Shown: positions 1 through 64,000 of the stretch, in pieces
Position numbering within the stretch: position 1 is the stretch's first letter
Layout: every line of letters starts with the position of its first letter
NCBI RefSeq assembly: GCF_947501785.1
Contig: NZ_CANMXB010000001.1
Span: 1,240,001-1,304,000, forward strand
Direction: 5' to 3'
From: an uncultured Litoreibacter sp.
GTDB taxonomy: Bacteria > Pseudomonadota > Alphaproteobacteria > Rhodobacterales > Rhodobacteraceae
Length of the DNA stretch: 64,000 nucleotides
The notes under the pieces: generated by a model
Database searches by the model: none
What the model was told of the DNA's origin: nothing
The model's input: the letters and a program-made list of their open reading frames with translations, nothing else
Made by a program: the position numbers and the translations under genes

Positions 1-688
1 TGGGATCGGAGGCCAACCGGTGCAGCCGCTCGAAGCCCTGCAGCATGTCTTCGAGATCAACAACGATTGGGAACGGCTTATTTTCAAACACATTTTCATA
101 ATAATGGGTGGCATCTGATGCCAGGCAAAGCCACCCGGCATCCGTGCGCACCCGGACGGCCTGCAGGCCGCGCGAATGGCCACCGAGGCAGTGCACAGTG
201 ACGCCGTCAGCCACCTCACCGTCGCCTTCATGGAAGACACAACGACCCGAATAGACCCGTTTCACCGCCTCACACACGTGGTCAGCCGTGAAGGGCATTT
301 GCAAGGTGCCATGGCACATACATGGCCCCGTGGCGAAGGCCATCTCGGCCGCTTGCAGGTGGATGGTGGCGTTTGGGAACAGGTGCAGCCCGCCCGCGTG
401 ATCGTAATGCAGATGGGTGACAATCAGCTGGGTGATGTCTCCGGCAGCAAGGCCCAGCGGCTTTAGGGCCTCGCGCGGGTCCATGCTGATTGGGCGGTCG
501 CGCGAGGCGGCTTCCGCCTCGTCATATCCGGTGTCGACCAGAATGACGTCATCGCCACGTCGGAGCACCCACATGAAGTAATCCATCGCATGAGGCGCGT
601 CGTGATTGTCATCGAAGATGAAGCTGTCAGCGCGCGTGCGGGCGTTGCGGTCGGCGTATTTGACCGCGTGGACCTGCCAGTTGCTCAT
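1..688 (-). CDS. N-acyl homoserine lactonase-type metallo-beta-lactamase fold hydrolase (3' truncated by window edge)
   Basis: The reading frame starts with ATG at 688 and runs off the left window edge, so the C-terminus is missing. The HxHxDH zinc motif is intact at residues 92-97 (THLHYDHAGG), followed by a later GGHS and a SDATHYY segment, the order expected for two-zinc lactonases of the AttM/AiiA type. The N-terminal strand plus LVDTGYD is also typical. The family opens lactone rings, classically of acyl-homoserine lactones, but many members act on other lactones, so the substrate is inferred only. Its start codon overlaps the stop of the upstream ABM monooxygenase gene (ATGA), so the two are translationally coupled. 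Confidence 0.85.
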   Translation of the reverse strand, partial: MSNWQVHAVKYADRNARTRADSFIFDDNHDAPHAMDYFMWVLRRGDDVILVDTGYDEAEAASRDRPISMDPREALKPLGLAAGDITQLIVTHLHYDHAGGLHLFPNATIHLQAAEMAFATGPCMCHGTLQMPFTADHVCEAVKRVYSGRCVFHEGDGEVADGVTVHCLGGHSRGLQAVRVRTDAGWLCLASDATHYYENVFENKPFPIVVDLEDMLQGFERLHRLASDP

Positions 689-975
689 CTGGCAACGGTA
701 TCAAAGGTGCGCAGCTGCTTATCCGCGACCAAGCCTGCGACCGCTGGCCCCGTGTCTTTGTAATGGGGCATTTGGTGATGCGCCTCAAAAGCGGCCTCGT
801 CGTCGTAAAGTTCGTAGAGAAACACCGTGTTGGGGTGGCTCGGGTCAGTGCAGACGTCAAATTGGCGACAGCCGGGTTCGTCTTTCACCGAGGCGCGCGC
901 GTTCTTGAGTATCAGGGGCAGGAAGGCATCCATTTGGCCCTCTTTGATGGTGAAGGTTACGGTGACTGCGAACAT
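685..975 (-). CDS. antibiotic biosynthesis monooxygenase (ABM) domain protein, putative quinol monooxygenase
   Basis: This is a 96-residue single-domain protein starting MFAVTVTFTIKEG, with the pattern PGCRQFDVCTDPSHPNTVFLYELYDDEAAFEAH typical of small dimeric ferredoxin-like ABM/YgiN proteins. Members oxidise quinols or polycyclic aromatics without a cofactor, or serve as small-molecule binding proteins. The start at 975 was chosen because AAAGGAA lies just upstream and the family begins at this residue; an upstream in-frame extension looks non-native. The stop overlaps the start of the lactonase-type gene by ATGA, so both are probably one transcript acting on related lactone or aromatic substrates. 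Confidence 0.85.
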   Translation of the reverse strand: MFAVTVTFTIKEGQMDAFLPLILKNARASVKDEPGCRQFDVCTDPSHPNTVFLYELYDDEAAFEAHHQMPHYKDTGPAVAGLVADKQLRTFDTVAR

Positions 976-1039
976 GGATATTCCTTTGGTGTTTGATTGC
1001 CCGCAGTCAACGCCGATCCCGAAGGAAGGGCAAGTCCAT

Positions 1040-1051
1040 AATGTATACATT
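1040..1051. promoter_or_regulatory. Palindromic operator candidate upstream of the ABM/lactonase pair
   Basis: AATGTATACATT is a perfect 12-bp palindrome located 65 bp upstream of the ABM gene start. ATGTATACAT-like palindromes are common operators of GntR-family repressors. No regulator gene is adjacent, so the binding protein is unknown. Confidence 0.4.
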
Positions 1052-1083
1052 AAAAATGCCGCCCTGAGAGACAAGACGGCATT
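1051..1083 (-). terminator. Rho-independent terminator after the 1105-1740 gene
   Basis: On the minus strand AATGCCG and CGGCATT form a 7-bp stem followed directly by a short T-run. It sits 22 bases beyond the stop of the minus-strand gene at 1105-1740. The T-run abuts the palindrome at 1040-1051. Confidence 0.6.
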
Positions 1084-1104
1084 CACTTTAGATCAGTCGC
1101 GTGC

Positions 1105-1740
1105 TTACCAGGTTTTGGCAGAGGCCTCCCGACGGGAAATCAGCGGCATCGGCCAGAAGAACTTGGACATATGTGCGCCACCCGAAATGGCAGAGCTGGA
1201 CCCGTCCTTCTTCTTGAGAAGCGGCATTGGCCAGAACATGCGGGACTTGAATCCGCCGCCTTCAATCGCGGAGCGTTTGGTGCGATGCGGCTTGAGGTGT
1301 TTCAGACCGAAGGCCTGCGTCACCAACCCGTATCTTTCGCTGTAACCCGGCGTCAGATCTTGACCAATGATATGGCGGTGATTGCCAACGGATTTGCCGA
1401 ACCTGCTTCTGTCAAAGGACTCACGGATATATTCGTTCTGATTGGCGACGCCCGCATTGACGCTTGGGTGCGCGTCCACACAATCCATCGCAACATAAGC
1501 CGCCCCCGGCGGCATCAGCGGGGCGCGGACCACGACGAGCGTGTTCGACCCGGTCAGATGGCTGGCGTATGTCTCAATAGCGGCGGACCCGACACGGGCC
1601 TGCTCCATCGCGTCTTTCACGCTGGGGCCGGGTTTGATGACGTCCAGCATGTCGTCCTTGTAGCCTGCCTTTTTGAGGTCAGCGACCGCCGCATTCGCGG
1701 TTTTGGCGTCGGCGTAGAGCCTTGAGATGACTGTTGTCAT
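1105..1740 (-). CDS. Uncharacterised protein with N-terminal general-stress (YflT-like) region and two FWPMPL motifs
   Basis: The protein has 211 residues. The first ~35 residues (MTTVISRLYADAKTANAAVADLKKAGY) resemble the start of YflT/general stress protein 17M-like domains. The C-terminal third is basic and contains two similar segments, SRMFWPMPLLKKKDG and SKFFWPMPLISRREA, separated by about 20 residues. I do not recognise a family for the C-terminus; the repeated FWPMPL motif suggests duplicated short membrane-surface or protein-docking elements. GGAGGACCC precedes the ATG at 1740. It lies directly downstream of pucC on the same strand with a 44-bp gap, so co-transcription with the LH2 operon is possible. 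There is no signal peptide. Confidence 0.75.
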   Translation of the reverse strand: MTTVISRLYADAKTANAAVADLKKAGYKDDMLDVIKPGPSVKDAMEQARVGSAAIETYASHLTGSNTLVVVRAPLMPPGAAYVAMDCVDAHPSVNAGVANQNEYIRESFDRSRFGKSVGNHRHIIGQDLTPGYSERYGLVTQAFGLKHLKPHRTKRSAIEGGGFKSRMFWPMPLLKKKDGSSSAISGGAHMSKFFWPMPLISRREASAKTW

Positions 1741-1784
1741 GGGTCCTCCAGTGTTGTGTTGCCGTAATTTTAGCCGGCCCTAGA

Positions 1785-3212
1785 TCAGGTTTCCTCGACA
1801 GGAAGATAGGTTTTGGTCCGGCGGGTTCCAGTTAATTTCTTCATGAGCGGGTAGATGGCGATGAGCGCTGCGGCCAGGAAGACCAGCTCTAGCGCGAAAA
1901 CGGGAATGTAGGCGGTCTGCGGCGGCGCGGTTGCAGCGCTTGGCAGGCTGACCATGACATCACGGATGATGCCGCCAGCGGCGACGCCCACGCCTGCAGC
2001 AGTTGCCTGCACCGCGCCCCACGCCCCAAGGCTCAGGCCGATCTGTTCTTTTGGCGCGCTGCGCATTGTAGCCGTCAGCGTGCCGTGACCGAATAGCCCG
2101 GCCCCGAACCCCGCTGCGAGCGTGGCGAGAACGAAGACCATCGGCGCGTTCAATTGGGCGGACGCAATAATCGCAGCGAAGGCCGGAAGCCCCACCGCCG
2201 CGCCGTAGAAGGACATGTTGACGGGGCTTGCCCCTTTGCTGAGCACACGGGAGGCGAGCGCGAACCCGATCAGGCTGCCAGACGCCAACACGGCGGTCAG
2301 CTTGGTGGTTTGGGCAACGCTCATGCCCAGCACTTGGCCGCCATATGGCTCCAGCAGCACATCAGCCATGCCGAAGCCCAGCGTCCCGAAGGCGATGACC
2401 ACAAGCAAGCGCATGGCGCCCTGCCCCGCGATAAACTCGCGCCAGCTGTCGGAGAATTCCGGTTTTGCGTCACCACGAATATGGGCCTGGGCCCGGTCCC
2501 AGTTGCGGCCTTCCTGCTTCCACACGGCAACCGCGTTTAGCACGATTGTGATGACCGCAGCGCCTTGGATGCATTGGATCAAGCGGCCCGGCGTGTAGTT
2601 TTCCAGCAGCGCGCCGAAGATGAAGGCGCTGACGATCATACCGACGAGCAGCATGACATACATGAGGCCAACGACGTTGGGCTGATCCTCCTCGGGCACC
2701 AGATCAGTGGCTAGCGCGAGGCCCACGGTTTGCACCATGTGGACGCCTGCGCCCACAAGCAGAAACGCAAGGCCCGCGGCGGCAAGGCCGATCCAGCGCG
2801 GCGCATCGACCGCCTCCCCATAGCCAGAGAGGACCAGCAGCGCGAAGGGCATGATCGCGAAGCCGCCGAATTGCAGCATAGTGCCTTTGAAGATGAACGG
2901 GACGCGGCGCCAGCCGAAGGCGGAGCCGAACGTGTCAGATTTGAAGCCGATCAGCGTCCGGAACGGCGCGAATAACAACGGCAGGGAAATCATGATGCCC
3001 ACCAGGGCGGCGGAGACGTCGAGTTCGACAATCATCACGCGGTTCAGGGTGCCGACAAGCAGCACCAGGGCCATGCCGACGGTGACCTGGAACAATGAAA
3101 GCCGCAGAAGGCGGGATAGCGGCACATTCTCAGAGGCCACATCCGCGAAGGGCAGATAACGGGGACCGATTTGCGCCAGTTTGCCCAAGGCAAATTTTCG
3201 ATAGTTCAACAT
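1785..3212 (-). CDS. pucC: PucC, BCD-family MFS-type LH2 assembly protein
   Basis: A polytopic protein of about 475 residues with roughly twelve membrane segments. It matches the PucC/LhaA family: MLNYRKFALGKLAQIGPR, then LSLFQVTVGMALVLLVGTLN and RVMIVELDVSAALVGIM. PucC is needed for assembly of LH2 in the intracytoplasmic membrane, possibly by delivering bacteriochlorophyll or shepherding the alpha and beta subunits. I start at 3212 because the family begins MLxYR and GAAGGCG lies a few bases upstream; a start at 3227 is also open. It is the third gene of the puc operon, separated from pucA by 145 bp containing a large stem-loop (3273-3336). Confidence 0.93.
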   Translation of the reverse strand: MLNYRKFALGKLAQIGPRYLPFADVASENVPLSRLLRLSLFQVTVGMALVLLVGTLNRVMIVELDVSAALVGIMISLPLLFAPFRTLIGFKSDTFGSAFGWRRVPFIFKGTMLQFGGFAIMPFALLVLSGYGEAVDAPRWIGLAAAGLAFLLVGAGVHMVQTVGLALATDLVPEEDQPNVVGLMYVMLLVGMIVSAFIFGALLENYTPGRLIQCIQGAAVITIVLNAVAVWKQEGRNWDRAQAHIRGDAKPEFSDSWREFIAGQGAMRLLVVIAFGTLGFGMADVLLEPYGGQVLGMSVAQTTKLTAVLASGSLIGFALASRVLSKGASPVNMSFYGAAVGLPAFAAIIASAQLNAPMVFVLATLAAGFGAGLFGHGTLTATMRSAPKEQIGLSLGAWGAVQATAAGVGVAAGGIIRDVMVSLPSAATAPPQTAYIPVFALELVFLAAALIAIYPLMKKLTGTRRTKTYLPVEET

Positions 3213-3272
3213 CGTATGCGCCTTCATGGCGCGGCCCGCAGCACCGCGCGCCGTCCTGAATTATTCGTCGGG

Positions 3273-3336
3273 GCCGTCCCCTTGGCTGTTGCCGCGCAGA
3301 ACGGCACCCGACAAACCGGCCCCTGATGGGGACGGC
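3273..3336 (-). other. Intercistronic stem-loop between pucA and pucC
   Basis: GCCGTCCCC at 3273-3281 is perfectly complementary to GGGGACGGC at 3328-3336, with a smaller GCCG/CGGC hairpin inside the loop. In Rhodobacter species, stem-loops between pucA and pucC stabilise the short abundant pucBA transcript and reduce read-through into pucC. This hairpin is placed to do the same. That role is inferred from position and structure. Confidence 0.6.
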
Positions 3337-3357
3337 AATTTTGTTAGGCGATCCTCG

Positions 3358-3681
3358 CTAGAGGGATTCACCTGCAGGTTGAAGCACAGCCCGCCTTTGG
3401 GTTCCGTCCGGCATGGTGACCAGAACTTCCTGAGCCCCCGTCGCGCTGACCGTTTCCGGCGTCACGAACGAAGCGTTAGCGGTATTTGTGTCCGGGTCAT
3501 CAATGATGACAGCCGCGGACGACATTGCGCCAAGCTCTTTGCCGGACAAGAAGTCCGACACCCAAGTGGTGTTCGACAACACGGCCACATGGACCGCGAA
3601 GGACCCGACGGCCACAGCCGACAGGAACAATGGAACACCGACGGTTGGTTTCACAACAAGCCACATTTTTGAATTGTTCAT
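3358..3681 (-). CDS. pucA: LH2 light-harvesting complex alpha subunit, C-terminally extended, B800-820-type residues
   Basis: Residues 1-47 align closely with PucA: MWLVVKPTVGVPLFLSA, the single membrane helix, and His31, the B850 bacteriochlorophyll ligand. At positions 44-45, where B800-850 complexes have Tyr-Tyr, this protein has Phe44-Leu45, the pair known from blue-shifted B800-820 (LH3) complexes. The protein is 107 residues, against about 50-60 for most PucA. Residues 48-107 form an extra hydrophilic tail, probably on the periplasmic side, with no motif I recognise. AGGGAGGTAGC precedes the ATG. It lies 12 bp after pucB in the same operon. Confidence 0.95.
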   Translation of the reverse strand: MNNSKMWLVVKPTVGVPLFLSAVAVGSFAVHVAVLSNTTWVSDFLSGKELGAMSSAAVIIDDPDTNTANASFVTPETVSATGAQEVLVTMPDGTQRRAVLQPAGESL

Positions 3682-3693
3682 TGTGCTACCTCC

Positions 3694-3852
3694 CTATCCC
3701 AGCCACGGCGTCGAAATAGCGACGAGTATGTGTGCCAGGAGCGCAATCCCACCGAAGACACGTGTGCCGTCGATAAGATAGCTGTGAAGCTCTTCTGCTT
3801 CTCTCAGAGTCAAGCCAGTTGGCCAGACCTTATCAGGATCATTTGAAGACAT
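3694..3852 (-). CDS. pucB: LH2 light-harvesting complex beta subunit
   Basis: This 52-residue protein starts [15 protein letters not shown] and ends [16 protein letters not shown], matching PucB almost end to end. The two family histidines are present, one in EELHSYL (B800 region) and one in LLAH (B850 ligand), along with the DGTRVFGG segment. With PucA it forms the membrane ring antenna that passes light energy to LH1 and the reaction centre. The start at 3852 is set by GGAGG six bases upstream; an apparent N-terminal extension to 3909 is not part of the gene. It is the first gene of the operon and lies about 128 bp from the proximal PpsR operator. Confidence 0.96.
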
Positions 3853-3910
3853 GACGTCCCTCCGTATCCTAGTGTGTATGCCGGGGCCTGCCTTGGTTAC
3901 CCAAAGCACA

Positions 3911-3925
3911 TTCCCCGACGGGGAA
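3911..3925 (-). other. Short perfect hairpin in the puc leader
   Basis: TTCCCCGACGGGGAA forms a 6-bp stem with a 3-base loop about 60 bases upstream of pucB, within the expected 5' untranslated region. It could stabilise the abundant puc mRNA; there is no U-tract to suggest termination. Confidence 0.4.
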
Positions 3926-3979
3926 ATATGGCTCCACCTCTACAACTCGACTTACATCGGTAGTGTCATGCCCCAAGTA

Positions 3980-3997
3980 TGTAAGGTTTGATTGACA
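3980..3997. promoter_or_regulatory. PpsR/CrtJ operator, promoter-proximal
   Basis: TGTAAGGTTTGATTGACA fits the PpsR/CrtJ palindrome TGT-N12-ACA exactly. It is one of two sites 8 bp apart upstream of pucB, the arrangement known from Rhodobacter photosynthesis promoters, where the repressor binds cooperatively under oxygen and light. On the minus strand a possible -35/-10 pair (TTGATT, 17 bp, CATACT) overlaps it. Confidence 0.85.
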
Positions 3998-4005
3998 TAA
4001 TCAAC

Positions 4006-4023
4006 TGTACAAATATTGTTACA
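4006..4023. promoter_or_regulatory. PpsR/CrtJ operator, promoter-distal
   Basis: TGTACAAATATTGTTACA fits TGT-N12-ACA exactly and lies 8 bp from the site at 3980-3997. Together they predict oxygen- and light-dependent repression of pucBAC by PpsR. Confidence 0.85.
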
Positions 4024-4130
4024 TATCACGCACTTGGCGTGGCGCGGCCTCAAATGCGCGGCAAGAAAGCGCGACAAACCGCCTCAGACGGTTGAATCGC
4101 GCCCCTGCCGCGGAACTCAAAGCGGCTCTC

Positions 4131-6986
4131 CTATTCGGCCGCCTCGGCGTAGTCCTCCATCGGCGGGCAGGTGCAGGTCAGGTTGCGGTCTCCCCAGACG
4201 TTGTCGACACGCCCCACGGGTGGCCAGTACTTGTCGACCCGGAACGCGCCCACAGGAAAGCAGCCGGTTTCGCGGCTGTAGGGCCGGTCCCAGTCCTTCA
4301 CCAGATCCTCCATCGTATGAGGCGCGTTTTTCAGCGGGTTATTTTCAGGATCCATCGCGCCGCTTTCGATCGCGCGGATTTCCTCGCGAATGCCGAGCAT
4401 CGCGTCGCAGAAGCGGTCCAGCTCGGCCTTGGTCTCGGACTCCGTGGGTTCCACCATCAAAGTGCCCGCCACCGGCCAAGACATTGTCGGCGCGTGGAAA
4501 CCGCAATCGCTGAGGCGCTTTGCAATGTCGTCCACCGTGACATGGGCGCTGTCGGCAAAGGGCCTTGTGTCAATGATGCACTCATGGGCCACACGTCCCG
4601 AGGGCCCCTTGTAGAGCACGTCAAACGCGCCTTCGAGGCGCTTGGCGATGTAGTTGGCGTTGAGAATGGCCACGCGGGTCGCCTGCGTCAGCCCCTCCCC
4701 GCCCATCATCAGGCAATAAGCCCACGAGATCGGCAACAAGGATGGGGAGCCGAAGGGCGCGGCCGAAACCGCACCCTCGCCGGTCGCCGGATCACCGTTT
4801 GGATCACCGGGCAGATGCGGGATCAGATGATCCTTAACCCCGATTGGCCCCATGCCGGGCCCGCCGCCTCCATGCGGGATGCAGAAGGTCTTGTGCAAGT
4901 TGAGGTGGCTGACATCGCCGCCCAGATCGCCGGGGCGGCTGAGGCCGACCATTGCGTTCATGTTGGCCCCATCAATATAGACCTGCCCGCCTGCGTCATG
5001 GGTGATCTTACAGACATCAATGACAGTTTCCTCGAAAACACCGTGGGTGGAAGGATAGGTGATCATGCAACCCGCAAGGTTGTCGCGGTGCAGCGCCACC
5101 TTCTCTTTGAAGTCATCGAGATCAATATCGCCGTTATCAGCCGATTTCACCGGCACGACTTTCCAACCGACCATCTGCGCGGAGGCAGGGTTGGTGCCAT
5201 GCGCACTCATTGGGATAAGGCAAATGTTGCGGTGCCCTTCGCCGCGCGCTTTGTGGTAGCCCGCGATGGTCAACAGCCCCGCATATTCGCCTTGAGCGCC
5301 GGAGTTAGGCTGCATCGAGATCGCGTCATAGCCCGTCACATCGCAAAGCTTGGACGACAGGTCGTCAATCATCTCGTGATAGCCCTCGGCCTGATCTTTG
5401 GGGCAGAACGGATGCAGCAGCGAAAACTCGCGCCAACTGACCGGCATCATTTCCGCCGCCGAGTTCAGCTTCATCGTGCAGGACCCAAGCGGGATCATGG
5501 CGCGGTCGAGCGCCAGATCGCGATCCGCCAATCGGCGCATGTAGCGCATCATCTCAGTCTCCGCCCGGTTCATATGAAAGACGGGATGGGTCAGATAGTC
5601 CGAGGTGCGGATCAGCTTTTCGGGCATGTGGTAATGCGGGGTGTAGTCCTTGTCCTTGCGGTCAATACCGAAGGCACGCCACACGGCCTCGATCGTGGCG
5701 GAGCGGGTGCGCTCGTCCACGGTGATACCGATCTTGGTCTCGCCCACGGCGCGCAGGTTGATGCCCTCGTCTACCGCAGATTTCATCATCGCCGATTGCA
5801 GCGGTCCGACCTCGATCGTGATGGTGTCAAAGAAGGTGGCCGGGCGGACGTCAAAACCGGCCTGCTTCAGCCCTTCGGCCAGCCGCGCGGTTTTGCGGTG
5901 AATGCGTTGGGCAATGGCTTTTAGGCCTTCAGGGCCGTGGAACACCGCATAGAATCCCGCCATCACAGCGAGCAGCGCCTGCGCGGTACATACGTTCGAC
6001 GTGGCCTTTTCGCGCCGAATGTGCTGCTCGCGGGTTTGCAGCGACAAGCGGTAGGCGCGGTTGCCATGGCTGTCGATGGAGACGCCGACGATGCGGCCGG
6101 GCATGTTGCGCGCGTAGTTGGCCTTGGTCGCCATGTAGGCCGCGTGCGGACCGCCATATCCGATAGGCACGCCGAAGCGCTGCGTTGTGCCGACGGCAAT
6201 GTCAGCCCCCATGGCGCCGGGTTCTTTCAACAGCGTCAGTGACAGCGGGTCGGCGGAGATGATGCCAATCGCTTTGTGGTCGTGCAGTTGCGCAATCGGG
6301 TCAGTAAAGTCGCGCAGATGCCCGTAGGTGCCGGGGTATTGGAAGATCGCACCGAAGACTTGCGACGCATCCAGCTTATCGGGGTCATCAATTATCAGTT
6401 CAATGCCCAGCGGCGCAGCGCGGGTCTTCATCACGGCAATATTTTGCGGGTGGCAGTTTTCATCCACAAAAAAGCCGGTTGCTTTGGTTTTGCTGACGCG
6501 CTGCGCCATGGTCATGGCCTCCGCGCAGGCGGTTGCCTCGTCCAGCAAGGAGGCATTGGCGATCTCAAGCCCCGTGAGGTCCGACACCATAGTCTGGAAG
6601 TTCAGCAGTGCCTCCAACCGGCCCTGGCTAATTTCGGGTTGATAGGGCGTGTAGGCCGTGTACCAGGCCGGGTTTTCCAGGATGTTGCGCTGAATGGCGG
6701 GCGGTGTAACGGTGCCATGATAGCCCTGCCCGATCAGCGACGTCAGCACCTTGTTCTTGGATGCCGTCACCCGCATGTGGTGCAGCAGTTCCCGCTCTGA
6801 CTTGGCCTTGCCGAAATCCAGCGGCTTTTTCTGCCGGATATTTGCGGGCAGCGTGTCATCAATCAGCGCGTCGAGCGATTTTGCCCCCACCAGCTGCAAC
6901 ATCTCGGCCATCTCAGCGGGGCTTGGCCCGATGTGGCGGCGGTTGGCGAAATCGTAAGGCAGGTAGTCGGTGGGGGTGAAGGTCAT
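4131..6986 (-). CDS. gcvP: Glycine dehydrogenase (decarboxylating), P protein of the glycine cleavage system
   Basis: A 951-residue single-chain P protein of the usual length, with both homologous halves. It decarboxylates glycine with pyridoxal phosphate and loads the aminomethyl group onto lipoylated GcvH. The PLP lysine is at about residue 699 in [19 protein letters not shown]. The N-terminus [15 protein letters not shown] is typical of the family. It is the last gene of gcvT-gcvH-gcvP, 13 bp after gcvH, and is controlled by the glycine riboswitch ahead of gcvT. The start ATG at 6986 is preceded by GGAACTCGG. Confidence 0.98.
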
Positions 6987-6999
6987 CGTCCGAGTTCCT

Positions 7000-7359
7000 T
7001 TAGTCGATCATTTTCTTGTAGGCGGCTTCGTCCATGTAGTCGTCCATGGGGCTCAGATCGGAGGCCTTCATCTTGAAGAACCACGCGCCTTCCATGGGGT
7101 CGTCATTGACCTTTGAGGGTTCATCGCCCAGCGTCTCGTTCACCTCGACAATCTCGCCATCCAGCGGCGCCAGAATGTCTGAGGCCGCTTTGACGGACTC
7201 GATCACAACGATTTCGTCATCCTTGGACACGGTGGTGCCCACATCAGGCAACTCCACAAACACCACGTCGCCCAATTGCGTGGCGGCGTGTTCGGTGATG
7301 CCCACGACGATCAGGTCGCCCTCTTCGCGCAGCCACTCGTGTTCTTCTGTAAACTTCAT
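7000..7359 (-). CDS. gcvH: Glycine cleavage system H protein
   Basis: A 119-residue lipoyl carrier. The lipoylation lysine is Lys57 in [15 protein letters not shown], the canonical position. It shuttles the aminomethyl arm between GcvP, GcvT and lipoamide dehydrogenase. It lies 14 bp after gcvT and 13 bp before gcvP in one operon. GGGAGATAAG precedes the start. Confidence 0.98.
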
Positions 7360-7373
7360 CTCTTATCTCCCTG

Positions 7374-8495
7374 TTATCGTTTGAAATTCGCTGGCACAAA
7401 AGGCAACTTTGCGACCTGCAGTGGCAGCCGTTTGCCCCTCAGTTCGCCATATATTGTCGTGCCGATAGCCGCCTGTTCGGTGGCGACGTAGCCCATGGCG
7501 ACGGGGTGCCCCACCGTCGGACCAAATCCCCCTGAGGTGATGGTTCCGATTGGATTGGTGCTGTCTTCCGAGGCAAACAGCTCAACCCCCTCGCGCATTG
7601 GCGCGCGGCCTTCGGGCCGCAGCGCGACGCGTTTGCGCCCCGCGCCGTTCGCCATTTGCGCCAGAATGATGTCAGCGCCCGGGAAACCGCCCGCGCGGTC
7701 GCCCTCGCGGCGGGCCTTTTGGATTGCCCAAGTCAGTGCGGCCTCGCTTGGCGTGGTTCCAGTGTCAATATCATGGCCGTAAAGGCAAAGCCCGGCCTCC
7801 AAGCGCAAGGAGTCGCGAGCGCCGAGGCCGATTGGTGCAACATCTTCATGCACCAGCAAGGCGCGGGCAATGGTTTCTGCCTGATCGGACGGGACCGAGA
7901 TTTCGTAGCCGTCCTCACCCGTATAGCCGGAGCGGGAAACCCACGCTTCGACACCGTTCACCTCAAGTGTGGCCACCTCCATAAAGGACATGTCAGCGGC
8001 CTTTGCATCGAATTGGGCCAGCACGGACTGTGACGCCGGGCCCTGCAATGCGAGCAAAGCGCGATTGATGATTTCTTCAACTTTAACAGCGGGTTCGAGG
8101 GCAGCTTTCATACGAGCGATATCCGCCGCCTTGCAGGCAGCGTTCACAACCACAAAAACATGGTCGCCGCGATTGGCCAGCATCAGGTCATCATCAATGC
8201 CGCCTTGCTCATTGGTGAAATAGCCGTAGCGCTGCCGATTTTCGCCAAGGGTCCAGATGTCAACGGGGATCAGCGATTCCAAAGCCAATGCGGCTTCTTT
8301 GTAGGACGCGCCTTTGACGACCACTTGCCCCATATGGCTGACGTCGAAAAGACCAGCCTTTTCGCGGGTGTGCTGATGTTCTTTCATCACGCCCATGGGG
8401 TATTGCACCGGCATGTCGTAGCCTGCGAACGGCACCATCTTCGCCCCAAGCTCTAGATGCAGCCCGTGTAGCGGGGTCTTCAGCAAATCAGACAT
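7374..8495 (-). CDS. gcvT: Aminomethyltransferase, T protein of the glycine cleavage system
   Basis: A 373-residue folate-dependent aminomethyltransferase that transfers the methylene group to tetrahydrofolate and releases ammonia. Family segments include PFAGYDMPVQYPMG near the N-terminus, FDVSHMGQ, YTGEDGYEI and GLGARDSLRLEAGLCLYGHD. The start at 8495 (MSDLLKTPLHGLH) matches family N-termini; the 25-residue upstream extension is leader sequence. It is the first gene after the tandem glycine riboswitch and the hairpin at 8525-8543, so it is expected to be switched on by glycine. Confidence 0.98.
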   Translation of the reverse strand: MSDLLKTPLHGLHLELGAKMVPFAGYDMPVQYPMGVMKEHQHTREKAGLFDVSHMGQVVVKGASYKEAALALESLIPVDIWTLGENRQRYGYFTNEQGGIDDDLMLANRGDHVFVVVNAACKAADIARMKAALEPAVKVEEIINRALLALQGPASQSVLAQFDAKAADMSFMEVATLEVNGVEAWVSRSGYTGEDGYEISVPSDQAETIARALLVHEDVAPIGLGARDSLRLEAGLCLYGHDIDTGTTPSEAALTWAIQKARREGDRAGGFPGADIILAQMANGAGRKRVALRPEGRAPMREGVELFASEDSTNPIGTITSGGFGPTVGHPVAMGYVATEQAAIGTTIYGELRGKRLPLQVAKLPFVPANFKR

Positions 8496-8524
8496 AGATC
8501 GTCCGCCTTCTCTCAGGCCGGCGT

Positions 8525-8543
8525 GATTTTTCTTTGAAAAATC
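8525..8543 (-). other. Hairpin between glycine riboswitch and gcvT
   Basis: GATTTTTC and GAAAAATC form a perfect 8-bp AU-rich stem with a 3-base loop, about 30 bases before gcvT and about 40 after the second aptamer. It is a candidate part of the expression platform that exposes or hides the gcvT ribosome-binding site. It lacks the GC-rich stem of an intrinsic terminator. Confidence 0.45.
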
Positions 8544-8584
8544 GTCCGGGCACCATTTGGTCGCGAGCATGCCCGCGCTTTGGT

Positions 8585-8745
8585 GCCCCCTCTGTCCTTT
8601 GGCCTGAGATCGTTATCCCTTCGGCGGACGCGTTTGGCGCCTCTCTCCAGAGTCTTTCTACGTCGCACGCCGGTCCCTGTGGCCTGAGAGTTTCCGGGGC
8701 GGTTGCTCCTTCGGCATCGACTTTCTTGGTCGATTCTCCCGTCGT
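8585..8745 (-). ncRNA. Tandem glycine riboswitch
   Basis: Read on the minus strand, two glycine aptamers follow each other. The first contains GGGAGAATCGACC, GCCGAAGGAGCAACC and CTCAGGCCACAGGGACCGG. The second contains GCCGAAGGGATAACG and CTCAGGCCAAAGGACAGAGG. The CTCAGGC(C)A cores and the terminal GACAGAG are the conserved signature of this class, and the target gene gcvT follows. Tandem glycine riboswitches are known to activate gcv expression when glycine is plentiful. A 16-bp palindrome, CCGTCGTGTACGACGG at 8739-8754, overlaps the 5' edge and may form an extra leader stem. Confidence 0.95.
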
Positions 8746-8791
8746 GTACGACGGTATGCTTAGCAGGTTTCCGATACGAAACAAGACAGTT

Positions 8792-9808
8792 TTACGAGAG
8801 CCATTTCCGCACAATCGGCGCGCCAATGATCACCACGACAATTCGTGTCAGGTGATGGGTCACCACAAAAGCAATATCGGCCCCCGCCACAATTGCCAGC
8901 ACCGTCATTTCGGCCTGCCCGCCCGGAGAGAACGCCAACAACGCCTCGGTCTCCGGAGCGAGGCCCAGATGGATCACGATTTCAGCAAATGCCAGAGACA
9001 GCACACCGATCAACGCCGTGTAGCCCACGGCTGCCAACACAACGCGCGACAGTTCCGACCATGTAATGCCCACATATTTGACGCCAACAGCCAACCCGAT
9101 GAAAAACTGTGCCGCAAGAATGGCCTCCATCGGGGGGCGGGAATGGATCAATCCGGCAAGGCTCGCGATGGTGGCCAGGATCAGCGGCCCAAGGATAGAG
9201 GCCCCGAACAGCCCAATGCGTTTGGCCCCTAGCCAACCGACAATCGCGATGATCACCATGTATAGCAGCTCCAACGGCGGGATGTCCGCGGCGGGCTGGC
9301 CAATAGGCTGATCCATACTGAGGCCCAGAACGTAGGTCAGCGCCACGGGCAGAGCGCTGACAACGATCAGCACCCGCGTGGCATGGATCAGCGACAGATG
9401 CCTGACATTGCCGCCAGCCTCTTCGCCGAAAACCAGCATGTCTTGCAACCCGCCCGGCATCGCACCGTAATAACTGGTGGCGGCGTCAAATTTGCACAGC
9501 TTTCGGAAATACGGGTAACCCACCAGCCCAATGGCCAGTATGAATGGCGGGATCAGCGCAATGGAAACCGCCATATCGGGCAAGCGCGCGGCGACATCCG
9601 GCGTGATGGATGCACCGACAGCCACCCCCAAAACCGTGCGCATCGCGTCCCCAATCAAAGGCGGGCCACTCAGGCGCACGCCGGCAAGCGATACGATCAG
9701 GCAGGCAAACATCGGCCCCAACAACCACGGCAGCGGCAGGTCAGCTGCGATAAACACCACGACCCCAATTGAGGCCGCGACCAGCGCGACAAGGATGCGG
9801 GTGATCAT
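8792..9808 (-). CDS. AbrB family (PF05145) membrane protein, putative transporter
   Basis: A 338-residue polytopic protein made of two similar halves, each with the AbrB-duplication pattern (LPLPWLLGPMFACL; GVAVGASITPDVAARL; MPGGLQDMLVFGEEAGG; FSPGGQAEMTVLAIVAGADIAFVVTHHLTR). The family was once mislabelled ammonia monooxygenase and is now regarded as a transporter or permease of unknown substrate. The start at 9808 is preceded by CGAGG; the upstream extension to 9868 is unlikely. It is on the minus strand 72 bp after the next gene, just upstream of the glycine riboswitch region, but is not part of gcv. Confidence 0.85.
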   Translation of the reverse strand: MITRILVALVAASIGVVVFIAADLPLPWLLGPMFACLIVSLAGVRLSGPPLIGDAMRTVLGVAVGASITPDVAARLPDMAVSIALIPPFILAIGLVGYPYFRKLCKFDAATSYYGAMPGGLQDMLVFGEEAGGNVRHLSLIHATRVLIVVSALPVALTYVLGLSMDQPIGQPAADIPPLELLYMVIIAIVGWLGAKRIGLFGASILGPLILATIASLAGLIHSRPPMEAILAAQFFIGLAVGVKYVGITWSELSRVVLAAVGYTALIGVLSLAFAEIVIHLGLAPETEALLAFSPGGQAEMTVLAIVAGADIAFVVTHHLTRIVVVIIGAPIVRKWLS

Positions 9809-9880
9809 TGGGGCCTCGGAAGATGTTAGGACTACGGGCAACATACGCCTTTGTCTGGCCCGCTGCAAAGCCCCAAACAG

Positions 9881-10765
9881 CTAGCGCGCGAGCTTGCGGA
9901 TGCCCCACCACAAAACGCAGGACAAAAGCACACTGACCAACAGGATGGGCCGCGCCACCAAGGATAGCTGCGCCGCCTTTTCCAAGGTGTATCCCAGAAA
10001 GGCCAACACGCCGGTGCTGCCGGCCTCGGCCACACCGAGCCCTCCTACCGATATGGCCAAGACGCCAATGAGATTTAGTCCAGCCAACATAATGAAGACA
10101 TCACCCACCGGGAATGTGGCCCCTGCTGCCGCGTATGCGCACCAAAGCGCCGCCCCGGCAGCGCCCCAACTGGCCAGCGTCAGGGTGGTTCGGTGTAGTT
10201 GCGCTTGAAATGCAGTGGGGCCTGACAGGTTTGGGCCTGACAGGCCAAACCGGCGCAAGAGCGCGCGCAGTGGTGCCACCAATTGTTCGGCCATCAGGCC
10301 GCCGCCGATAAGTGCGGCGCCCAGAACACCGATCAGCGGCGTCATATGCCCCCCGACGGCCAGCCCAAGACACCCCAATCCCGGCAGAACAAGCAGGTCG
10401 CGCAACCGCGCCATGCCGATGATACCCGCCCCCTTCGCGATGTCGGTGCCGACAAACCTTTTGGCCAGCACCGGGAAGCCGATATCGCCGAGGCCGGAGG
10501 GGACCGCGGTGAACAGAAACTGATGCCTCAGGCTGAGATCAATCCATGCGCCAAGCGGGCGCGGCTCCGGCAATGCCGCGATCACCCGGTAGTTCAACGC
10601 CCGCAAGGCCAGCGTGAGCATGGAAAACAAGACTGACAGCGCGACATAGTGCGGTGAAACCCTCGCGAAATCCGCCCATCTCAGGTCGGCGAATTTTGCA
10701 AGGATCGCCACCAGGATGACTGCGACCACAACGCCCAACAAGATGCGATTGCGGCTAAAGGTCAT
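9881..10765 (-). CDS. UPF0104 / lysylphosphatidylglycerol synthetase-type integral membrane protein
   Basis: A 294-residue protein with about seven to eight membrane helices and the family segments ALRALNYRVIAALPE, TAVPSGLGDIGFPVLAKRF, RLRDLL and ISVGGLGVAEAGSTGVL. UPF0104/AglD/MprF-like proteins move or modify lipid-linked substrates. With the adjoining sulfotransferase, membrane protein and GT2 gene it suggests export or decoration of a lipid or glycan. Start ATG at 10765 overlaps the end of the sulfotransferase gene by 11 bp. The exact substrate cannot be read from the sequence. Confidence 0.85.
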   Translation of the reverse strand: MTFSRNRILLGVVVAVILVAILAKFADLRWADFARVSPHYVALSVLFSMLTLALRALNYRVIAALPEPRPLGAWIDLSLRHQFLFTAVPSGLGDIGFPVLAKRFVGTDIAKGAGIIGMARLRDLLVLPGLGCLGLAVGGHMTPLIGVLGAALIGGGLMAEQLVAPLRALLRRFGLSGPNLSGPTAFQAQLHRTTLTLASWGAAGAALWCAYAAAGATFPVGDVFIMLAGLNLIGVLAISVGGLGVAEAGSTGVLAFLGYTLEKAAQLSLVARPILLVSVLLSCVLWWGIRKLAR

Positions 10766-11510
10766 AGTCGAACCGTCTGGCGGCGTCGCCGCAGATCCGG
10801 GGCGCTGCTGCCTTGTCAAACTCTGCCCCTGAAGGTGGGGCCGGATTTGCACGGGTTTCAAAGAGGGACCAGTCAATCTGGGAAGGCCGCTCCAACCCCA
10901 AAGTGTCAAAGAGGGCCATCACCGCCGCCTCTTTCGTCACCAGATCGTCGGAAAAAAGATCCTCGTAGCGGATGTGGACATAGGCCTGCGCTTTGCCCTC
11001 AAGCTCTGCGATGCGGGTGTTGCACCATGCCCATCTCGCCAGATTACGTTCATAGAAGGACCAACCGGCCCACCCGTCCGGGCGGGGGCTTGGGTAAGGT
11101 TTGGCGAAGGGCACATAGTCGATGAACCAGCGAAACTTGGTTGACGCTTTGAACACGGTCATGGACCGCGCCCAGCCAGCGGGTTCACGCGTTATGTGGA
11201 CCACCCGAATGGGCCGCTTGGGGTCGGGCAATAGATCTGTCATGGCACATAGGAACGGGTTCACCTCAATATAGGTGCCATGCGCCTTGTCGCGCCGTGC
11301 GCGGGCTGCGTTGAACCAGCGCGCCAGACCGTTATGGCCGATGCCCCAATCGTTGCGCATATTGGCCAGCATCATCTGTCCACGGGTTGGCTTTGGCTCA
11401 TGCTCGGCCACGGCATCCGGCGCGTATTCGGCCAGCAACTTCTCCAGGAACACGGTTCCGGTCCGCCCTGCGGACAGGATGTAGCGCCAAGGCTTAGTCT
11501 CGGACGTCAT
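10755..11510 (-). CDS. Sulfotransferase family protein
   Basis: A 251-residue protein. The N-terminal LSAGRTGTVFLEKLL is the phosphosulfate-binding P-loop-like segment (5'-PSB), and IRVVHITREPAGWARSM fits the 3'-PB region, so it probably uses PAPS. Its neighbours are a glycosyltransferase-like membrane protein and a UPF0104 protein, which suggests sulfation of a cell-surface glycan or lipid. Its start overlaps the stop of the upstream membrane-protein gene by 4 bp (ATGA), and its end overlaps the next gene by 11 bp, so the three are one operon. Confidence 0.85.
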   Translation of the reverse strand: MTSETKPWRYILSAGRTGTVFLEKLLAEYAPDAVAEHEPKPTRGQMMLANMRNDWGIGHNGLARWFNAARARRDKAHGTYIEVNPFLCAMTDLLPDPKRPIRVVHITREPAGWARSMTVFKASTKFRWFIDYVPFAKPYPSPRPDGWAGWSFYERNLARWAWCNTRIAELEGKAQAYVHIRYEDLFSDDLVTKEAAVMALFDTLGLERPSQIDWSLFETRANPAPPSGAEFDKAAAPRICGDAARRFDYDL

Positions 11511-13162
11511 CCCGCGCAGGCCTCGAACCTGCCGTCTGCCGCAGGGATGAAGGACATATCGCCCATGGGTTGGCGGGTGCCAAAGGCGGACAGCTGCGCC
11601 TCTACTGCGTCATCAAGCCAATAGTCACGATAGACGATCATTTGCACATCGTATTGCGCCAGGATCGCGCACCGCGTTTCTGTATCGGTCGCCGCGTCAA
11701 AGAAAGCGCGGTTGTTGGTCTGACGTTCCAGCATGTCGGCGACTTCCGCAAACAGGCGCGGGATGGCCACCACCTTCAGCGAGGTTGCCTCCATCGGGAA
11801 GGCGGTTTGCAGATGCGCTATGACGGTTGAGCCCTCGGGCACCAGGGAGACAGCGAAATCAGAGGCGGCGAGAATGTCCCTGCTCCATGTGATCGGCTGC
11901 GCGTCGATCTGGCCGGTTTCCAGGAAGGTGCGCGACTTGGCGTAGGCATTGCGCCCGTTGGTGATGTTCAGCAACAACCCGAGCAACAAGGCGACAACAA
12001 TCACCGCGCGCAATGCGTGCCCGGCCCGGCCCAGTGCGGTCTGTGCGGCCGGCGTCAGCAAGAAGCTGACCAACCCCAATTGCAGGAAAACCACCAACAA
12101 CGGCACCACACGGACGCTGACCCAATTGTCCTTCGACAACAGAAAGACGAAACCTGACAGCAAAACCGCGACGGAGAGCAACAGCTCGTATCTGGGACGC
12201 CCCGTGCGGAGATCGACCAGACCCAGAACGCCCAACAAAGACAGGCCGAGTGTGACCAGAATATAGGGGATATTGTCGAGCGAGTAATTCAGGAACCGCA
12301 CGGCCGAATGCCCCTTGCGCACCTCCGGGTTCAGCACATAGGCCACCGGGTCGAAATACATCCAGAATTGCGACAGGTAGAGCCCACCCAACAAGAAGGC
12401 GCCGAGCAGCAGCCTGCGACCCAGCCCCGCCTGCCCCGCGAACAGCGCAAACGCAAGCGCCCCGCCGACGGCAAACAACCCTTGCAGCTGATGCGTGATG
12501 AACAACGCCGCGCTGATAAGTGTCAACAACACACCATAAAGCAGGAAATATCGCGGTGACCGCAACGCGCGCAGCGTCAACCACCAGCTGATGAACCCAA
12601 CGCCCAGCACAATGCCGAACGGGTACGATATCGAATAGAGGAAAGTCGCAATGGTGTGGTAGCCGGTGTGGTTGACGCCCAAAATCCACGTCCCGAAAAA
12701 CGTCACCAGCATCAATGCGGGCGCCCAGACATGGCGCCAATACTCCTTGGAAAACAGATAGAGGCCAGCCAACACGGACAAAGTTGACGCAATGGCCGAA
12801 ATGGCAATCGCGCCAAAGGCATCGAGCCCCAGCGACCGCGCCATAATCGCGACGGAAACTGTCCAGGGGGAGAATGACCGGGACGGATCATCGGTGGCCA
12901 CATGGGGGTTCAGCGCATTAAATGGCGCTGCAATGAGTTCACGGTAGACGGCCAGGTGATGCCAGATATCGCGTTCATAGGAGACGACGGACGCCAAGTG
13001 GGTGGCCGCGTAGCACGTCACGGCCATGAAGGCGGCCGCAAGGCCAAAGAAGACCAGATGGGGCAAAGCAGCAAGGACGCCCCGCCCTTTACCCGAAACC
13101 GTTGAAAAATCGGACATTTGCCCCGTTTCCATTGTTGACTGCATTTCCTCAATGTCCCGCAT
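11507..13162 (-). CDS. Large polytopic membrane protein, GT-C-like, function unknown
   Basis: The protein has about 551 residues with roughly ten to eleven hydrophobic segments and a C-terminal soluble domain of about 120 residues. The first periplasmic loop contains YERDIWHHLAVYRELI and HVATDDPSRSF, acidic motifs of the kind seen in lipid-linked GT-C glycosyltransferases, so a glycosyltransferase or polysaccharide polymerase role is plausible but unproven. Several ATGs lie close together (13162, 13144, 13132, 13117) and none has a clearly better ribosome-binding site. It overlaps the sulfotransferase by 4 bp and is divergent from the GT2 gene. Confidence 0.8.
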   Translation of the reverse strand: MRDIEEMQSTMETGQMSDFSTVSGKGRGVLAALPHLVFFGLAAAFMAVTCYAATHLASVVSYERDIWHHLAVYRELIAAPFNALNPHVATDDPSRSFSPWTVSVAIMARSLGLDAFGAIAISAIASTLSVLAGLYLFSKEYWRHVWAPALMLVTFFGTWILGVNHTGYHTIATFLYSISYPFGIVLGVGFISWWLTLRALRSPRYFLLYGVLLTLISAALFITHQLQGLFAVGGALAFALFAGQAGLGRRLLLGAFLLGGLYLSQFWMYFDPVAYVLNPEVRKGHSAVRFLNYSLDNIPYILVTLGLSLLGVLGLVDLRTGRPRYELLLSVAVLLSGFVFLLSKDNWVSVRVVPLLVVFLQLGLVSFLLTPAAQTALGRAGHALRAVIVVALLLGLLLNITNGRNAYAKSRTFLETGQIDAQPITWSRDILAASDFAVSLVPEGSTVIAHLQTAFPMEATSLKVVAIPRLFAEVADMLERQTNNRAFFDAATDTETRCAILAQYDVQMIVYRDYWLDDAVEAQLSAFGTRQPMGDMSFIPAADGRFEACAG

Positions 13163-13295
13163 TTGCTCGTTATTGTCTCGCGGAACTTACCAATAGAATT
13201 GTCAACATTAAGGCGGACAAACCGGTTTCGAGCCATAGATTGGCCCATTTTTGTAAATAAACCTTGCCGAAACGAATATCTGGTGGAGTAGGCAA

Positions 13296-14384
13296 ATGGC
13301 ACATCTTGGGAAAGAGATGACGGAAGCGGAGATCGACGCGCATGTTGCGGTTGTGATCCCGTGTTTCCGCGCGGCGCGTTCCATTGGTGACGTCGTGGCC
13401 TCGGTCCCCACCTATGTGAAAACGATCGTCTGCGTAAACGACTGCTCCGATGACAACATGCAAGAGGTGCTTGACGAAATCGCGGGCTTCGACGCGCGGG
13501 TCAAGGTCGTCTCGCATGTCAAAAACAAGGGTGTCGGCGGCGCGACGGTTACCGGCTATCTGCGGGCGCTGAACGAAGGCGCGGAGATTTTGGTGAAAAT
13601 TGATGCTGACGGCCAAATGGATCCTGACTTCATTGCCCCGCTCATCGCTCCCATATTGGAGGGCGACGCCGACTACACCAAAGGCAACCGGTTCTTTGAT
13701 CTCGAAGAATTGCGCTGCATGCCGACCGTGCGCCTTGTCGGCAATGCGGGGCTGTCGCTGATGACCAAAATGACCACCGGCTACTGGGATCTGTTTGACC
13801 CGACCAACGGGTTCACGGCGCTGCATGCCAACGTGGCGCGGGTGCTGCCGCTGAAAAAGCTGCATCAGCGATATTTCTTCGAGTCTGATCTGTTGTTCCG
13901 CCTTTCAACCGTCCGGGCACGCATTGTGGACGTGCCAATGGCGCCAATTTATGGCGACGAGGTCAGCAACATGAGCGCGGTGAAGACGCTGCTATCCTTC
14001 CCGTTCCTGCACGGTCGCAACCTGTTCAAGCGGATCGTCTACAACTACATCTTGCGCGGTTTTTCTGCCGCGTCGCTCAGCCTCATCGTTGGGTTGCCGA
14101 TGATCCTGTTCGGGCTCATCTTCGGCATCGACGCATGGGTAGAAGGCGCGCGGACCGACACGCCGGCCACTGCCGGTACGGTCATGCTCAGTGCTGTCCC
14201 ACTTTTGGTGGGATTTCAGCTTGTGTTGAATTTCTTGCAGCATGACGTCGCCTCCGTGCCGGGACGGGCCATCCACAAGCGTGTCGCGCGTCTGTCGGCG
14301 CTCAAGTCAGCGCGCGCACCGGAGGCAGAGATCACCGACCTCGCAGCATCACGAAACGCCGCCAGCGAGAAGAAGCGCGCCTAA
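13296..14384 (+). CDS. GT2 family glycosyltransferase (DPM1/WcaA-like) with two membrane helices
   Basis: A 362-residue protein. The GT-A domain spans about residues 15-230, with VVIPCFRAARSIGDVV, IVCVNDCSDD, NKGVGGATVTGYLRAL and the donor-binding acidic motif KIDADGQMDPDF. Two C-terminal hydrophobic segments anchor it, as in polyprenol-phosphate sugar synthases. It probably makes a lipid-linked sugar for the adjacent GT-C-like membrane protein, which is transcribed divergently 133 bp away. GGTGGAG precedes the ATG. Confidence 0.9.
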   Translation: MAHLGKEMTEAEIDAHVAVVIPCFRAARSIGDVVASVPTYVKTIVCVNDCSDDNMQEVLDEIAGFDARVKVVSHVKNKGVGGATVTGYLRALNEGAEILVKIDADGQMDPDFIAPLIAPILEGDADYTKGNRFFDLEELRCMPTVRLVGNAGLSLMTKMTTGYWDLFDPTNGFTALHANVARVLPLKKLHQRYFFESDLLFRLSTVRARIVDVPMAPIYGDEVSNMSAVKTLLSFPFLHGRNLFKRIVYNYILRGFSAASLSLIVGLPMILFGLIFGIDAWVEGARTDTPATAGTVMLSAVPLLVGFQLVLNFLQHDVASVPGRAIHKRVARLSALKSARAPEAEITDLAASRNAASEKKRA

Positions 14385-14770
14385 AGGCGGCCTTCTTCGG
14401 TCAATACGTTACGCGCGACGCGAAAGCACTCGACCCCCTGCGGCACCCCGCAATAGATCGCGATGACGTGGATGATTGCGCGAATTTCCTCGACGCTGAC
14501 ACCGTTGTTCAATGCGCCTTTCAGATGCAATTCCCATTCCGCCATCTTCCCGAGCGCGCCAATCATGGACAGGTTCATCATGGAGCGGGTCTTGGCGTCT
14601 ATGACATCGTCGCCCCAGCCAAACCCCCAGCACCAGGAGGTCATCGCCTGCTGAAACGGCAAAGTGAAGTCATCCGCGGCGGCAAGGTTCTTTTCGACAT
14701 AGTCAGCGCCAAGCGTTGCCTTGCGTTGCTCTAGCCCCTTCAGGAACAGATCTTCATCAAATACGCTCAT
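14381..14770 (-). CDS. Carboxymuconolactone decarboxylase family protein (PcaC-like)
   Basis: A 129-residue helical protein starting MSVFDEDLFLKGLEQRKATLGADYVEKN, with EWELHLKGALNNGVSVEEI and a typical ending CFRVARNVLTEEG. This is the pattern of 4-carboxymuconolactone decarboxylases. The family also includes peroxide-reducing AhpD-like proteins, but no CxxC pair is present here, which favours the decarboxylase branch. AAAGGG lies 8 bases before the ATG at 14770. It converges with the GT2 gene, overlapping by 4 bp, and is divergent from the MDR gene. Confidence 0.9.
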   Translation of the reverse strand: MSVFDEDLFLKGLEQRKATLGADYVEKNLAAADDFTLPFQQAMTSWCWGFGWGDDVIDAKTRSMMNLSMIGALGKMAEWELHLKGALNNGVSVEEIRAIIHVIAIYCGVPQGVECFRVARNVLTEEGRL

Positions 14771-14951
14771 AACAAGCCCTTTCGTGCAGCCATTGGCGGG
14801 CATCGCGTTGCCACCATGAAGACTTGCCGCACAAGCAGGCGCGCCGCAAGATGTCGTTCGTAGATCGTTACAGGGCGCGGCTGCTTCCGAAAGCATGCCT
14901 GCCGCCCAATAGACTGAGGCGAAACGGCGCAACACTCTGGGAGGGACAGCC

Positions 14952-16034
14952 ATGACATTGCCAAAGACGATGAAGGCCATGGTAACCGAGGGCCATGGCG
15001 GTCTGGACAGAATGGTGCTGCATACGGACTGGCCGAGGCCAGAGCCCAAGGAGGGGGATGTTCTGATCCGCGTGCGCGCCTGCGGGCTGAACAACACCGA
15101 CGTCAACACCCGTTCTGGTTGGTATTCCAAGGCCGTTACCGAGGCCACCACAGGCGACGCGTATCAGACCGTCAGCGACGAAGACCCCACTTGGGGCGCC
15201 GCGCCCATACAATTTCCGCGCATTCAAGGGGCCGACATTTGCGGCGAGATCGTCGCGGTCGGAACCGGCGTTGATCAGGCCCGCATTGGTGAGCGCGTCA
15301 TTTCTGACAATTGGCTGCGAGATCCGGCGGACCCCACCAACAAAAGCAAAACCGGGTATTTCGGATCAGAGCGGGATGGCGGGTTTGCGGAATACACGAC
15401 CATCCCGGCGACCAACGCGATTGCGGTCCATTCTGACCTGTCTGATGCCGAACTGGCAACGTTCAGCTGTTCCTATTCGACCGCCGAAGGCATGCTCACC
15501 CGTGCGAATGTTACCGATGCTGACACTGTGCTGGTAACAGGCGCATCTGGCGGTGTCGGCAGCGGTCTCGTGCAGCTGGCCAAACGCCGGGGTGCCCGCG
15601 TTATCGCAATGGCATCGGCCGCGAAACATACCGACGTTGCTGAGTTTGGGCCGGACGTTTTGATTGACCGCAGCCCCGCCGACCTGCGGGCCGCTTTGGG
15701 CGAAGAGAAAATTACCGTCGTTGCCGACATAGTTGGCGGAGACTACTGGCCCAAGCTCATCGATATCCTGGAACGCGGCGGGCGCTACACCTGTTCGGGC
15801 GCGATTGCGGGGCCAATCGTGGAACTTGACCTCAGAACATTTTATCTGCGCGACCTGACCTTCACCGGATCAACGGTCATCGACCCACAAGTCACCCGAA
15901 ACCTGGTGGGCTACATTGAGGCCGGCGCCGTCAGACCCGCGCTTGCGGCGACCTACCCGCTGGAAGAGTTGCACGCGGCGCAAACGGCCTTCATTGAGAA
16001 ACAACACACAGGAAACATTGTGGTCCTTCCATAG
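14952..16034 (+). CDS. Zinc-free medium-chain dehydrogenase/quinone reductase family oxidoreductase
   Basis: A 360-residue MDR protein. At the catalytic zinc position it has ACGLNNTDVNTR rather than CxxDHH, as in quinone-reductase-type enzymes that work without zinc. The NADPH fold follows with VLVTGASGGVGSGLVQLAKRRGARVIAMAS. It probably reduces an enone or quinone using NADPH. GGGAGGG precedes the ATG. It is divergent from the carboxymuconolactone decarboxylase-like gene, so both may serve one aromatic or lactone substrate. Confidence 0.9.
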   Translation: MTLPKTMKAMVTEGHGGLDRMVLHTDWPRPEPKEGDVLIRVRACGLNNTDVNTRSGWYSKAVTEATTGDAYQTVSDEDPTWGAAPIQFPRIQGADICGEIVAVGTGVDQARIGERVISDNWLRDPADPTNKSKTGYFGSERDGGFAEYTTIPATNAIAVHSDLSDAELATFSCSYSTAEGMLTRANVTDADTVLVTGASGGVGSGLVQLAKRRGARVIAMASAAKHTDVAEFGPDVLIDRSPADLRAALGEEKITVVADIVGGDYWPKLIDILERGGRYTCSGAIAGPIVELDLRTFYLRDLTFTGSTVIDPQVTRNLVGYIEAGAVRPALAATYPLEELHAAQTAFIEKQHTGNIVVLP

Positions 16035-16164
16035 GGTCTCGGTCAGGCGCGCTTGCGCGCGAGCTGCGAAAGCCGACAGGAACAAAACAAACGCGGCCTT
16101 GCCATCAAGCTGCAATTCAGAATTTATGTAGGGACTGTGCTAGAAAACAGGCAGGAGGCCCGAA

Positions 16165-16581
16165 ATGGCAGGTAAACCAGCAGCGCGCGTCGGCGACATT
16201 GGATCGGGTCATGCCTGCCACTTTCCGCCGAGTCCTGCCACAAGCGGCTCGCCGGATGTCAATGTGAATGGGATACCCGCCGTCCGCCAAGGCGATCCCT
16301 ACGCCCCCCACGGCTGCGGCCCTTGCCCCGCGCCGCCACATGGCCGCGCATTGGCGTCGGGCAGCGCGACGGTTTACATCAACGGCAAACAAGCAGGGCG
16401 CGTGGGTGACCCGATTGACTGCGGCGGAGCCGCGGCGGCTGGCTCGCCAAATGTGAATATCGGACAAATGCGCCCCTCTGTGCCGACCGTGGCCGCCGCT
16501 GGGCTGAACACCACAGGCTTCCGCAGCGTCTCCCCCTTGGGTGACGGCGAATGCGACAAAGAAGCCGGCCGCAATGAGTGA
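16165..16581 (+). CDS. PAAR-domain protein (type VI secretion spike tip)
   Basis: A 138-residue protein starting MAGKPAARVGDIGSGH, the PAAR signature, followed by paired strands (SGSPDVNVNGIPAVRQGDP; SATVYINGKQAGRVGDPIDCGGAAAAGSPNVNI) and His/Cys residues expected to bind zinc at the cone tip. PAAR proteins cap VgrG and carry effectors. The ~40-residue C-terminal tail may bind cargo. AGGAGG precedes the ATG, and the stop overlaps the DUF4123-like gene by 8 bp. No structural type VI genes are in this window. Confidence 0.92.
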   Translation: MAGKPAARVGDIGSGHACHFPPSPATSGSPDVNVNGIPAVRQGDPYAPHGCGPCPAPPHGRALASGSATVYINGKQAGRVGDPIDCGGAAAAGSPNVNIGQMRPSVPTVAAAGLNTTGFRSVSPLGDGECDKEAGRNE

Positions 16582-17542
16582 AACCATGCCGCACTATGTG
16601 CTGGCGGATTTGACCCTTGCCGATCCTGCCCAAAAAGACGCTTTGAGCGCATTTCCTGGCTTCGACCAGGCAGCCCATATTGGCGATGCCCCCAACTTGC
16701 TGGCCTTGCCCGTGGCACCCGGCGATGAAGCATCAACCCATGCCTTGGTCGCAAAAGGTCTGGGCATCTTTGTTGCCTCCCATTTACCCCTGAAGGACCT
16801 CGCGACGCGGATCGGAGAGCGGCTTTATTACTTTCACCCGGCCACCGGGCGGCTGGGCAGCTATGCGATTTGCCTGCCGGTGATCATGTCCTTTTTCCTG
16901 CTGAATGCAGGCCCCGCACTTGCCGCCCATTTGACCCATGACATGTCGCGGATCGTTGCCCGTGGTTATCAGGACACCATCTTCAGCTTTTCCATTCAGG
17001 ACCAAGCTCTGCAGGCCAAATTGATGCAACCGGCCACCGAGAACGGGTTGCGCGAAGAACTGACCCTGCCTGATGCCGTACGGGCCATACCGGTCAAACA
17101 GATCGAAAACAGCGGCTGGGTAGTGCATGCGTGCGACATTCAGAACGCGTCCGACGCAAAAGCGACCTATGGCACCTTCCCTGAACTGACCCAGGATTTT
17201 GTAGCGGCATTTGAGTTGTTTCAGCGACGCCTTTGCGTCCGGCAACTGGCCCAGCAGGAAGCGCAATATCTAAAGTTGCCTTTCAGCGTGGAACTTGAGG
17301 ATCAGTTGTTGGCGACAGCGCGGCGCTGCGGGTATTGGGATGACCTTCCGTTCAGCTCATTCGCCTACAGCTATCTCATACTTGGGCAGCAGAGCATGGA
17401 GGATAACCCGAACTTCAAATGTGACCCTGACACGCATCCGAACCGCGCGCTCTTTGACATCGAAGGCATTCGCACCATGAGCGCCGATATCCGCGTCCGT
17501 AACTTGAAGAAGTACGGACCGGACTGGGACAAAGAAGGTTAG
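16574..17542 (+). CDS. DUF4123-like type VI effector chaperone/adaptor
   Basis: A protein of about 322 residues. The N-terminal ~130 residues (HYVLADLTLADPAQ; LLALPVAP; FVASHLPLKDLATRIGERLYYFHP) follow the DUF4123/Tap-1 pattern of adaptors that load effectors onto VgrG or PAAR spikes. The remaining ~190 residues are helical and unassigned. The start at 16574 gives an 8-bp overlap with the PAAR gene, so it is co-translated. It sits between PAAR and an unknown downstream protein, the usual place of an adaptor. The assignment is by pattern and context, not by a full domain match. Confidence 0.7.
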   Translation: MSETMPHYVLADLTLADPAQKDALSAFPGFDQAAHIGDAPNLLALPVAPGDEASTHALVAKGLGIFVASHLPLKDLATRIGERLYYFHPATGRLGSYAICLPVIMSFFLLNAGPALAAHLTHDMSRIVARGYQDTIFSFSIQDQALQAKLMQPATENGLREELTLPDAVRAIPVKQIENSGWVVHACDIQNASDAKATYGTFPELTQDFVAAFELFQRRLCVRQLAQQEAQYLKLPFSVELEDQLLATARRCGYWDDLPFSSFAYSYLILGQQSMEDNPNFKCDPDTHPNRALFDIEGIRTMSADIRVRNLKKYGPDWDKEG

Positions 17543-17544
17543 CC

Positions 17545-18210
17545 ATGGCGCAGGACTACAGCACGGATGCACTGGGCCCCTTTCGGGAATACGCGGTCCC
17601 CGATGTCCCGCTTGAGGCGTTGTCACGCAAACAGTTCCAATGCCCCCAAGACCCAAATCTCTACCCAACGCATCCAGCACAGGACAACAAAACCTACCAC
17701 GTGGGCGATCGCGCAAGATACAACGCGCGCGAACTGGACGCACGCGACGAGGAATGCGTCTTGTCCCAAATTGGGGACCGTAGACCCGGCGCGGGTGGCA
17801 ACCGTTCACAGGCTGCTATCGACCGGGTCATCCGACGGGCCGAAGAAACGGGCCGGCGCATCCCATGCCAGCAGGCCGATGTCGTGCTGAGATATGTTCT
17901 GTCAGACACCTACATCGACGCCTGCGGCAACTACTATCGCGGTGTGAAGGCGCTGGATTTCCTGGGAAGTTACGAAAATATGGGGACCTTGTTCTCCCCC
18001 GGGCGGGTGCAGTACCGCGTGCCAGGATCCCAGTTCAAAGAGTATTATGCCGGACAGACATATGCTGTGAAGCATACTGACTTCCTGTTTCTTGCGGACC
18101 TGCTTCCCGGCGACATGGAAAAAATCACCCGCGGCCGGACGGCAGCGCAGTCGACCCATACGCTGGACGGGGCCGGTCGCATCTTTACCTATACTGGCCC
18201 CCATAGGTAG
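17545..18210 (+). CDS. Unrecognised protein, candidate type VI effector cargo
   Basis: A 221-residue soluble protein without signal peptide, 2 bp after the DUF4123-like gene with its own GAAGG site. Its position after PAAR and adaptor makes it the presumed cargo. I do not recognise a family. A Cys (residue 108, RIPCQQADVVLRYVLS) starting a predicted helix and a later GDM...QSTHTLDGAGRIFTYTG segment with His205 recall the Cys-His layout of NlpC/P60-type peptidoglycan amidases. This is only a hypothesis. No immunity-like gene follows within the 190 bp before matB. Confidence 0.75.
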   Translation: MAQDYSTDALGPFREYAVPDVPLEALSRKQFQCPQDPNLYPTHPAQDNKTYHVGDRARYNARELDARDEECVLSQIGDRRPGAGGNRSQAAIDRVIRRAEETGRRIPCQQADVVLRYVLSDTYIDACGNYYRGVKALDFLGSYENMGTLFSPGRVQYRVPGSQFKEYYAGQTYAVKHTDFLFLADLLPGDMEKITRGRTAAQSTHTLDGAGRIFTYTGPHR

Positions 18211-18402
18211 CTGGAGCACTGAGCTGACTAAGGCGACAAACCGTATCACGAACCCACTGACGCATGCCTGATGGTGAACTCGACACGCAAAGCCGGCCCC
18301 CTCACCTTGCCCACCAAGGCCATTTGGTGTTGATCATGGCCTGCCTGTTGCCGCATCACTGCTTCATTTTCCCGAGCCCACCAAGTGCAAGGATACAGCC
18401 GC

Positions 18403-19902
18403 GTGACCAATACCCTCTATGACGCATTAATCGCCCCGCATGAAGCAAATGGCTCTGCGTTTCTGGTCGGCGACGATGGAACCACGCTGACCTATGCAAA
18501 CTTCATGAAACGAAGCGCACAAATGGCAAATCTGCTTGTCGCCGCTGGGGTATCTCCGGGCGACCGCGTGGTTGTACAGGCACCAAAACTGGCCGACACC
18601 GTAGCGCTCTTTGCCGGAACGGTTCAGGCGGGTGCAATCTATCTGCCGCTTAACACCGCCTATACCCATGCCGAGCTGCGGTACTTCGTCGAGGATGCCA
18701 GACCGGCATTGATCGTGTGCGATACCAAAGACGAGGCCGCGGTCACTGAGATTGCAAAGGGCGTCGACGCGCGCGTCCTGACGCTAGCCGGCACTTCTGG
18801 AAACCTAAGCGCGGCTGCCGACGCTCAACCAGACAAGTTCGCCACCGTGCCTCGAGCACCAGATGACCTTGCGGCGTTGCTTTATACCTCTGGCACCACG
18901 GGTCGGTCGAAGGGCGCGATGCTGTCGCACAAGAACCTGCTGTCCAATGCACAGGTCTTGACCGATCTATGGCGCATAACCTCCAAAGACCGCCTGATCC
19001 ACGCATTGCCAATCTTTCATACGCATGGGCTGTTTGTGGCAATGAACACCGCGCTGTTGGCGGGGGCAGAGGTGCGGTTGATGGCTGGTTTCAACCTGGA
19101 TGCCATTCTTGAAGAGCTTCCCCGATCCACACTGATGATGGGGGTCCCGACATTCTATACGCGCCTTCTGGAATATCCCCGTTTCGGTAAATCGCTGACG
19201 TCTTCGATGCGGCTGTTTATCTCTGGCTCCGCCCCTCTTTTGTCCGAGACGCACACCACGTTCGAGGCCCGCACCGGGCATCGCATTCTGGAGCGCTATG
19301 GAATGACAGAAACGAATATGATCACGTCGAACCCGTACCAGGGCGACCGGGTGGCTGGCACTGTTGGGTATCCGCTGCCCGGCACCGAAGTGAAAATCAC
19401 TGATCCCGACAGCGGAGATATCCTGCCTGTGGGCCAAACCGGCGTTATTGAGGTGCGCGGTGACAACGTGTTCCAAGGATATTGGAACATGCCAGAGAAA
19501 ACCGCCGAGGAACTCCGCGCAGACGGGTTCTTCCTGACCGGCGACCTCGCGACCCAGGACGAAGACGGTCGGATCACGATCGTAGGGCGCGCAAAGGACC
19601 TGATCATCTCGGGCGGCTACAACATCTACCCCAAAGAAATTGAAGATGTGCTGAACGAAATCAACGGCGTGAAAGAGAGCGCCGTTTTTGGCATACCTCA
19701 TGCGGACTTCGGGGAGAGCGTCGTTGCGGCGGTGGTGCCCCAAGACGGCACAGCCCTTGATGTCGAACTTCTCAAAGCCAAGGTCGAAACCCAACTGGCG
19801 CGCTTCAAGCATCCGAGGCGGTACATCCCCATGCACGCCCTACCCCGCAACACCATGGGCAAGGTGCAAAAGAACGTGCTGAGACAAGATTTTGGCGGTT
19901 AG
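18403..19902 (+). CDS. matB: Malonyl-CoA synthetase
   Basis: A 499-residue acyl-CoA synthetase of the ANL superfamily. The AMP-binding loop is YTSGTTGRSKGAMLSHKN, followed by ALPIFHTHGL, GSAPLL, ERYGMTETNM and the C-terminal catalytic lysine region NTMGKVQKNVL. The ALPIFHTHGLF segment and overall pattern fit MatB, which activates malonate (or methylmalonate) to the CoA ester. I start at the GTG at 18403 (MTNTLYDAL) because AAGGA lies 9 bases upstream and it matches family N-termini, rather than the in-frame GTG at 18385. It is monocistronic here. Confidence 0.9.
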   Translation: MTNTLYDALIAPHEANGSAFLVGDDGTTLTYANFMKRSAQMANLLVAAGVSPGDRVVVQAPKLADTVALFAGTVQAGAIYLPLNTAYTHAELRYFVEDARPALIVCDTKDEAAVTEIAKGVDARVLTLAGTSGNLSAAADAQPDKFATVPRAPDDLAALLYTSGTTGRSKGAMLSHKNLLSNAQVLTDLWRITSKDRLIHALPIFHTHGLFVAMNTALLAGAEVRLMAGFNLDAILEELPRSTLMMGVPTFYTRLLEYPRFGKSLTSSMRLFISGSAPLLSETHTTFEARTGHRILERYGMTETNMITSNPYQGDRVAGTVGYPLPGTEVKITDPDSGDILPVGQTGVIEVRGDNVFQGYWNMPEKTAEELRADGFFLTGDLATQDEDGRITIVGRAKDLIISGGYNIYPKEIEDVLNEINGVKESAVFGIPHADFGESVVAAVVPQDGTALDVELLKAKVETQLARFKHPRRYIPMHALPRNTMGKVQKNVLRQDFGG

Positions 19903-20327
19903 CAATTGGACCGGCTTCAGGTCGGCACCACCGCGCGAAAGGACTGGTCTAATTGGCTTATTTGACCGTCACCAAACTAACCAGCACCGCTGTTAGGATC
20001 CCGGGAAGGGGACGCCGAACAGCGGATCCGGAAAGCGCGGCTGGCTTTGCCGGTATGAGCAATCTATGCGCCGAAAACTGTTCCGACGCTCGCACGCCAT
20101 GACAACTGTTGCGGCTTGGGTCATCACCCTCCAAGCCGCCGCAATTCTGTCAGGCGCGATCTTGTTCATGGTCAACTCTGCAATGGGCTGATGCTGGACC
20201 CAGAACAAAGTCTAGGCGAATTGAAAGGTTCATCCTAACCGGACCTTCACCCTGCATTCACTATGCCGCGGTTGCAGCCCGCATTCCGGGCTTTCGCCGC
20301 ACACGTGACATCACGAGCAACTCAAGC
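19903..20327. other. Gap between matB and the VOC gene
   Basis: This 425-bp stretch holds no recognisable gene apart from a possible 41-codon ORF at 20066-20191. Scattered inverted repeats (for example CCGGCTTCAGGTCGG just after matB) are too weak to call a terminator. Confidence 0.4.
20066..20191 (+). CDS. Possible 41-residue single-helix membrane peptide
   Basis: ATG at 20066 opens a frame with a basic start (MRRKLFRRSHAM) followed by one hydrophobic helix (TVAAWVITLQAAAILSGAILFMV) and a TGA at 20189. The positive-inside layout is typical of small inner-membrane proteins. There is no strong ribosome-binding site, so it is speculative. Confidence 0.3.
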   Translation: MRRKLFRRSHAMTTVAAWVITLQAAAILSGAILFMVNSAMG

Positions 20328-21122
20328 TCACGCAGCGCGGGCTTGCGCCGAGGTGATCTTGAATTCTGTCCCCCAAGGATCGATCAAATATCCGGAGGTG
20401 TGGCTTTCGGGCGGGGCCAATAGCTCGACACTCGCGAGTCCAGTGTTTCCTTTCGAACGAAAATTTGCCCCTTTGGAGTACCACTCATTCGCGGCAAGGT
20501 GGTGGTGATATCCTCCGGACCCAAACCAGCGCGCGGAGGGCTGCGCGAAAGTCTGAACCATCCCAAGCTCTCGCGTGATGAACTGCGCAGCTTCACTCAC
20601 ATCACCGACACGAAGATGGACATGCCCGATGGCCGTCCCTTGTGGAGCGCCTTCCCATCCGGCGGCACTTTCTGCAAGTGAATTCAGGTCAAGTGGGCGC
20701 GTGGTCATCTGTACCATGTCGCCCTCTCGCTTCCAGGCGTCACGGGGCAGGTCCCGATAGATTTCGATGCCGTTGCCTTCCGGGTCACTTAGGTAAAGCG
20801 CCTCGCTAACTCCATGATGGGATGCGCCGTCAAGCTTCACGCCCCGCTCTGCGGCATAGATCAGCCACCCGCCAAGGTCTTGTTTGGAAGGCAGCAGAAA
20901 TGCCGTATGAAACAGCCCGGCCTCTTTCGGCAAGGGTTTGGCGTCGCGATCTTGGCGCAGCTCAATCAGTGTGCCGGTATCATTGCCCAGTCTGGCGGTC
21001 TCACCCGTGCGTTCGATCAGTCCCAGCCCGATCACGTCTTCATAGAAGGCCGCGGTCATATCCAAATCGCGCACCGTCAGGGCGACCTGACCAATCGAGA
21101 TAGGGGCGTCTGAGGTTGCCAT
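20328..21122 (-). CDS. VOC family protein, CatE-like (glyoxalase/extradiol dioxygenase superfamily)
   Basis: A 264-residue protein with two VOC modules: residues ~8-125 (IGQVALTVRDLDMTAAFYEDVIGLGL ... LYLSDPEGNGIEIYRD) and ~165-260 (IGHVHLRVGDVSEAAQFITRELGM ... YLIDPWGTEFKIT). It resembles catechol-2,3-dioxygenase-like CatE proteins, which use a divalent metal. The metal ligands cannot be assigned with certainty. AGGAGA precedes the ATG. It is divergent from the LysR gene 103 bp away, which is probably its regulator. Confidence 0.88.
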   Translation of the reverse strand: MATSDAPISIGQVALTVRDLDMTAAFYEDVIGLGLIERTGETARLGNDTGTLIELRQDRDAKPLPKEAGLFHTAFLLPSKQDLGGWLIYAAERGVKLDGASHHGVSEALYLSDPEGNGIEIYRDLPRDAWKREGDMVQMTTRPLDLNSLAESAAGWEGAPQGTAIGHVHLRVGDVSEAAQFITRELGMVQTFAQPSARWFGSGGYHHHLAANEWYSKGANFRSKGNTGLASVELLAPPESHTSGYLIDPWGTEFKITSAQARAA

Positions 21123-21225
21123 GTTCTTTTCTCCTACGTTTCAGCTTGTGACGAACTTAGCGATGGTCATTCACCCATGAAATGGCGATAAATAGGAGTA
21201 TGTATCGCTCAATTGGAGATAATAA

Positions 21226-22140
21226 ATGGACCGTATTGATGGGATGCAGAGCTTTGTGGCTGTCGTAGACACCGGCTCCTTTGCCGCAGCCGGGCAACGC
21301 CTCGGAATTTCCAACAAGTTGGTAAGCAAGCGAGTGGCGCAGCTTGAGAACCACCTCGAGATGACCCTGCTACACCGCACAACACGATCTATGTCGCTGA
21401 GCCATGAGGGCGAGCGTTACCTTGAAGGTGCGCGGCGAGTCCTGGCCGAGCTGGAACAATTGGAATCCGAGTTTGATGGCTCAGCAGGTCTAAAAGGCGT
21501 TGTACGCGTGGCAGCGCCCATCACTTATGGAGACATGGCAGTAGCGAAAGCCGCTGCCCGGTTCGTAGAACAGCATCCAAACGTAACAGTCGAACTTGAC
21601 CTCTCCGACCGCTACGTCGATCTAGCCAAAGGTGGGTTCGACATCGCCATCAGAATTGGCTCCCTCAGCGATTCAAGCCTGATTGTCCGCAAACTCGGAG
21701 AAACCCAAATGAAGGTCGTCGCTACGCCATCCTATCTGGCGACATACGGCACACCTTCCCACCCAGCAGAATTGTCCAATCACATTTGCATACGCGACGC
21801 CAACAACCCCGACCCAAATCGTTGGCCTTTTCAGATCGAGGGTCAGACGGTGCAGGTGCCCGTCTCCGGCCCTATCCTCGCAAACAGCCCTTCCGCGTGT
21901 CTTGTGCCAACCCGCGCAGGTCAAGGCATCTTCATTTGTCCGGATGTGTTTCTTGCAGATGACCTGAAAGCCGGAAGGCTGGTTGACCTTTTTCCCAAGT
22001 TCCACTCCCGCACAATTCCAATCCAAAGCGTCCAATTGCCATCGGCCTTTCGGAAACCGCGCGTGAAGGCGTTTGTTGAACTCATGCGTGATGTCATCAG
22101 GAACCAAAGCACCACAGCCTCACCAATGGCCCAATTCTGA
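21226..22140 (+). CDS. LysR-family transcriptional regulator
   Basis: A 304-residue protein with an N-terminal winged helix (MDRIDGMQSFVAVVDTGSFAAAGQRLGISNKLVSKRVAQLENHL) and a substrate domain starting near residue 90. The Ser-Asn-Lys-Leu-Val-Ser-Lys recognition helix places it near the CrgA/DsdC-like LysR branch. Divergent orientation to the VOC gene suggests control of the shared 103-bp promoter region. GGAGATAATAA precedes the ATG. A bidirectional terminator follows at 22247-22273. Confidence 0.93.
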   Translation: MDRIDGMQSFVAVVDTGSFAAAGQRLGISNKLVSKRVAQLENHLEMTLLHRTTRSMSLSHEGERYLEGARRVLAELEQLESEFDGSAGLKGVVRVAAPITYGDMAVAKAAARFVEQHPNVTVELDLSDRYVDLAKGGFDIAIRIGSLSDSSLIVRKLGETQMKVVATPSYLATYGTPSHPAELSNHICIRDANNPDPNRWPFQIEGQTVQVPVSGPILANSPSACLVPTRAGQGIFICPDVFLADDLKAGRLVDLFPKFHSRTIPIQSVQLPSAFRKPRVKAFVELMRDVIRNQSTTASPMAQF

Positions 22141-22246
22141 CCTTCGCGGGTCGCGCCTGTGTCATGTGGCCAGACCCATCATTCCAGACCTTGCTGCACA
22201 AGCAAAATTATCTGAACCGCGGTTGCGCTGGATGCAGATCGAAATT

Positions 22247-22273
22247 GCCGTTGGTCGCGATGCAACCAACGGC
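22247..22273. terminator. Bidirectional terminator between LysR and SDR genes
   Basis: GCCGTTGGT and ACCAACGGC form a perfect 9-bp stem with a 9-base loop, followed by AGATTTT on the plus strand. It lies between the convergent LysR and SDR genes. Confidence 0.65.
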
Positions 22274-22279
22274 AGATTT

Positions 22280-23035
22280 TCATAGCAGACGAGTTGCCAT
22301 GCCGCCATCAACGGCGAGCGGAGACCCCGTCACAAAACTGGATCTGTCGGACAACAAGAACAATGCAGATTGGGCGATTTCTTTTGGCTGAGCCATCGGT
22401 TTCATGGGGTGTAGATTGGCGATGAAATCATGTGTCTCAGGATCGTCGCCTGCCATATCGGTCATCGTTCCGCCAGGCAGTATGGTGTTAATGCGAACGC
22501 CATTTGCCGCATGATCTGACGCCAGAGATTGCATGAGCCCAATCAAGCCGGCCTTTGAAGCGGCGTAGGCACCCATTCCGGGCATACCCCCGTTGCTGAA
22601 ACCAACAAAGGTGCCCGTGAACACCATGGATCCTCCCCCACGTCTCTCCAGCGCCGGAATCTGAGCCTTTGCCGCGAAGAACGCGCTGGTTAGGTTCGTC
22701 GCGAGCACCGACTGCCAAGTATCTGAATTCATTTCAGGAATTGGCCCTATCTCACCCAAAACGCCCGCGTTGTTAAATGCGCCGTCAAGTCCGCCAAACC
22801 GCTTTTCGGCCAGGTCGACAAGTTGTCTGGAGTAAGTTTCGTCAGTCACGTCACCCGCGAGGCAAACAGCGCTCCCATTGCTTTGCGTGATTTGCCCGAC
22901 AAGCGTTCTGAGTTGGGGTTCACGGCGGGCGCCCAGCACGACATTGGCCCCTTCCGCAGCAAACACAAGCGCTGCAGCGGCTCCTATGCCGCTACTCGCC
23001 CCGGTGATGATGATTGTCTTGTCTTTCAGTTCCAT
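22280..23035 (-). CDS. Short-chain dehydrogenase/reductase
   Basis: A 251-residue classical SDR: TGASSGIG cofactor loop near residue 10, NNAG, and the catalytic YAASK. It ends with the standard SFVTGSPLAVDGG. Probably an NAD(P)-dependent alcohol or ketone oxidoreductase of unknown substrate. The start at 23035 (MELKDKT) has GGAAAGG seven bases upstream; the longer frame reaching 23155 is not supported. The catalytic serine lies around residue 138 (GSMVFTGTF region). Confidence 0.92.
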   Translation of the reverse strand: MELKDKTIIITGASSGIGAAAALVFAAEGANVVLGARREPQLRTLVGQITQSNGSAVCLAGDVTDETYSRQLVDLAEKRFGGLDGAFNNAGVLGEIGPIPEMNSDTWQSVLATNLTSAFFAAKAQIPALERRGGGSMVFTGTFVGFSNGGMPGMGAYAASKAGLIGLMQSLASDHAANGVRINTILPGGTMTDMAGDDPETHDFIANLHPMKPMAQPKEIAQSALFLLSDRSSFVTGSPLAVDGGMATRLL

Positions 23036-23324
23036 GGCCATGCCTTTCCAAATTTGCATGCCGAACAGATAGGGAAAGAGGTATGTCATGCTCGACCCGT
23101 TTCCTGCGCGTGTTGAGCATGCAGAATCGAAATCGCAAGAAACGGATCGGCTCATGGCCTGCTAGCTAAGGCTGCCGTTCTCGCGCAGAGCAGCCTTCAA
23201 CAATATGGGCTCAAAACGGACGGGGTATACGGATCAAAAAATCCCTCGAAGGCAAAGCTTTGAGAGGTGCCCGGGCGACGTCCTGAAAAAGAAGACATTT
23301 CTGAGTTGTGCGCGCCTTCGACAG

Positions 23325-23789
23325 TTAGATCTCCAAATCGAGCCTTGGCTTCCAGAACGGGCGAAACAGCTCAATCTTTGGGCAGCGATTCATGACGACC
23401 TTCAGGCCCGCGTCTTCGGCCAGTTTTGCGGCGGCATCGTCATAGACGCCGATCTGACCCCACAAAACCTTGGCACCGATAGAGATTGCTTTCTCGGCAA
23501 ACCCGTACAGCTCTTCTTTGGGTCTAAACACGTCGACCATATCGACCGGCTTATCGATCTCTTCGAGCGAACGGTACACTTTGAGCCCGCGAATGTCTTT
23601 CAGCTTGGGATTGGGATTGACCGGCAAAATATCGTACCCAATCTCGCTTAGCTGGCGCAACACGCCGTAGCTGAACTTGGTTTTGTCCGCACTGGCCCCG
23701 ACCATGGCGATGGTTTTGACTGACTTCAGGATGTCGGCCAAGTACTTCGGATCATAATCATAGATATGGTCTATTTCGGCCTCTGGCAT
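23325..23789 (-). CDS. CoA-binding (Rossmann) domain protein
   Basis: A 154-residue protein with KTIAMVGASADKTKFSYGVLRQL (nucleotide-binding loop), GYDILPVNPN, VDMVDVFRPKEEL and LWGQIGV, the pattern of YccU-type CoA-binding domains. The function of this family is not established; it binds CoA-like ligands. It begins 1 bp after the ferredoxin stop, so it is the last gene of the organosulfur operon at 23.3-33.2 kb. The start at 23789 (MPEAEIDHIY) fits homologues, and the upstream in-frame extension overlaps the ferredoxin gene. Confidence 0.9.
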   Translation of the reverse strand: MPEAEIDHIYDYDPKYLADILKSVKTIAMVGASADKTKFSYGVLRQLSEIGYDILPVNPNPKLKDIRGLKVYRSLEEIDKPVDMVDVFRPKEELYGFAEKAISIGAKVLWGQIGVYDDAAAKLAEDAGLKVVMNRCPKIELFRPFWKPRLDLEI

Positions 23790-23790
23790 C

Positions 23791-24156
23791 TCAGGGTCCT
23801 TTCGGGCTGGCGATATCCGCCTTGAGTTCGTGGGGCTCCAGCGGATCGAGAAACGGGTTGCGGTAAAGCTTGCCATGGCTTTCCACCCCGATCTCCAGTG
23901 TGATGTCACAGGTCGCCCGCGCGACGCACAAGATGACATAGCCATTGTCGATCTGGCGGTTGCTCAGCGCGACTTGGCGGCGCTGATCCACTTTGCCATC
24001 CGTCAGCTTGGCCGCGCAGGTGATGCAACCGCCATATTCGCAACCGTAGGGCAGATCGACGCCCTGTTGGCGCAACTGCTCCAACAGCGGACGGCGATCA
24101 TTGACCGCGTATTGCGCGTTCTCGCGGTTGGCCAGGGTAACGGTGTGAGTGGTCAT
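23791..24156 (-). CDS. Plant-type 2Fe-2S ferredoxin domain protein
   Basis: A 121-residue electron carrier with the cluster cysteines at 39, 44, 47 and 77 (YGCEYGGCITC ... LCVA), the C-X4-C-X2-C-Xn-C pattern of plant-type ferredoxins. A short C-terminal extension (about residues 95-121) is unassigned. The ATG at 24156 overlaps the stop of the SBP56 gene (ATGA). It may pass electrons to or from the flavin monooxygenase or molybdoenzyme of the same operon; this is inferred from linkage only. Confidence 0.92.
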   Translation of the reverse strand: MTTHTVTLANRENAQYAVNDRRPLLEQLRQQGVDLPYGCEYGGCITCAAKLTDGKVDQRRQVALSNRQIDNGYVILCVARATCDITLEIGVESHGKLYRNPFLDPLEPHELKADIASPKGP

Positions 24157-25502
24157 AACCAGATGTCGCTTGTGCAATCGCCACCGGGATAGCGCGCCTC
24201 GTGGCAGCGGCTGGGGCCATTTGGTTCTTTACCAAAATCAACGATAAAGTCTGGATTGATAACCATGCCCCCATTTTCCGGATCGCAGTCGATCTGCACC
24301 ATAACACCGCCTTTCGTGCGGATTTCCGGGTAGAACTGGTTGTCCCAGGTGCTGAACAAGCTGGTGGTCACGTATAGCCGCCGCCCATCAAGGCTCAGCT
24401 GGAACATCTGCGGCCCGCCTGCCACATCTACGCCATTAACCTGCGGGGCTTTGCCCAGAAGCCCGCCCATAAACACCTGCCCCGTCAGCACCGGATTGTG
24501 CGGATCAGAGATGTCGTATTGGCGCATGTCGCCATGCAGCCAGTTATTGAGATACAGATATTTGTCATCCATCGAGATCAGGATCGCGCTCATCACACCG
24601 GGCAAAGGGATCGGCCAATCGGGATGCATCTCGTTTTCCACGTCAATGATCTTTTCCCACTGCCATTTGCCGCCCTCTTTCCACCAGTGGATCACATTGG
24701 TGCTCAGCGCCGCCCCGCAAAAGCCGTGCGTGCTGTCGGGGTCGTGATGGAACTTGACCTCCAACGGCAACAGCCCGTCTTCGCCAAGATAGAAGCTTTC
24801 AACCGGCTCGCGCTTTTCGAAATCCCAAAAATGCAGCTCGCGCCCGTATTTCAGGTGGCCGACTTCTTCCAGATCAAACCCCGGCATGAATGTATTGGGC
24901 GCGGCCCATTCAGAACTGACCATGATGTTGTGACGCGGCTGATACCAGAAATCATAACCGAACTTGATGTCGCCCATCGAGTTTTCCCACCGACCTACAA
25001 TCTCGAAATCCTTGTTGAGATGCAGATAGCCGCCCGGGGCCTCACCCTTGGCATTGCCCAGCATCGAGATGATGATCTCGGAGCCCAGGCAATGCACGGT
25101 GTGGGGGCCGCTCAAGTCGGTCTTGGCCTTGATCTCAGCCCCATCGATGACCTTGTGCAAACGCGGCGCGCGCGGATCGGTGGCCGTGTCCACGATATGC
25201 AAATTGTTCGACCGCACGCCGGGCAAGATCAGATATTTGCGCGACATGGAGCCATCGTCAAAACAAGACGAGCACGCATTCCAGCCCATGTGATGCAGCT
25301 CATCCCCGATCCCCGGCATCTCAAGCCGGTGGATCACCTGGCTGTAGGTCGGACTGTCCGGGTCAACATCCACCGTCGCCAGATAATCCGGCTTCTGAAT
25401 GCCCGTCCCGGTATAGATCGCAATGGTGTAAAGCAGCGTCTCCCTTGGCGCTTCAATCGCATCCGCAGGAGAAGCGTAACCCGGCCCACAACACTCTGAC
25501 AT
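24153..25502 (-). CDS. SBP56 family selenium-binding protein / probable methanethiol oxidase
   Basis: A 449-residue beta-propeller protein of full SBP56 length, with the family segments NACSSCFDD near residue 80, GPHTVHCLG, SSEWAAPNTFMPGF and LYVTTSLFSTWDNQFYPE. Bacterial members include MtoX, which oxidises methanethiol to formaldehyde, sulfide and hydrogen peroxide, probably with copper. Methanethiol oxidase is the best functional guess here, but not every SBP56 protein has that activity. It lacks the SCO1/MauG-type maturation neighbours reported for MtoX loci. GGAGAGG precedes the ATG. It lies between the molybdoenzyme and ferredoxin genes of the operon. Confidence 0.9.
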   Translation of the reverse strand: MSECCGPGYASPADAIEAPRETLLYTIAIYTGTGIQKPDYLATVDVDPDSPTYSQVIHRLEMPGIGDELHHMGWNACSSCFDDGSMSRKYLILPGVRSNNLHIVDTATDPRAPRLHKVIDGAEIKAKTDLSGPHTVHCLGSEIIISMLGNAKGEAPGGYLHLNKDFEIVGRWENSMGDIKFGYDFWYQPRHNIMVSSEWAAPNTFMPGFDLEEVGHLKYGRELHFWDFEKREPVESFYLGEDGLLPLEVKFHHDPDSTHGFCGAALSTNVIHWWKEGGKWQWEKIIDVENEMHPDWPIPLPGVMSAILISMDDKYLYLNNWLHGDMRQYDISDPHNPVLTGQVFMGGLLGKAPQVNGVDVAGGPQMFQLSLDGRRLYVTTSLFSTWDNQFYPEIRTKGGVMVQIDCDPENGGMVINPDFIVDFGKEPNGPSRCHEARYPGGDCTSDIWL

Positions 25503-25549
25503 TTTCCTCTCCTTAATTCGCTAGATGCTGAACGCTCTGATTGTCAGAA

Positions 25550-27901
25550 CTAGCTCTGTCGCCCGTCAATGATTTCTGGCGGATCAAAGGCACGAACCGC
25601 CGGCGCGGGGCGGTCAAACCGCTCAATTTTCACGAGGCAGGTATGCGCTGTCGGCCCCTGCCCCAGATCAGATGTCCCCTTGTCGCGGGTCAAAGCATTC
25701 GGGTTTCCATGGCGACACATGCCGGTTTCATCGGGATCCCACCAAGCGCCGGTCGCCATTTGAACGACCCCGTCGCGCACATCATCTGAAACCTGGGCGA
25801 CAGCCAAACAGGCACCTCGCGCGTTGAACAACCGGACCAAACCTCCGTGGGCAATGGCACGGCGTTTGGCGTCTTGCGGGTTGATGAGGACGGGTTCGCG
25901 GCCGTCTATTTTTCCTGCAAGACTGATCGCACCCTGATCCAATTGCGAGTGCAGCTTTGTGCTTGGCTGATTGGAAATCAGGTGCAAGTCTTCGCCCGTC
26001 GCATTTCCAAGCCACTCATAGGGGTCAAACCACGCGGGATGCCCAAAGCAATCGCGATACCCAAAGCCCGCGACAGTTTCCGAGAAAATTTCGATCTTTC
26101 CACTTGGGGTGTTCAGCGGGTTGCTCTCTGGATCATCTACAAATCTCTGCAGCATCACGCGCGGTGGGTCATTGGTTTCCACTTTAAGCCAGCCTTTGGC
26201 ACAAAACGCCTCCCAATCCGGTAAGTTCAACTTAGGCTGATCTGACTTGGCCTGATCGACTTCGGTGGACGCAAGGTCGCCGACTTTGCCGGCAGAAAAG
26301 GCCGTCTTGCCATAGATTTCGCGGATCCAGTCATCGGCTGTTTTGTCTTCGGTAAATTGTGTCTCCAGACCCATCTGACGCGCGATGCCGGTGAAGATGT
26401 CATAGTCGTTTCGAACATCCGCCGGAGGCGGCACCGCCTGTTCCACCCGGATCACATAGGGGTCGCGCTGGGACATGCTGATATCGTCGCGCTCGACATG
26501 TGTGGTGCATGGCAGAACAATATCTGCGCGCTTCGCCGTGGGGGTCCAGCACCAGTCATTGCAAATGACCGTGTCAGGCTTTTCCCACGCCTTTGCCAAA
26601 GCATTAAGGTCCTGATGGTGGTGATACGGGTTACCACCTGCCCACCACACAAGCTTTATGTCGGGATAGGTCAGGCTGTGCCCGTCAAATTCAACGGTCT
26701 TTCCAGCACCCAGCAAAAGGTCGGTTATGCGCGCAACAGGAATGTAGTCCGTCACGCCATTCTGACCCTGCGGAAGGGAGCCGCCCTTGAGCAATGGATA
26801 ATCCCCGCCAATGCTATTGGTCGCAGCAAAGCCGAAGGCAAATCCACCTCCGGGCATTCCGATCTGACCCAGCATCGCCGCCAGAGTGATCGCCATCCAA
26901 AACGGCTGCTCGCCATGGTCTTGCCGGGTCAGGGACCAGGCAACCGAGATCACAGTCTTGCTGCGCGCCATACGCCGCGCCAATGCCCGGATCGTGTCAG
27001 CCGGGATTTCGGTCAGCGAAGCCGCCCAGTCGGCGTCTTTCGCAATGCTATCCTTGGCACCCGTCAGGTAGTTCGCAAAGCGCTCGAACCCCACGCAATA
27101 GCGATCCAGAAACGCCTGCGCATGAAGCTTTTCAGTGTAAATCGTGTGGGCCAAAGCCAACATCAAAGCAACGTCGCTATTGGGCCTTACGGGCAGCCAT
27201 TCCGCGTTTGTCTCAGGGATCACGTCGCCCTTCAACGGGGAAATATTGACGAACTCAACGCCCGCTGCGACTGCCTGTTCAATGCCCGCGCGCTGACTGT
27301 GGACCCCCATGCCACCTGCATCAATCTGACTGTTCTTGATTGGGATGCCGCCAAACGCCACGACCAGCTGGCCATGATCTGCAATCGCGCTCCAGCTATT
27401 GGTCGTGTTCAGAAACTCGCGGTAAGACCCGAGCACATGCGGGATCATCGCCTCAGCGGCCGCAAAGGAATAGGTGAACTTGGAACTGGTAAACCCACCC
27501 GTACAATTCAGAAACCGCTTGAGCTGGCTTTGCGCATGGTGAAACCGCCCGGCACTGGCCCATCCATAAGACCCCGCATAAATGGCGTTTGAGCCATGCG
27601 TGTCGCGCACGCGCGTGATCTCACGCGCCACCAGCTCTTCCACCTCGGACCAATCCAGCGCGACAAAGCGGTCCTTCCCGCGCAAATCGGTCTGTGCGCC
27701 AGGACCATCACGTAGCCAGCTTTCGCGCACCATTGGTGATGTGATGCGGCTAGGTGCGTTGAGCGCATCGAGGATGCCCTGCCCGATTGGGGAGGGGTCC
27801 TTGTCTTCCTCAAACGCACGCATCTCGACAAGCTTGCCGTCTTCGACAACCGCGCGGTAGGTGCCCCAGTGGTTGGTCGTCAAATAGGTGCGCTCAGCCA
27901 T
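25550..27901 (-). CDS. Molybdopterin-dependent oxidoreductase, BisC/DorA/TorA family
   Basis: A 783-residue enzyme of the DMSO/TMAO/biotin-sulfoxide reductase subfamily, containing YAGSYGWASAGRFHHAQSQ (Ser is the expected molybdenum ligand), NDWCWTPTAKRADIVLP and C-terminal GDLQ-like cofactor segments. It has no twin-arginine signal, so it is cytoplasmic like BisC, and no N-terminal iron-sulfur motif. It probably reduces an S-oxide or N-oxide. It overlaps the upstream flavin monooxygenase gene by 8-11 bp; ATGs at 27904 and 27901 are both possible, and I use 27901 for spacing from GAGAGG. Confidence 0.92.
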   Translation of the reverse strand: MAERTYLTTNHWGTYRAVVEDGKLVEMRAFEEDKDPSPIGQGILDALNAPSRITSPMVRESWLRDGPGAQTDLRGKDRFVALDWSEVEELVAREITRVRDTHGSNAIYAGSYGWASAGRFHHAQSQLKRFLNCTGGFTSSKFTYSFAAAEAMIPHVLGSYREFLNTTNSWSAIADHGQLVVAFGGIPIKNSQIDAGGMGVHSQRAGIEQAVAAGVEFVNISPLKGDVIPETNAEWLPVRPNSDVALMLALAHTIYTEKLHAQAFLDRYCVGFERFANYLTGAKDSIAKDADWAASLTEIPADTIRALARRMARSKTVISVAWSLTRQDHGEQPFWMAITLAAMLGQIGMPGGGFAFGFAATNSIGGDYPLLKGGSLPQGQNGVTDYIPVARITDLLLGAGKTVEFDGHSLTYPDIKLVWWAGGNPYHHHQDLNALAKAWEKPDTVICNDWCWTPTAKRADIVLPCTTHVERDDISMSQRDPYVIRVEQAVPPPADVRNDYDIFTGIARQMGLETQFTEDKTADDWIREIYGKTAFSAGKVGDLASTEVDQAKSDQPKLNLPDWEAFCAKGWLKVETNDPPRVMLQRFVDDPESNPLNTPSGKIEIFSETVAGFGYRDCFGHPAWFDPYEWLGNATGEDLHLISNQPSTKLHSQLDQGAISLAGKIDGREPVLINPQDAKRRAIAHGGLVRLFNARGACLAVAQVSDDVRDGVVQMATGAWWDPDETGMCRHGNPNALTRDKGTSDLGQGPTAHTCLVKIERFDRPAPAVRAFDPPEIIDGRQS

Positions 27902-29324
27902 CATTCATCCTCTCTGCGGGCTCAATGCGGTCAGGGCCAACCCGCCGGTACAGCATGCTGGTCGTCGGGCTGGCCTTGATATGCTCAGCCTCCCATCCGT
28001 CCGTCTCACCCAATGGGTCGGTTCCGCAAAGCCGCGCAAAGCGCAGGGCCATTTCGGCCTGAGAATGCGGCATCGTTTGATGACCCTCCCGGACGCAATC
28101 TAGAAGTCCTTCGCGCATTGTGTCTACAGGTCGCGGTATCTGCCCTGACCAAGTGTAGGCGAGGAACCGAGCTTGTTGTTCAATGGGGGTCGGATAGCTT
28201 CCCGCTTGGGACCAAAGCCCCATAAATGCCAGCCCCGGCAGGTCGGGGTGAAAGGTGAAGCTGTCCAGATCAATCGATGTGTCTGAAAGGTTAAGAGTGG
28301 CCGCGATGTCTGAGGGCAGGAACGGCAAGCTCAGTTGGTATCCGGTTCCGGCAATGATGCCATCCACCTCGATAGCGCGGTCATCGGCAAACCTGATGGA
28401 TGTCCCGTCTATTTCTTTGGGCCATGGCAACGGGTGCACGCGCCCTTCGGCCACGAGGTTCAAATAGTGCTGCGACCCGGTTGCGCCTGCCTTGGCAAAA
28501 TCGGAGTGCGGCTTTGGCGTGCCGTAATTGCTGGGATCACCTGCATGCTCCATCACCTTGGCTTCGCTATCGCGCATGAGCGCGTCGGGGTCATCCAAGG
28601 CCAAGCGGCCCCGCTCGTAAGTAAACAGCCGGTATTCGATCGGAACGCCCAGAAACATCTTCGGGTTCACATAGCGCTGACGCCGCTGGCAAAGATGCAC
28701 AGAGGCCGCGCCAAGCATCGACAGATCCGAGGCGATTTCGAGTGAGGATATCGACCCGCCCAGAACGGCAACGCGCTTGTCCTGGTACGCCTTCGGCGAC
28801 TTGTAATTGAAAGCGTGGATCAGACCCAATTCACCTGACATATTTTCGGCCCCCGGAATGTCGGGAATAACGGGTGCGTTGAACCTGCCGGTTGCGACGA
28901 CAACATAGGGCGCGGTGTCGGTGAGTTGGGTACCATCGCGATCAAGCTCTAGCTCCCACCCCGTGTCACCGCGTCGGAGCTGTCTTAGGCTGGTTCCAAA
29001 CTGGATAAGATCCAAAATCCCGAACTTGTTGGCGAAGCTCTCGAAATAGTCCCGCACTACGGAGTTATGCGGAAAGATCGGGGTGCGATCTGGGAAATTC
29101 AAATCAGAGAACCGGGTTGCGTCCCGGTATGTATTGCTGACCATCTGGGGCCAAACGCCGCTTCGCGGATTTGTCCATGACCACTGCCCGCCGACCTGTG
29201 AATGTGCCTCGTAAATCCGTGGTGAAAACCCGCGCGACAAAAGCCAGCGTGCGGCAGCTAAACCAGATGGGCCCGCGCCGATGATGATGACCTCGCGGCT
29301 CAATGGAAGTAGAGACCGCCGCAC
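27894..29324 (-). CDS. Flavin-containing monooxygenase-type FAD/NAD(P) oxidoreductase
   Basis: A 476-residue protein with an FAD Rossmann motif IIIGAGPSGLAAARWLL near the N-terminus, a middle ATGRFNAPVIPDIPG segment and a second NADPH-binding motif VAVLGGSISSLEIASDL. The pattern is that of class B flavin monooxygenases/FMOs, which oxidise soft nucleophiles such as sulfides or amines. In this operon, oxidation of a sulfide to a sulfoxide would pair with the adjacent BisC-like reductase. The start is ambiguous: GTG at 29324, or TTG at 29303 overlapping the SDR stop. It overlaps its neighbours on both sides. Confidence 0.88.
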   Translation of the reverse strand: MRRSLLPLSREVIIIGAGPSGLAAARWLLSRGFSPRIYEAHSQVGGQWSWTNPRSGVWPQMVSNTYRDATRFSDLNFPDRTPIFPHNSVVRDYFESFANKFGILDLIQFGTSLRQLRRGDTGWELELDRDGTQLTDTAPYVVVATGRFNAPVIPDIPGAENMSGELGLIHAFNYKSPKAYQDKRVAVLGGSISSLEIASDLSMLGAASVHLCQRRQRYVNPKMFLGVPIEYRLFTYERGRLALDDPDALMRDSEAKVMEHAGDPSNYGTPKPHSDFAKAGATGSQHYLNLVAEGRVHPLPWPKEIDGTSIRFADDRAIEVDGIIAGTGYQLSLPFLPSDIAATLNLSDTSIDLDSFTFHPDLPGLAFMGLWSQAGSYPTPIEQQARFLAYTWSGQIPRPVDTMREGLLDCVREGHQTMPHSQAEMALRFARLCGTDPLGETDGWEAEHIKASPTTSMLYRRVGPDRIEPAERMNDG

Positions 29325-30055
29325 ACATTGAGCGCTTGGCCGGTCACAAAGCCCGACAGATCAGAGGCGAAGAAGACGGCGGGCCCCACAATGTCCTCTG
29401 GTTCACCAAGACGACGTAGCGCGGTTGCGCCTGCCCAATAGTCGCGGTCTTCCTGCTTTTGCAGATTGTTCTGGCCCATCTCCGTCATGATGATCCCCGG
29501 GCACAGCGCATTGACGTAGATGCCCTGGTTGCCAAGTTCTTGCGCATAGACCCGTGTCAATGTGATCGCCGTCGCCTTTGTCGCGGCGTAGTGGCCTTGC
29601 TGTTCGATCCCTTGGCGCCCGGCAAGCGAGGCGATGTTGACGATACGACCTGTCCCCCGCTCTTTCATTTGGGGCAGGATGGCATTGGTGCACAGCATGA
29701 TGCCCTTGGCGTTCACATCGAAATGCTGATCCCACGTCGCCTCGTCCAGAGCATCCAGACGGCTGAGCTTCAAAACGCCCGCGTTATTCACCAAGACATC
29801 AATCTGGCCCATCTCGGCGGTTGCTTCTGCAACGACTTCTTCGACACGGGCCTTGTTGGTGACGTCAATCGGGATGCACATCGCGCGGCGGCCTGCGGCT
29901 TCAACCTGTCCCGCGACGGCAGCCATGGCATTTGCTTCATGCTCCAAATCCGTGATCACGATATCCGCGCCCGCCTCTGCCATCCCTTTGGCCAGTGCCG
30001 CGCCGATGCCCCGTGATGCGCCGGTGACAAGAACCGTTTTGTCTTTGAGGATCAT
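29300..30055 (-). CDS. Short-chain dehydrogenase/reductase
   Basis: A 251-residue SDR with TGASRGIG at the N-terminus, NNAG, the catalytic YAATK (GHYAATKATA) and C-terminal GFVTGQALNVCGG. The active-site Ser is in the IASLAG segment. It probably oxidises a polyol or aldose, given the kinase and aldolase next to it, but the substrate is unknown. GGAGCTAAACTC precedes the ATG at 30055, which overlaps the PfkB stop by 4 bp. Confidence 0.92.
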   Translation of the reverse strand: MILKDKTVLVTGASRGIGAALAKGMAEAGADIVITDLEHEANAMAAVAGQVEAAGRRAMCIPIDVTNKARVEEVVAEATAEMGQIDVLVNNAGVLKLSRLDALDEATWDQHFDVNAKGIMLCTNAILPQMKERGTGRIVNIASLAGRQGIEQQGHYAATKATAITLTRVYAQELGNQGIYVNALCPGIIMTEMGQNNLQKQEDRDYWAGATALRRLGEPEDIVGPAVFFASDLSGFVTGQALNVCGGLYFH

Positions 30056-31008
30056 GAGTTTAGCTCCTTAACCGGCCAGCTTTCCATGGCCGCATATGTC
30101 TGATCAAAGTCGCGCAGAATGCCCTGGGAGCCGAGCCCGCACGCCACATGCGCAGCCACCGTATTGGCAAACCGCGCCGTTTTAGCGAGGTCCCAACCTT
30201 TCGACAGGCCCACGATCACGCCGGCGGAAAAGCTGTCGCCGCACCCAGTGGTGTCGACAACGTCGATCTTATGCGCCGGAAGCTGAAAAGCGTCGCCAAC
30301 GGCGGGGTCGACCCAAACACCATCGCCCTCAAGCGTGATCAGCGCATTCTGTACGCCGCGCGCTTTGAACCATGCAGCCACCTGCGCCGGAGTGCCGCCC
30401 CCCGCCATGGTCCGCGCCTCCTCGATAGAGGGGACGAAATAGTCGATGTAAGGCAGCAAAGGTTCAACCAGCGCTATGGTCTTGTCATTGGCAAGGATCA
30501 GGTCAAAGACGGTCGTCCGGCCCAGTTCTTTGGCCCGCTTCAAAAGCGCAAGGGACCGTGCGCCATCAAAAGCGGCCAGAAGCCCTGTCCCGCCCAGATG
30601 TACGATCCGCGCATCGCAGGCCGCTTCGATCCCCGCGTCGTCCAACGTGAAAGTGTTGGACGTGCCCGGCACAAAGAAAGCTGACCGCGCGCCGTCTGGC
30701 GCAATTGGCAGCATCGACATGGGCGTCTGCACTTGGGCATTTCGATTGACCAGAGAGAGGTCGATCCCGGCATCGGTCATGGCAGAAGCCAACCAGTCGC
30801 CCATGGGATCTTCGCCCAACTCGGTTGCGACCTTCACATTCAGCCCAAGCATCGCGCAGTCCAGCGCGGTTGCCCCAGCCGTTCCCGCGACGGTCATCGT
30901 CATCTGATCCACAAACGTCGCCCCGCCGCGCGGCGGCATCGCATCCGCATGGGCGCAAAGCGTGTCCAGCACGACAAAGCCCACGGCACTCAGGTCGCAC
31001 GCCGTCAT
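30052..31008 (-). CDS. PfkB-family carbohydrate kinase
   Basis: A 318-residue ribokinase-fold kinase. The C-terminal signature DTTGCGDSFSAGVI with the catalytic Asp is intact, and the N-terminal GGXX sugar-binding region (TMTVAGTAGATALDCAMLGL) is present. PfkB enzymes phosphorylate sugars, including sulfofructose, tagatose or pentuloses. The next gene upstream is a class II aldolase, so a phosphorylate-then-cleave pathway is likely. The start ATG at 31008 is preceded by GGAGG and overlaps the aldolase stop by 4 bp. Confidence 0.93.
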   Translation of the reverse strand: MTACDLSAVGFVVLDTLCAHADAMPPRGGATFVDQMTMTVAGTAGATALDCAMLGLNVKVATELGEDPMGDWLASAMTDAGIDLSLVNRNAQVQTPMSMLPIAPDGARSAFFVPGTSNTFTLDDAGIEAACDARIVHLGGTGLLAAFDGARSLALLKRAKELGRTTVFDLILANDKTIALVEPLLPYIDYFVPSIEEARTMAGGGTPAQVAAWFKARGVQNALITLEGDGVWVDPAVGDAFQLPAHKIDVVDTTGCGDSFSAGVIVGLSKGWDLAKTARFANTVAAHVACGLGSQGILRDFDQTYAAMESWPVKELNS

Positions 31009-31658
31009 TCCGCCTCCGTCAAGCCGTAGCCCGCTATCTTGTTCATCACGTCTTCTATTTGCTGTTCAGTCAAAAGCGGCGGCTCCCCCAAAAGCAGTGC
31101 GCCGTGATATTGCCGGGCCAACGTCTCTAACTCTTCCGCGCGCCAAAAGGCCTGTTCAATCGACGTACCCACAGCGATGGAGCCATGGTGATCCAAGAGG
31201 CAAGCGTGACGCCCCTCGAGAGCGGTCACCGCATGATCAGAAAGCTCCTGACTGCCAAAGATAGCATAGGGCGCCACCCGAATGTTTGGCCCGCCGAAAA
31301 TCGCGATCATGTAGTGGATCGGTGGTATCTCCCGCCCATGGATTGCCAAAATCGTGCAATAGGTCGGATGCGCATGGACGATTGCCCCGACATCAGATCG
31401 CGCCGCAAGAACATCTCGATGGAACCGCCACTCGGACGACGGCGCTATGGGCCCTTCCGCGCGCCCGTCCATATGTACGTAGGCAATTTTGTCGGGTGTC
31501 AGGTCCGCATAGGGCGTCGATGTTGGCGAAATCAGCAGGCCGTCACCATGCCGGATAGAGACATTGCCAGACGTGCCCTGATTCAATCCAGAGTTGTTCA
31601 GCTTGAGGCAATGGTCAATGATTGCCTGTCTTTTGTCATGTTCTTCGCCGGTCGTCAT
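31005..31658 (-). CDS. Class II aldolase/adducin family protein
   Basis: A 217-residue protein resembling fuculose-1-phosphate or methylthioribulose-1-phosphate aldolases: NQGTSGNVSIR substrate loop, ISPTSTPYADLTPDKI, EWRFHRDVLAARSDVGAIVHAHPTYCTIL (two zinc histidines, HAH), and LLDHHGSIAVG with a further histidine. Zinc-dependent retro-aldol cleavage of a phosphorylated sugar is predicted. It lies 4 bp after the sulfatase gene and overlaps the PfkB kinase by 4 bp. The start at 31658 (MTTGEEHDK) is chosen because it is the ATG next to the sulfatase stop. Confidence 0.93.
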   Translation of the reverse strand: MTTGEEHDKRQAIIDHCLKLNNSGLNQGTSGNVSIRHGDGLLISPTSTPYADLTPDKIAYVHMDGRAEGPIAPSSEWRFHRDVLAARSDVGAIVHAHPTYCTILAIHGREIPPIHYMIAIFGGPNIRVAPYAIFGSQELSDHAVTALEGRHACLLDHHGSIAVGTSIEQAFWRAEELETLARQYHGALLLGEPPLLTEQQIEDVMNKIAGYGLTEAE

Positions 31659-31662
31659 GGCG

Positions 31663-33201
31663 CTACTCGGCCGCGATGTTGGCAGCGTTGAGCCCCAACC
31701 GTTCAAGCTGTTCAGGCGGGCAGCCTTCTTCTTGCAAGCGTTGAAGTAACAAGGCGACCATCCGGTCCCGTTCGCTTGGGTGACTGTCCCATAGGTTGTC
31801 GCGCTGATCCGGGTCCTGCCCCCTGTGGAACAAGAAGTTTTCGTAAGTGCGTGGGTCAACTTGGATCGGCATTTTCCACATTGGATAGGGCACCGACGGA
31901 TCGAACTGCGCCTGATCCACAGGCTGCGCCGGGGCGCTCCCCACACGCCCATCAACCGGATTATCCACCAGCAACGGCCGCGCGATCATCGTAGAATAGC
32001 TGAACAAGTCATGACCATCGACAGGTGATTTAAACAGCGTCCACTCCCCATCCGTGATGCAAACACCCTGCCCGAACGTTCCGTAGGTGATGTCTGCATG
32101 CGGCGCTTCGCCTTTTGAGATCAACGGCATCAAGCTGACGGAATGGCGCGTTTCGTCTGGCGGCGTGCCACCGGAGGCGTCGATGACCGTCGAAAACAGA
32201 TCAACAGTCTGGGTCAGCGCGGCTGAGCGCCCCCCTTCTCCTTTGCGACCGGGATGCCAGACGACCATCGGAATATTCGCGTGGCTGTCGTAATGCGGGT
32301 ATTGCTTGCCAAAGGCTCCGCGCTCACCAAGATCATGCCCGTGATCCGTTGTGAAGATGACCATCGTGTCATCCCACAAATCGAGATCCCCAATCGTGTC
32401 GAGCAAGTGGCCGAACCATTTATCCACCATGGTGGTCTTGCCGTAGTACTGAGCTTTCAGATAGGCCAGTTCATCCGGCGTTGTCTGCGCCATAAAAGCA
32501 TCAAGATCGGCATAGACCTGATACGGCGGCCAGATGTTGTAGTCGCCCGCATCCCCCTTCAGATCGTCCGTATACATCGTGTCGTAGGGGGCGGGCACAT
32601 GGAACGGCTCGTGGACGTCAAAGCTCTCGACTTGCAAGAAAAACGGCCCACGGCCGGCGTTTTTTCGTAGCCAGTTTGAAGCCGCTGTGAACGTCTTGGC
32701 CGGGAAGTAATCCTCTTCGCCGCCAAAATCCTTCACGTTCTCCCAATATTGGCGCATATGATAAGGTGAGCGATACTCACTCATCTTTTCGACCCATTTG
32801 GGCACGTCTCCGTCATGAGGCAGTTGGTGGTAATCGGTCTCATGCCCGCGAATCATCTCAAGCGTCATGAAGCCTTGCATGTAGCCATTCGCCGTCTCTT
32901 CCCAATAATGGTAGTGATCGGTGACCATGCCGGTGTTGTAGCCTTGCTTCTGCACCTCGCGCGGCAGCTTGGGATCAAATACTTCAAGCGGGCCCCATGG
33001 GCGCCACATGAACTCTTTGCGCCCGGCAAAAATTTCACGTCTGGCGGGCATGCACGGCAAGCTCGAGATGAAATGATTGTCGAATACCAGCGACTTATCA
33101 GCGAAGGCGTCCAGGTTCGGCGTGCGGCACACGGTGTCAGAATTGTAGATCTTCAAGGCCTCTTTGTTGAGGCTGTCAACCAAGACGAGAATGATGTTCA
33201 T
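31663..33201 (-). CDS. Type I sulfatase (formylglycine-dependent)
   Basis: A 512-residue alkaline-phosphatase-superfamily sulfatase. The formylglycine site C50-M-P-A-R (SLPCMPARREIFAG) matches C-x-P-x-R, the early LVLVDS aspartate binds calcium, and TTDHGHDLGER supplies later metal ligands. It has no signal peptide, so it acts in the cytoplasm, probably on an imported sulfate ester. GGGGAGGAC precedes the ATG at 33201. It is the first gene of the nine-gene operon ending at 23325 and is divergent from the ABC transporter. Confidence 0.93.
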   Translation of the reverse strand: MNIILVLVDSLNKEALKIYNSDTVCRTPNLDAFADKSLVFDNHFISSLPCMPARREIFAGRKEFMWRPWGPLEVFDPKLPREVQKQGYNTGMVTDHYHYWEETANGYMQGFMTLEMIRGHETDYHQLPHDGDVPKWVEKMSEYRSPYHMRQYWENVKDFGGEEDYFPAKTFTAASNWLRKNAGRGPFFLQVESFDVHEPFHVPAPYDTMYTDDLKGDAGDYNIWPPYQVYADLDAFMAQTTPDELAYLKAQYYGKTTMVDKWFGHLLDTIGDLDLWDDTMVIFTTDHGHDLGERGAFGKQYPHYDSHANIPMVVWHPGRKGEGGRSAALTQTVDLFSTVIDASGGTPPDETRHSVSLMPLISKGEAPHADITYGTFGQGVCITDGEWTLFKSPVDGHDLFSYSTMIARPLLVDNPVDGRVGSAPAQPVDQAQFDPSVPYPMWKMPIQVDPRTYENFLFHRGQDPDQRDNLWDSHPSERDRMVALLLQRLQEEGCPPEQLERLGLNAANIAAE

Positions 33202-33252
33202 GGTGTCCTCCCCAATCAAGCAAAAGCTCTGGCATCAGCGCAATACGCCATA

Positions 33253-33268
33253 ATGATTATAATCAGAA
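33253..33268. promoter_or_regulatory. Operator candidate 1 in the sulfatase/ABC transporter divergent promoter
   Basis: ATGATTATAATCAGAA lies 52 bp from the sulfatase start and contains the perfect 12-bp palindrome TGATTATAATCA. Its reverse complement recurs with one mismatch at 33317-33332. The likely binding protein is the GntR/UTRA regulator at 35986-36816. Confidence 0.6.
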
Positions 33269-33316
33269 TGTTATGGTTCAACTCAATAATAAATTTGAAA
33301 AGTTGACGAACCTCAT

Positions 33317-33332
33317 TTCTGATCATAATCAT
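33317..33332. promoter_or_regulatory. Operator candidate 2 in the sulfatase/ABC transporter divergent promoter
   Basis: TTCTGATCATAATCAT is an inverted copy of the 16-bp element at 33253-33268 (15 of 16 bases) and lies 65 bp upstream of the substrate-binding protein gene. The two copies flank an AT-rich core, so one regulator could control both directions. Confidence 0.6.
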
Positions 33333-33397
33333 AAAGGCATTAACCGATGGCGACTGCAAGCCTGTTAAATCGGAACAGCATCTGGGAGAAAATTATC

Positions 33398-34432
33398 ATG
33401 GCGAACTCAAAAAACAGCTACACAAGTAGGCGCACCGTATTGCGCGGAGGCTTGGCGGCAGGCGCCGCACTGGCCGCACCGACATTCTTCGTCGGCAAGG
33501 CCCACGCAGCGAATGAGAAGCTCAAAGTCGGCATCATTCCCGCATACTCGTTTGGCCTGTACTGGCTGATCCAAGACCAAGGATTTGCGCCCGGTGTCGA
33601 GATGGAGTTCAGCGTTTTCCCGTCGGGCCCTCCTGCGATCGAGGCCATGGTTGGCGGATCGGTTGACACGATCACGGTGGGCTCGGTCCCCCCATTGGCA
33701 GCGATGTTCCGCAAGGTCGCAAACTTCCGCGAAATCTCGATCTGCGGCGACGCGTCCGGCCTGTTCCAGATCGTCGGCAAACCCGGAATGAGTTCGCTGG
33801 CCGACCTTGAAGGCAAGAAGATCGCCGTCACCTCCGGCTCGAACTTTGACTTCTTCCTTGGCGTAGCACTCGCCAATGAGGGGCTCAGCGACATGCCTCT
33901 GACACGTGTGAACATGGAACCCATCGATGGCCAATCCGCCTTTATCGCGGGTGCTGTGGATGCGACGGTGCCTTTGGCGACCTCGCGCAAACTCATCTAC
34001 GATGCCCTTCCCGACGCGTCGCTTTTGGCCGACGGCTCGGCCATGCCAATCGATGCGCGCCCATCCATCATGGACGTCTTCATGTCGACGCAAGAAAGCA
34101 TCGACGCTCATGAGGACGCATACGTGGAAATCGTTCGCGCGTTCCACGACAAGGCCGTGCCGATGCTGCGCGATGACAACGCGGCAGTGGTCGAGCGGAT
34201 GATCGAATGGCAAACCGGCATGGGCCGCGCCGGCGTCACGGCGGCAGATGTCGAACCTTTGCTGAACGGCTACTTCTACTTCGACAAGGCCGAGATCAAA
34301 GACGTCTACGCCCGCGGTATCCTCAATAGCGCGCTTCAGGTGCAGTCCGACTTCCTCGTCGCGAACGAACGGATCGGAGGCGTGCCGGATCTCGACGCGC
34401 TTGTGTCAGACCAGATCGTCGCGAAAATCTAG
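33398..34432 (+). CDS. ABC transporter substrate-binding protein, SsuA/TauA/NMT1-like
   Basis: A 344-residue exported protein. SRRTVLRGGLAAGAALAAP near the N-terminus is a twin-arginine-type signal, with cleavage probably after AHA. The mature part (KVGIIPAYSFGLYWLI; AMVGGSVDTITVGSVPPLAAMF; SLADLEGKKIAVTSGSN) matches the family that binds sulfonates, taurine, nitrate or thiamine precursors. Substrate specificity cannot be read from the sequence. GGGAG lies 10 bases before the ATG at 33398. First gene of an operon with permease, ATPase and GntR. Confidence 0.92.
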   Translation: MANSKNSYTSRRTVLRGGLAAGAALAAPTFFVGKAHAANEKLKVGIIPAYSFGLYWLIQDQGFAPGVEMEFSVFPSGPPAIEAMVGGSVDTITVGSVPPLAAMFRKVANFREISICGDASGLFQIVGKPGMSSLADLEGKKIAVTSGSNFDFFLGVALANEGLSDMPLTRVNMEPIDGQSAFIAGAVDATVPLATSRKLIYDALPDASLLADGSAMPIDARPSIMDVFMSTQESIDAHEDAYVEIVRAFHDKAVPMLRDDNAAVVERMIEWQTGMGRAGVTAADVEPLLNGYFYFDKAEIKDVYARGILNSALQVQSDFLVANERIGGVPDLDALVSDQIVAKI

Positions 34433-34438
34433 TTTGTG

Positions 34439-35215
34439 ATGGACGCAATTAAACGCATCTTGTCAGGGCGCTTTGCATTGGGCGCCCTTTCAATCACGCT
34501 GGTGTTGGGCGCCTATCAGCTGATCACGATGCAGCCGGACAACAACCCTGCACTTCTGCCCCCAATTCCCGACATCATCGCCAGCTTTTTCACCAATATC
34601 GAAGCGGGCTCACTACAAGCCGCATTGGGCGCCAGTCTCTACCGCATTTTCCTTGGGTTTTTCATCGGCACGACCTGCGCCCTGATCATTGGCTGTCTGG
34701 TCGGCTGGTACAAAACTGTGGAGTATCTGATCGATCCCTTGATCGAGGCGATCCGCCCTATACCGCCGCTGGCCTACATCCCGATCATCATCATCTGGTT
34801 CGGAATCGAAGAGTTCAGCCGGGTGCTGCTCATTTCCATCGCCTGTTTCATGGTCTGCGTGGTGAATGTCATCGCAGGCATGAAGAACGTCCCGCAAGTC
34901 TACGTGGACGCGGCGTCTACCATGGGGGCCTCGCGGTTCCAGGTGTTTCGCACCGTCGCCATTCCGGCTGCCACGCCCTTTATCATCACGGGATACCGCA
35001 TCGCTTTGGCTGCCGCGTGGACAACACTGGTCGCCGCAGAACTGATAGCAGCACCCAGCGGGCTGGGCTACATGCTTCAGGAAGGCCGCAGGTATTTCCT
35101 GACCGATCAGGTGATGATGATCATCGTCATTATCGGAGCCTGTGCCTTCATCATGGACCGCACATTCCGCGCGATCCAAAAACGCCTGATGGTTTGGTCG
35201 GAGGCGCGTGAATGA
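34439..35215 (+). CDS. ABC transporter permease, SsuC/TauC-like
   Basis: A 258-residue inner-membrane permease with about six helices and the family EAA-type loop (DAASTMGASRFQVFRTVAIPAATPFIITGYR). It pairs with the binding protein 6 bp upstream and the ATPase that overlaps its 3' end by 4 bp. GTG at 34436 and ATG at 34439 are both possible starts. It is the single membrane subunit and presumably forms a homodimer, as in Ssu systems. Confidence 0.93.
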   Translation: MDAIKRILSGRFALGALSITLVLGAYQLITMQPDNNPALLPPIPDIIASFFTNIEAGSLQAALGASLYRIFLGFFIGTTCALIIGCLVGWYKTVEYLIDPLIEAIRPIPPLAYIPIIIIWFGIEEFSRVLLISIACFMVCVVNVIAGMKNVPQVYVDAASTMGASRFQVFRTVAIPAATPFIITGYRIALAAAWTTLVAAELIAAPSGLGYMLQEGRRYFLTDQVMMIIVIIGACAFIMDRTFRAIQKRLMVWSEARE

Positions 35216-35970
35216 TGTCTGAAATCATTGTCGACAACCTGACCCATACCTTTGCAAAAGGCACACCTGAGGCGCTGACCGTGCTGGAAGGGATCAACCT
35301 GACCTTTCCGGCCGGCAGCTTTACATCCATCGTCGGCACGTCTGGATGCGGCAAGTCCACCTTGCTGAAAATGATGGCAGGGCTGTTCGACCCGACGGAT
35401 GGCGAAATGACACTGGACGGGCAAGTCATCAAAGGAACGGACCGAAAGCGCGGCATGGTCTTTCAGCAAGACGCGGTCTTCCCTTGGATGACAGTCGCCA
35501 AGAATATCTCCTACGGGCCGCGTATCCATGGGGCGTCCAAGGCGGATCAGATAGCGGCTGAAGCCAAATGGGTCGAGGCTGTGGGCCTGAAAGGATTTGA
35601 GGACCGGTGGCCACGCGAACTTTCCGGCGGCATGCGCAAACGCGTCGATATCGGACGTGTCTACGCAAATGACCCGGATGTGCTGCTGATGGATGAACCT
35701 TTCGGCGCCTTGGATGCGCAAACCAAGGAAAGACTGCAATCCGATCTTCTGGCCACTTGGAAAGAGACACAAAAGACCATCATCTTTGTCACTCACGATC
35801 TTGAAGAGGCCATCTTCCTGTCAGATCAGATTGTTGTTATGTCGGCGCGTCCCGGGCGGATAAGCCATATCGAGGATGTCAGCCTGCCCCGCCCGCGCAG
35901 TGACGATATGCGCCTTACATCAGAGTTTCTGGATATCAAGCGCAAGCTCTGGAAAATGCTCGACCACTAG
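35212..35970 (+). CDS. ABC transporter ATP-binding protein, SsuB/TauB-like
   Basis: A 252-residue ATPase with Walker A GTSGCGKSTLLKMMAG, signature LSGGMRKRVDIGR and Walker B VLLMDEPFGALD, plus the switch histidine in FVTHDLEEA. The two-base GM variation in the signature (LSGGM) is common in this subfamily. The ATG overlaps the permease stop by 4 bp, with GGAGG upstream. Supplies energy for the SsuA-like uptake system. Confidence 0.95.
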   Translation: MMSEIIVDNLTHTFAKGTPEALTVLEGINLTFPAGSFTSIVGTSGCGKSTLLKMMAGLFDPTDGEMTLDGQVIKGTDRKRGMVFQQDAVFPWMTVAKNISYGPRIHGASKADQIAAEAKWVEAVGLKGFEDRWPRELSGGMRKRVDIGRVYANDPDVLLMDEPFGALDAQTKERLQSDLLATWKETQKTIIFVTHDLEEAIFLSDQIVVMSARPGRISHIEDVSLPRPRSDDMRLTSEFLDIKRKLWKMLDH

Positions 35971-35985
35971 AGGACTTCAAAGGCC

Positions 35986-36816
35986 TTGAATACTTCCAAC
36001 ACCAAGAAACGAACGGCTGGGCGCCCCAGTTTTCAGGCCGTCGAAGGAATGGCCTTCGAGATTTTTCAAAGGCAGTCACAGCATGTTGTTCTGTCGCGCA
36101 CGGCATCATTGCCGCTATGGGAACAGCTCTACCAACACCTCGAAAACCTGATTTTGAGCGACAAGCTGGCTGTCGGCAGCCGCATCCCATCTGAACCGCT
36201 ATTGTGTGATCTGTTTGGAGTATCGAAGGCCGTTGTCCGCCATGCCATTTCTGCACTTGCGTCAAAGGGGCTTGTGGTGAAGTTGCCCCGCAAAGGCATG
36301 TTCGTGTGCGAAAGGCCAAAAGAAAGCGGGTTTGTCACGTCCAACGTCTCGCTGTTCGAAGATATGATGGCGCGCGGAGCCTCAATTGACACGAAGACAT
36401 TCGCCTTCACGACCGAAAAAGCTGACCCGGAAGAACAACAGGGGTTGCTGCTAGGCCCCGATGACGACGTCGTCCGAATTACGCGCCTGTTTCGGGTGGA
36501 TGGCATGCCGATCACCCATTCGGTTATCAGTTTTCCGGCGGCGAAACTCCCGGGCTTCGCGCATAAAGACATCAAGAACCGCTCAATTCTTGCTGCAATC
36601 AAACAGCTCTATGGCCTGAAAGTGGTCCGTGCTGATCGTTGGTTGGATGCGCATATGCCAAATGCTCTGATCTGCGAGCGGATGGAGTTGAACGACCCAA
36701 AGCCTCTGATCCATATTGAATCCATAGGCTACGATCAAAATGGCGAGCGCCTCGAATATTATCAGGCATATTACGACACAGGTGCTGCTAGAATCAGAAT
36801 TTCAGTAGCCGACTAA
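35986..36816 (+). CDS. GntR-family transcriptional regulator with UTRA ligand domain
   Basis: A protein of up to 276 residues. The winged helix is at about 45-110 (LWEQLYQHLENLILSDKLAVGSRIPSEPLLCDLFGVSKAVVRHAISALASKGLV) and the UTRA ligand-binding domain follows (about 125-275). UTRA regulators of the HutC/PhnF type sense the transported or catabolised compound. It is 15 bp after the ABC ATPase, so it is the regulator of this locus and probably binds the paired elements at 33253-33332. The start is uncertain: TTG at 35986 with AAAGG very close, or ATG at 36049. Confidence 0.9.
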   Translation: MNTSNTKKRTAGRPSFQAVEGMAFEIFQRQSQHVVLSRTASLPLWEQLYQHLENLILSDKLAVGSRIPSEPLLCDLFGVSKAVVRHAISALASKGLVVKLPRKGMFVCERPKESGFVTSNVSLFEDMMARGASIDTKTFAFTTEKADPEEQQGLLLGPDDDVVRITRLFRVDGMPITHSVISFPAAKLPGFAHKDIKNRSILAAIKQLYGLKVVRADRWLDAHMPNALICERMELNDPKPLIHIESIGYDQNGERLEYYQAYYDTGAARIRISVAD

Positions 36817-37047
36817 ATGCTGCGCAATCGGGCCGGAAACGCGACTGGATCTTACAAACGCTCCTATAGTTTCAAATGATGTCTTGCTATGCAGGACCCA
36901 TCCGCACGGGTCGTTCGTGCAGACCTCAGCGTCGACCAAGTTGGGCTCAGGGCAGGTAGTCTGCGCCTTTCGGACATAGCCGCCCACTCTTTTGGCTCAT
37001 CCAATGACAGCCTTTGAAATGGCCCTCCCCTATCGTAGCTTCGTAAC

Positions 37048-37404
37048 ATGAACTACGAAAAAAGATCTGTTCAGGACGCGCTGATGCGAGCCTGGTCGCT
37101 CGAAAGTGCGGGCCAATGGACGGCCGAAAACCCGGCCGCCGGTCAGTGTAATGTGACGGCGCTTTTGGTGAGTGAGCTCTTTGGCGGCAGAATATTAGCG
37201 ACCCCGGTGCAAGGCGGCCTTCATTTCTACAACAGTGTTCGAGGCGAAACGATCGATTTCACCGCCCCCCAATTCGAACATCCAATCAACTACGAAGACC
37301 TATCAGCGGAACAAGATGAAGTGCGCTCCGGGATTGCGGAAGGAGAATATGAAGCGTTGAAGAGACGCTTTTTGGAAGAATACCGCGACACAACGGCATT
37401 CTGA
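37048..37404 (+). CDS. YunG-like small protein of unknown function
   Basis: A 118-residue soluble protein. AAGQCNVTALLVSELFGGRILATPVQGGLHFYN and GETIDFTAPQFEH follow the pattern of YunG-like proteins, with a conserved Cys and His that recall small papain-like folds. Catalysis has not been shown for the family. The ribosome-binding site is weak. It converges with the SOD-rhodanese gene, 12 bp apart. Confidence 0.75.
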   Translation: MNYEKRSVQDALMRAWSLESAGQWTAENPAAGQCNVTALLVSELFGGRILATPVQGGLHFYNSVRGETIDFTAPQFEHPINYEDLSAEQDEVRSGIAEGEYEALKRRFLEEYRDTTAF

Positions 37405-37416
37405 CCACCGCGGCGC

Positions 37417-38406
37417 TCAGTATTCCGTCGAAGGAAAGCCCATGGCGCGCCACGCGGTTACGCCACCTTCGAGACTACGTGCGTCAACCCCGGCGGCACG
37501 CAGTTCCTGCGCCACTTTCTGGCTGACCCAGAACCCATACATGCAATAGACGATAACGGGCTTGTCCTTTGGCATTTCATTGACCCATTCGGCGACTTTG
37601 AATGAATCTCGCCAGGCCGTGTCGCTGATCCGCGACGTATACCGCTCACAATCATCGTCGTGGCGCACGTCAAGAACAAGGGGGGCGTCCTCGTCTCTTT
37701 GCATCATGCTTTTGAGCTCGGCGACAGATATCAGTTCAGAGCTTTCTGACGGTTTCGTTTCGTGGTGCGTAGCGCCTTTGGCATGTTGGAGCGCTTCTGC
37801 GACGCGGTCCCAGTGGATATTGTTCAAATACGTCTTCACATAGGCGAGCTGATCGCCGTCGAAGTCCGCGGCATAGACCTGTTCGCGCAAATCCAACGCC
37901 AGTATCGGAACCGAACTGCCGAGTACCAACCGACCATCTTCGGATGCAACGATTTGCAGGCGGTCAAACCGCGCGCACCACGCAAGTGCCACCCATCCTG
38001 ACCTGTCACTTTGCGAGACCGCCATCATTGCGAACTCCGCCTGCCAACCCGCCACATCACCATAGGTTTCGCAGATCGCTTTCTTCAGATCGCCGTCATC
38101 GATGTCTGCGCCGCCATCTTCCGCCAAACCGGCCAAAAACAGTTCTTGAAGCACAACAAGATCGGCAAGTGCGGCCTGCTGACGGACGTAAGAGGCCAGC
38201 TCAGACTTGGGTGAGCCCGAATGCCGGAGCGCGGCTATTTTCGTGTCGATTTCACTCAACGCCCGGATCGTGCCGCCATAGTCCTTCTCGTAATACCGCT
38301 CCAGCATTTCCGGAGTGAAGCCGGAGATTTTATGTGCTTTGAATGGGATGCCTTTGACTAAGTGATCAATGGGCTCTTGGCGTGAAGGGTTCGAAGCATC
38401 GGTCAT
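37417..38406 (-). CDS. Fe/Mn superoxide dismutase-like domain fused to rhodanese, metal site degenerate
   Basis: A 329-residue two-domain protein. Residues ~20-205 have the Fe/Mn SOD fold sequence (GWVALAWCARFDRLQIVAS; VPILALDLREQVYAADF; YVKTYLNNIHWDRVAEAL). At the DxWExxH metal motif it keeps Asp172 but has Gln176 for His, and the N-terminal metal histidines are also missing, so it probably cannot dismutate superoxide. Residues ~225-325 are a rhodanese domain with the active-site loop CMYGFW around Cys288. AAGGGA precedes the ATG at 38406. An in-frame ATG at 38538 with GGAG would add a hydrophobic leader, but no homologue is known to me with it. Confidence 0.88.
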   Translation of the reverse strand: MTDASNPSRQEPIDHLVKGIPFKAHKISGFTPEMLERYYEKDYGGTIRALSEIDTKIAALRHSGSPKSELASYVRQQAALADLVVLQELFLAGLAEDGGADIDDGDLKKAICETYGDVAGWQAEFAMMAVSQSDRSGWVALAWCARFDRLQIVASEDGRLVLGSSVPILALDLREQVYAADFDGDQLAYVKTYLNNIHWDRVAEALQHAKGATHHETKPSESSELISVAELKSMMQRDEDAPLVLDVRHDDDCERYTSRISDTAWRDSFKVAEWVNEMPKDKPVIVYCMYGFWVSQKVAQELRAAGVDARSLEGGVTAWRAMGFPSTEY

Positions 38407-38783
38407 GGGAGTTCCCTTTCTGAAGTCGGTGGTTCGATGAGAGTTAGGTGACGCCTCGTCATGGGACCAGTCGCCACGCGAGCGCCCCAATACTGCCGAG
38501 GCAAGCAAGATCGGAATGGCCAGCATCTTCGCGGCCATTTTGGATTTCTCCGTGAAATTCCGCTGGAACAGAAACTTTCAGATTGGCGGTGCGATACGCA
38601 CCAGGTATCGACTTTCGATCATTGTAGAAGTCGTCGTCGCGAAGCATATCAGGAAAGACGGGACAATCCGGTGTGCCTGCCGCAAGCGTCACAGTCGTTG
38701 CCGAGAATTTTGTATGTGACGCCAAAAAGCATCCTCCATGCGAAAATCATAGAACTGGAAGGATGCAAGATAGGGCTGGCGCC
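38407..38783. other. Unassigned stretch upstream of the SOD-rhodanese gene
   Basis: I see no credible gene. A minus-strand frame of 88 codons (38459-38725) and plus-strand frames overlap here, but none has family-like features. It borders a decayed dehydrogenase fragment, so it may be degraded sequence. Confidence 0.35.
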
Positions 38784-39090
38784 TCACGGGGTTCTTGCGG
38801 GCCCCATATCTTCATTGTTAAAAAGTATCTCGGATGGTGTCAAACCCGCCTTGGTCGGAATACGGACACGTGGTTAGCGGGCCGAGTGATCGTTTGAGAA
38901 TATCCACTGCCCTGCCCGAATGACCAGCCAGCCACGCGTTCGCCGACTTGAAGTTTGGTCACGTCCTGTTCCACGGCGTCCACAATGCCGACCACATCTT
39001 CGCCTGGCGTATATGGGGTCTTTGGGAAGCCTAAAAAAGCCGGCGGCTTAGCAGTCTGGGCTTTGCGGGCTCCCGACGGCCGCGCCCCGC
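38784..39090 (-). pseudogene. Remnant of a medium-chain dehydrogenase/quinone reductase gene
   Basis: On the minus strand one frame reads AFLGFPKTPYTPGEDVVGIVD then AVEQDVTKLQVGERVAGWS, the N-terminal GroES-like core of an MDR/quinone oxidoreductase. It reaches a stop at 38840-38842. A shift of one base restores PTKAGLTPSEILFNNEDMGP, the expected continuation (VPxGLTPxEA type). Both the start and the NADPH domain are missing. Its 5' end overlaps the tail of the DUF1499 gene. Confidence 0.7.
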
Positions 39091-39749
39091 GGTACCTGCT
39101 TCAAAAACATCTCAATCCGCTGTGCGTTCTTTCCGGCGTCCACAAGTCCTTCACGCGACTTGGACCGCATATCGACCCGGGATTTGCCGCCTTGACTTGT
39201 GACTCGCACGATGACGTCATCCACAAAGCGCAGTTGCGCAGTCGTAGCCTCCGCCTCAACGGTCTTGCTGTCGTTATCTTGGCGAGTGATCCGCCAACCA
39301 GGTTGACTTTCAGCAAGATGACAGACCCGCTCGAAGACCTGGTTAGCAGGTTCGTCCAGAATGAGCGGCCGCACACTCGGATAGGCACTGCGAGCTCGTG
39401 ACTTGAAGTGTTCGGGATAGGTCATGTCCCGATTTTCGTTGGCACGGGCACGCAGCGCTGCGCCAAATGCAATTGGATTGTCGAGATCAGTGGCGACGTC
39501 GTTAATGCGTGGATGGCGCAAGTCTTTGATCACCATCATGCAAGCGGTGACAAATGGAAGAGCTGATACAGCCGCAAGGAACCACGAATGCGCCGGTCCA
39601 ATCACCAAGATCGTGACAGCAATGACGAGCCCGCTAAGAGCACCAATCATGCAGATCCCCCAAGCTAACATCGCGGGGCGCAGGCCTACCCGTCCCAATA
39701 TGAGGCCGCAGCCGATTATGAGATAGGGCAACAAAGCAGGAAAAAGCAT
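39048..39749 (-). CDS. DUF1499 domain membrane protein
   Basis: A 233-residue protein with three or four N-terminal membrane segments (residues ~1-85) and a C-terminal DUF1499 region ending SRVDMRSKSREGLVDAGKNAQRIEMFL. DUF1499 proteins are widespread and their function is unknown. GAGAGGCGG precedes the ATG at 39749. Its last codons overlap the decayed MDR fragment, so its C-terminus may have been altered by the rearrangement. Confidence 0.82.
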   Translation of the reverse strand: MLFPALLPYLIIGCGLILGRVGLRPAMLAWGICMIGALSGLVIAVTILVIGPAHSWFLAAVSALPFVTACMMVIKDLRHPRINDVATDLDNPIAFGAALRARANENRDMTYPEHFKSRARSAYPSVRPLILDEPANQVFERVCHLAESQPGWRITRQDNDSKTVEAEATTAQLRFVDDVIVRVTSQGGKSRVDMRSKSREGLVDAGKNAQRIEMFLKQVPRGAAVGSPQSPDC

Positions 39750-39804
39750 GATCCGCCTCTCTGGCAAGAAAAAATATGTGGTGCTGCGAAACCATGCACC
39801 ACGG

Positions 39805-40692
39805 TTATTCGGACAGGCAGTTCGTCAACAGGTCGAACACCAGCCTGATCCGGCGACTGGTGTGCAGCTCACGGTGTGCGACCAGCCAGGTTGGTATTGA
39901 GAAGGGCTCAATTTCGGTCAGCACAGGTTCGAATTCCGGGAACTTTGCCGCGATACGGTCCGTCATAATCGCAATGCCATGTCCCTGGCGCGCAATTTCC
40001 CACTCCACGATTTGAGATCGTGAAACGTATTTGAAATTTTTCTTTGTCAGCACGAGCCCGAGTTTTAGAAGGTGCTCAAGCATGCCCTCAACATCACCAA
40101 AGCTGACAAACTGGTGCTGTGAATGGTCTTCGTCCAGCTTGGGCTGACCGTAACATTCCACGTATTTGGCGACGGCGTAGAAGCGGGCTGGATCTTCGCA
40201 CACAAGTTTCGCGATGAGGTGCGGTTGATCAGGCCGCACATGGCGAATAGCGATGTCAGCCTCACGAACCAGAAGGTCGCTGAGTTGGTTGTCCGCTAGG
40301 ATATCCAGCTCAAGCTGTGGTGCAATCGCCATGAGTTGATCAAGCATTGGCGGCAACACGTAGGATGCGGTCACTTCCGTGGCAGATATGCGGACCAGAC
40401 CTTCGATGGCTTGGGATTGGCCGGAGGCCGTCAGTGACATCAAATTTGCGCCGTCGGCCATGATCCGAACGTGATCGAGAAGGTTCAAACCAATCGGTGT
40501 CAGGGACACTGACCGCCCACTACGTTCAAACAGGGTGACTTCTAAATCCTTCTCCAGAGCCGCAATCTGTCGCGTGATTGTCGGCTGTGTAACGCCCAGA
40601 ACTTCGGCAGCCGCGGAGAGAGACCGTTCTTCCGCAACCGCAAGGAATGACCGGGCTTGGTTCCAGTCGAATGATATGGAGTTCCAATTCAT
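39805..40692 (-). CDS. LysR-family transcriptional regulator
   Basis: A 295-residue protein with a typical LysR winged helix (WNQARSFLAVAEERSLSAAAEVLGVTQPTITRQIAALEKDLEVTLFERSGR) and a two-lobed substrate domain (about residues 95-290). It resembles glycine-cleavage GcvA/ArgP-type regulators in general layout, with no evidence on target. The start at 40692 matches LysR N-termini. It faces a decayed second LysR gene on the plus strand, 136 bp away. Confidence 0.92.
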   Translation of the reverse strand: MNWNSISFDWNQARSFLAVAEERSLSAAAEVLGVTQPTITRQIAALEKDLEVTLFERSGRSVSLTPIGLNLLDHVRIMADGANLMSLTASGQSQAIEGLVRISATEVTASYVLPPMLDQLMAIAPQLELDILADNQLSDLLVREADIAIRHVRPDQPHLIAKLVCEDPARFYAVAKYVECYGQPKLDEDHSQHQFVSFGDVEGMLEHLLKLGLVLTKKNFKYVSRSQIVEWEIARQGHGIAIMTDRIAAKFPEFEPVLTEIEPFSIPTWLVAHRELHTSRRIRLVFDLLTNCLSE

Positions 40693-40828
40693 GAGCTTCG
40701 ATATACCATGCTTTCTTGCATCAAAAACCAACACCTATGCACAGTATGCTGTCGAAAAACGAATAGGTTAATATCGATACTGATGACTGCGACGCAGGGC
40801 TTTTCTGCCGCCCAAGCAACCCGGGGCA

Positions 40829-41272
40829 ATGTCGGCTATGACACTCTTTGGCAGAAAGGTCGCGACGCTACAGTTCGCCGTCTACGGAGCAAAACACATT
40901 TTGCCAGATGACCGAACGGGGCTCCGTTTTGCGGATTGAAACTGGATAGGTGCGGATGAGGCCATGGTCTATCCAGAGGTGAAGTCCTGGATGTCAAAGC
41001 GGGACCTCGATACACGCTGCAAGCACGAAGTAGATAGCGTGCTGGGCATGTACGCCACTGCGCAGGCCGGTCAGGATCTTTGTGTTCTTCCGAGGTCTCT
41101 TGGTGACGCCGCCTCCGCTCAGGTTGGTGTAAGCGCTGACCTGCCAGAGATCGAAACTGACCTCTGGATGGTAACGCATTCCGACTTGAGGAAAACCGCA
41201 CGTGTTCGGGCCTTAATGGATGCACTAGGCGCGTCCATTGCGCCACAGATCGAACAACAAAGCCGAAGTTAG
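40829..41272 (+). pseudogene. Decayed LysR-family gene, 5' truncated with an internal stop
   Basis: The plus-strand frame reads TLFGRKVATLQFAVYGAKHIL then RTGLRFAD, an in-frame TGA, then NWIGADEAMVYPEVKSWM and the C-terminal half of a LysR substrate domain (GMYATAQAGQDLCVLPRSLG; DLWMVTHSDLRKTARVRALMD). A TGG to TGA change would explain the stop. The DNA-binding domain is missing. The downstream frame opens at an ATG at 40964, but the fragment could not bind DNA. Confidence 0.78.
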
Positions 41273-41438
41273 CGGCCGCTCGCAGATGTCGTATGGATGG
41301 GGTCAGCGCGGACGCTTGCTCGTTTGACACAGCCGAGAGTGGCCCGGAAAGTCGCAACGCGGGACGAACCGGACCAGTGCCCCTGTATTGCGAATGTCCT
41401 CTAACGCTTCACTATCAGGGACGACGCTTTGTGAAATG

Positions 41439-41462
41439 GGAGGCGACCCACGGGTCGCCTCC
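41439..41462 (-). terminator. Terminator-like hairpin after the GNAT gene
   Basis: GGAGGCGACC and GGTCGCCTCC form a perfect 10-bp GC-rich stem with a CACG loop, 10 bases beyond the stop of the minus-strand GNAT gene. The following T-run is short. Confidence 0.55.
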
Positions 41463-41471
41463 GCTGCATCA

Positions 41472-41918
41472 CTATGACGCCTTCAGTGCCATCTTGATGA
41501 CCACTTCGCCTGTGGGCTCGTGTTCATATCGACCGGTTTCTACGAAACCATAACGATCATAGAACGGTCGACCCACGGCGTTTTGCTCGAAAACTTCGAC
41601 AGTCAGCGGGCCATGCGATTTGGCGACATGATCTGTCATCGCTCGACCATAACCTTTGCCATGCAAACTCGGATCAAGGAACAAGCCTCCGATCTCGGTT
41701 CCGACCATTGAAATGAAGCCAGCGAGTGCCCCGTCATGCTCAAGCACCCAGGTCTCAGCATTTGGTAGGTAAATGTTACGCATGTCATTGGTGCCTTGCA
41801 CAACAAAGTCCTCAGGCAGAAACGGATGGGCATAGGCATTGGCCCTCTGCCATACGGCGATCACGGCGTCGGTATCTTCAGGTTGATATTGTCTGATCAT
41901 TGGTTTTGGTACTTTCAT
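41472..41918 (-). CDS. GNAT family N-acetyltransferase
   Basis: A 148-residue protein with the acetyl-CoA binding motif LDPSLHGKGYGRAMTDHV and the end motif FYDRYGFVETGRYEHEPTG. It resembles YhbS/PhnO-like small acetyltransferases, possibly acting on amine or aminoalkyl substrates. Start uncertain between 41918 (MKVPKP) and 41900 (MIRQYQPED); the latter fits the domain start. A 10-bp hairpin follows. Confidence 0.88.
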   Translation of the reverse strand: MKVPKPMIRQYQPEDTDAVIAVWQRANAYAHPFLPEDFVVQGTNDMRNIYLPNAETWVLEHDGALAGFISMVGTEIGGLFLDPSLHGKGYGRAMTDHVAKSHGPLTVEVFEQNAVGRPFYDRYGFVETGRYEHEPTGEVVIKMALKAS

Positions 41919-42108
41919 ATCCCAGCCACCGACCTAAGGTCGGGGCATGTTGTCATCTATGTTGAGAAGTCACACAAATCGGGCCGCTGAGCGGCTTGCT
42001 TTCGTGCTGGTTTTTGATGGCCTTTGGGCCATCCGCGTTACAGGGACATAAAATCTCCGAAATGTCCGTGTGCTCTAGCATTGTCGGTCCGACAATTGAA
42101 GAGCGAAC

Positions 42109-42579
42109 CTATCCCCAAGCGTCTCTGACGCTCAGATACTGCGATAGGTTCTCCAGCGTCGGCGCCCACCCATCCTCATGGAAAATCCGGCTCGCCTCAT
42201 CCATCAGCCCATCATGTTCCAGTACCAGCACTGTCTTGTCGCCTCTGGGTGCGAGCGTGATCGTCACGCGGCTCGTCTCATCCCGCCCCTCCCAGGCCCA
42301 GGAAAAGACCAGCTCCCTTGGCGGTTCGATGCGCTGATACCTGCCATAGGCGGTCAGAAAATTTCCCATGTCAGGGGGAGGCCTCAACGGAGCATCACTC
42401 GCGTCCATGACGATGCGAAATGCGCCGCCAATTTTCAGATTGGTCTCGGCTTCAACGGCTTTCATGCCCAAGGGACAGAACCATTGTGTCATGAGGTCGG
42501 CCTTGGTCCACGCATCCCAGACCTCCTCCGGTGAGGCGTTCAGGATACGTGTCTGCAAGACGCTGTGAGCATCGGTCAT
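42109..42579 (-). CDS. SRPBCC/AHSA1 domain protein
   Basis: A 156-residue START-fold protein: RILNASPEEVWDAWTKADLMTQWFCP, FRIVMDASDAPL, GRYQRIEPPRELVFSWAWEGRDETSRVTITLAP and LMDEASRIFHEDGWAPTLENLSQYL. Bacterial members bind small hydrophobic ligands and are often encoded with an ArsR repressor, as here. It is downstream of, and overlaps by 4 bp, the ArsR gene. A palindrome ATTGTCGGTCCGACAAT (42080-42096) follows the stop. Confidence 0.93.
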   Translation of the reverse strand: MTDAHSVLQTRILNASPEEVWDAWTKADLMTQWFCPLGMKAVEAETNLKIGGAFRIVMDASDAPLRPPPDMGNFLTAYGRYQRIEPPRELVFSWAWEGRDETSRVTITLAPRGDKTVLVLEHDGLMDEASRIFHEDGWAPTLENLSQYLSVRDAWG

Positions 42580-42932
42580 TTGCCTGTTTTCTTCCCGTGA
42601 TCGTTGGCCTTGCTTCGCTCAAGAAATTCTCCCAGCCGGTCCAGATTGTCTGACCAGAATTGCCGATAGAAGGACAGCCAATCGAATGCGGCGTGGAGTG
42701 GCTCCACCTCCAAACTGCAAATGTGCTTGCGTCCATCCAGCTTCTTCGAAACCAATCCCGCCGTTTGAAGAACGGACAGATGTTTTGAGAACCCCGCCGG
42801 GGACAGAGCGAACGGCTCGGCCAACTCGCCTACCGTTGCCGGGCCTTCGGCCAGCCTGGCCAGCGTTGCCATCCGCACAGGATCGCTAAGGGCTGAAAAG
42901 GTGCGTACCAAGTCTGGGGTAATCTCTTGCAT
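42576..42932 (-). CDS. ArsR-family winged-helix regulator
   Basis: A 118-residue protein with RTFSALSDPVRMATLARLAEGPATVGELAEPFALSPAGFSKHLSVLQTAGLVSKKLDGRKHICSLE. No metal-binding CxC motif is visible in the recognition helix region, which fits the non-metal ArsR branch paired with AHSA1 proteins. Its stop overlaps the AHSA1 start (ATGA). It probably autoregulates this two-gene operon. Confidence 0.93.
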   Translation of the reverse strand: MQEITPDLVRTFSALSDPVRMATLARLAEGPATVGELAEPFALSPAGFSKHLSVLQTAGLVSKKLDGRKHICSLEVEPLHAAFDWLSFYRQFWSDNLDRLGEFLERSKANDHGKKTGK

Positions 42933-42971
42933 CTACATTCTCATTGGCTGCGGGATTGGAATAGTAGAAGG

Positions 42972-43328
42972 TTAGGCCGCTTCTTCTTCCGGGAATTGTC
43001 TGGAGTCGGTATAGAGTTCCTGCCGCACGATCTTGTCGCCCCTGAAGGTGAAGACATCACACATGTCCATTTCCTTCTCTCCATCCGGCATCATGGCAAC
43101 CAGCGTGAAGATGTGAACGACGTTATCGCCTTGGGCGATGTAACGCGAGCCCTTCGCATAGCCGCAAAAGCCGACCAGATGGGCGACGTAGGCGTCCGGT
43201 TCATCAAAGCTCATCATCGGGGCTTTGAAGGTGAAGTCATCGGTCAGCAGATGGCGGATCATCGAGGCGTCCTGCGCCGTGGCGCCGGCATAGAATTGAT
43301 CAAGTGCTGCTTTTTGAGATGGGGTCAT
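42972..43328 (-). CDS. SnoaL/NTF2-like nuclear transport factor 2 family protein
   Basis: A 118-residue cone-fold protein (QKAALDQFYAGATAQDASMIRHLLTDDFTFKAP ... DMCDVFTFRGDKIVRQELYTDSRQF). The fold is shared by ketosteroid isomerases and polyketide cyclases; catalytic Asp/His residues cannot be assigned. Start taken at 43328 (MTPSQ). Two TTCGCTATxTAGC repeats lie 22-56 bp upstream (43350-43384). Confidence 0.85.
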   Translation of the reverse strand: MTPSQKAALDQFYAGATAQDASMIRHLLTDDFTFKAPMMSFDEPDAYVAHLVGFCGYAKGSRYIAQGDNVVHIFTLVAMMPDGEKEMDMCDVFTFRGDKIVRQELYTDSRQFPEEEAA

Positions 43329-43349
43329 TGGGGCGTTCCCGATTAACGA

Positions 43350-43384
43350 TTCGCTATATAGCAATATATTCGCTATTTAGCGAA
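43350..43384. promoter_or_regulatory. Tandem palindromic operator pair upstream of the SnoaL gene
   Basis: TTCGCTATATAGCAAT (43350-43365) and TTCGCTATTTAGCGAA (43369-43384) are 16-bp near-identical palindromes with starts 19 bp apart, about two helical turns. They would overlap the promoter of the SnoaL-like gene. TetR-, MarR- and HxlR-type repressors use sites like this; none is adjacent. Confidence 0.6.
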
Positions 43385-44014
43385 ATAAATCAAGCCACAC
43401 TATTAGACAAGACCTCACTGCCCCTCATGATCGTCAATTTGCCCACAAGTCGCCATCCACGTCATGAATGACACGCTGCGATGAGGCCGCTCAAACCGGC
43501 CTTTAGGTACCGGCCCAAATGCGGAGCTAGTGGAACTCGCACGTTGTCGCCGATGCTATATCCGAACCGGTCGCCAGCTTCAGTAAATCTTCCGCAGTAG
43601 CTTCGATACAGTTTCGTCTGAATGCGGCCTGCGTACCATCCTTTGTCCATTCTAAAATCCAACCCAACAGCACCAGTTTGAGGGTTAGGTCACATGCCCC
43701 TATGGTCGGTCTGGCGGGGTGCTGGGTATGATGGACTCCAGACCAAGTAAGTGCCGGTCACGCGGGCCCGCGCCCAAGCAAATGGGGTGCCAGTACAGAT
43801 ATCAACACCATCACATTGCGCATGATTCTGCTTGGTGATAGTCTTTTGATTTTCCGCGTTGCGCATGCGAACGGAGCCGTAAGGATACGACCCATGGCAC
43901 TGCCCGAATGCCCTTCCCCGTCGTTTGAAAAAGGGGCCATCAAACCGACAGTGAATGCGCTGATCGTTCAGCCTATCAAGGCGGATGATGCCGCGAAGGA
44001 GTATCGCCCTCCCC
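43385..44014. other. Intergenic stretch before the surface-decoration cluster
   Basis: I find no convincing gene in this 630-bp stretch. Short frames on both strands (43462-43662 minus, 43690-44049 minus, 43816-44025 plus) lack domain-like sequence and good ribosome-binding sites. It probably contains the promoter for the gene at 44015. Confidence 0.45.
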
Positions 44015-45001
44015 ATGAAGCTTGAGTTTCTGCTGTGTGGCAGCCCCACGGAAGGTTTTTTTTCGCAGATGGCGTTCTTCCGGCTCTGTCTTGATGCCCT
44101 AGGGGGTGATGAGGCGGCAGCGCGGCTGGTCTGTGTCTTTGGTGATCACGAAGTGGCGGAGATACCAAATGCATGGCAGCCCTTCTTTGAGCGGATCGAG
44201 GTACATTGGGCGCATGAACCGGGTGCAGATAATCCCGGACATGCCAAACAGCACAACATGCGTTTTGAACTGCTCGACCCCGACGCGGATGTGTCTTTCA
44301 TCTGTGATGCGGATGTAGCGGTGCTGCGTCCGGTCACCCCGTTGGCGGCCCAGCTCAAGCAGGCCAATGCTCTCGGAGGCGTGATTGCGCATCTTCATTT
44401 TCCCTGGGAAGGACGGGCACCCCAACCAGATATTGACTGGCCCGAGATAGCGCATGCGGTGCTGGGCCGCGATATTTCACGGCCATTCAGCTACACGCTG
44501 CTTGATCCCGGCGCACCGACAGATGCCCCGTTCTATATCAACCTTGGCATGTTTGCCGGTCCGCCCGCTCAGCTCAAGGCCTTCAACGACCGGGACAAGG
44601 AACTGCGGCCCAAGGTCAGCCCGCTGCTTGGAGAATGGTGGGCACCCCAGGTGTCGTTGGCGCTAACCTGTTTTGACCTTGGTTTACCTGTCGATGCTCT
44701 ACCTATGCGCTACAACTTCCCCAATGATGTCAGAGCAGACAGGCTTCAAGCCAACGAACTCGCGCAGGTGGTCTTTTTGCACTACCTGCGTGAAAAGCCG
44801 TTTCGCCGGGATCACATCTTTTCCGACATCCGAGCGTTCGCGGAGTTCCTCGAAGACGATCTCGAAGGCTCGAATGCCGTGTTCCAGCGCCATGTCCATG
44901 AGATCACCAAAGGGGTTTACCCGTTCGAGCGCCCCGGCACCGGGATGGGGTCGCGGATCAAACGGCGTACGGCACGCTATCAGTTCTGGCGCAAGCAATA
45001 G
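44015..45001 (+). CDS. Putative glycosyltransferase (nucleotide-sugar type, DxD motif)
   Basis: A 328-residue soluble protein. SFICDADVAVLRPVTPLAAQL contains a DxD-type motif after a hydrophobic strand, as in GT-A glycosyltransferases that use metal-bound nucleotide sugars. YINLGMFAGPPAQLKAFNDRDKEL and VVFLHYLREKPFRRDHIF fit GT8-like proteins loosely. The assignment is by motif only. ATG at 44015 is chosen, with AAGGAG 13 bases upstream. It is convergent with the aminotransferase gene and heads the glycan cluster. Confidence 0.65.
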   Translation: MKLEFLLCGSPTEGFFSQMAFFRLCLDALGGDEAAARLVCVFGDHEVAEIPNAWQPFFERIEVHWAHEPGADNPGHAKQHNMRFELLDPDADVSFICDADVAVLRPVTPLAAQLKQANALGGVIAHLHFPWEGRAPQPDIDWPEIAHAVLGRDISRPFSYTLLDPGAPTDAPFYINLGMFAGPPAQLKAFNDRDKELRPKVSPLLGEWWAPQVSLALTCFDLGLPVDALPMRYNFPNDVRADRLQANELAQVVFLHYLREKPFRRDHIFSDIRAFAEFLEDDLEGSNAVFQRHVHEITKGVYPFERPGTGMGSRIKRRTARYQFWRKQ

Positions 45002-45010
45002 GATCGGCGC

Positions 45011-46231
45011 TTAGCCCTGTGGGGGCGCAATGGCAGCAGCGTTGTCATGAGCAAAGCGGATCAGGGCGCAGATCAGCGCTACATCCGCAGGATCGGCGGC
45101 CGCGCCGCCCGGCAGGACCAGCACATCATTGCAAAGCGCATCGGTCTGCGGCAGTTCCAACCCCGCCGCCTTGGTCTGCGCAATGTAAGGAGGACAGCGG
45201 TGCCCGCCCGGACGGAAGTACCGTCGGGCCAGCACGTTTTCTGCGACCAGCACAGCATGCAACCTGTCACGATCCATGCCGAACTCCGCTGCGTTGATGC
45301 GTCCCACAACGTAGTGATGGTTGTTCTCCTCCGCCGCAGGGGGCAGCTTCAGAATGAAACCCGGCAGGTCCGCAAGTCCGCGCGCATAGGCCCGGTGCAC
45401 GTCCTGGGCCAGGGCCCGGGTGGCGTTGATCTGATCCAGATTGCCCAGCCCCATTGCCGCGTGCATCTCCGACATCTTCGCGTTGAGGCCCGCGCACTCA
45501 ACCGCGCCCATGGGGTCGAAGCCGAAGTTGCGCATACGTCGCAGTGTTTTGGCCAGCGTGCTGTCGCAGGTTGTTACCAGCCCACCCTCACATGTGTGAA
45601 AGGCTTTGGTGGCATGCAGGCTAAAGACCTCCGCCCGCCCAAATCGCCCCAGCCGGTGAGCCTTATGGCGCGCGCCAAAGGCATGGGCTGCATCAAACAA
45701 AAGCGGAATGTCATGCGCGTCGCAGACCTCCTGCAGCGCGTCTATGTCGCAAGGGCTGCCCCAGACGTGTGTGGCGACCACCGCCCCTGTCCGCGGCCCG
45801 ATGCGCGCGGCACAGGCCGCCTGGTCCAGCGCCATCGAGGCGTCCACATCGCAAAACACCGGGGTCAGCCCCGCGATGTGCAATATGTTGGCTGTCGAGA
45901 TGAAGGTGTAGGCGGGCAGGATCACCTCCCCTTTGACGCCAAGAGCCTTCATTGTCAGATCAAGGGCAGCCGTGGCGTTGGACATCAGCACACAGTGCGG
46001 CACGTCTAGGTAGTCACATAGGCGCTGCTCCAGTTCCTTCACGAGGGGGCCGTCATTGGTGAACCAGCGGCGTTCCCACGCGGCGTTGATGCGCGCGTCG
46101 AAGGCGGCCTTATCCGGGACATGGGGTCGGTTCACATGGCGCGGAACGGCAAACAAAGGCGGCGCGCCCAGCAAAGCAAGATCAGCAGGGGTCTGCAGAG
46201 CCTTGCGTTTGTGAGGAGCGGTGTCAGTCAT
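45011..46231 (-). CDS. DegT/DnrJ/EryC1 family PLP-dependent sugar aminotransferase
   Basis: A 406-residue fold-type I aminotransferase. The PLP lysine is in SLHATKAFHTCEGG (about residue 200), with the upstream LFDAAHAFGARH and substrate-entry segment NATAALDLTMKAL. Family members aminate 3- or 4-keto-sugars. The start at 46231 (MTDTAPHK) is an internal ATG of a longer frame. The neighbouring FemAB-like gene and second aminotransferase suggest a shared nucleotide-sugar pathway for a glycan. Confidence 0.92.
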   Translation of the reverse strand: MTDTAPHKRKALQTPADLALLGAPPLFAVPRHVNRPHVPDKAAFDARINAAWERRWFTNDGPLVKELEQRLCDYLDVPHCVLMSNATAALDLTMKALGVKGEVILPAYTFISTANILHIAGLTPVFCDVDASMALDQAACAARIGPRTGAVVATHVWGSPCDIDALQEVCDAHDIPLLFDAAHAFGARHKAHRLGRFGRAEVFSLHATKAFHTCEGGLVTTCDSTLAKTLRRMRNFGFDPMGAVECAGLNAKMSEMHAAMGLGNLDQINATRALAQDVHRAYARGLADLPGFILKLPPAAEENNHHYVVGRINAAEFGMDRDRLHAVLVAENVLARRYFRPGGHRCPPYIAQTKAAGLELPQTDALCNDVLVLPGGAAADPADVALICALIRFAHDNAAAIAPPQG

Positions 46232-46289
46232 TCTCGGGGTGTGCCTTTGCGCGGCGGTCAGCACGTCATGCCATGTTTAGGCCCAAGGC

Positions 46290-47183
46290 TCAATGCGTCG
46301 AGCGCGGTTGACGGTAGCGCGGGAAGTATTCGGACGGGCCGAGAGCGGCCAGAGGCGCGCTCAGCCTGTTGTAAGCCTCTTGATCCGCGACCAAGCCGCA
46401 CAGATACGCACGGCGGGTCGCATTCGCAAACCCCGCCTTGAACCGCGCCAGCCCGTCGCCCGCGCTGTCATCCGCCACACCGCCAAGATTGATCAGGGTG
46501 CTACCCGCAAAGGTGCGGATCGCCACATCATTCACGGCATAGGCCGCCCCTGCCTCGTAGCCCTCCGCATCCGAAGCGGCCAGATGGCTATGGGCGAAAC
46601 GCCAATGTCGCGCCCAGATATGGGCCGAGACCAGACGCCCTTCCGCAAACGCTCCGAAAGCCGGGAAGTCTTCTGGATGTGCGGCCAGATGGGCAAAATG
46701 CGCCGCCTCAAAACGGTGAGTTTCCCCCAGCGCATGGCGCGCGATCAGCACTTCATACAACCGGGTAAAGTCCTGCAGATGATCCGCCAGCTCGATCTCA
46801 CGCGCCTCGCAGCGCCGCTCGGCCCGGCGCAGCTCCGCGCGGTGGTGCTTGCTGTAGGGGGGCTGCGTCCGCCGCCCTTCGATCACGTGGTGGTCCTTAT
46901 AGGGGCGCACGAGATCAAAACAGTCTGGCGGCACCGGTGTGCTGGCCGGGTCGCTGACCAGCACCAGACTGATCGCACCAAGCGCGCGCAGCTCCGCGCG
47001 CACCGCGTCGCGGGTGACGGTGCGCAACTTGGGGGAGAGCGGGTAAAGCCCTGCAGCGTCCAGTTCCACGCAGCCGGGGATTGTGCGCAGATGCAGGGGG
47101 ACGCCCAGGGTTTCGGACATCACCACCTGCCCTGTTCCCGCCAGAGTTTGCCCATATGTCAACGTGTTGTAGGGATGCGTCAT
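46290..47183 (-). CDS. FemAB/GNAT-like acyltransferase
   Basis: A 297-residue protein. PYSKHHRAELRRAERRCEAREIELADHL and GGVADDSAGDGLARFKAGFANATRRAYLCGLVAD fit the FemAB-like/GNAT fold used in peptidoglycan and sugar acylation (conserved FKxGF). It probably N-acylates an amino-sugar made by the neighbouring aminotransferases. Its ATG overlaps the stop of the second aminotransferase gene (ATGA at 47180-47183). Confidence 0.8.
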   Translation of the reverse strand: MTHPYNTLTYGQTLAGTGQVVMSETLGVPLHLRTIPGCVELDAAGLYPLSPKLRTVTRDAVRAELRALGAISLVLVSDPASTPVPPDCFDLVRPYKDHHVIEGRRTQPPYSKHHRAELRRAERRCEAREIELADHLQDFTRLYEVLIARHALGETHRFEAAHFAHLAAHPEDFPAFGAFAEGRLVSAHIWARHWRFAHSHLAASDAEGYEAGAAYAVNDVAIRTFAGSTLINLGGVADDSAGDGLARFKAGFANATRRAYLCGLVADQEAYNRLSAPLAALGPSEYFPRYRQPRSTH

Positions 47184-48205
47184 GCCATTGCCTCTGAAAC
47201 GGCGGCGATCACGCGGTCCATGTCGCGGCTGCCGTAACGTTGGTCACAGGGCAGCGTCAGCAGGCTGCCGGATAGCATGCGTTCCGTTTGCGAAGGCGCG
47301 TCGCTCGCCAGTGTTTGCCAATGGCGCGGCGCAAAGATGCGGTGCCGGGCCAGTCGCGCTGCGAGCGCACCCGCATCCGCGCAGCGCAACGCAAAGCCAA
47401 GGGGCACCCATTCCGGCGCAGGATCAGACCAGAGCGCCGAGTCTCCCAACGCCGCATACAACTGCGCATAATTGGCACGGCGCGCGTTAGCGAGCGGGGC
47501 GAAAGCAGTCGCTTGGAGGATGTGTAATGTGTCAGCGCTCATCGCGTAATCGCTGACCTGCATGTGCGCCTCGGCCCTGCGAAAGGCGGCAAACCAGCGG
47601 GCATTGTCGCGATCCGCCTGATCGTGTCGCCGCAGCAGCCCAGCATGGCGCAATGCGGCGCTCGCGGCAGGGCGTTGGTACGGGTGTGGCAGCGTCCCTT
47701 GCGTGTCGATCAGCACGCCGCCATCCGCCACGCCAAGCCATTTGCGCGGGCTGAAGATCCGCAGGTCGGCCCAGCCGCTACCTGCAAGGCTTTGCGCGCA
47801 ATCCTCGACCCAGATCACATCGCTGCGCGCGCGCGCCAAGGCTGCCAGATCCTGCGCGGGGCGGCCAAAGTGATTGATCCCCAACACCAAGTCGCCAGGG
47901 CGCAGGGCACGTTCCAACGCGCCAATATCCGGGCAAAGATCAACATCGCTGTGGTAGAACACCGGCGCTTGGCTCACCGCCGCTACAGCCGCGCGCATGT
48001 CGGTGCAGCAATAGGCCGGCAAGAACACCCGGCGTGGTGCAAGGCTGCGCAGCACATGGGCAAAGGCCGAACGGGCGTTGCGGAAGGTCAACACCGACGC
48101 GGCCCCGGCGGTCATGGTAGCCCAAAGGCTGCCCGGTACAGGCGCCCCCGCAGGCTGCGCCTCAAAGACGCCGCCTATGGCGCGCTCAGGGACGGCAGAG
48201 CAGGG
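47180..48205 (-). CDS. DegT/DnrJ-type aminotransferase, divergent
   Basis: A 341-residue protein related to the DegT family. The internal-aldimine lysine is in IFSPRKWLGVADGGVLI, with VIWVEDCAQSLAG ahead of it. It is shorter and more divergent than the first aminotransferase. The start is uncertain: 48205 (MPCSAVPERA) overlaps the methyltransferase stop, and the longer frame to 48301 is less likely. It overlaps the FemAB-like gene by 4 bp and the methyltransferase by 20 bp, so these three are one operon. Confidence 0.78.
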   Translation of the reverse strand, partial: PCSAVPERAIGGVFEAQPAGAPVPGSLWATMTAGAASVLTFRNARSAFAHVLRSLAPRRVFLPAYCCTDMRAAVAAVSQAPVFYHSDVDLCPDIGALERALRPGDLVLGINHFGRPAQDLAALARARSDVIWVEDCAQSLAGSGWADLRIFSPRKWLGVADGGVLIDTQGTLPHPYQRPAASAALRHAGLLRRHDQADRDNARWFAAFRRAEAHMQVSDYAMSADTLHILQATAFAPLANARRANYAQLYAALGDSALWSDPAPEWVPLGFALRCADAGALAARLARHRIFAPRHWQTLASDAPSQTERMLSGSLLTLPCDQRYGSRDMDRVIAAVSEAMA

Positions 48206-48884
48206 CATTGAACCGATACCGCGCAGCATCCAGGTCAGCAGGCAGATCGCTGAAGCTACAGGTGAAGCCGAGTTCTTCGCTAAGCGCGCGGAGGGTGTCA
48301 CGGTTCCACCAGGTGCCCATCATGTCAGTGCCCGACGCCACATGGGCCGCATGGGCCGCGCGTCGGGCGGGGGTGTCAAGGAAGCGATCCTTGAGCGCAA
48401 GATCAGGCACGAAACCTAACAGAATGCGAGCCTGAGGCGCTGTGATCCTGGCCAGACCGTTCAGCACTTCGCGGCCCGTTTGAGCATCGAAATGCTGCCA
48501 CGCTCCATAGAGCAGGACTTTGTCAAAGGGAGCCTCTGCGCTGTCTTGCAGGTGAGCGGCGTTACGGGCGTCCATGGAAAAATAGCGCAGGTTAGGCGCG
48601 GAATGCGCGCTCTGGGCCACAGAAATCATGCAGTCCGACAGATCCGCCCCGCAAACCAACCGCACCCGGGGGGCGAGCGCGCTGGTCAGCACCCCGTTGC
48701 CACAGCACAAATCCAACAGAGAGTCCTGTGACCCAAGTGCCAGCAATGACGCAATCTGTGCGAGCAGCGCGTCCAGATGAGCGCGCGGTATAGGAGCACC
48801 GTTGACGGTATGACCTACCTGTTCCAGGTGCTGTTCCGGGCCGAATTGTGCCACCCGTGCATCGTAATAGGCTTTCAAATCCAT
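48186..48884 (-). CDS. SAM-dependent methyltransferase
   Basis: A 232-residue class I methyltransferase. Motif I is LLDLCCGNGVLTSALAP (about residue 55), with acidic loop GADLSDCMI and post-motif FDKVLLYGAWQHFD. It may methylate an amino sugar of the cluster; the substrate is unknown. The start at 48884 (MDLKAYYDARVAQFGPEQH) is preceded by GAGATC. It overlaps the second aminotransferase gene by 20 bp. Confidence 0.88.
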   Translation of the reverse strand: MDLKAYYDARVAQFGPEQHLEQVGHTVNGAPIPRAHLDALLAQIASLLALGSQDSLLDLCCGNGVLTSALAPRVRLVCGADLSDCMISVAQSAHSAPNLRYFSMDARNAAHLQDSAEAPFDKVLLYGAWQHFDAQTGREVLNGLARITAPQARILLGFVPDLALKDRFLDTPARRAAHAAHVASGTDMMGTWWNRDTLRALSEELGFTCSFSDLPADLDAARYRFNALLCRP

Positions 48885-48983
48885 TGCGTGATCTCGGTCT
48901 TTACCCTGCGGGCCCTGCTCTTCCGGCATACGGCAGTGCGGTGCCGATGACCAGCCTCGCAAGGCCTTGGACAGGCGCGGCGG

Positions 48984-49925
48984 TCAAACCAGGAAGGTCA
49001 GCGCGCGCACCTCTGCGTGCAGGCGATCGCGTGTTGCATCATCAAAACGACGCCCGCCCAGATCGCTTCCCTCACGCCCCAGATAGCGGCACAAAAACTG
49101 GGCGTTGCTGGCTGCAAATGTGGCGCGGTATTGCGCGGCGGTGGGTGCATCCATCAAGACTGCCGGAATATCTTCGGGACCAAGGGCCGCCAGCAGATTG
49201 CTTTGTAGCGCCTTGCGGTCCTCGAAAGTGATCGCGTTGAGCATCAGCAACACCTGCAAGGCGCGCGCGCCAAGCGACCTGTTGGCAACGGTCATCGGGG
49301 CGTTCTTGCGGGCCATGCTGAGGGCGTTGATCGTGTCCGCAGACAAGGGCAGGCAGTTCAAAAAATCCGCTTCGATCGTGTCTCGCGCCGCGTCGTAGAC
49401 CCGCGCTATGATGGCATCGTCGCCAAACACCGCAGCCCAAGCGTCACATTCGGCCGCGTAGTCCGCCCCCTCCAGCGCCTCAGCATAGACGGCAAAGGGG
49501 CGGGTTTCGCCCTTCAGCTTGACCATCTGGTTGTATTCGGATTCTGCCACTTCATCTTGAGAGCGGGCGAAGAAGATGACCTTGGTACACGTCTCGATGG
49601 GCAGATCGTCAAGCCACTTCGCAAGGGCTCGAATATCGGCAAGCGGAAAGTTCTCCGAGCTGAGCAGAACGGCAAAAGCTGCGCTGTCGCAGATTTCCTG
49701 CCCTGTGCGCCGACGCAATTCCGCCAGATCGTCCGGCATCTCCATGTAGCCCGGTGGGTCTGCGATAAAGCTCTTGGCAAAGGCCTGATGCCCCTGCCCC
49801 GCGTCGCCGGTCAGCAGATAATCCATGCCACCGGCCAACAAGGCCTCGCGATTGGTCGAGAGAAAATGTTGCAGCGCCGTGGTGCCGGTTTTGCCTCGGC
49901 CAATGTGCAGATAGATGGTTTTCAC
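48984..49925 (-). CDS. Sulfotransferase-like P-loop protein
   Basis: A 313-residue protein starting MKTIYLHIGRGKTGTTALQHFLSTNREALL, whose GRGKTGTTAL resembles the 5'-phosphosulfate loop of sulfotransferases. A clear 3'-PB segment is not visible, so catalysis is uncertain. Start is GTG at 49925 with GGAG six bases upstream. With the sulfotransferase at 10755 it is the second sulfation-type gene near envelope genes. It may sulfate the glycan made by the adjacent enzymes. Confidence 0.72.
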   Translation of the reverse strand: MKTIYLHIGRGKTGTTALQHFLSTNREALLAGGMDYLLTGDAGQGHQAFAKSFIADPPGYMEMPDDLAELRRRTGQEICDSAAFAVLLSSENFPLADIRALAKWLDDLPIETCTKVIFFARSQDEVAESEYNQMVKLKGETRPFAVYAEALEGADYAAECDAWAAVFGDDAIIARVYDAARDTIEADFLNCLPLSADTINALSMARKNAPMTVANRSLGARALQVLLMLNAITFEDRKALQSNLLAALGPEDIPAVLMDAPTAAQYRATFAASNAQFLCRYLGREGSDLGGRRFDDATRDRLHAEVRALTFLV

Positions 49926-49992
49926 GCGGCACTCCGCAACGAGGAAGGACGCGCCATGTGTGCGGCGTGGCCCCTCCTTGTCAAGCGCCGCG

Positions 49993-51186
49993 CTAATCCT
50001 TCAATTGCACCTCGACAGCGGCAAGCCGCTCTTCGAGCTGCGCAATATATAGGTGCGCTTTCTCCAGCTCGTTGAGCATCCCACCGGTCATGGCGGTGAT
50101 GTTGAAAGGCCCACTCTCTGGCGTGGGGCCAACGTTTGGCAGATGCTTGAGCTTGCGCATCATTGCCGCCTGTTCTGCAATCGTGGGCAGCGGATAGTCC
50201 GTGTCAAAAACCCGGTCGCAACCCGCCGTGCAGGACCCGGCGGTGAAGAGTTGCCCTTCGATGGTCAGGTTGCCGTCCGCTGTCAGGGTCATTTCCGGCC
50301 CATCCGCCACCCCATCGGTGATGATGAACCGGTTCGGAGAGGCGTTTTCATGGACAAAGAACCATTCCGTGTTCGCCTGCGAGTTTTCCAGCGTGAAAAA
50401 GGAGCCGCCGTTATTTGACATCTTGAACATCTCGCGCACCGCGGAGGGAGAGACGCCGCCGTTCTCGACAATCAGACGGGCTGTGCCGTCATTGCGCGCC
50501 ACGTGCAGCGGAGCGTCGGCGCTTGCAATGCCCAACCCCACATTCCCCGTGCCCGCCCCGATCCGCAAGGCATTCACCGGCGCATTGTTTTCGATGCGGA
50601 AGGGCACCTGAGCGTTCACTAGGTCATTCACGTAATAGCCGTTGCTGTCGGATACCATTTCCCAATCCGAGCGAGTCCGCCCACCAGAGGTGTTGCGGTG
50701 CAGACGGATATCTGCACGGAAGTCATCCTCGACATGAATGCGGCCCGTGGGAATGCTTGTGCCGATGCCAATATCCCCGGAGTCTTCCACAAACAGGCTG
50801 TTGTCTGGGGCCGTCGCTTCGATGGTGAAAGGAATGGTGTTTCCGTCAACGTCTTGCACGGCGAACTTGCTGACGGTCACGTCATTGATGAGCAGCCGCC
50901 AATCGTTGCTGGAAATGCCCGTTGCGGTGGAACTGTCTTCAAACAGGATGTCGGGCTCGGACCATTTCAGCCGCAGGGGGTCTTGTACAATGGTCTCCGT
51001 GCCGGTGCAGACTGGGCCGATACAGGCGCGGCCTGCGATAGCATTGACATTGGCGTCAAAGAAGTTTGTCCCCGCCCCGTTCTGGGTGATCTCTCCACTG
51101 AGGGTGAGATCGTTTCCAGTAAGATTCTGGGCTGCCAGAGGTGTGGCCATCACGGCGGTTGCCAGAGTTAAGACAAGTCGGTTCAT
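49993..51186 (-). CDS. Secreted fibre-like protein with C-terminal chaperone-type coiled coil
   Basis: A 397-residue protein with a signal peptide (MNRLVLTLATAVMATPLAAQ), a repetitive beta-rich middle and a C-terminal helix (LNELEKAHLYIAQLEERLAAVEVQL). The C-terminal region (VFDTDYPLPTIAEQAAMMRKLKHLPNV) resembles tail-fibre intramolecular-chaperone domains. It is a paralogue of 51629-52807, sharing the segment SAVREMFKMSNNGGSFFTLE, TEWFFVHENASPNRFIITDG and GPEMTLTADG almost unchanged. Likely a trimeric surface or extracellular protein. AAAGGA precedes the ATG. Confidence 0.78.
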   Translation of the reverse strand: MNRLVLTLATAVMATPLAAQNLTGNDLTLSGEITQNGAGTNFFDANVNAIAGRACIGPVCTGTETIVQDPLRLKWSEPDILFEDSSTATGISSNDWRLLINDVTVSKFAVQDVDGNTIPFTIEATAPDNSLFVEDSGDIGIGTSIPTGRIHVEDDFRADIRLHRNTSGGRTRSDWEMVSDSNGYYVNDLVNAQVPFRIENNAPVNALRIGAGTGNVGLGIASADAPLHVARNDGTARLIVENGGVSPSAVREMFKMSNNGGSFFTLENSQANTEWFFVHENASPNRFIITDGVADGPEMTLTADGNLTIEGQLFTAGSCTAGCDRVFDTDYPLPTIAEQAAMMRKLKHLPNVGPTPESGPFNITAMTGGMLNELEKAHLYIAQLEERLAAVEVQLKD

Positions 51187-51628
51187 CAGAAAGTCCTTTC
51201 AAAAACGCGCCAGAACGAAAGGTTCTGCGGTATGCGATGCAAAGCGCCGTGTTCGGAAAACGACTGATGCGCTTCAGGGTGTGGCTTGGGGGTGCGGGCA
51301 CGCCCCCCGGCCGGGATTTGGTCGGCGGCCGCACAGATCGACGCCGCGCGCGTGCAAGACGGCGCATTCAAGTCAGCCAATACGGGGGGTCGCCTCTGGG
51401 GCGGTGCAGTTGAAACAACATCGGGCCGGGTCAGAGTCTTCTCAACAAACAAATCGGTACCTCACCCGGCAGTGCCAGCGTTCACTAGACAATGAGTATT
51501 GAAGGTTTGTGTTAACCTGTCTAGCGACTTGAACCCTGCTTGCCCTGGTTCCAGCCGTACAGAGACCTTCAGAAAGGTCAGACAAGAACCTGCCGCCAAA
51601 GCACACCATCGAGGTCAAAGGCCGGTGG
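51187..51628. other. Gap between the two fibre-like genes
   Basis: No gene is visible in this 442-bp stretch. It contains a GACCTT/AAGGTC hairpin with a 4-base loop (51564-51579), 50 bases after the upstream gene's stop, without a T-run. The rest probably holds the promoter of the 51186 gene. Confidence 0.45.
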
Positions 51629-52807
51629 TTATTCCAGCCGGTCCAGCCGCGCGCTGAGTTCCGCAATCAGCCTGGTTTGGTTCGCGTAGTTTTCCGCCTG
51701 GATATGGGCCTCTTCCTCAAGCGCGATGGTGTATAGCGTCAATTCTTCCACCTTCTTGAGCAAGGTCATCTGCATGTCAGTCATGTTCAGCCCGTCTCTG
51801 GCGATCTCGGCAGCAGAAGGCACGTCAGGCAGGTGGCTGTTTTTCCGGACGAAACTGGCCACTTCTGCCAAGGGTCGCAACGCGTAGTCCTCCCCAAACA
51901 CATAGTCCGGCACGTTCAACGTCGTGGACCCGGCCACAAAGCCGCCCTCGACCGTCAGAACACCTTCGGCGGTCAGGGTCATCTCCGGCCCGTCGGGAAT
52001 GCCATCGGTGATGATGAACCGGTTGGGCGCAGCGTTTTCATGAACAAAGAACCACTCCGTCCCCGATTGCGTGTTGTCGAGGGTGAAGAAGGACCCGCCG
52101 TTATTCGCCATTCTGAACATCTCGCGCACTGCAGAGGGAGAGCCAGCTCTGTTCTCGACCAATACGCTGGCCGTTCCGTCTGCTCGGCTGACGTGTAGAG
52201 GAACGGACGCCGACGACACCCCCATGGCAACGTTGCCGTTATCTCGGATGCGGAGCGAATTGCTGGGCGCGCCATTGGCGATGGTAAAAGGAACCGCCGG
52301 ACCAGCATTCATGTCAAAGATGGCAAGTCCGGACGATCCCACATTCATCAGCCAATCTGGCGCTACACCATTGGTCGCCTCGATACGGATGCCGGGTGAC
52401 CCCGTATCAACGATATGAAGCGTGGTCTCTGGAAGGACCGTTCCCAGACCAATATCCCCATCCGGGGCCATCACGAATGCGCTGCCTGGCGCATCTTCAC
52501 TCATGATAAAGGGCGTGAACCCGGTCGCGTCGTTTCTGATGGCAAAACTGTCGAAGAGACCAACGTCGCTGTCACCCCGAATGCGCCACATATTGCCAGC
52601 AGTGGTGCTGGTATCAAAGAACAGAATCTCGGGATTTGTGCTGCGGATTTTGATGTCTTCGCCGTTGAACGGCTCACCGTCCATGCAGGTGCTTGAACCG
52701 ACGCAGATGTCGCGGGTTACAATCAAATCGTCATTGATCACCTGATCAGCCAAAAGCGGTGTGGTGTGCAGGCAAAGGGCGAAGGCGGGCACTAGGTAAC
52801 GCATCAT
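51629..52807 (-). CDS. Secreted fibre-like protein, paralogue of the next gene
   Basis: A 392-residue protein with a signal peptide (MMRYLVPAFALCLHTTPLLADQ), a beta-rich body and a C-terminal segment YVFGEDYALRPLAEVASFVR then HLPDVPSAAEIARDGLNMTD and a helix that ends in a coiled coil. This ending matches tail-fibre/endosialidase-chaperone-type C-termini seen in many secreted bacterial proteins. It shares ~60 near-identical residues with 49993-51186. The start at 52807 has GGAGGAG eight bases upstream. Confidence 0.78.
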   Translation of the reverse strand: MMRYLVPAFALCLHTTPLLADQVINDDLIVTRDICVGSSTCMDGEPFNGEDIKIRSTNPEILFFDTSTTAGNMWRIRGDSDVGLFDSFAIRNDATGFTPFIMSEDAPGSAFVMAPDGDIGLGTVLPETTLHIVDTGSPGIRIEATNGVAPDWLMNVGSSGLAIFDMNAGPAVPFTIANGAPSNSLRIRDNGNVAMGVSSASVPLHVSRADGTASVLVENRAGSPSAVREMFRMANNGGSFFTLDNTQSGTEWFFVHENAAPNRFIITDGIPDGPEMTLTAEGVLTVEGGFVAGSTTLNVPDYVFGEDYALRPLAEVASFVRKNSHLPDVPSAAEIARDGLNMTDMQMTLLKKVEELTLYTIALEEEAHIQAENYANQTRLIAELSARLDRLE

Positions 52808-53033
52808 AACACTTACTCCTCCAAAGATAGATGAGGGTGCCGGGCAGTACTCAGAGATCGGTCCGGTCACTCACCATGTGCGCGCGATTGTGCCCTGCCC
52901 CTTCCTTTACGTCAACTTTTCGCCAAAAACGCCTCTGGGTACGCTCGCCGAGCCATGGTCGCGACCACGCCGCTTTCCGCTTGAATTTGGTTGGCTATCT
53001 GCCGGGCGATGACCCCTTCCTGTTCAAGCGATC

Positions 53034-53465
53034 TCAGCCTTCCTCTTCTTCTTCGACGTCTTCAGGTGTGATGACCACACCGCGTTCCACCACAAAAAAG
53101 CCCGTGCGGTAGAAGGGGATCATCAGCTTGGGCGCGTCGTCATCTTCCTGGATCCGGAGGGCATTTTTTTGCTTGCGGGTGTCTTCTTTGTCCGTCGCGG
53201 CACGCAGTTCAAATTGGTAAATGCCGTCTATCGCACTGCCGGACAGGCGATAGACCGGCGTGCCGTTCCGGGCCTCAACCCGTTCAATGGTGCCGTCCGG
53301 AGAGGCCACAACCAGCGAGGCATTGGCCAGCCCGACCCAGTTTTCAAACCAGACCGTGTTGGAGTTATGCATCTGCACGGGATTGGGTTTGGTGTCGGCA
53401 AAAGCCGTTGGGCTGACAAGAATCAGGCCAAAGCTCAGCAGCAGGGGGCGCATAATATGAAACAT
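53034..53465 (-). CDS. Exported protein of unknown function
   Basis: A 143-residue protein with a signal peptide (MFHIMRPLLLSFGLILVSPTAFA). The mature part is beta-rich with an acidic end (EDVEEEEEG) and no recognisable domain. GAGG lies six bases before the ATG. It is 226 bp upstream of the fibre-like gene and could be its export or assembly partner. Confidence 0.7.
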   Translation of the reverse strand: MFHIMRPLLLSFGLILVSPTAFADTKPNPVQMHNSNTVWFENWVGLANASLVVASPDGTIERVEARNGTPVYRLSGSAIDGIYQFELRAATDKEDTRKQKNALRIQEDDDAPKLMIPFYRTGFFVVERGVVITPEDVEEEEEG

Positions 53466-53734
53466 GAGATACCTCGTAGTTCACCTGGGCGGCACGCGAT
53501 GTGAGCCCAATTTATGCCACCTCTAAGCAATCTTGTCCAACAGCGCCAAGTCCAGACGCAGACGTTCGAAGATTGGTCCGACAGCGCCCCCACCCGAGCC
53601 CGTGCTTTCATGTAACCTGCCACCAAAGGATGACCCAGCTCCTATTTCAGCTCCTGGCTCCTATGGGAATACTAATTCCGAACCCATAAAACGGTCCGAT
53701 GGAAGTTACGTTAAGTATTTGATTTTTCAAGAAA

Positions 53735-53810
53735 TGGTGCCCCCACACGGACTCGAACCGCGGACCTACTGATTACAAATCAGTTGCTCTACCAGCTGAG
53801 CTATAGGGGC
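53735..53810 (-). tRNA. tRNA-Thr (UGU anticodon)
   Basis: The minus-strand sequence has a complete acceptor stem (GCCCCTA with TGGGGGC), D-arm, anticodon loop CTGATTTGTAATCAG with anticodon TGT, T-arm GGTTCGAGTCC and an encoded CCA end. The discriminator is A. It is complete and not disrupted. Confidence 0.97.
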
Positions 53811-53896
53811 ACTGGCGGTGCTATACATTTGGCGGGGCGCCGGTGGCAAGGGAAAAAACCGCGCTTTTCGAACCAAGCTGAAGGTGGGTCAGATCC

Positions 53897-55552
53897 TCAG
53901 CGGTTGGTCCGGGCAAGCCATAGCACCGCGACCAGGCTGACGGCCATAACCATCAAAGCGGGCGGCGCCGCGTCTGTTATGTTTTCCAGCGAAGCCTGAT
54001 CATAAACACGGGTCGCGAGAGTGTCGAAATTGAAGGGCCGCAGCAGCAATGTGGCCGGCAGTTCCTTGAGGCAATCCACAAACACCAAAAGCAATGCGGT
54101 GCCAACAGAACCCTTGATCAGGGGGACGTAGATCTCGCGCAACACACCGCCCACACCACGCCCCAGCGAGCGGGCGGCGAGCGGCAGCGACGGGGCCACC
54201 CGGCCCATCGCGCTATCGACAGCGCCCTGCGCAATCGCAAAGAACCGCACGACATAAGCCAGCACGATGGCGAAGGCGCTGCCGGTGAGCAACAATCCAG
54301 GGTCCGTGCCCGTCATAAATGTGATGGCATCGGCCAGACCGTGGTCAAGAAAAGACAACGGAATCAAGATGCCTATGCCAATGACTGCACCAGGCGCAGC
54401 ATAGCCAATGGTCGTGAAAGGCAGCAGCAGCCTTGGCAGGCGACGGCCTGTCTGCCGCACGCCGTAGACCATGAACAGCGCGCCCAGAACGGTGACAAAT
54501 GCGGCCGTACCGCCCACGGCCGCGCTGTTAAGCAACGCCCGCATCAAGCCCGGGTCGGCCCACCCCTCAATGTTGTGGGCGGCGTGGGAGGCTATGACCG
54601 TGGCGGGCAACACAAACCCGACGAGGAACGGCACAGCGCACAGGGCGCAGGCCAGCCAACCGCGCGGCCCCGTCAGAGCCGTCTTCACGATAGGGCGGCT
54701 CTGCCGCGACAGTCGGAAGAAACGCAAACGCGCCCTGCCCGCCTTTTCAAACCCCACAAGCATAAGCACAAGGATCAGGACCAACGAGGCGATCTGCGCC
54801 GCACCGCCCGCATTGTAGCCCTCCAGCCATACCGAGAAGATGCCGGTGGTGAGCGTTTGAACCGCAAAAAACTCGACCGTGCCGAAGTCAGAGACCGTCT
54901 CCATCAATACGATCGCCGTGCCGGCAGCGATCGCCGGCCTGGCCAGCGGCAAACCGATCTTGAAGAAGCGCGCAAAGGGCCCGGCCCCCAGAGCCCGGGC
55001 CACATCAAATGTGTCGGCGGAGCCTTCGCGGAACGCGGCGCGGGCCAGCAGATAGACGTAAGGATAGAGCGCCGCGGCCAGAACAATGGAGGCAAAGCCA
55101 CGTGACCGTATTTCGGGAAAGCGGTAATCCTGCGCATTTTGCCAGCCAAAAAGATCACGCAACATCGTCTGCAGCGGGCCTGCGTATTCAAGGAAGTCGA
55201 CCAAGGCGTAAGCCCCGACATAAGCCGGCACCGACAGGGGCAGAAGCAGCGCCCATTCCAGCACCCGCGACAAAGGGAACCGGTATTGCGTTATCATCCA
55301 GGCCGCAGCAGTGCCTGCAACCGCCGCCAGACTGCCGGTGACCACCATCAGGAACCCGGTATTGATCAGGTACCGTGGCAGCGTTGTGGACACGAGATGC
55401 GGCCAGATATTGTCGGTTGGGGTCAGTGCAATCCAGAACACCGCCAAGATCGGCGCAAGCACCATCGCCGCAATCAGCAGAGCCCCTGCGGACCAAATAT
55501 CGGGGCCAGGCCGACGCCGCACGCGGCTTACTTGAGTGATTTGCTCAGTCAT
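53897..55552 (-). CDS. Iron(III)-type ABC transporter permease (FbpB/ThiP-like, double permease)
   Basis: A 551-residue protein with two fused permease halves and about twelve helices. Each half has a family loop (DVARALGAGPFARFFKIGLPLARPAI; LAARSLGRGVGGVLREIYVPLIKG). This fused form is typical of Fe3+ and thiamine importers. No substrate-binding protein or ATPase gene is adjacent, so partners must be encoded elsewhere. The 5' end is 102 bp from a divergent gene; the 3' end is 86 bp from tRNA-Thr. Confidence 0.9.
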   Translation of the reverse strand: MTEQITQVSRVRRRPGPDIWSAGALLIAAMVLAPILAVFWIALTPTDNIWPHLVSTTLPRYLINTGFLMVVTGSLAAVAGTAAAWMITQYRFPLSRVLEWALLLPLSVPAYVGAYALVDFLEYAGPLQTMLRDLFGWQNAQDYRFPEIRSRGFASIVLAAALYPYVYLLARAAFREGSADTFDVARALGAGPFARFFKIGLPLARPAIAAGTAIVLMETVSDFGTVEFFAVQTLTTGIFSVWLEGYNAGGAAQIASLVLILVLMLVGFEKAGRARLRFFRLSRQSRPIVKTALTGPRGWLACALCAVPFLVGFVLPATVIASHAAHNIEGWADPGLMRALLNSAAVGGTAAFVTVLGALFMVYGVRQTGRRLPRLLLPFTTIGYAAPGAVIGIGILIPLSFLDHGLADAITFMTGTDPGLLLTGSAFAIVLAYVVRFFAIAQGAVDSAMGRVAPSLPLAARSLGRGVGGVLREIYVPLIKGSVGTALLLVFVDCLKELPATLLLRPFNFDTLATRVYDQASLENITDAAPPALMVMAVSLVAVLWLARTNR

Positions 55553-55653
55553 ATCGGCCCTGTGCCTAACTGAAAGGCGTTTGCCTGTCTACATTCCGGT
55601 CTATAAGACAGCAACATGCGCCCTTTGGCGCGGTTAACGGAGACCATGACCAC

Positions 55654-56529
55654 ATGCAAATTGCCCTCCACCTTGGCGTTCATTGCACGGATGAAGATCG
55701 GTTGACCAAATGCCTACGCCGCAACGCTGAAAAGCTGGCGGAGGAAGGGATCAACGTCCCCGATGTCAGTCGCTATCGGCCGGTGATCCGCGAGGCTATG
55801 CATGTTTTGCAGGACGATGCCGCTCCGATCGAGATGCAGCAAACGCTGTTGGACGCGATGATGGATGACGACGACGCGTCGCGCATCGTGTTGAGCCATG
55901 ACAGCTTTCTAGGGGTGCCGGGGCGGGCGGTTGAAAGCAACCAGCTTTATACAACGACCTCGTTCAAGATGCCGCGGCTGCGCAACCTGTTTGGGCAATC
56001 TCAGGTGGAGATTTTCATTGCCCTGCGCGACCCCGCGACGTTCATTCCGGCCGTGTTCGGGCGGGCGAAGGAGCCTGAATTCGCGAAATTCATCGAGGGG
56101 TCGGACCCCCTTAGCCTGCGGTGGTCGGACATGATCACCCGGCTGCGCGCAGCGGTCCCCGACGCCCCTGTCACCGTTTGGTGCAACGAAGATACCCCGT
56201 TGATTTGGCACGAAATTCTGCGCGCAATGTCCGGGCATGACGAGTTCACCGTGCTCGATGGGCGGGACGATTTTCTGGGGGAGCTCATGCGCAAAGGCGG
56301 GTTGGCGCGGATGCAGTCCTACCTTGAGGCGCATCCGCCGAAGAACGAGCTGCAGCGGCGACGGATTGTGTCGGCGTTTCTGGACAAGTTCGCGATGGAA
56401 GACGCGCTGGAGGAAGAGATCGATCTGCCGGGCTGGACCGAGGACTATGTCGAACAGCTGTCGGCGCTTTACGACGAGGACGTCGAAAAAATCGCGTTGA
56501 TTGAAGGCGTTACGCTGCTGCGGCCTTAG
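55654..56529 (+). CDS. Conserved hypothetical protein
   Basis: A 291-residue soluble protein. MQIALHLGVHCTDEDRLTKCLRRNAEKL and a C-terminal helical acidic region are visible. The opening HLGVHCTDEDRL resembles the P-loop-type start of sulfotransferase-like proteins, but I see no P-loop GxxGxxT motif. I do not recognise a family with confidence. GGAG lies 13 bases upstream of the ATG, and it is divergent from the permease gene. Confidence 0.72.
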   Translation: MQIALHLGVHCTDEDRLTKCLRRNAEKLAEEGINVPDVSRYRPVIREAMHVLQDDAAPIEMQQTLLDAMMDDDDASRIVLSHDSFLGVPGRAVESNQLYTTTSFKMPRLRNLFGQSQVEIFIALRDPATFIPAVFGRAKEPEFAKFIEGSDPLSLRWSDMITRLRAAVPDAPVTVWCNEDTPLIWHEILRAMSGHDEFTVLDGRDDFLGELMRKGGLARMQSYLEAHPPKNELQRRRIVSAFLDKFAMEDALEEEIDLPGWTEDYVEQLSALYDEDVEKIALIEGVTLLRP

Positions 56530-56568
56530 TGGCTTTTGAGTATTTTTGCCAAAACGAAGCTCTAAGAC

Positions 56569-56829
56569 CTACATTCCAAGCGCTTCTTTGTAGAGCTCCA
56601 GAACCGCTTCCTCTTCAGAAATATCCTGCGGGTCGCGCTTGCGTAACGCCATGATTTTACGAAGAACTTTCGTGTCGTAGCCGCGGCCTTTGGCTTCGGC
56701 CATGACCTCTTTCTGGGCGTCGGCGAGGTCCTTTTTCTCCATCTCAAGACGTTCAAAACGCTCGACAAACTGGCGCAGCTCGTCGGCGGTGACGCGGTAG
56801 GTACTATCAACTACGGAGGTATCGGACAT
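56569..56829 (-). CDS. gapR: GapR nucleoid-associated protein (DUF2312)
   Basis: An 86-residue protein (MSDTSVVDSTYRVTADELRQFVERFERLEMEKKDLADAQKEVMAEAKGRGYDTKVLRKIMALRKRD...). It matches GapR, an alphaproteobacterial DNA-binding protein that clamps overtwisted DNA ahead of replication forks. The basic helical C-terminal region and coiled-coil dimer segment are present. GGAAGG precedes the ATG at 56829. Confidence 0.95.
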   Translation of the reverse strand: MSDTSVVDSTYRVTADELRQFVERFERLEMEKKDLADAQKEVMAEAKGRGYDTKVLRKIMALRKRDPQDISEEEAVLELYKEALGM

Positions 56830-56942
56830 CGGGGTGCGCCTTCCTTGAAAATGGGTCGAGACCATGGGATATAGCGGCATGGCGCAGGCTTCAAGCGCCG
56901 GTTTCTTCGGTCCCGCGCGACCCCAGCTAAAGGCTTGAATTC

Positions 56943-57158
56943 ATGGCATATCTTATCCCCCTAGGGGCCATCGTCACCGTGGTCGGGTTGGTCCTGTTGA
57001 TGGTGTGTATCCTGCGGGTGGCAAAGGCGCGCAAGGCGGGGTTGCCGGAGGAAGAATTGCGGGCGGTTCTGGAGGCCACGGTGCCGATGAACCTGGGCGC
57101 ATTGTTCCTGTCAGCGCTTGGCCTGATGATGGTCGTGGTGGGCATCCTGCTGGGTTGA
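56943..57158 (+). CDS. Small membrane protein, two helices
   Basis: A 71-residue protein with two hydrophobic helices (MAYLIPLGAIVTVVGLVLLMV and LGALFLSALGLMMVVVGILLG) linked by a charged loop (RVAKARKAGLPEEELRAV). The family is unknown to me. It is divergent from gapR. A short 5' leader without a strong site precedes the ATG. Confidence 0.72.
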   Translation: MAYLIPLGAIVTVVGLVLLMVCILRVAKARKAGLPEEELRAVLEATVPMNLGALFLSALGLMMVVVGILLG

Positions 57159-57198
57159 CGCGCGACAGGGTTAACACCCCAAAACCGTTAAAAACCAC

Positions 57199-57242
57199 GT
57201 ACACAGGGCGTACACACCCTGTACACAGCCCGTACCGACAGG
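57199..57242. repeat. Four 11-bp GTAC-type tandem repeats
   Basis: GTACACAGGGC, GTACACACCCT, GTACACAGCCC and GTACCGACAGG follow each other at 11-bp steps, about one helical turn each, 40 bp after the small membrane protein gene. They sit in a 167-bp intergenic stretch before the convergent GNAT gene. They may bind a protein cooperatively or form DNA structure; nothing is proven. Confidence 0.65.
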
Positions 57243-57325
57243 GGCTTGCGCAGCGACAAGGTTAACGCAGCCAGTTTACGGGATGGCGGGCGGGGCGATG
57301 CTCTGAAAGAGCGAGCGGCGCAGCG

Positions 57326-57817
57326 TCATCCCTCCTCCAGCCATTTGTACATCACATGCGCGTCAACCAGCCCGAGCTTGGGGTGGTCAAAGACGCGCGG
57401 CAGCATGCCGACGGTTTCGAACCCCAGTTTGTGCCACAGCCCGACCGCGCCGGCATTTGACGCCAGCACCATATTGAACTGCATGGCGCGGTAGCCCAGC
57501 GCGCGGGCCTCGGTCTGGGAGTGCTCACACATCGCGCGGGCCACGCCCCTGCCCTGCGCGGCAGCGGCGGTAACGTAGCCGCAATTGCACACATGCGCCC
57601 CGCCGCCTGCGGCGTTGGTCTTGACGTAGTAGGTGCCGAGGATCTGACCCTGATCTTCGGCCACGTAGGTGGCCTTGGGCAAATCGCGCCAGAGCTGCAG
57701 CGCGTCTTCCTTCGAGATGTCGCGCGCAATTGCATAGGTTTCCCCGGCCGCGAAAACGGGGCGCAGGATGGACCAGATTGCGTCGTGGTCATCGGGGGTG
57801 GCGTGGCGGATATTCAT
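57326..57817 (-). CDS. GNAT family N-acetyltransferase
   Basis: A 163-residue protein with the GNAT signature AAAQGRGVARAMCEHSQTEARALGY and the later ASNAGAVGLWHKLGFETVG. Substrate unknown. Start at 57817 (MNIRHATPDDHDAIWSIL) fits the domain. It converges with the small membrane protein gene. Confidence 0.9.
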   Translation of the reverse strand: MNIRHATPDDHDAIWSILRPVFAAGETYAIARDISKEDALQLWRDLPKATYVAEDQGQILGTYYVKTNAAGGGAHVCNCGYVTAAAAQGRGVARAMCEHSQTEARALGYRAMQFNMVLASNAGAVGLWHKLGFETVGMLPRVFDHPKLGLVDAHVMYKWLEEG

Positions 57818-57909
57818 GGGCAGGACGGTATTTTGGTGCGGTTGGGGAGGCAACTTGAAAAGGGTGGCTGTGCTGGCACTGTCTGCTTTGCGGACTGTCG
57901 AGAAGCAAA

Positions 57910-58119
57910 TTACAGCACTGTTAGAGAGCTTGCGGCGTATCGAAGGATGTAAGGCTTCTCACTTGGCTCACCGGCCGGTTCCTCGTGTCCAAAAAATGCG
58001 ATGTAGCAATCATGGGTTAGGATGTCATCGTTGAACCAGCAATGCACTACAACTCCATACTCAGATGCTCCGTCTTCGAGCCCATCATACCTAACTCGTG
58101 TACCTTCCTTCAGATGCAC
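57910..58119 (-). CDS. Small hypothetical protein
   Basis: A 69-residue protein starting with GTG (MHLKEGTRVRYDGLEDGASEYGVVVHCW) that looks like a small beta-barrel (SH3-like) domain. It has an AGGTCAGG-type site upstream. I do not recognise a family; the frame could be spurious, but its sequence is protein-like. Confidence 0.5.
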   Translation of the reverse strand: MHLKEGTRVRYDGLEDGASEYGVVVHCWFNDDILTHDCYIAFFGHEEPAGEPSEKPYILRYAASSLTVL

Positions 58120-58259
58120 TTAACCTGACCTTCTCTTGCTCCTAATTTCGACGCCTAGCCTAGCGCAATTTTCTGACAATTGAGAGGTCAATTTGGGCTC
58201 CTGAGCGGCCATTCATCCGGGGCGCTGAAGTGGCTTGGAGCCAAGGCGCGCCACGGGAA

Positions 58260-58277
58260 GGCGGGGTGAACCCCGCC
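58260..58277 (-). terminator. Hairpin after the sugar ABC operon
   Basis: GGCGGGG and CCCCGCC form a 7-bp stem with a TTCA loop directly after the ATPase stop codon. The U-tract is short, so it may be a weak terminator or mRNA 3' end. Confidence 0.5.
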
Positions 58278-59321
58278 CTACAGTCGTGCGCCGGTGGCGG
58301 TGTCGAACAGGTGGCAGATGGAGGCGGGCACGTTGGCTTTGAAGTCGTCGCCAATCTCGGCGCGGAACTCCTTGTCGGCTTTCACCGCCATCAGCGCAGA
58401 CCCAGACCGGACCGTGACCATGGTGGCGTCCCCCAACAGCTCCATTGAATAGACCGGGGCCGCGACCTGGGCCTTCTTGGTCGAGACCGAGGCGTCCTCG
58501 GCCCGGAAGCCAAGCGTGATGGGGCCGTCGGGGCCGGTCAGGCCTTTGACCTCGATATTGGCGGCGGTGAAGGTGCCGGATTTCAGCTCCCCCTCCACCA
58601 GGTTCATCGCCGGGTTGCCGATGAAGGAGGCCACGAAGGTGTTGGCCGGGTTGTCGTAAATGTCGGTCGGCGTGCCGACCTGTTGGACGATACCTTTTTC
58701 CATCACCACGACGCGGTCGGCCAGGGTCATCGCCTCGATCTGGTCGTGGGTCACGTAGATAGTGGTGGCTTGCAGTTCATGGCTGAGGTTCTTGATCTGC
58801 GCACGGGTTGAGACGCGCAACTTGGCATCGAGATTGGACAGCGGTTCGTCCATCAAGAAGACCTGCGCCTTGCGGACAATGGCACGGGCCAAGGCGACAC
58901 GCTGGCGCTGACCGCCCGACAAAGCGGCGGGCTTGCGGTCGAGGAAATCGTCAAGTTCGACCATGGCCGAGGCCTTCATGACGCGGTCATGATGCTCGGA
59001 TTCCGGCACCTTGCGGACCTTCAGCGGGAAGCGGATGTTCTCATACACCGTCATATTCGGGTACAGCCCGTAGGACTGGAACACCATCGAGATATCGCGG
59101 TCCTTGGGGTCGACATTGTTGACCATACGGTCGCCGATCCAGACCTCGCCTTCGGTCGGGTCCTCAAGGCCTGCGATCATGCGCATTGTCGTGGTCTTGC
59201 CGCAGCCGGACGGGCCGAGCAGCACCAGAAATTCCTTGTCCGGAATGTCGAGGTTGAAGTCCTTGACCCCCACAAAGCTGCCCCAGCGCTTGTTAACGTT
59301 CTTGAGTTTGATTTCAGCCAT
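58278..59321 (-). CDS. Sugar ABC transporter ATP-binding protein, UgpC/MalK-type
   Basis: A 347-residue ATPase with Walker A GPSGCGKTTTMRMIAGL, signature LSGGQRQRVALARA and Walker B VFLMDEPLSNLDAKLR. It also has the C-terminal MalK-type regulatory domain (about residues 240-347). It energises the adjacent CUT1 permeases. It is 5 bp after the second permease gene and is the last gene of the operon. Confidence 0.96.
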   Translation of the reverse strand: MAEIKLKNVNKRWGSFVGVKDFNLDIPDKEFLVLLGPSGCGKTTTMRMIAGLEDPTEGEVWIGDRMVNNVDPKDRDISMVFQSYGLYPNMTVYENIRFPLKVRKVPESEHHDRVMKASAMVELDDFLDRKPAALSGGQRQRVALARAIVRKAQVFLMDEPLSNLDAKLRVSTRAQIKNLSHELQATTIYVTHDQIEAMTLADRVVVMEKGIVQQVGTPTDIYDNPANTFVASFIGNPAMNLVEGELKSGTFTAANIEVKGLTGPDGPITLGFRAEDASVSTKKAQVAAPVYSMELLGDATMVTVRSGSALMAVKADKEFRAEIGDDFKANVPASICHLFDTATGARL

Positions 59322-59326
59322 CTCGA

Positions 59327-60220
59327 TCAGCCTTTCACGGCGCCTGCGGTCAGGCCGCTGACAATTTGACGTTGGAAGAAGAGCACCAGCACGAACAAGG
59401 GCGCAGTGGCGGAGACCACGGCGGCGACGGCGAACATCACGTTGCCCTCGGTCTGGGTCGTACCGAGGAAACCCGCGATCTTGGGCACCATGGTCTGGTT
59501 CTCCTTGGCCAAGAGCATCGCGGTCACGGCGAAGTCGTTATAGGCCAAGAGGAACGAAAACAGCCCCGTGGTGATGACGCCCGGCCACATGACCGGGATG
59601 ATCACATAGCGGAAGGCCTGAAATTGCGTGCAGCCGTCAACCTTGGCGCTTTCGTCCAGATCCATCGGGATTTTGGTGAAGAAGGAATGCAGCATCCACA
59701 GCGTAAACGGCTGGTTGATCGCCACCAGCACGATGATCGACGTGGGCAGGATGCCCCAGACGTTCCATGCAAAGAACGGCTGCAGATAGCCCGAGACCAG
59801 CGTGATCGGCGGCATGGCGCGGAAGATCAGCGCGATCATCAGCAGCCAGAACGTGTAGCGGAAGCCCGAGCGCGACAGCGCGTATCCGCCCAGAGTGCCG
59901 AAGGTCAGCGAGATGCAAACCACGCAGAAGCACACGATGGAGGTGTTGAGCACCGCTTTCCAGAATTCCTCCTGTACCCAAGCGCCCTCGTACCCCTCGC
60001 CGGTGAAGGCAGAGCCGTGCACGGCTTGCGTTTGCGGGCCAAACAGCGCGTTGGTCCAGTCCTGCAGGGAGAAGAAGTCCAGCTCGACCTTGAACGACCC
60101 CCAGAGGGTCCAGATGAACGGGAACGCGGCGAGGATCAGCCAGAAGACGACGAAGACCCAGATCAGGATATTCAGCGCGGCAGAGCGGGACTGGGCTTGG
60201 GACACTGTTGTTTCCGACAT
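59327..60220 (-). CDS. Sugar ABC transporter permease, MalG-type
   Basis: A 297-residue protein with six helices and the EAA loop (ESAKVDGCTQFQAFRYVIIPVMWPGVITTGLF). The order after the first permease and before the ATPase is the standard CUT1 layout. It lies 3 bp after the first permease gene. Confidence 0.95.
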   Translation of the reverse strand: MSETTVSQAQSRSAALNILIWVFVVFWLILAAFPFIWTLWGSFKVELDFFSLQDWTNALFGPQTQAVHGSAFTGEGYEGAWVQEEFWKAVLNTSIVCFCVVCISLTFGTLGGYALSRSGFRYTFWLLMIALIFRAMPPITLVSGYLQPFFAWNVWGILPTSIIVLVAINQPFTLWMLHSFFTKIPMDLDESAKVDGCTQFQAFRYVIIPVMWPGVITTGLFSFLLAYNDFAVTAMLLAKENQTMVPKIAGFLGTTQTEGNVMFAVAAVVSATAPLFVLVLFFQRQIVSGLTAGAVKG

Positions 60221-60223
60221 GGC

Positions 60224-61249
60224 TTAGCTCTTCCCGTTGAAGTCGCGCCATGTGCGCATCAGCACAGGGCTCAATAGGATGGCGACGCAGAGGATGGTCA
60301 GCACCGAGGTGCTTGCGGCCGAGGTCAGCAAGCGTTGCTCCCCGCTGAGGTCATTGTAGATGATCCAACTGAGCGAGGTCGCGTGCGCCTCTGCGTTGAA
60401 GCCCACGATGGGCTCAAACACCCGAAAATTGTCCATCAGCTGGATCAGCGCCACGAAGGTCACCAAGGGCGTCAGATGCGGGATCACCACGTAGCGGATG
60501 CGCTGCCAGCGGGATGCGCCGTCGATGACCGCTGACTCCAGCGTGTCCTGCGGCAATGTTTGCAAACCGGCGTAGAAAATCACGAAGGCAAAGGGCGCTG
60601 AGTGCCAGACGCCGTAGACCATCAACGTGACCCAGGTCAGCGGGGTGGAGGCTTTCAGACTGAGCGTGGGGTCATTGAAGACCCATTGGATGAGCGAGCC
60701 GACGACCCCCCGGGCGTCGATCATCCAGAACAGGATCAGGGAGCCGACCAGCGGCGTTACGATGAAGGGCAGCAGCGAGAAGAAGATCACGAGGCCTTTA
60801 ACCCAGCTGCTGAGCGTGTTGACCGCAAGCGCGATGATCAGACCAAGGACGATCATCAGCGGCGTGACCACGAACGTGTAGGTGAGCGTGAAACCCATGG
60901 CGCGGTAGAATGGCAGGTTGCCCAGACGGTTGAAGAACGCGCCCCAACTCTCTGAATTACGCCACAATTCGCCGACTTCGGCGACCGCCAGATGGCTGCG
61001 GTCAAGATAGATTTCCAGCCCCGCCCATTGGCCCAACGGGTTGGCGTCGCGCAGTATCTGCGTGGCCTCCTGGTCAATGGTGGTGGAGGGTTTGCAGCCG
61101 AACGGTCCGCATTCCTCGACCGTGATCAAAACGGCGTCGACCGGCACGTGCATGGATTGGCTGATAACGGAGACGATCGGCAGGAAAATAAACAACAACA
61201 TGGCCAGCCCGGTGGGCAAGAAAAACCAGAAGAATGTCTTGTGTTTCAA
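60224..61249 (-). CDS. Sugar ABC transporter permease, MalF-type
   Basis: A 341-residue protein with about six helices, a large periplasmic loop after the first helix (residues ~35-110) and an EAA loop (ESAVIDGASRWQRIRYVVIPHLTPLVTFVAL). The start is TTG at 61249, preceded by GGGGGA eight bases upstream; no in-frame ATG is nearby. An 87-bp gap with a strong hairpin (61298-61329) separates it from the binding-protein gene. Confidence 0.94.
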   Translation of the reverse strand: MKHKTFFWFFLPTGLAMLLFIFLPIVSVISQSMHVPVDAVLITVEECGPFGCKPSTTIDQEATQILRDANPLGQWAGLEIYLDRSHLAVAEVGELWRNSESWGAFFNRLGNLPFYRAMGFTLTYTFVVTPLMIVLGLIIALAVNTLSSWVKGLVIFFSLLPFIVTPLVGSLILFWMIDARGVVGSLIQWVFNDPTLSLKASTPLTWVTLMVYGVWHSAPFAFVIFYAGLQTLPQDTLESAVIDGASRWQRIRYVVIPHLTPLVTFVALIQLMDNFRVFEPIVGFNAEAHATSLSWIIYNDLSGEQRLLTSAASTSVLTILCVAILLSPVLMRTWRDFNGKS

Positions 61250-61297
61250 CGCCGTGTCCCCCGACCCTCATTTACATGAGGTAGCAATTCTTCGTGC

Positions 61298-61329
61298 TTG
61301 GCGCGAGGGCTTGAAAGCCCCCGCGCCAA
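61298..61329 (-). other. Strong hairpin between binding-protein and permease genes
   Basis: TTGGCGCG and CGCGCCAA form an 8-bp stem, extended by GGGCT/AGCCC after a bulge. No U-tract follows. Such hairpins often raise the ratio of binding-protein mRNA to membrane-component mRNA in ABC operons. Confidence 0.6.
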
Positions 61330-61336
61330 GGTCGTC

Positions 61337-62590
61337 TTATTGCAGGAAGCCTGCTTCTTTGGCCGCAGCAGTGTAAGCCGCTTCGACGTCAGCCAGCGTC
61401 TGCTCTGCAGATTCCTTGCCCTGCATGAAGTCAGGCAGCTCTGCACCCAGTGCGGTGTGCAGCAAGCCGATGTAAGGCAGCGTTGGGTAAGGTGTGGCGC
61501 CGGACTTGATGGTCTGGAACACGCCCTCGGACAGGTTGGTCGGCTCGTAGCCTTCGATCAGCCAAACCGCCTGCTCGTTCACGCCATCGGCTTCCAGAAT
61601 GGACGGATCAATGGACGCCATCATCGCCTTGAAGGACGCTTCCGCATCTGCGTCGGAAATGTTGGACGCAACGGTCCAGCCGTCCCACCACAGCGTGGTT
61701 GCAGGAACGCCGCTATCGCCAACCATCATTGGACCGGTCAACGCGGTGTTCTCGGCCACGCCTTCGACAGAACCCTCTGGGTCCAGCAGCGCAGGTGTCC
61801 GCGAGCCCCACATTTGCAGCATGGCCACGTTGCCAGCTTTCCATTCAGCGGAGATTTCGTTGTTGTTCAGCGCAAGGAAGTCGGGGTTCATGTATTCCGA
61901 CAGCGCCTTCATCATCTCAAGAGTGGCGACGCCCTTCTCGTTGTTGATGTTCGCTTCGGCGGTGCCTGCTTTGAAGAACTCTCCGCCATGCCCGATGAAC
62001 ATGTTGTTGAATTCCTGGCCGATGCCCCAACCTGCGGAATATGCGCCGCCAACGGGGTTTTCCATGATGCCCTTGTCACGCAGGACTTTGGCGTTTGCCA
62101 GCACGTCCTCGTAGGATTTCGGCGCTTCCAGACCGGCCTCTGCCAGAATGTCGGAACGGTAGACCATGTGCTGCGCGTTCGCCATGAAGGCCACGGCCAT
62201 CACCTTGCCGTCCAGCGTGATCTTTTGCTGGTTGGGCAGGTCAGGCGCGTGCGCGGCGATCAGATCATCCAGCGGGCGGATCAGGTTGTCGGTCATCAGC
62301 GGCGCGATAGAGCCGTTCGAGATGATCGCGACAGTGTATTCCGCCGGGTTGTTGGTCATGCCGGGCACTTGGATGTTTTTGTGCTCTTTGGTCAGGTTGG
62401 CCGTGACCTCAGCAGAGTCCGAGGCACAGGCCGCAGCCCCCGCGCCCAAAGTCTGGATGGCCGGGAATTCATTGCCGATGATGCTGACCCGGCCTTCGCC
62501 GATATCGCATGCATGACCATCCGCCATTGCGGCGGAGGCAAATGCCACAGCGGCAACGCCGCTCAGCAGTGCAAATTTCATGTGTTTCAT
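61337..62590 (-). CDS. Carbohydrate ABC transporter substrate-binding protein
   Basis: A 417-residue exported protein. The signal peptide is MKHMKFALLSGVAAVAFASAAMA, followed by mature sequence DGHACDIGEGRVSIIGNEFPAIQ and a SDILAEAGLEAPKSYEDVLANAKVLRDKG segment typical of family 1 sugar-binding proteins. The ligand cannot be inferred. GGGAG precedes the ATG at 62590. It is the first gene of the four-gene operon. Confidence 0.94.
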   Translation of the reverse strand: MKHMKFALLSGVAAVAFASAAMADGHACDIGEGRVSIIGNEFPAIQTLGAGAAACASDSAEVTANLTKEHKNIQVPGMTNNPAEYTVAIISNGSIAPLMTDNLIRPLDDLIAAHAPDLPNQQKITLDGKVMAVAFMANAQHMVYRSDILAEAGLEAPKSYEDVLANAKVLRDKGIMENPVGGAYSAGWGIGQEFNNMFIGHGGEFFKAGTAEANINNEKGVATLEMMKALSEYMNPDFLALNNNEISAEWKAGNVAMLQMWGSRTPALLDPEGSVEGVAENTALTGPMMVGDSGVPATTLWWDGWTVASNISDADAEASFKAMMASIDPSILEADGVNEQAVWLIEGYEPTNLSEGVFQTIKSGATPYPTLPYIGLLHTALGAELPDFMQGKESAEQTLADVEAAYTAAAKEAGFLQ

Positions 62591-62673
62591 TTGGTTCTCC
62601 CTGTGGTGTGACCCGCGGTTAGCGGCCGGGGCCGAAATATCGAAAACCGCCAATAGTCATACTTTTTCAGTAG

Positions 62674-62687
62674 AGAATACGTATTCT
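62674..62687. promoter_or_regulatory. Operator candidate for the sugar ABC operon
   Basis: AGAATACGTATTCT is a perfect 14-bp palindrome with a central CG, 84 bp upstream of the binding-protein gene. Its layout is typical of LacI-family sites. No LacI gene is in the window. Confidence 0.55.
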
Positions 62688-62748
62688 GGCAGCAGATAGC
62701 GTGATCGTGGCAAGCCCAGCGCGCGTTTGCAAGCCCGAATTTTCGCTA

Positions 62749-64000
62749 TCAGCCATTGAGGTCCCCGAAATTCTGCCGCTCCGCCGCCAATTCGCGCAAC
62801 AAGGGAGCGATGTCCCATCCCGTCGGATCGGCCTCGTGCAATATTTCAACGCGGCGCAAAATCTGGAAAGTTGTCGTCTGATCGGCGTCCTGCATCGGCC
62901 CGCCGCGCCCGCGCGGGTAGCCAAACCCATGCACCAGAAGCGCATCCACATCCGAGGGCCGCGTGGCGATGCCATTGCCCACCAACCGTGCGCCCTCATT
63001 GACCCAGGTCAGAATGATCTGGTCACGCATCTGCCGGTCGGTGAAGCTGCGGGTGGTGATGCCTTTGGACCGGCGCTCCTCGGCCAGCAGCTGCAGCATG
63101 TCCGAGTTTGGCACGCTATGCGTCTCCCCTTCGGCATAGACATAGTAGCCCCGCCCGGCCTCCCGGCCGAACCAACCGGCCTCGCACATCCGGTCGGCCA
63201 GCGCCAAATAACGCGGGTCCGGCTCATGCGGGTGCGATTTGCGGTGCATCCAGCCCTGCCTGAGGCCCATCAGGTCCATCGCCTGATACGGCCCCAAAGC
63301 CATCCCGAAGGACCGCATCGCCGCATCAATGCGGTCCGGCGTCGCCCCGTCCAGCAACAGCCGGTCCGCCGCGCGGCGGGCGGCCTCCATCAGATAGGCC
63401 CCGACCAGCCCGGGATGCGCGGCGCTGCGAATGGGCAGCTTGCCCAGCATCTTGGCGAAAGCATGCGCCGTGGTGACGGCGGCAGGGTCCACGCCGGCGG
63501 GCACGCCAATTTCCATACCGTCCAGCCCCGGCAACGCGGGGAAGGAATGGAGCGCCACAACCTCAGAGGCGCGGGTGCTGACCCGCTGCAGCTCGCTCAG
63601 GTCGGCATAAGCGCTGGTCGTGGCCAGCACCGCGCGCGGCTTGGCAGTTTTGCCCAGCCCGTCAAAGGCTGCCTGGCGCAGACCGGCCTGCTCGGGCAAC
63701 GCCTCGATGATAATATCGGCGCTGCGCAGAGAGCCGAAATCTGTTGTCAGGTTGAGATGGGTCAGCGCCGCCGCCCCCTGCCCCTCGGACATGCGCCCGG
63801 CGCTGACGGCCTGCTGGTAATGCGCCCCGATCCGGTCCAGCACGAGGCCGACCCCCGCCTCCCCCTGCTCGACCAGGGTCACCGGCAGCCCGGCATCAAG
63901 GCAATTGATCGCCATCCTGACGCCCAACGCACCGCCACCGAGGATGCCGATCCCCTCAATCGGCCTGACATGGCCATGGGCCAGCTCTGCAAATTTCGCC
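62749..64000 (-). CDS. 3-hydroxyacyl-CoA dehydrogenase part of a FadB/FadJ-type multifunctional enzyme (5' truncated)
   Basis: The frame enters from the right edge, so the N-terminal part is missing. The NAD-binding segment RPIEGIGILGGGALGVRMAINCLDAG is within the first 30 visible residues, followed by DIIIEALPE, STRASEVVALHSFPALPGLDGMEI, HPGLVGAYLMEAARRAADRLLLDGATPDRID and a C-terminal domain (GYPRGRGGPMQDAD). It likely continues from an enoyl-CoA hydratase domain outside the window. Role: the NAD-dependent dehydrogenase step of fatty-acid or related beta-oxidation. Confidence 0.9.
   Translation of the reverse strand, partial: AKFAELAHGHVRPIEGIGILGGGALGVRMAINCLDAGLPVTLVEQGEAGVGLVLDRIGAHYQQAVSAGRMSEGQGAAALTHLNLTTDFGSLRSADIIIEALPEQAGLRQAAFDGLGKTAKPRAVLATTSAYADLSELQRVSTRASEVVALHSFPALPGLDGMEIGVPAGVDPAAVTTAHAFAKMLGKLPIRSAAHPGLVGAYLMEAARRAADRLLLDGATPDRIDAAMRSFGMALGPYQAMDLMGLRQGWMHRKSHPHEPDPRYLALADRMCEAGWFGREAGRGYYVYAEGETHSVPNSDMLQLLAEERRSKGITTRSFTDRQMRDQIILTWVNEGARLVGNGIATRPSDVDALLVHGFGYPRGRGGPMQDADQTTTFQILRRVEILHEADPTGWDIAPLLRELAAERQNFGDLNG

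Follow-up and report, generated by a model that had tools for sequence, protein, structure and literature searches.

A sulfatase and SBP56 operon of two modules in a roseobacter-related bacterium, most likely for consuming a sulfated, methyl-sulfur-bearing sugar alcohol

The described systems nearest to the locus concern methanethiol, DMSP, methylthio-pentoses and L-fucose. According to PMC10936201, the cluster 1 methanethiol oxidases, which include RdMTO and RlMTO of the Rhodobacteraceae, are SBP56-family proteins with three required cysteines, placed in tested enzymes within the motifs GWNACS, HTV(I)HC and GGDCS(T). As described in PMC5739008, the mtoX operon of Ruegeria pomeroyi and Hyphomicrobium encodes an SBP56 enzyme for methanethiol, with SCO1/SenC and MauG genes adjacent and, in R. 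pomeroyi, an IclR-type regulator upstream. For methylthio-pentoses, kinase-plus-aldolase shunts exist, and PMC10986504 describes a DHAP shunt for 5-methylthioadenosine and 5-deoxyribose in which a kinase (MtnK), an isomerase (MtnA) and a class II aldolase (Ald2) lead to DHAP and a methylthio aldehyde. The L-fucose pathway (FucI/FucK/FucA) and DMSP demethylation with methanethiol oxidation are the other two points of comparison. We found no matching pathway or compound in the literature searched on this set of genes, on the degradation of arsenosugars and on sulfates of ribitol and of thiosugars, in agreement with the preliminary description, which knew of no described pathway with this set.

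Read directly from the sequence of the window (the whole 64-kb stretch of DNA analysed), nine collinear genes run along the minus strand from 33201 to 23325, divergent from plus-strand genes for a Tau/Ssu-type ABC importer and a GntR/UTRA regulator. All nine minus-strand and four plus-strand ORFs were found, and the gene families claimed for them were borne out by Pfam. Three starts were refined, these being the sulfatase (ATG at 33201, preceded by GGGGAGGA), the aldolase (about 31658, earlier 31955) and the CoA-binding protein (23789, earlier 23945). With refined starts, the eight junctions measure +4, -4, -4, -25, -11, +47, -4 and +1 bp, and therefore the statement that the nine genes overlap or lie within 47 bp is correct.

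Comparison with related loci resolved the nine genes into two modules that can occur apart and that adjoin in the window. Module 1, which comprises the sulfatase, the FucA-like aldolase, the PfkB kinase, the SDR and the FMO as well as importer and regulator, is shared with several further genera, and module 2 (BisC-family reductase, SBP56, ferredoxin and CoA-binding protein) recurs elsewhere near rhodanese, sulfur dioxygenase or DmdA-like genes. Among 44 close sulfatase loci, the sulfatase-aldolase-kinase-SDR-FMO order beside the importer is found in six, three of them with inserted genes, and the exact nine-gene order is seen in the window only. Modules 1 and 2 adjoin in the window and in two of the 44, L033 (module 2 on the opposite strand) and L047 (PfkB, SDR and FMO missing from the locus). 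A single conserved nine-gene block is ruled out, since the modules occur separately; the expectation that the genes would be conserved together thus fails for the set of nine and holds for each module by itself. On the basis of the recurrent order in relatives and a spacer-specific operator pair, the gene set is more than chance, and the observation is real and mostly as earlier described, but with two modules rather than one.

This separability is also the ground for a rival explanation, in which two functions are stacked, with module 1 serving a pentitol or sugar that has a sulfate ester as its sole sulfur, and module 2 being a captured, co-transcribed clean-up unit for methanethiol and S-oxides. 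In fact, the SBP56-ferredoxin(-CoA-binding) part stands without sulfatase genes within about 20 kb in 12 of 12 other genomes of the order with this SBP56, with an IclR gene beside it in eight, as upstream of mtoX in R. pomeroyi (PMC5739008). Moreover, the genomes of L036, L041 and L075 hold module 1 (L041 lacks the FMO) and are without both a BisC (cut-off E<=1e-100) and an SBP56 of more than 45% identity, which means that the module 1 substrate need not contain an S-oxide; L036 and L075 carry acetoacetate-CoA ligase, thiolase-like, MaoC and DUF35 genes instead, and an ALDH is present in L036 and L041. A parallel form of the cluster (variant B) likewise joins a near-identical binding protein to an FGGY kinase, a zinc dehydrogenase, a class II aldolase and a transketolase, a set that resembles ordinary pentulose chemistry (xylulokinase-like, ribulose-5-phosphate-4-epimerase-like, transketolase). 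Among cultured strains, Marinovum algicola and Cognatishimia maritima have this parallel form and Phaeobacter sp. J2-8 that of the window. Against stacked functions, module 2 adjoins sulfatase/importer clusters in varied arrangements (window, L033, L047), and 18 of 19 variant B clusters include a separately recruited BisC-family reductase of another clade. This SBP56 is also commoner in genomes with the sulfatase (6/20) than in a sample of the order (12/195 without its own), with a Fisher p of 0.003, or 0.03 once in-cluster cases are removed, for samples that differ in taxon make-up and with kinship ignored. On balance, we regard stacked functions as rather unlikely, though as an explanation to be taken seriously.

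Next to the operon are the importer genes, on the plus strand, for the substrate-binding protein (33398-34432), a permease (34436-35215; PF00528) and an ATPase (35212-35970; PF00005). The binding protein scores below the cut-offs of TIGR01728 (86 of 163.5 bits) and TIGR01729 (54.4 of 304.25), and its N-terminus looks, by eye, to be of the twin-arginine type. Its predicted structure (mean pLDDT 74) has a TauA/SsuA fold, with 6ssy (TauA), 3ksj, 3ksx, 3e4r and 2x26 as best PDB matches (TM 0.59-0.73) and TauA 6ssy and SsuA as the nearest, in keeping with the TauA/SsuA-like label first given to it. Across both pathway forms, the 17 aligned relatives are 69-96% identical to the protein of the window, and therefore there is probably one ligand. 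At an identity of at least 60%, this binding protein accompanies 20 of the 44 close sulfatase loci and none of 36 more distant ones. This linkage bears on the choice, left open in the preliminary description, between a sulfated sugar or polyol and a sulfonate. Desulfonating enzymes include the TauD, SsuD, Xsc, SuyAB and CuyA types. None of these types occurs in the set of nine, and it is a sulfatase that the importer is conserved with; for these reasons, we prefer a sulfated polyol or sugar to a sulfonate. For the imported compound to be a sulfonate, the sulfatase-family enzyme would have to be a phosphonate/phosphodiester-type or auxiliary hydrolase, and its superfamily matches do include phosphonate monoester hydrolases, besides the likeness of the binding protein to TauA and SsuA in fold and sequence; however, 17 of the 44 close loci encode a formylglycine-generating enzyme (FGE) in the stretch fetched, as expected for true sulfatases, and we judge the sulfonate reading improbable.

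The sulfatase itself (31663-33201, minus strand; alkaline phosphatase superfamily, PF00884, 126 bits) has CMPAR as its CxPxR motif, with the cysteine conserved in 60 of 60 aligned relatives, and no signal peptide by eye. Here, the designation as a formylglycine sulfatase finds support in the motif, but the host genome has neither FGE (PF03781) nor the sulfatase-maturing radical SAM protein (TIGR03942) at E<=0.001. No PF03781 match was found in any of the three genomes where SBP56 lies next to the sulfatase (window, L033 and L047, the last a MAG), and of the 15 other distinct sulfatase genomes, 14 give a strong match of 195 bits or more, L075 alone falling short with 119.5. Taken over these 18 distinct genomes, with kinship ignored, G045 and G049 near-identical and G347 (the L061 genome) entered once, FGE absence goes with SBP56 beside the sulfatase at a Fisher p of 0.005, or 0.02 if the window and L033 are counted once. 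The active-site cysteine is also conserved in the FGE-less genomes, and thus some maturation route must exist if the sulfatase works. That the SBP56 of the operon is this route, as a copper thiol oxidase that turns CH2-SH into an aldehyde and hence as a new kind of formylglycine-generating enzyme, appears to us extremely improbable, as SBP56 is present in FGE-bearing genomes (L034, L039, L048) and occurs in sulfur-oxidation contexts with no sulfatase. Methanethiol oxidation and formylglycine formation are similar in chemistry and act on different thiols.

The next four minus-strand genes would carry out the sugar chemistry. The class II aldolase (31005-31658; PF00596) scores best, and below cut-off, with the L-fuculose-phosphate aldolase model NF005984 (228.7 of 264 bits), stays below the L-fuculose-1-phosphate aldolase cut-off of TIGR01086 (215.2 of 400.25), and has FucA structures as its best PDB matches; it is annotated as a putative ketose-1-phosphate aldolase. 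The PfkB-family sugar/ketose kinase (30052-31008; PF00294, 134.5 bits) has no NCBIfam model above cut-off, and the NCBIfam models do not fix the substrates of the kinase, the SDR (29300-30055; PF13561, 211 bits) or the FMO-type monooxygenase (27894-29324; PF00743, 140 bits); PDB matches of the latter two were unspecific. The phosphorylate-then-cleave logic first suggested for the locus is supported by this kinase together with the FucA-like aldolase. In likeness, the aldolase is nearest to FucA, but the fucose isomerase and FGGY kinase of the L-fucose pathway are absent from the nine products and genes for sulfur handling are present. Compared with the DHAP shunt of PMC10986504, the kinase and class II aldolase are shared, whereas PfkB and SDR stand instead of MtnK and MtnA, no isomerase is among the nine products, and the sulfatase, importer, FMO, BisC and SBP56 are additions. 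We propose that the SDR takes the polyol to the ketose.

Dimethylarsinoyl-ribitol sulfate belongs to an algal arsenical class in which pentitol, sulfate ester and oxide are all found in a single molecule. Such a compound would make use of a sulfatase, polyol dehydrogenase, kinase, aldolase and oxide reductase, and the FMO has a weak match to ArsO (84.5 of 425). An arsenic substituent nevertheless strikes us as very improbable, with no ars gene noticed by eye in the neighbourhoods, no support in the literature searched, and SBP56 and its sulfane-sulfur partners pointing to sulfur.

Module 2 begins with the BisC-family molybdopterin S-/N-oxide reductase (25550-27904, minus strand), for which TIGR00509 is the best-scoring NCBIfam model (911.1 bits, cut-off 1017.55) and no signal peptide was seen by eye. 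In a tree of 60 rows (after removal of two duplicates among the loci and of proteins shorter than 650 or longer than 950 aa; 16 variant B rows from 20 loci named), the variant B reductases form their own clade with a support of 100/100, and the placement of L047 is not settled. One inherited gene for both forms is ruled out by these separate clades, and such reductases therefore joined sulfatase clusters more than once. Alternatively, the oxide could be an amine N-oxide, with BisC a TMAO-like reductase and SBP56 incidental. Trimethylamine monooxygenase is indeed the nearest NCBIfam model for the FMO (95.6 of 675), and a GcvT-fold gene lies near BisC in 9 of 40 BisC loci; for the L151 copy, the TMAO demethylase model (191.5 of 1100) gives a higher score than that of DMSP demethylase (157.5 of 410). 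The partners SBP56, rhodanese and sulfur dioxygenase handle sulfur, though, and amine processing is represented by none of the nine products, so that an N-oxide is decidedly improbable.

The SBP56 protein (24153-25502, minus strand; PF05694, 684 bits) has GWNACS (C77), HTVHC (C138) and GGDCT (C443), that is, all three diagnostic cysteines of cluster 1 as given in PMC10936201, which supports the methanethiol-oxidase type claimed for it. It scores far below the cut-off of the MtoX equivalog NF052453 (149.3 of 650 bits). Unlike RdMTO and RlMTO as given in that source, this predicted enzyme is situated in a sulfatase/aldolase operon, and the SCO1/SenC and MauG genes adjacent to mtoX in PMC5739008 have no counterpart among the operon products. 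The 2Fe-2S ferredoxin (23791-24156, minus strand; PF00111) and the CoA-binding protein (CoA_binding_2, 23325-23789, minus strand; PF13380, 125.5 bits) are steady companions; among the 12 other genomes of the order with this SBP56, the ferredoxin is within 0.5 kb in all and the CoA-binding protein near it in 11. The trio adjoins BisC outside sulfatase clusters too (L131, L134, L159 and L162), as does SBP56 at the contig edge of L151, though SBP56 is absent from the fetched stretch, in some cases a short one, in most of the 40 BisC loci. In L131 and L190, the trio is found with a rhodanese and a Blh-type sulfur dioxygenase domain. L190, on Phaeobacter plasmid pP30_b, adds to these an enoyl-CoA hydratase, a CoA ligase and a gene of the DmdA-like kind, which reaches 377 bits against a cut-off of 410, a likeness to DMSP demethylation with methanethiol oxidation; the operon of the window differs in having no DmdA-like gene and no GcvT-fold product among its nine.

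Between the two transcripts, in the divergent promoter region (33202-33397), are two near-palindromic putative operators of the TTCTGATTATAATCAGAA type (33251-33268 and 33317-33334). The 18-bp sequence has these two matches in the spacer and none elsewhere in the 64 kb at up to three mismatches, with 0 expected. The pair is kept in six relatives at a spacing of 66-67 bp, and the six loci with sulfatase, Ald2, PfkB, SDR and FMO have it in five cases and a single copy in one (L038). The operator was not found in the spacers of L037, L041, L047, L048 and L055, and module 2 of L033 is without a copy of it and carries an IclR gene of its own. The regulator (35986-36816, plus strand) carries GntR and UTRA domains (PF00392, PF07702) and so is of the GntR/HutC type; we infer that it may act on the paired operators and control both transcripts.

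Taken together, the evidence supports the organosulfur catabolic system with its own importer and regulator envisaged at the outset. We would give roughly an even chance to a single regulated system for a small sugar-alcohol sulfate ester that also bears a methylated sulfur, most likely in the form of a sulfoxide (or of a sulfonium becoming one). In our working model, 5-deoxy-5-(methylsulfinyl)pentitol sulfate would be taken up by the TauA-like importer and desulfated by the sulfatase, after which the SDR would oxidize the polyol to a ketose, PfkB would phosphorylate it at C1, and FucA-like cleavage would give DHAP and a short aldehyde retaining the methyl-sulfur group. BisC would then reduce the S-oxide and the FMO oxygenate an intermediate, with release of methanethiol, a step for which no enzyme was identified; SBP56, with the ferredoxin and CoA-binding protein as partners, would convert methanethiol to formaldehyde and sulfane sulfur. 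What the sequence shows is the operon itself, the linkage of importer and sulfatase, the two modules, the operator sequences and the SBP56 cysteines; the substrate, the order of the steps from polyol oxidation to methanethiol release, the S-oxide and the role of the FMO are what we infer here, and the literature searched gave no methyl-sulfur polyol sulfate.

The carrier, a roseobacter-related bacterium, thus most likely consumes a sulfated, methyl-sulfur-bearing sugar alcohol. If so, Rhodobacterales and other Alphaproteobacteria would import and consume a class of sulfated methyl-sulfur polyols, with DHAP, sulfate, formaldehyde and sulfane sulfur as products, and these polyols would join DMSP as a source of methanethiol, one that has so far gone unrecognised. 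For identification of the compound, the conserved importer, sulfatase and operator are direct handles, and the recurrent BisC-SBP56 module would, if this reading is true, be a genome marker for S-oxide-to-methanethiol catabolism.

All nine minus-strand products named in the preliminary description were recovered by ORF listing and Pfam scans: sulfatase, class II aldolase, PfkB kinase, SDR, FMO, molybdopterin reductase (BisC family), SBP56, 2Fe-2S ferredoxin, and CoA-binding protein. So too was the divergent plus-strand set of binding protein, permease, ATPase, and GntR/UTRA regulator. The window lies at G000:C1:1240001-1304000 in a host genome of 3.89 Mb, and the tight packing described for the nine genes holds with refined starts, as none of the eight junctions exceeds 25 bp of overlap or 47 bp of gap. 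Among the loci compared, this exact gene order was not seen outside the window. Separately, window positions 37417-38538 encode the C-terminal domain type of Fe/Mn superoxide dismutase fused to a rhodanese domain.

To follow the sulfatase side of the operon, genome contigs were scanned with the window sulfatase, giving 109 relatives from which 80 loci were kept, 44 of them close (sulfatase identity at least 57.5%) and 36 more distant; gene counts here are lower bounds, as contig ends cut some loci. The same binding protein (at least 60% identity) occurs in 20 of the 44 close loci and in none of the 36 distant ones. Aldolase and kinase accompany the sulfatase in 9/44 close loci, with SDR in 7/44, and with FMO too in 6/44 (L033, L034, L035, L036, L038, and L075). 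Window-type sulfatase (E<=1e-110) was found in 5/390 genomes of the order sample, own genome counted. An acetoacetate-CoA-ligase-type gene (tested in L035, 654.8 bits, above the cut-off of 520.9) is present in four loci (L035, L036, L055, and L075), together with a thiolase-like gene and the domains DUF35 and MaoC. An aldehyde dehydrogenase gene follows in L036, L038, and L041. A second CoA-binding gene in L047, downstream of sulfatase, aldolase, and GntR genes, adjoins a gene that by eye resembles O-acetylhomoserine sulfhydrylase (about 13086-14872).

Within the divergent spacer of 196 bp, TTCTGATTATAATCAGAA occurs twice, at 33251-33268 and 33317-33334, each time with two mismatches. No third match appears in the window at up to three mismatches (0 expected), and four mismatches add one, at 23746; the background is 6 matches per 723,624 bases (the 40 BisC loci). 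At up to four mismatches, the pair, 66-67 bp apart, recurs in L033, L034, L035, L036, L039, and L075, a single copy is found in the L038 spacer, and none in the spacers of L037, L041, L047, L048, and L055. Third copies lie shortly 5' of the CoA ligase gene in L075 and of the aldolase gene in L039.

A parallel form, in which the sulfatase is joined by an FGGY kinase, a zinc dehydrogenase, and another class II aldolase, makes up 19/44 close loci and is also found on two annotated plasmids (Paracoccus seriniphilus and Marinovum algicola). Of its 19 loci, 18 have a BisC-family gene (the exception is L068, whose contig is 15.5 kb long), and a transketolase C-half is present in 16. Across the two forms, the binding protein shares 69-96% identity with the window's own, suggesting that both import the same ligand; some parallel-form loci carry another transporter in its place. 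Five-carbon chemistry is likely for the parallel form, since its kinase scores highest as xylulokinase (262 of 380) and its aldolase as ribulose-5-phosphate 4-epimerase (245.5 of 251), although neither score reaches its cut-off. Five loci (L045, L046, and L092 from SAR116; L044, labelled Flavobacteriales; L040, Paracoccaceae) show a third form. Its genes include DhaK, a LacD-like gene, an SftI-like isomerase (116.7 of 700), and one that by eye looks nucleoside-hydrolase-like, and they suggest a sulfated glycoside or riboside as substrate. In the BisC tree, the parallel form is a single clade (support 100/100), the window groups with L033 in a second one (100/100), and L047 falls outside both; such reductases therefore entered sulfatase clusters more than once.

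The remaining genes also travel apart from the sulfatase. Window-type SBP56 (at least 68%) is present in 13/196 order genomes, own genome counted, and in the other 12 the ferredoxin is nearby in all, the CoA-binding gene in 11, and an IclR gene of one family in 8, while the stretches of about 20 kb taken around SBP56 contain no sulfatase cluster. At a level of at least 67%, it occurs in 6/20 sulfatase-bearing genomes and adjoins the sulfatase cluster in two of these six. Away from the sulfatase, its neighbours in the L034 genome (L131) are BisC, rhodanese, and a Blh-type sulfur dioxygenase domain, and in the L069 genome (L134) BisC and a CUT1-type importer. On Phaeobacter inhibens plasmid pP30_b (L190), a single run reads SBP56, ferredoxin, CoA-binding, rhodanese, sulfur dioxygenase, enoyl-CoA hydratase, CoA ligase, and DmdA-like; this plasmid is typed as conjugative. 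Among 40 loci picked by BisC similarity (matches in 36/394 and 23/385 genomes, own in both samples), SBP56 adjoins BisC in L159 and L162, lies at the edge of the contig in L151, and survives as a degraded remnant in L153. No SBP56 was seen in the remaining 36 stretches, of which several are short. The commonest other BisC neighbour is a GcvT-fold gene (9/40). These GcvT/DmdA-fold pairings (L149, L150, L151, L153, L154, L163, L174, L181, and L182), eight of which show at least one of a ProVWX-type importer, choline-dehydrogenase-like, Fe-ADH, ALDH, or CitE/RipC-like gene, are possibly a second S- or N-oxide catabolic cluster. The host also has a second SBP56 (G000:C1:3593883-3595232; 43% identity, three cysteine motifs) and a BisC relative (G000:C1:3136796-3139051; 37%).

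Although the window sulfatase (31663-33201) has a CxPxR motif, neither of the sulfatase-maturing enzymes FGE (PF03781) and anSME (TIGR03942) was found in the host genome at E<=0.001. Of the 14 whole genomes from which sulfatase loci came, 12 have a PF03781 match, which scores at least 195 bits in 11 and 119.5 bits in that of L075; there is no match in the genomes of L033 and L047, nor on two plasmid records searched by themselves. Strong matches also occur in order-sample carriers G045, G049, G332, and G347 (G045 and G049 are identical over one stretch; G347 is the genome of L061, counted once), against an order base rate of 229/390 genomes for any match. Across 18 distinct sulfatase carriers, PF03781 is absent in 3/3 with SBP56 beside the sulfatase and strongly matched in 14/15 of the others (the exception is L075), in a comparison of small numbers and related genomes, one a MAG. 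This absence tracking SBP56 adjacency motivates the idea, improbable in itself, that SBP56 might mature the sulfatase.

In sequence comparison, the three cysteines needed in tested cluster 1 methanethiol oxidases are all present in the window SBP56; the tested enzymes are described as converting methanethiol to formaldehyde and sulfane sulfur (PMC10936201). In a pathway joining the sulfatase and SBP56 modules, the substrate would be imported and desulfated, ketose formation and 1-phosphorylation would follow, and retro-aldol cleavage would yield DHAP and a methyl-sulfur aldehyde, with S-oxide reduction and then putative methanethiol release and oxidation. Counting against it, no operon enzyme is assigned to C–S cleavage, FMO and BisC work in opposite redox directions, and the nine-gene order was seen in the window alone. 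Moreover, neither BisC (E<=1e-100) nor window-type SBP56 was found in the genomes of L036, L041, and L075, which do hold the sulfatase module (L041 without FMO), so BisC and SBP56 may be an optional add-on to it. Still, joining both modules is the most economical reading. As modelled, the binding protein comes closest to TauA and SsuA (mean pLDDT 74, built from 16 sequences). A sulfated dimethylsulfonium bromophenol is reported from a red alga (PMC9322897), and salacinol-type sulfoniums from plants (PMC8159842). We infer a methyl-sulfur pentitol sulfate as the putative substrate of a catabolic system that is genuine and conserved, yet composite.
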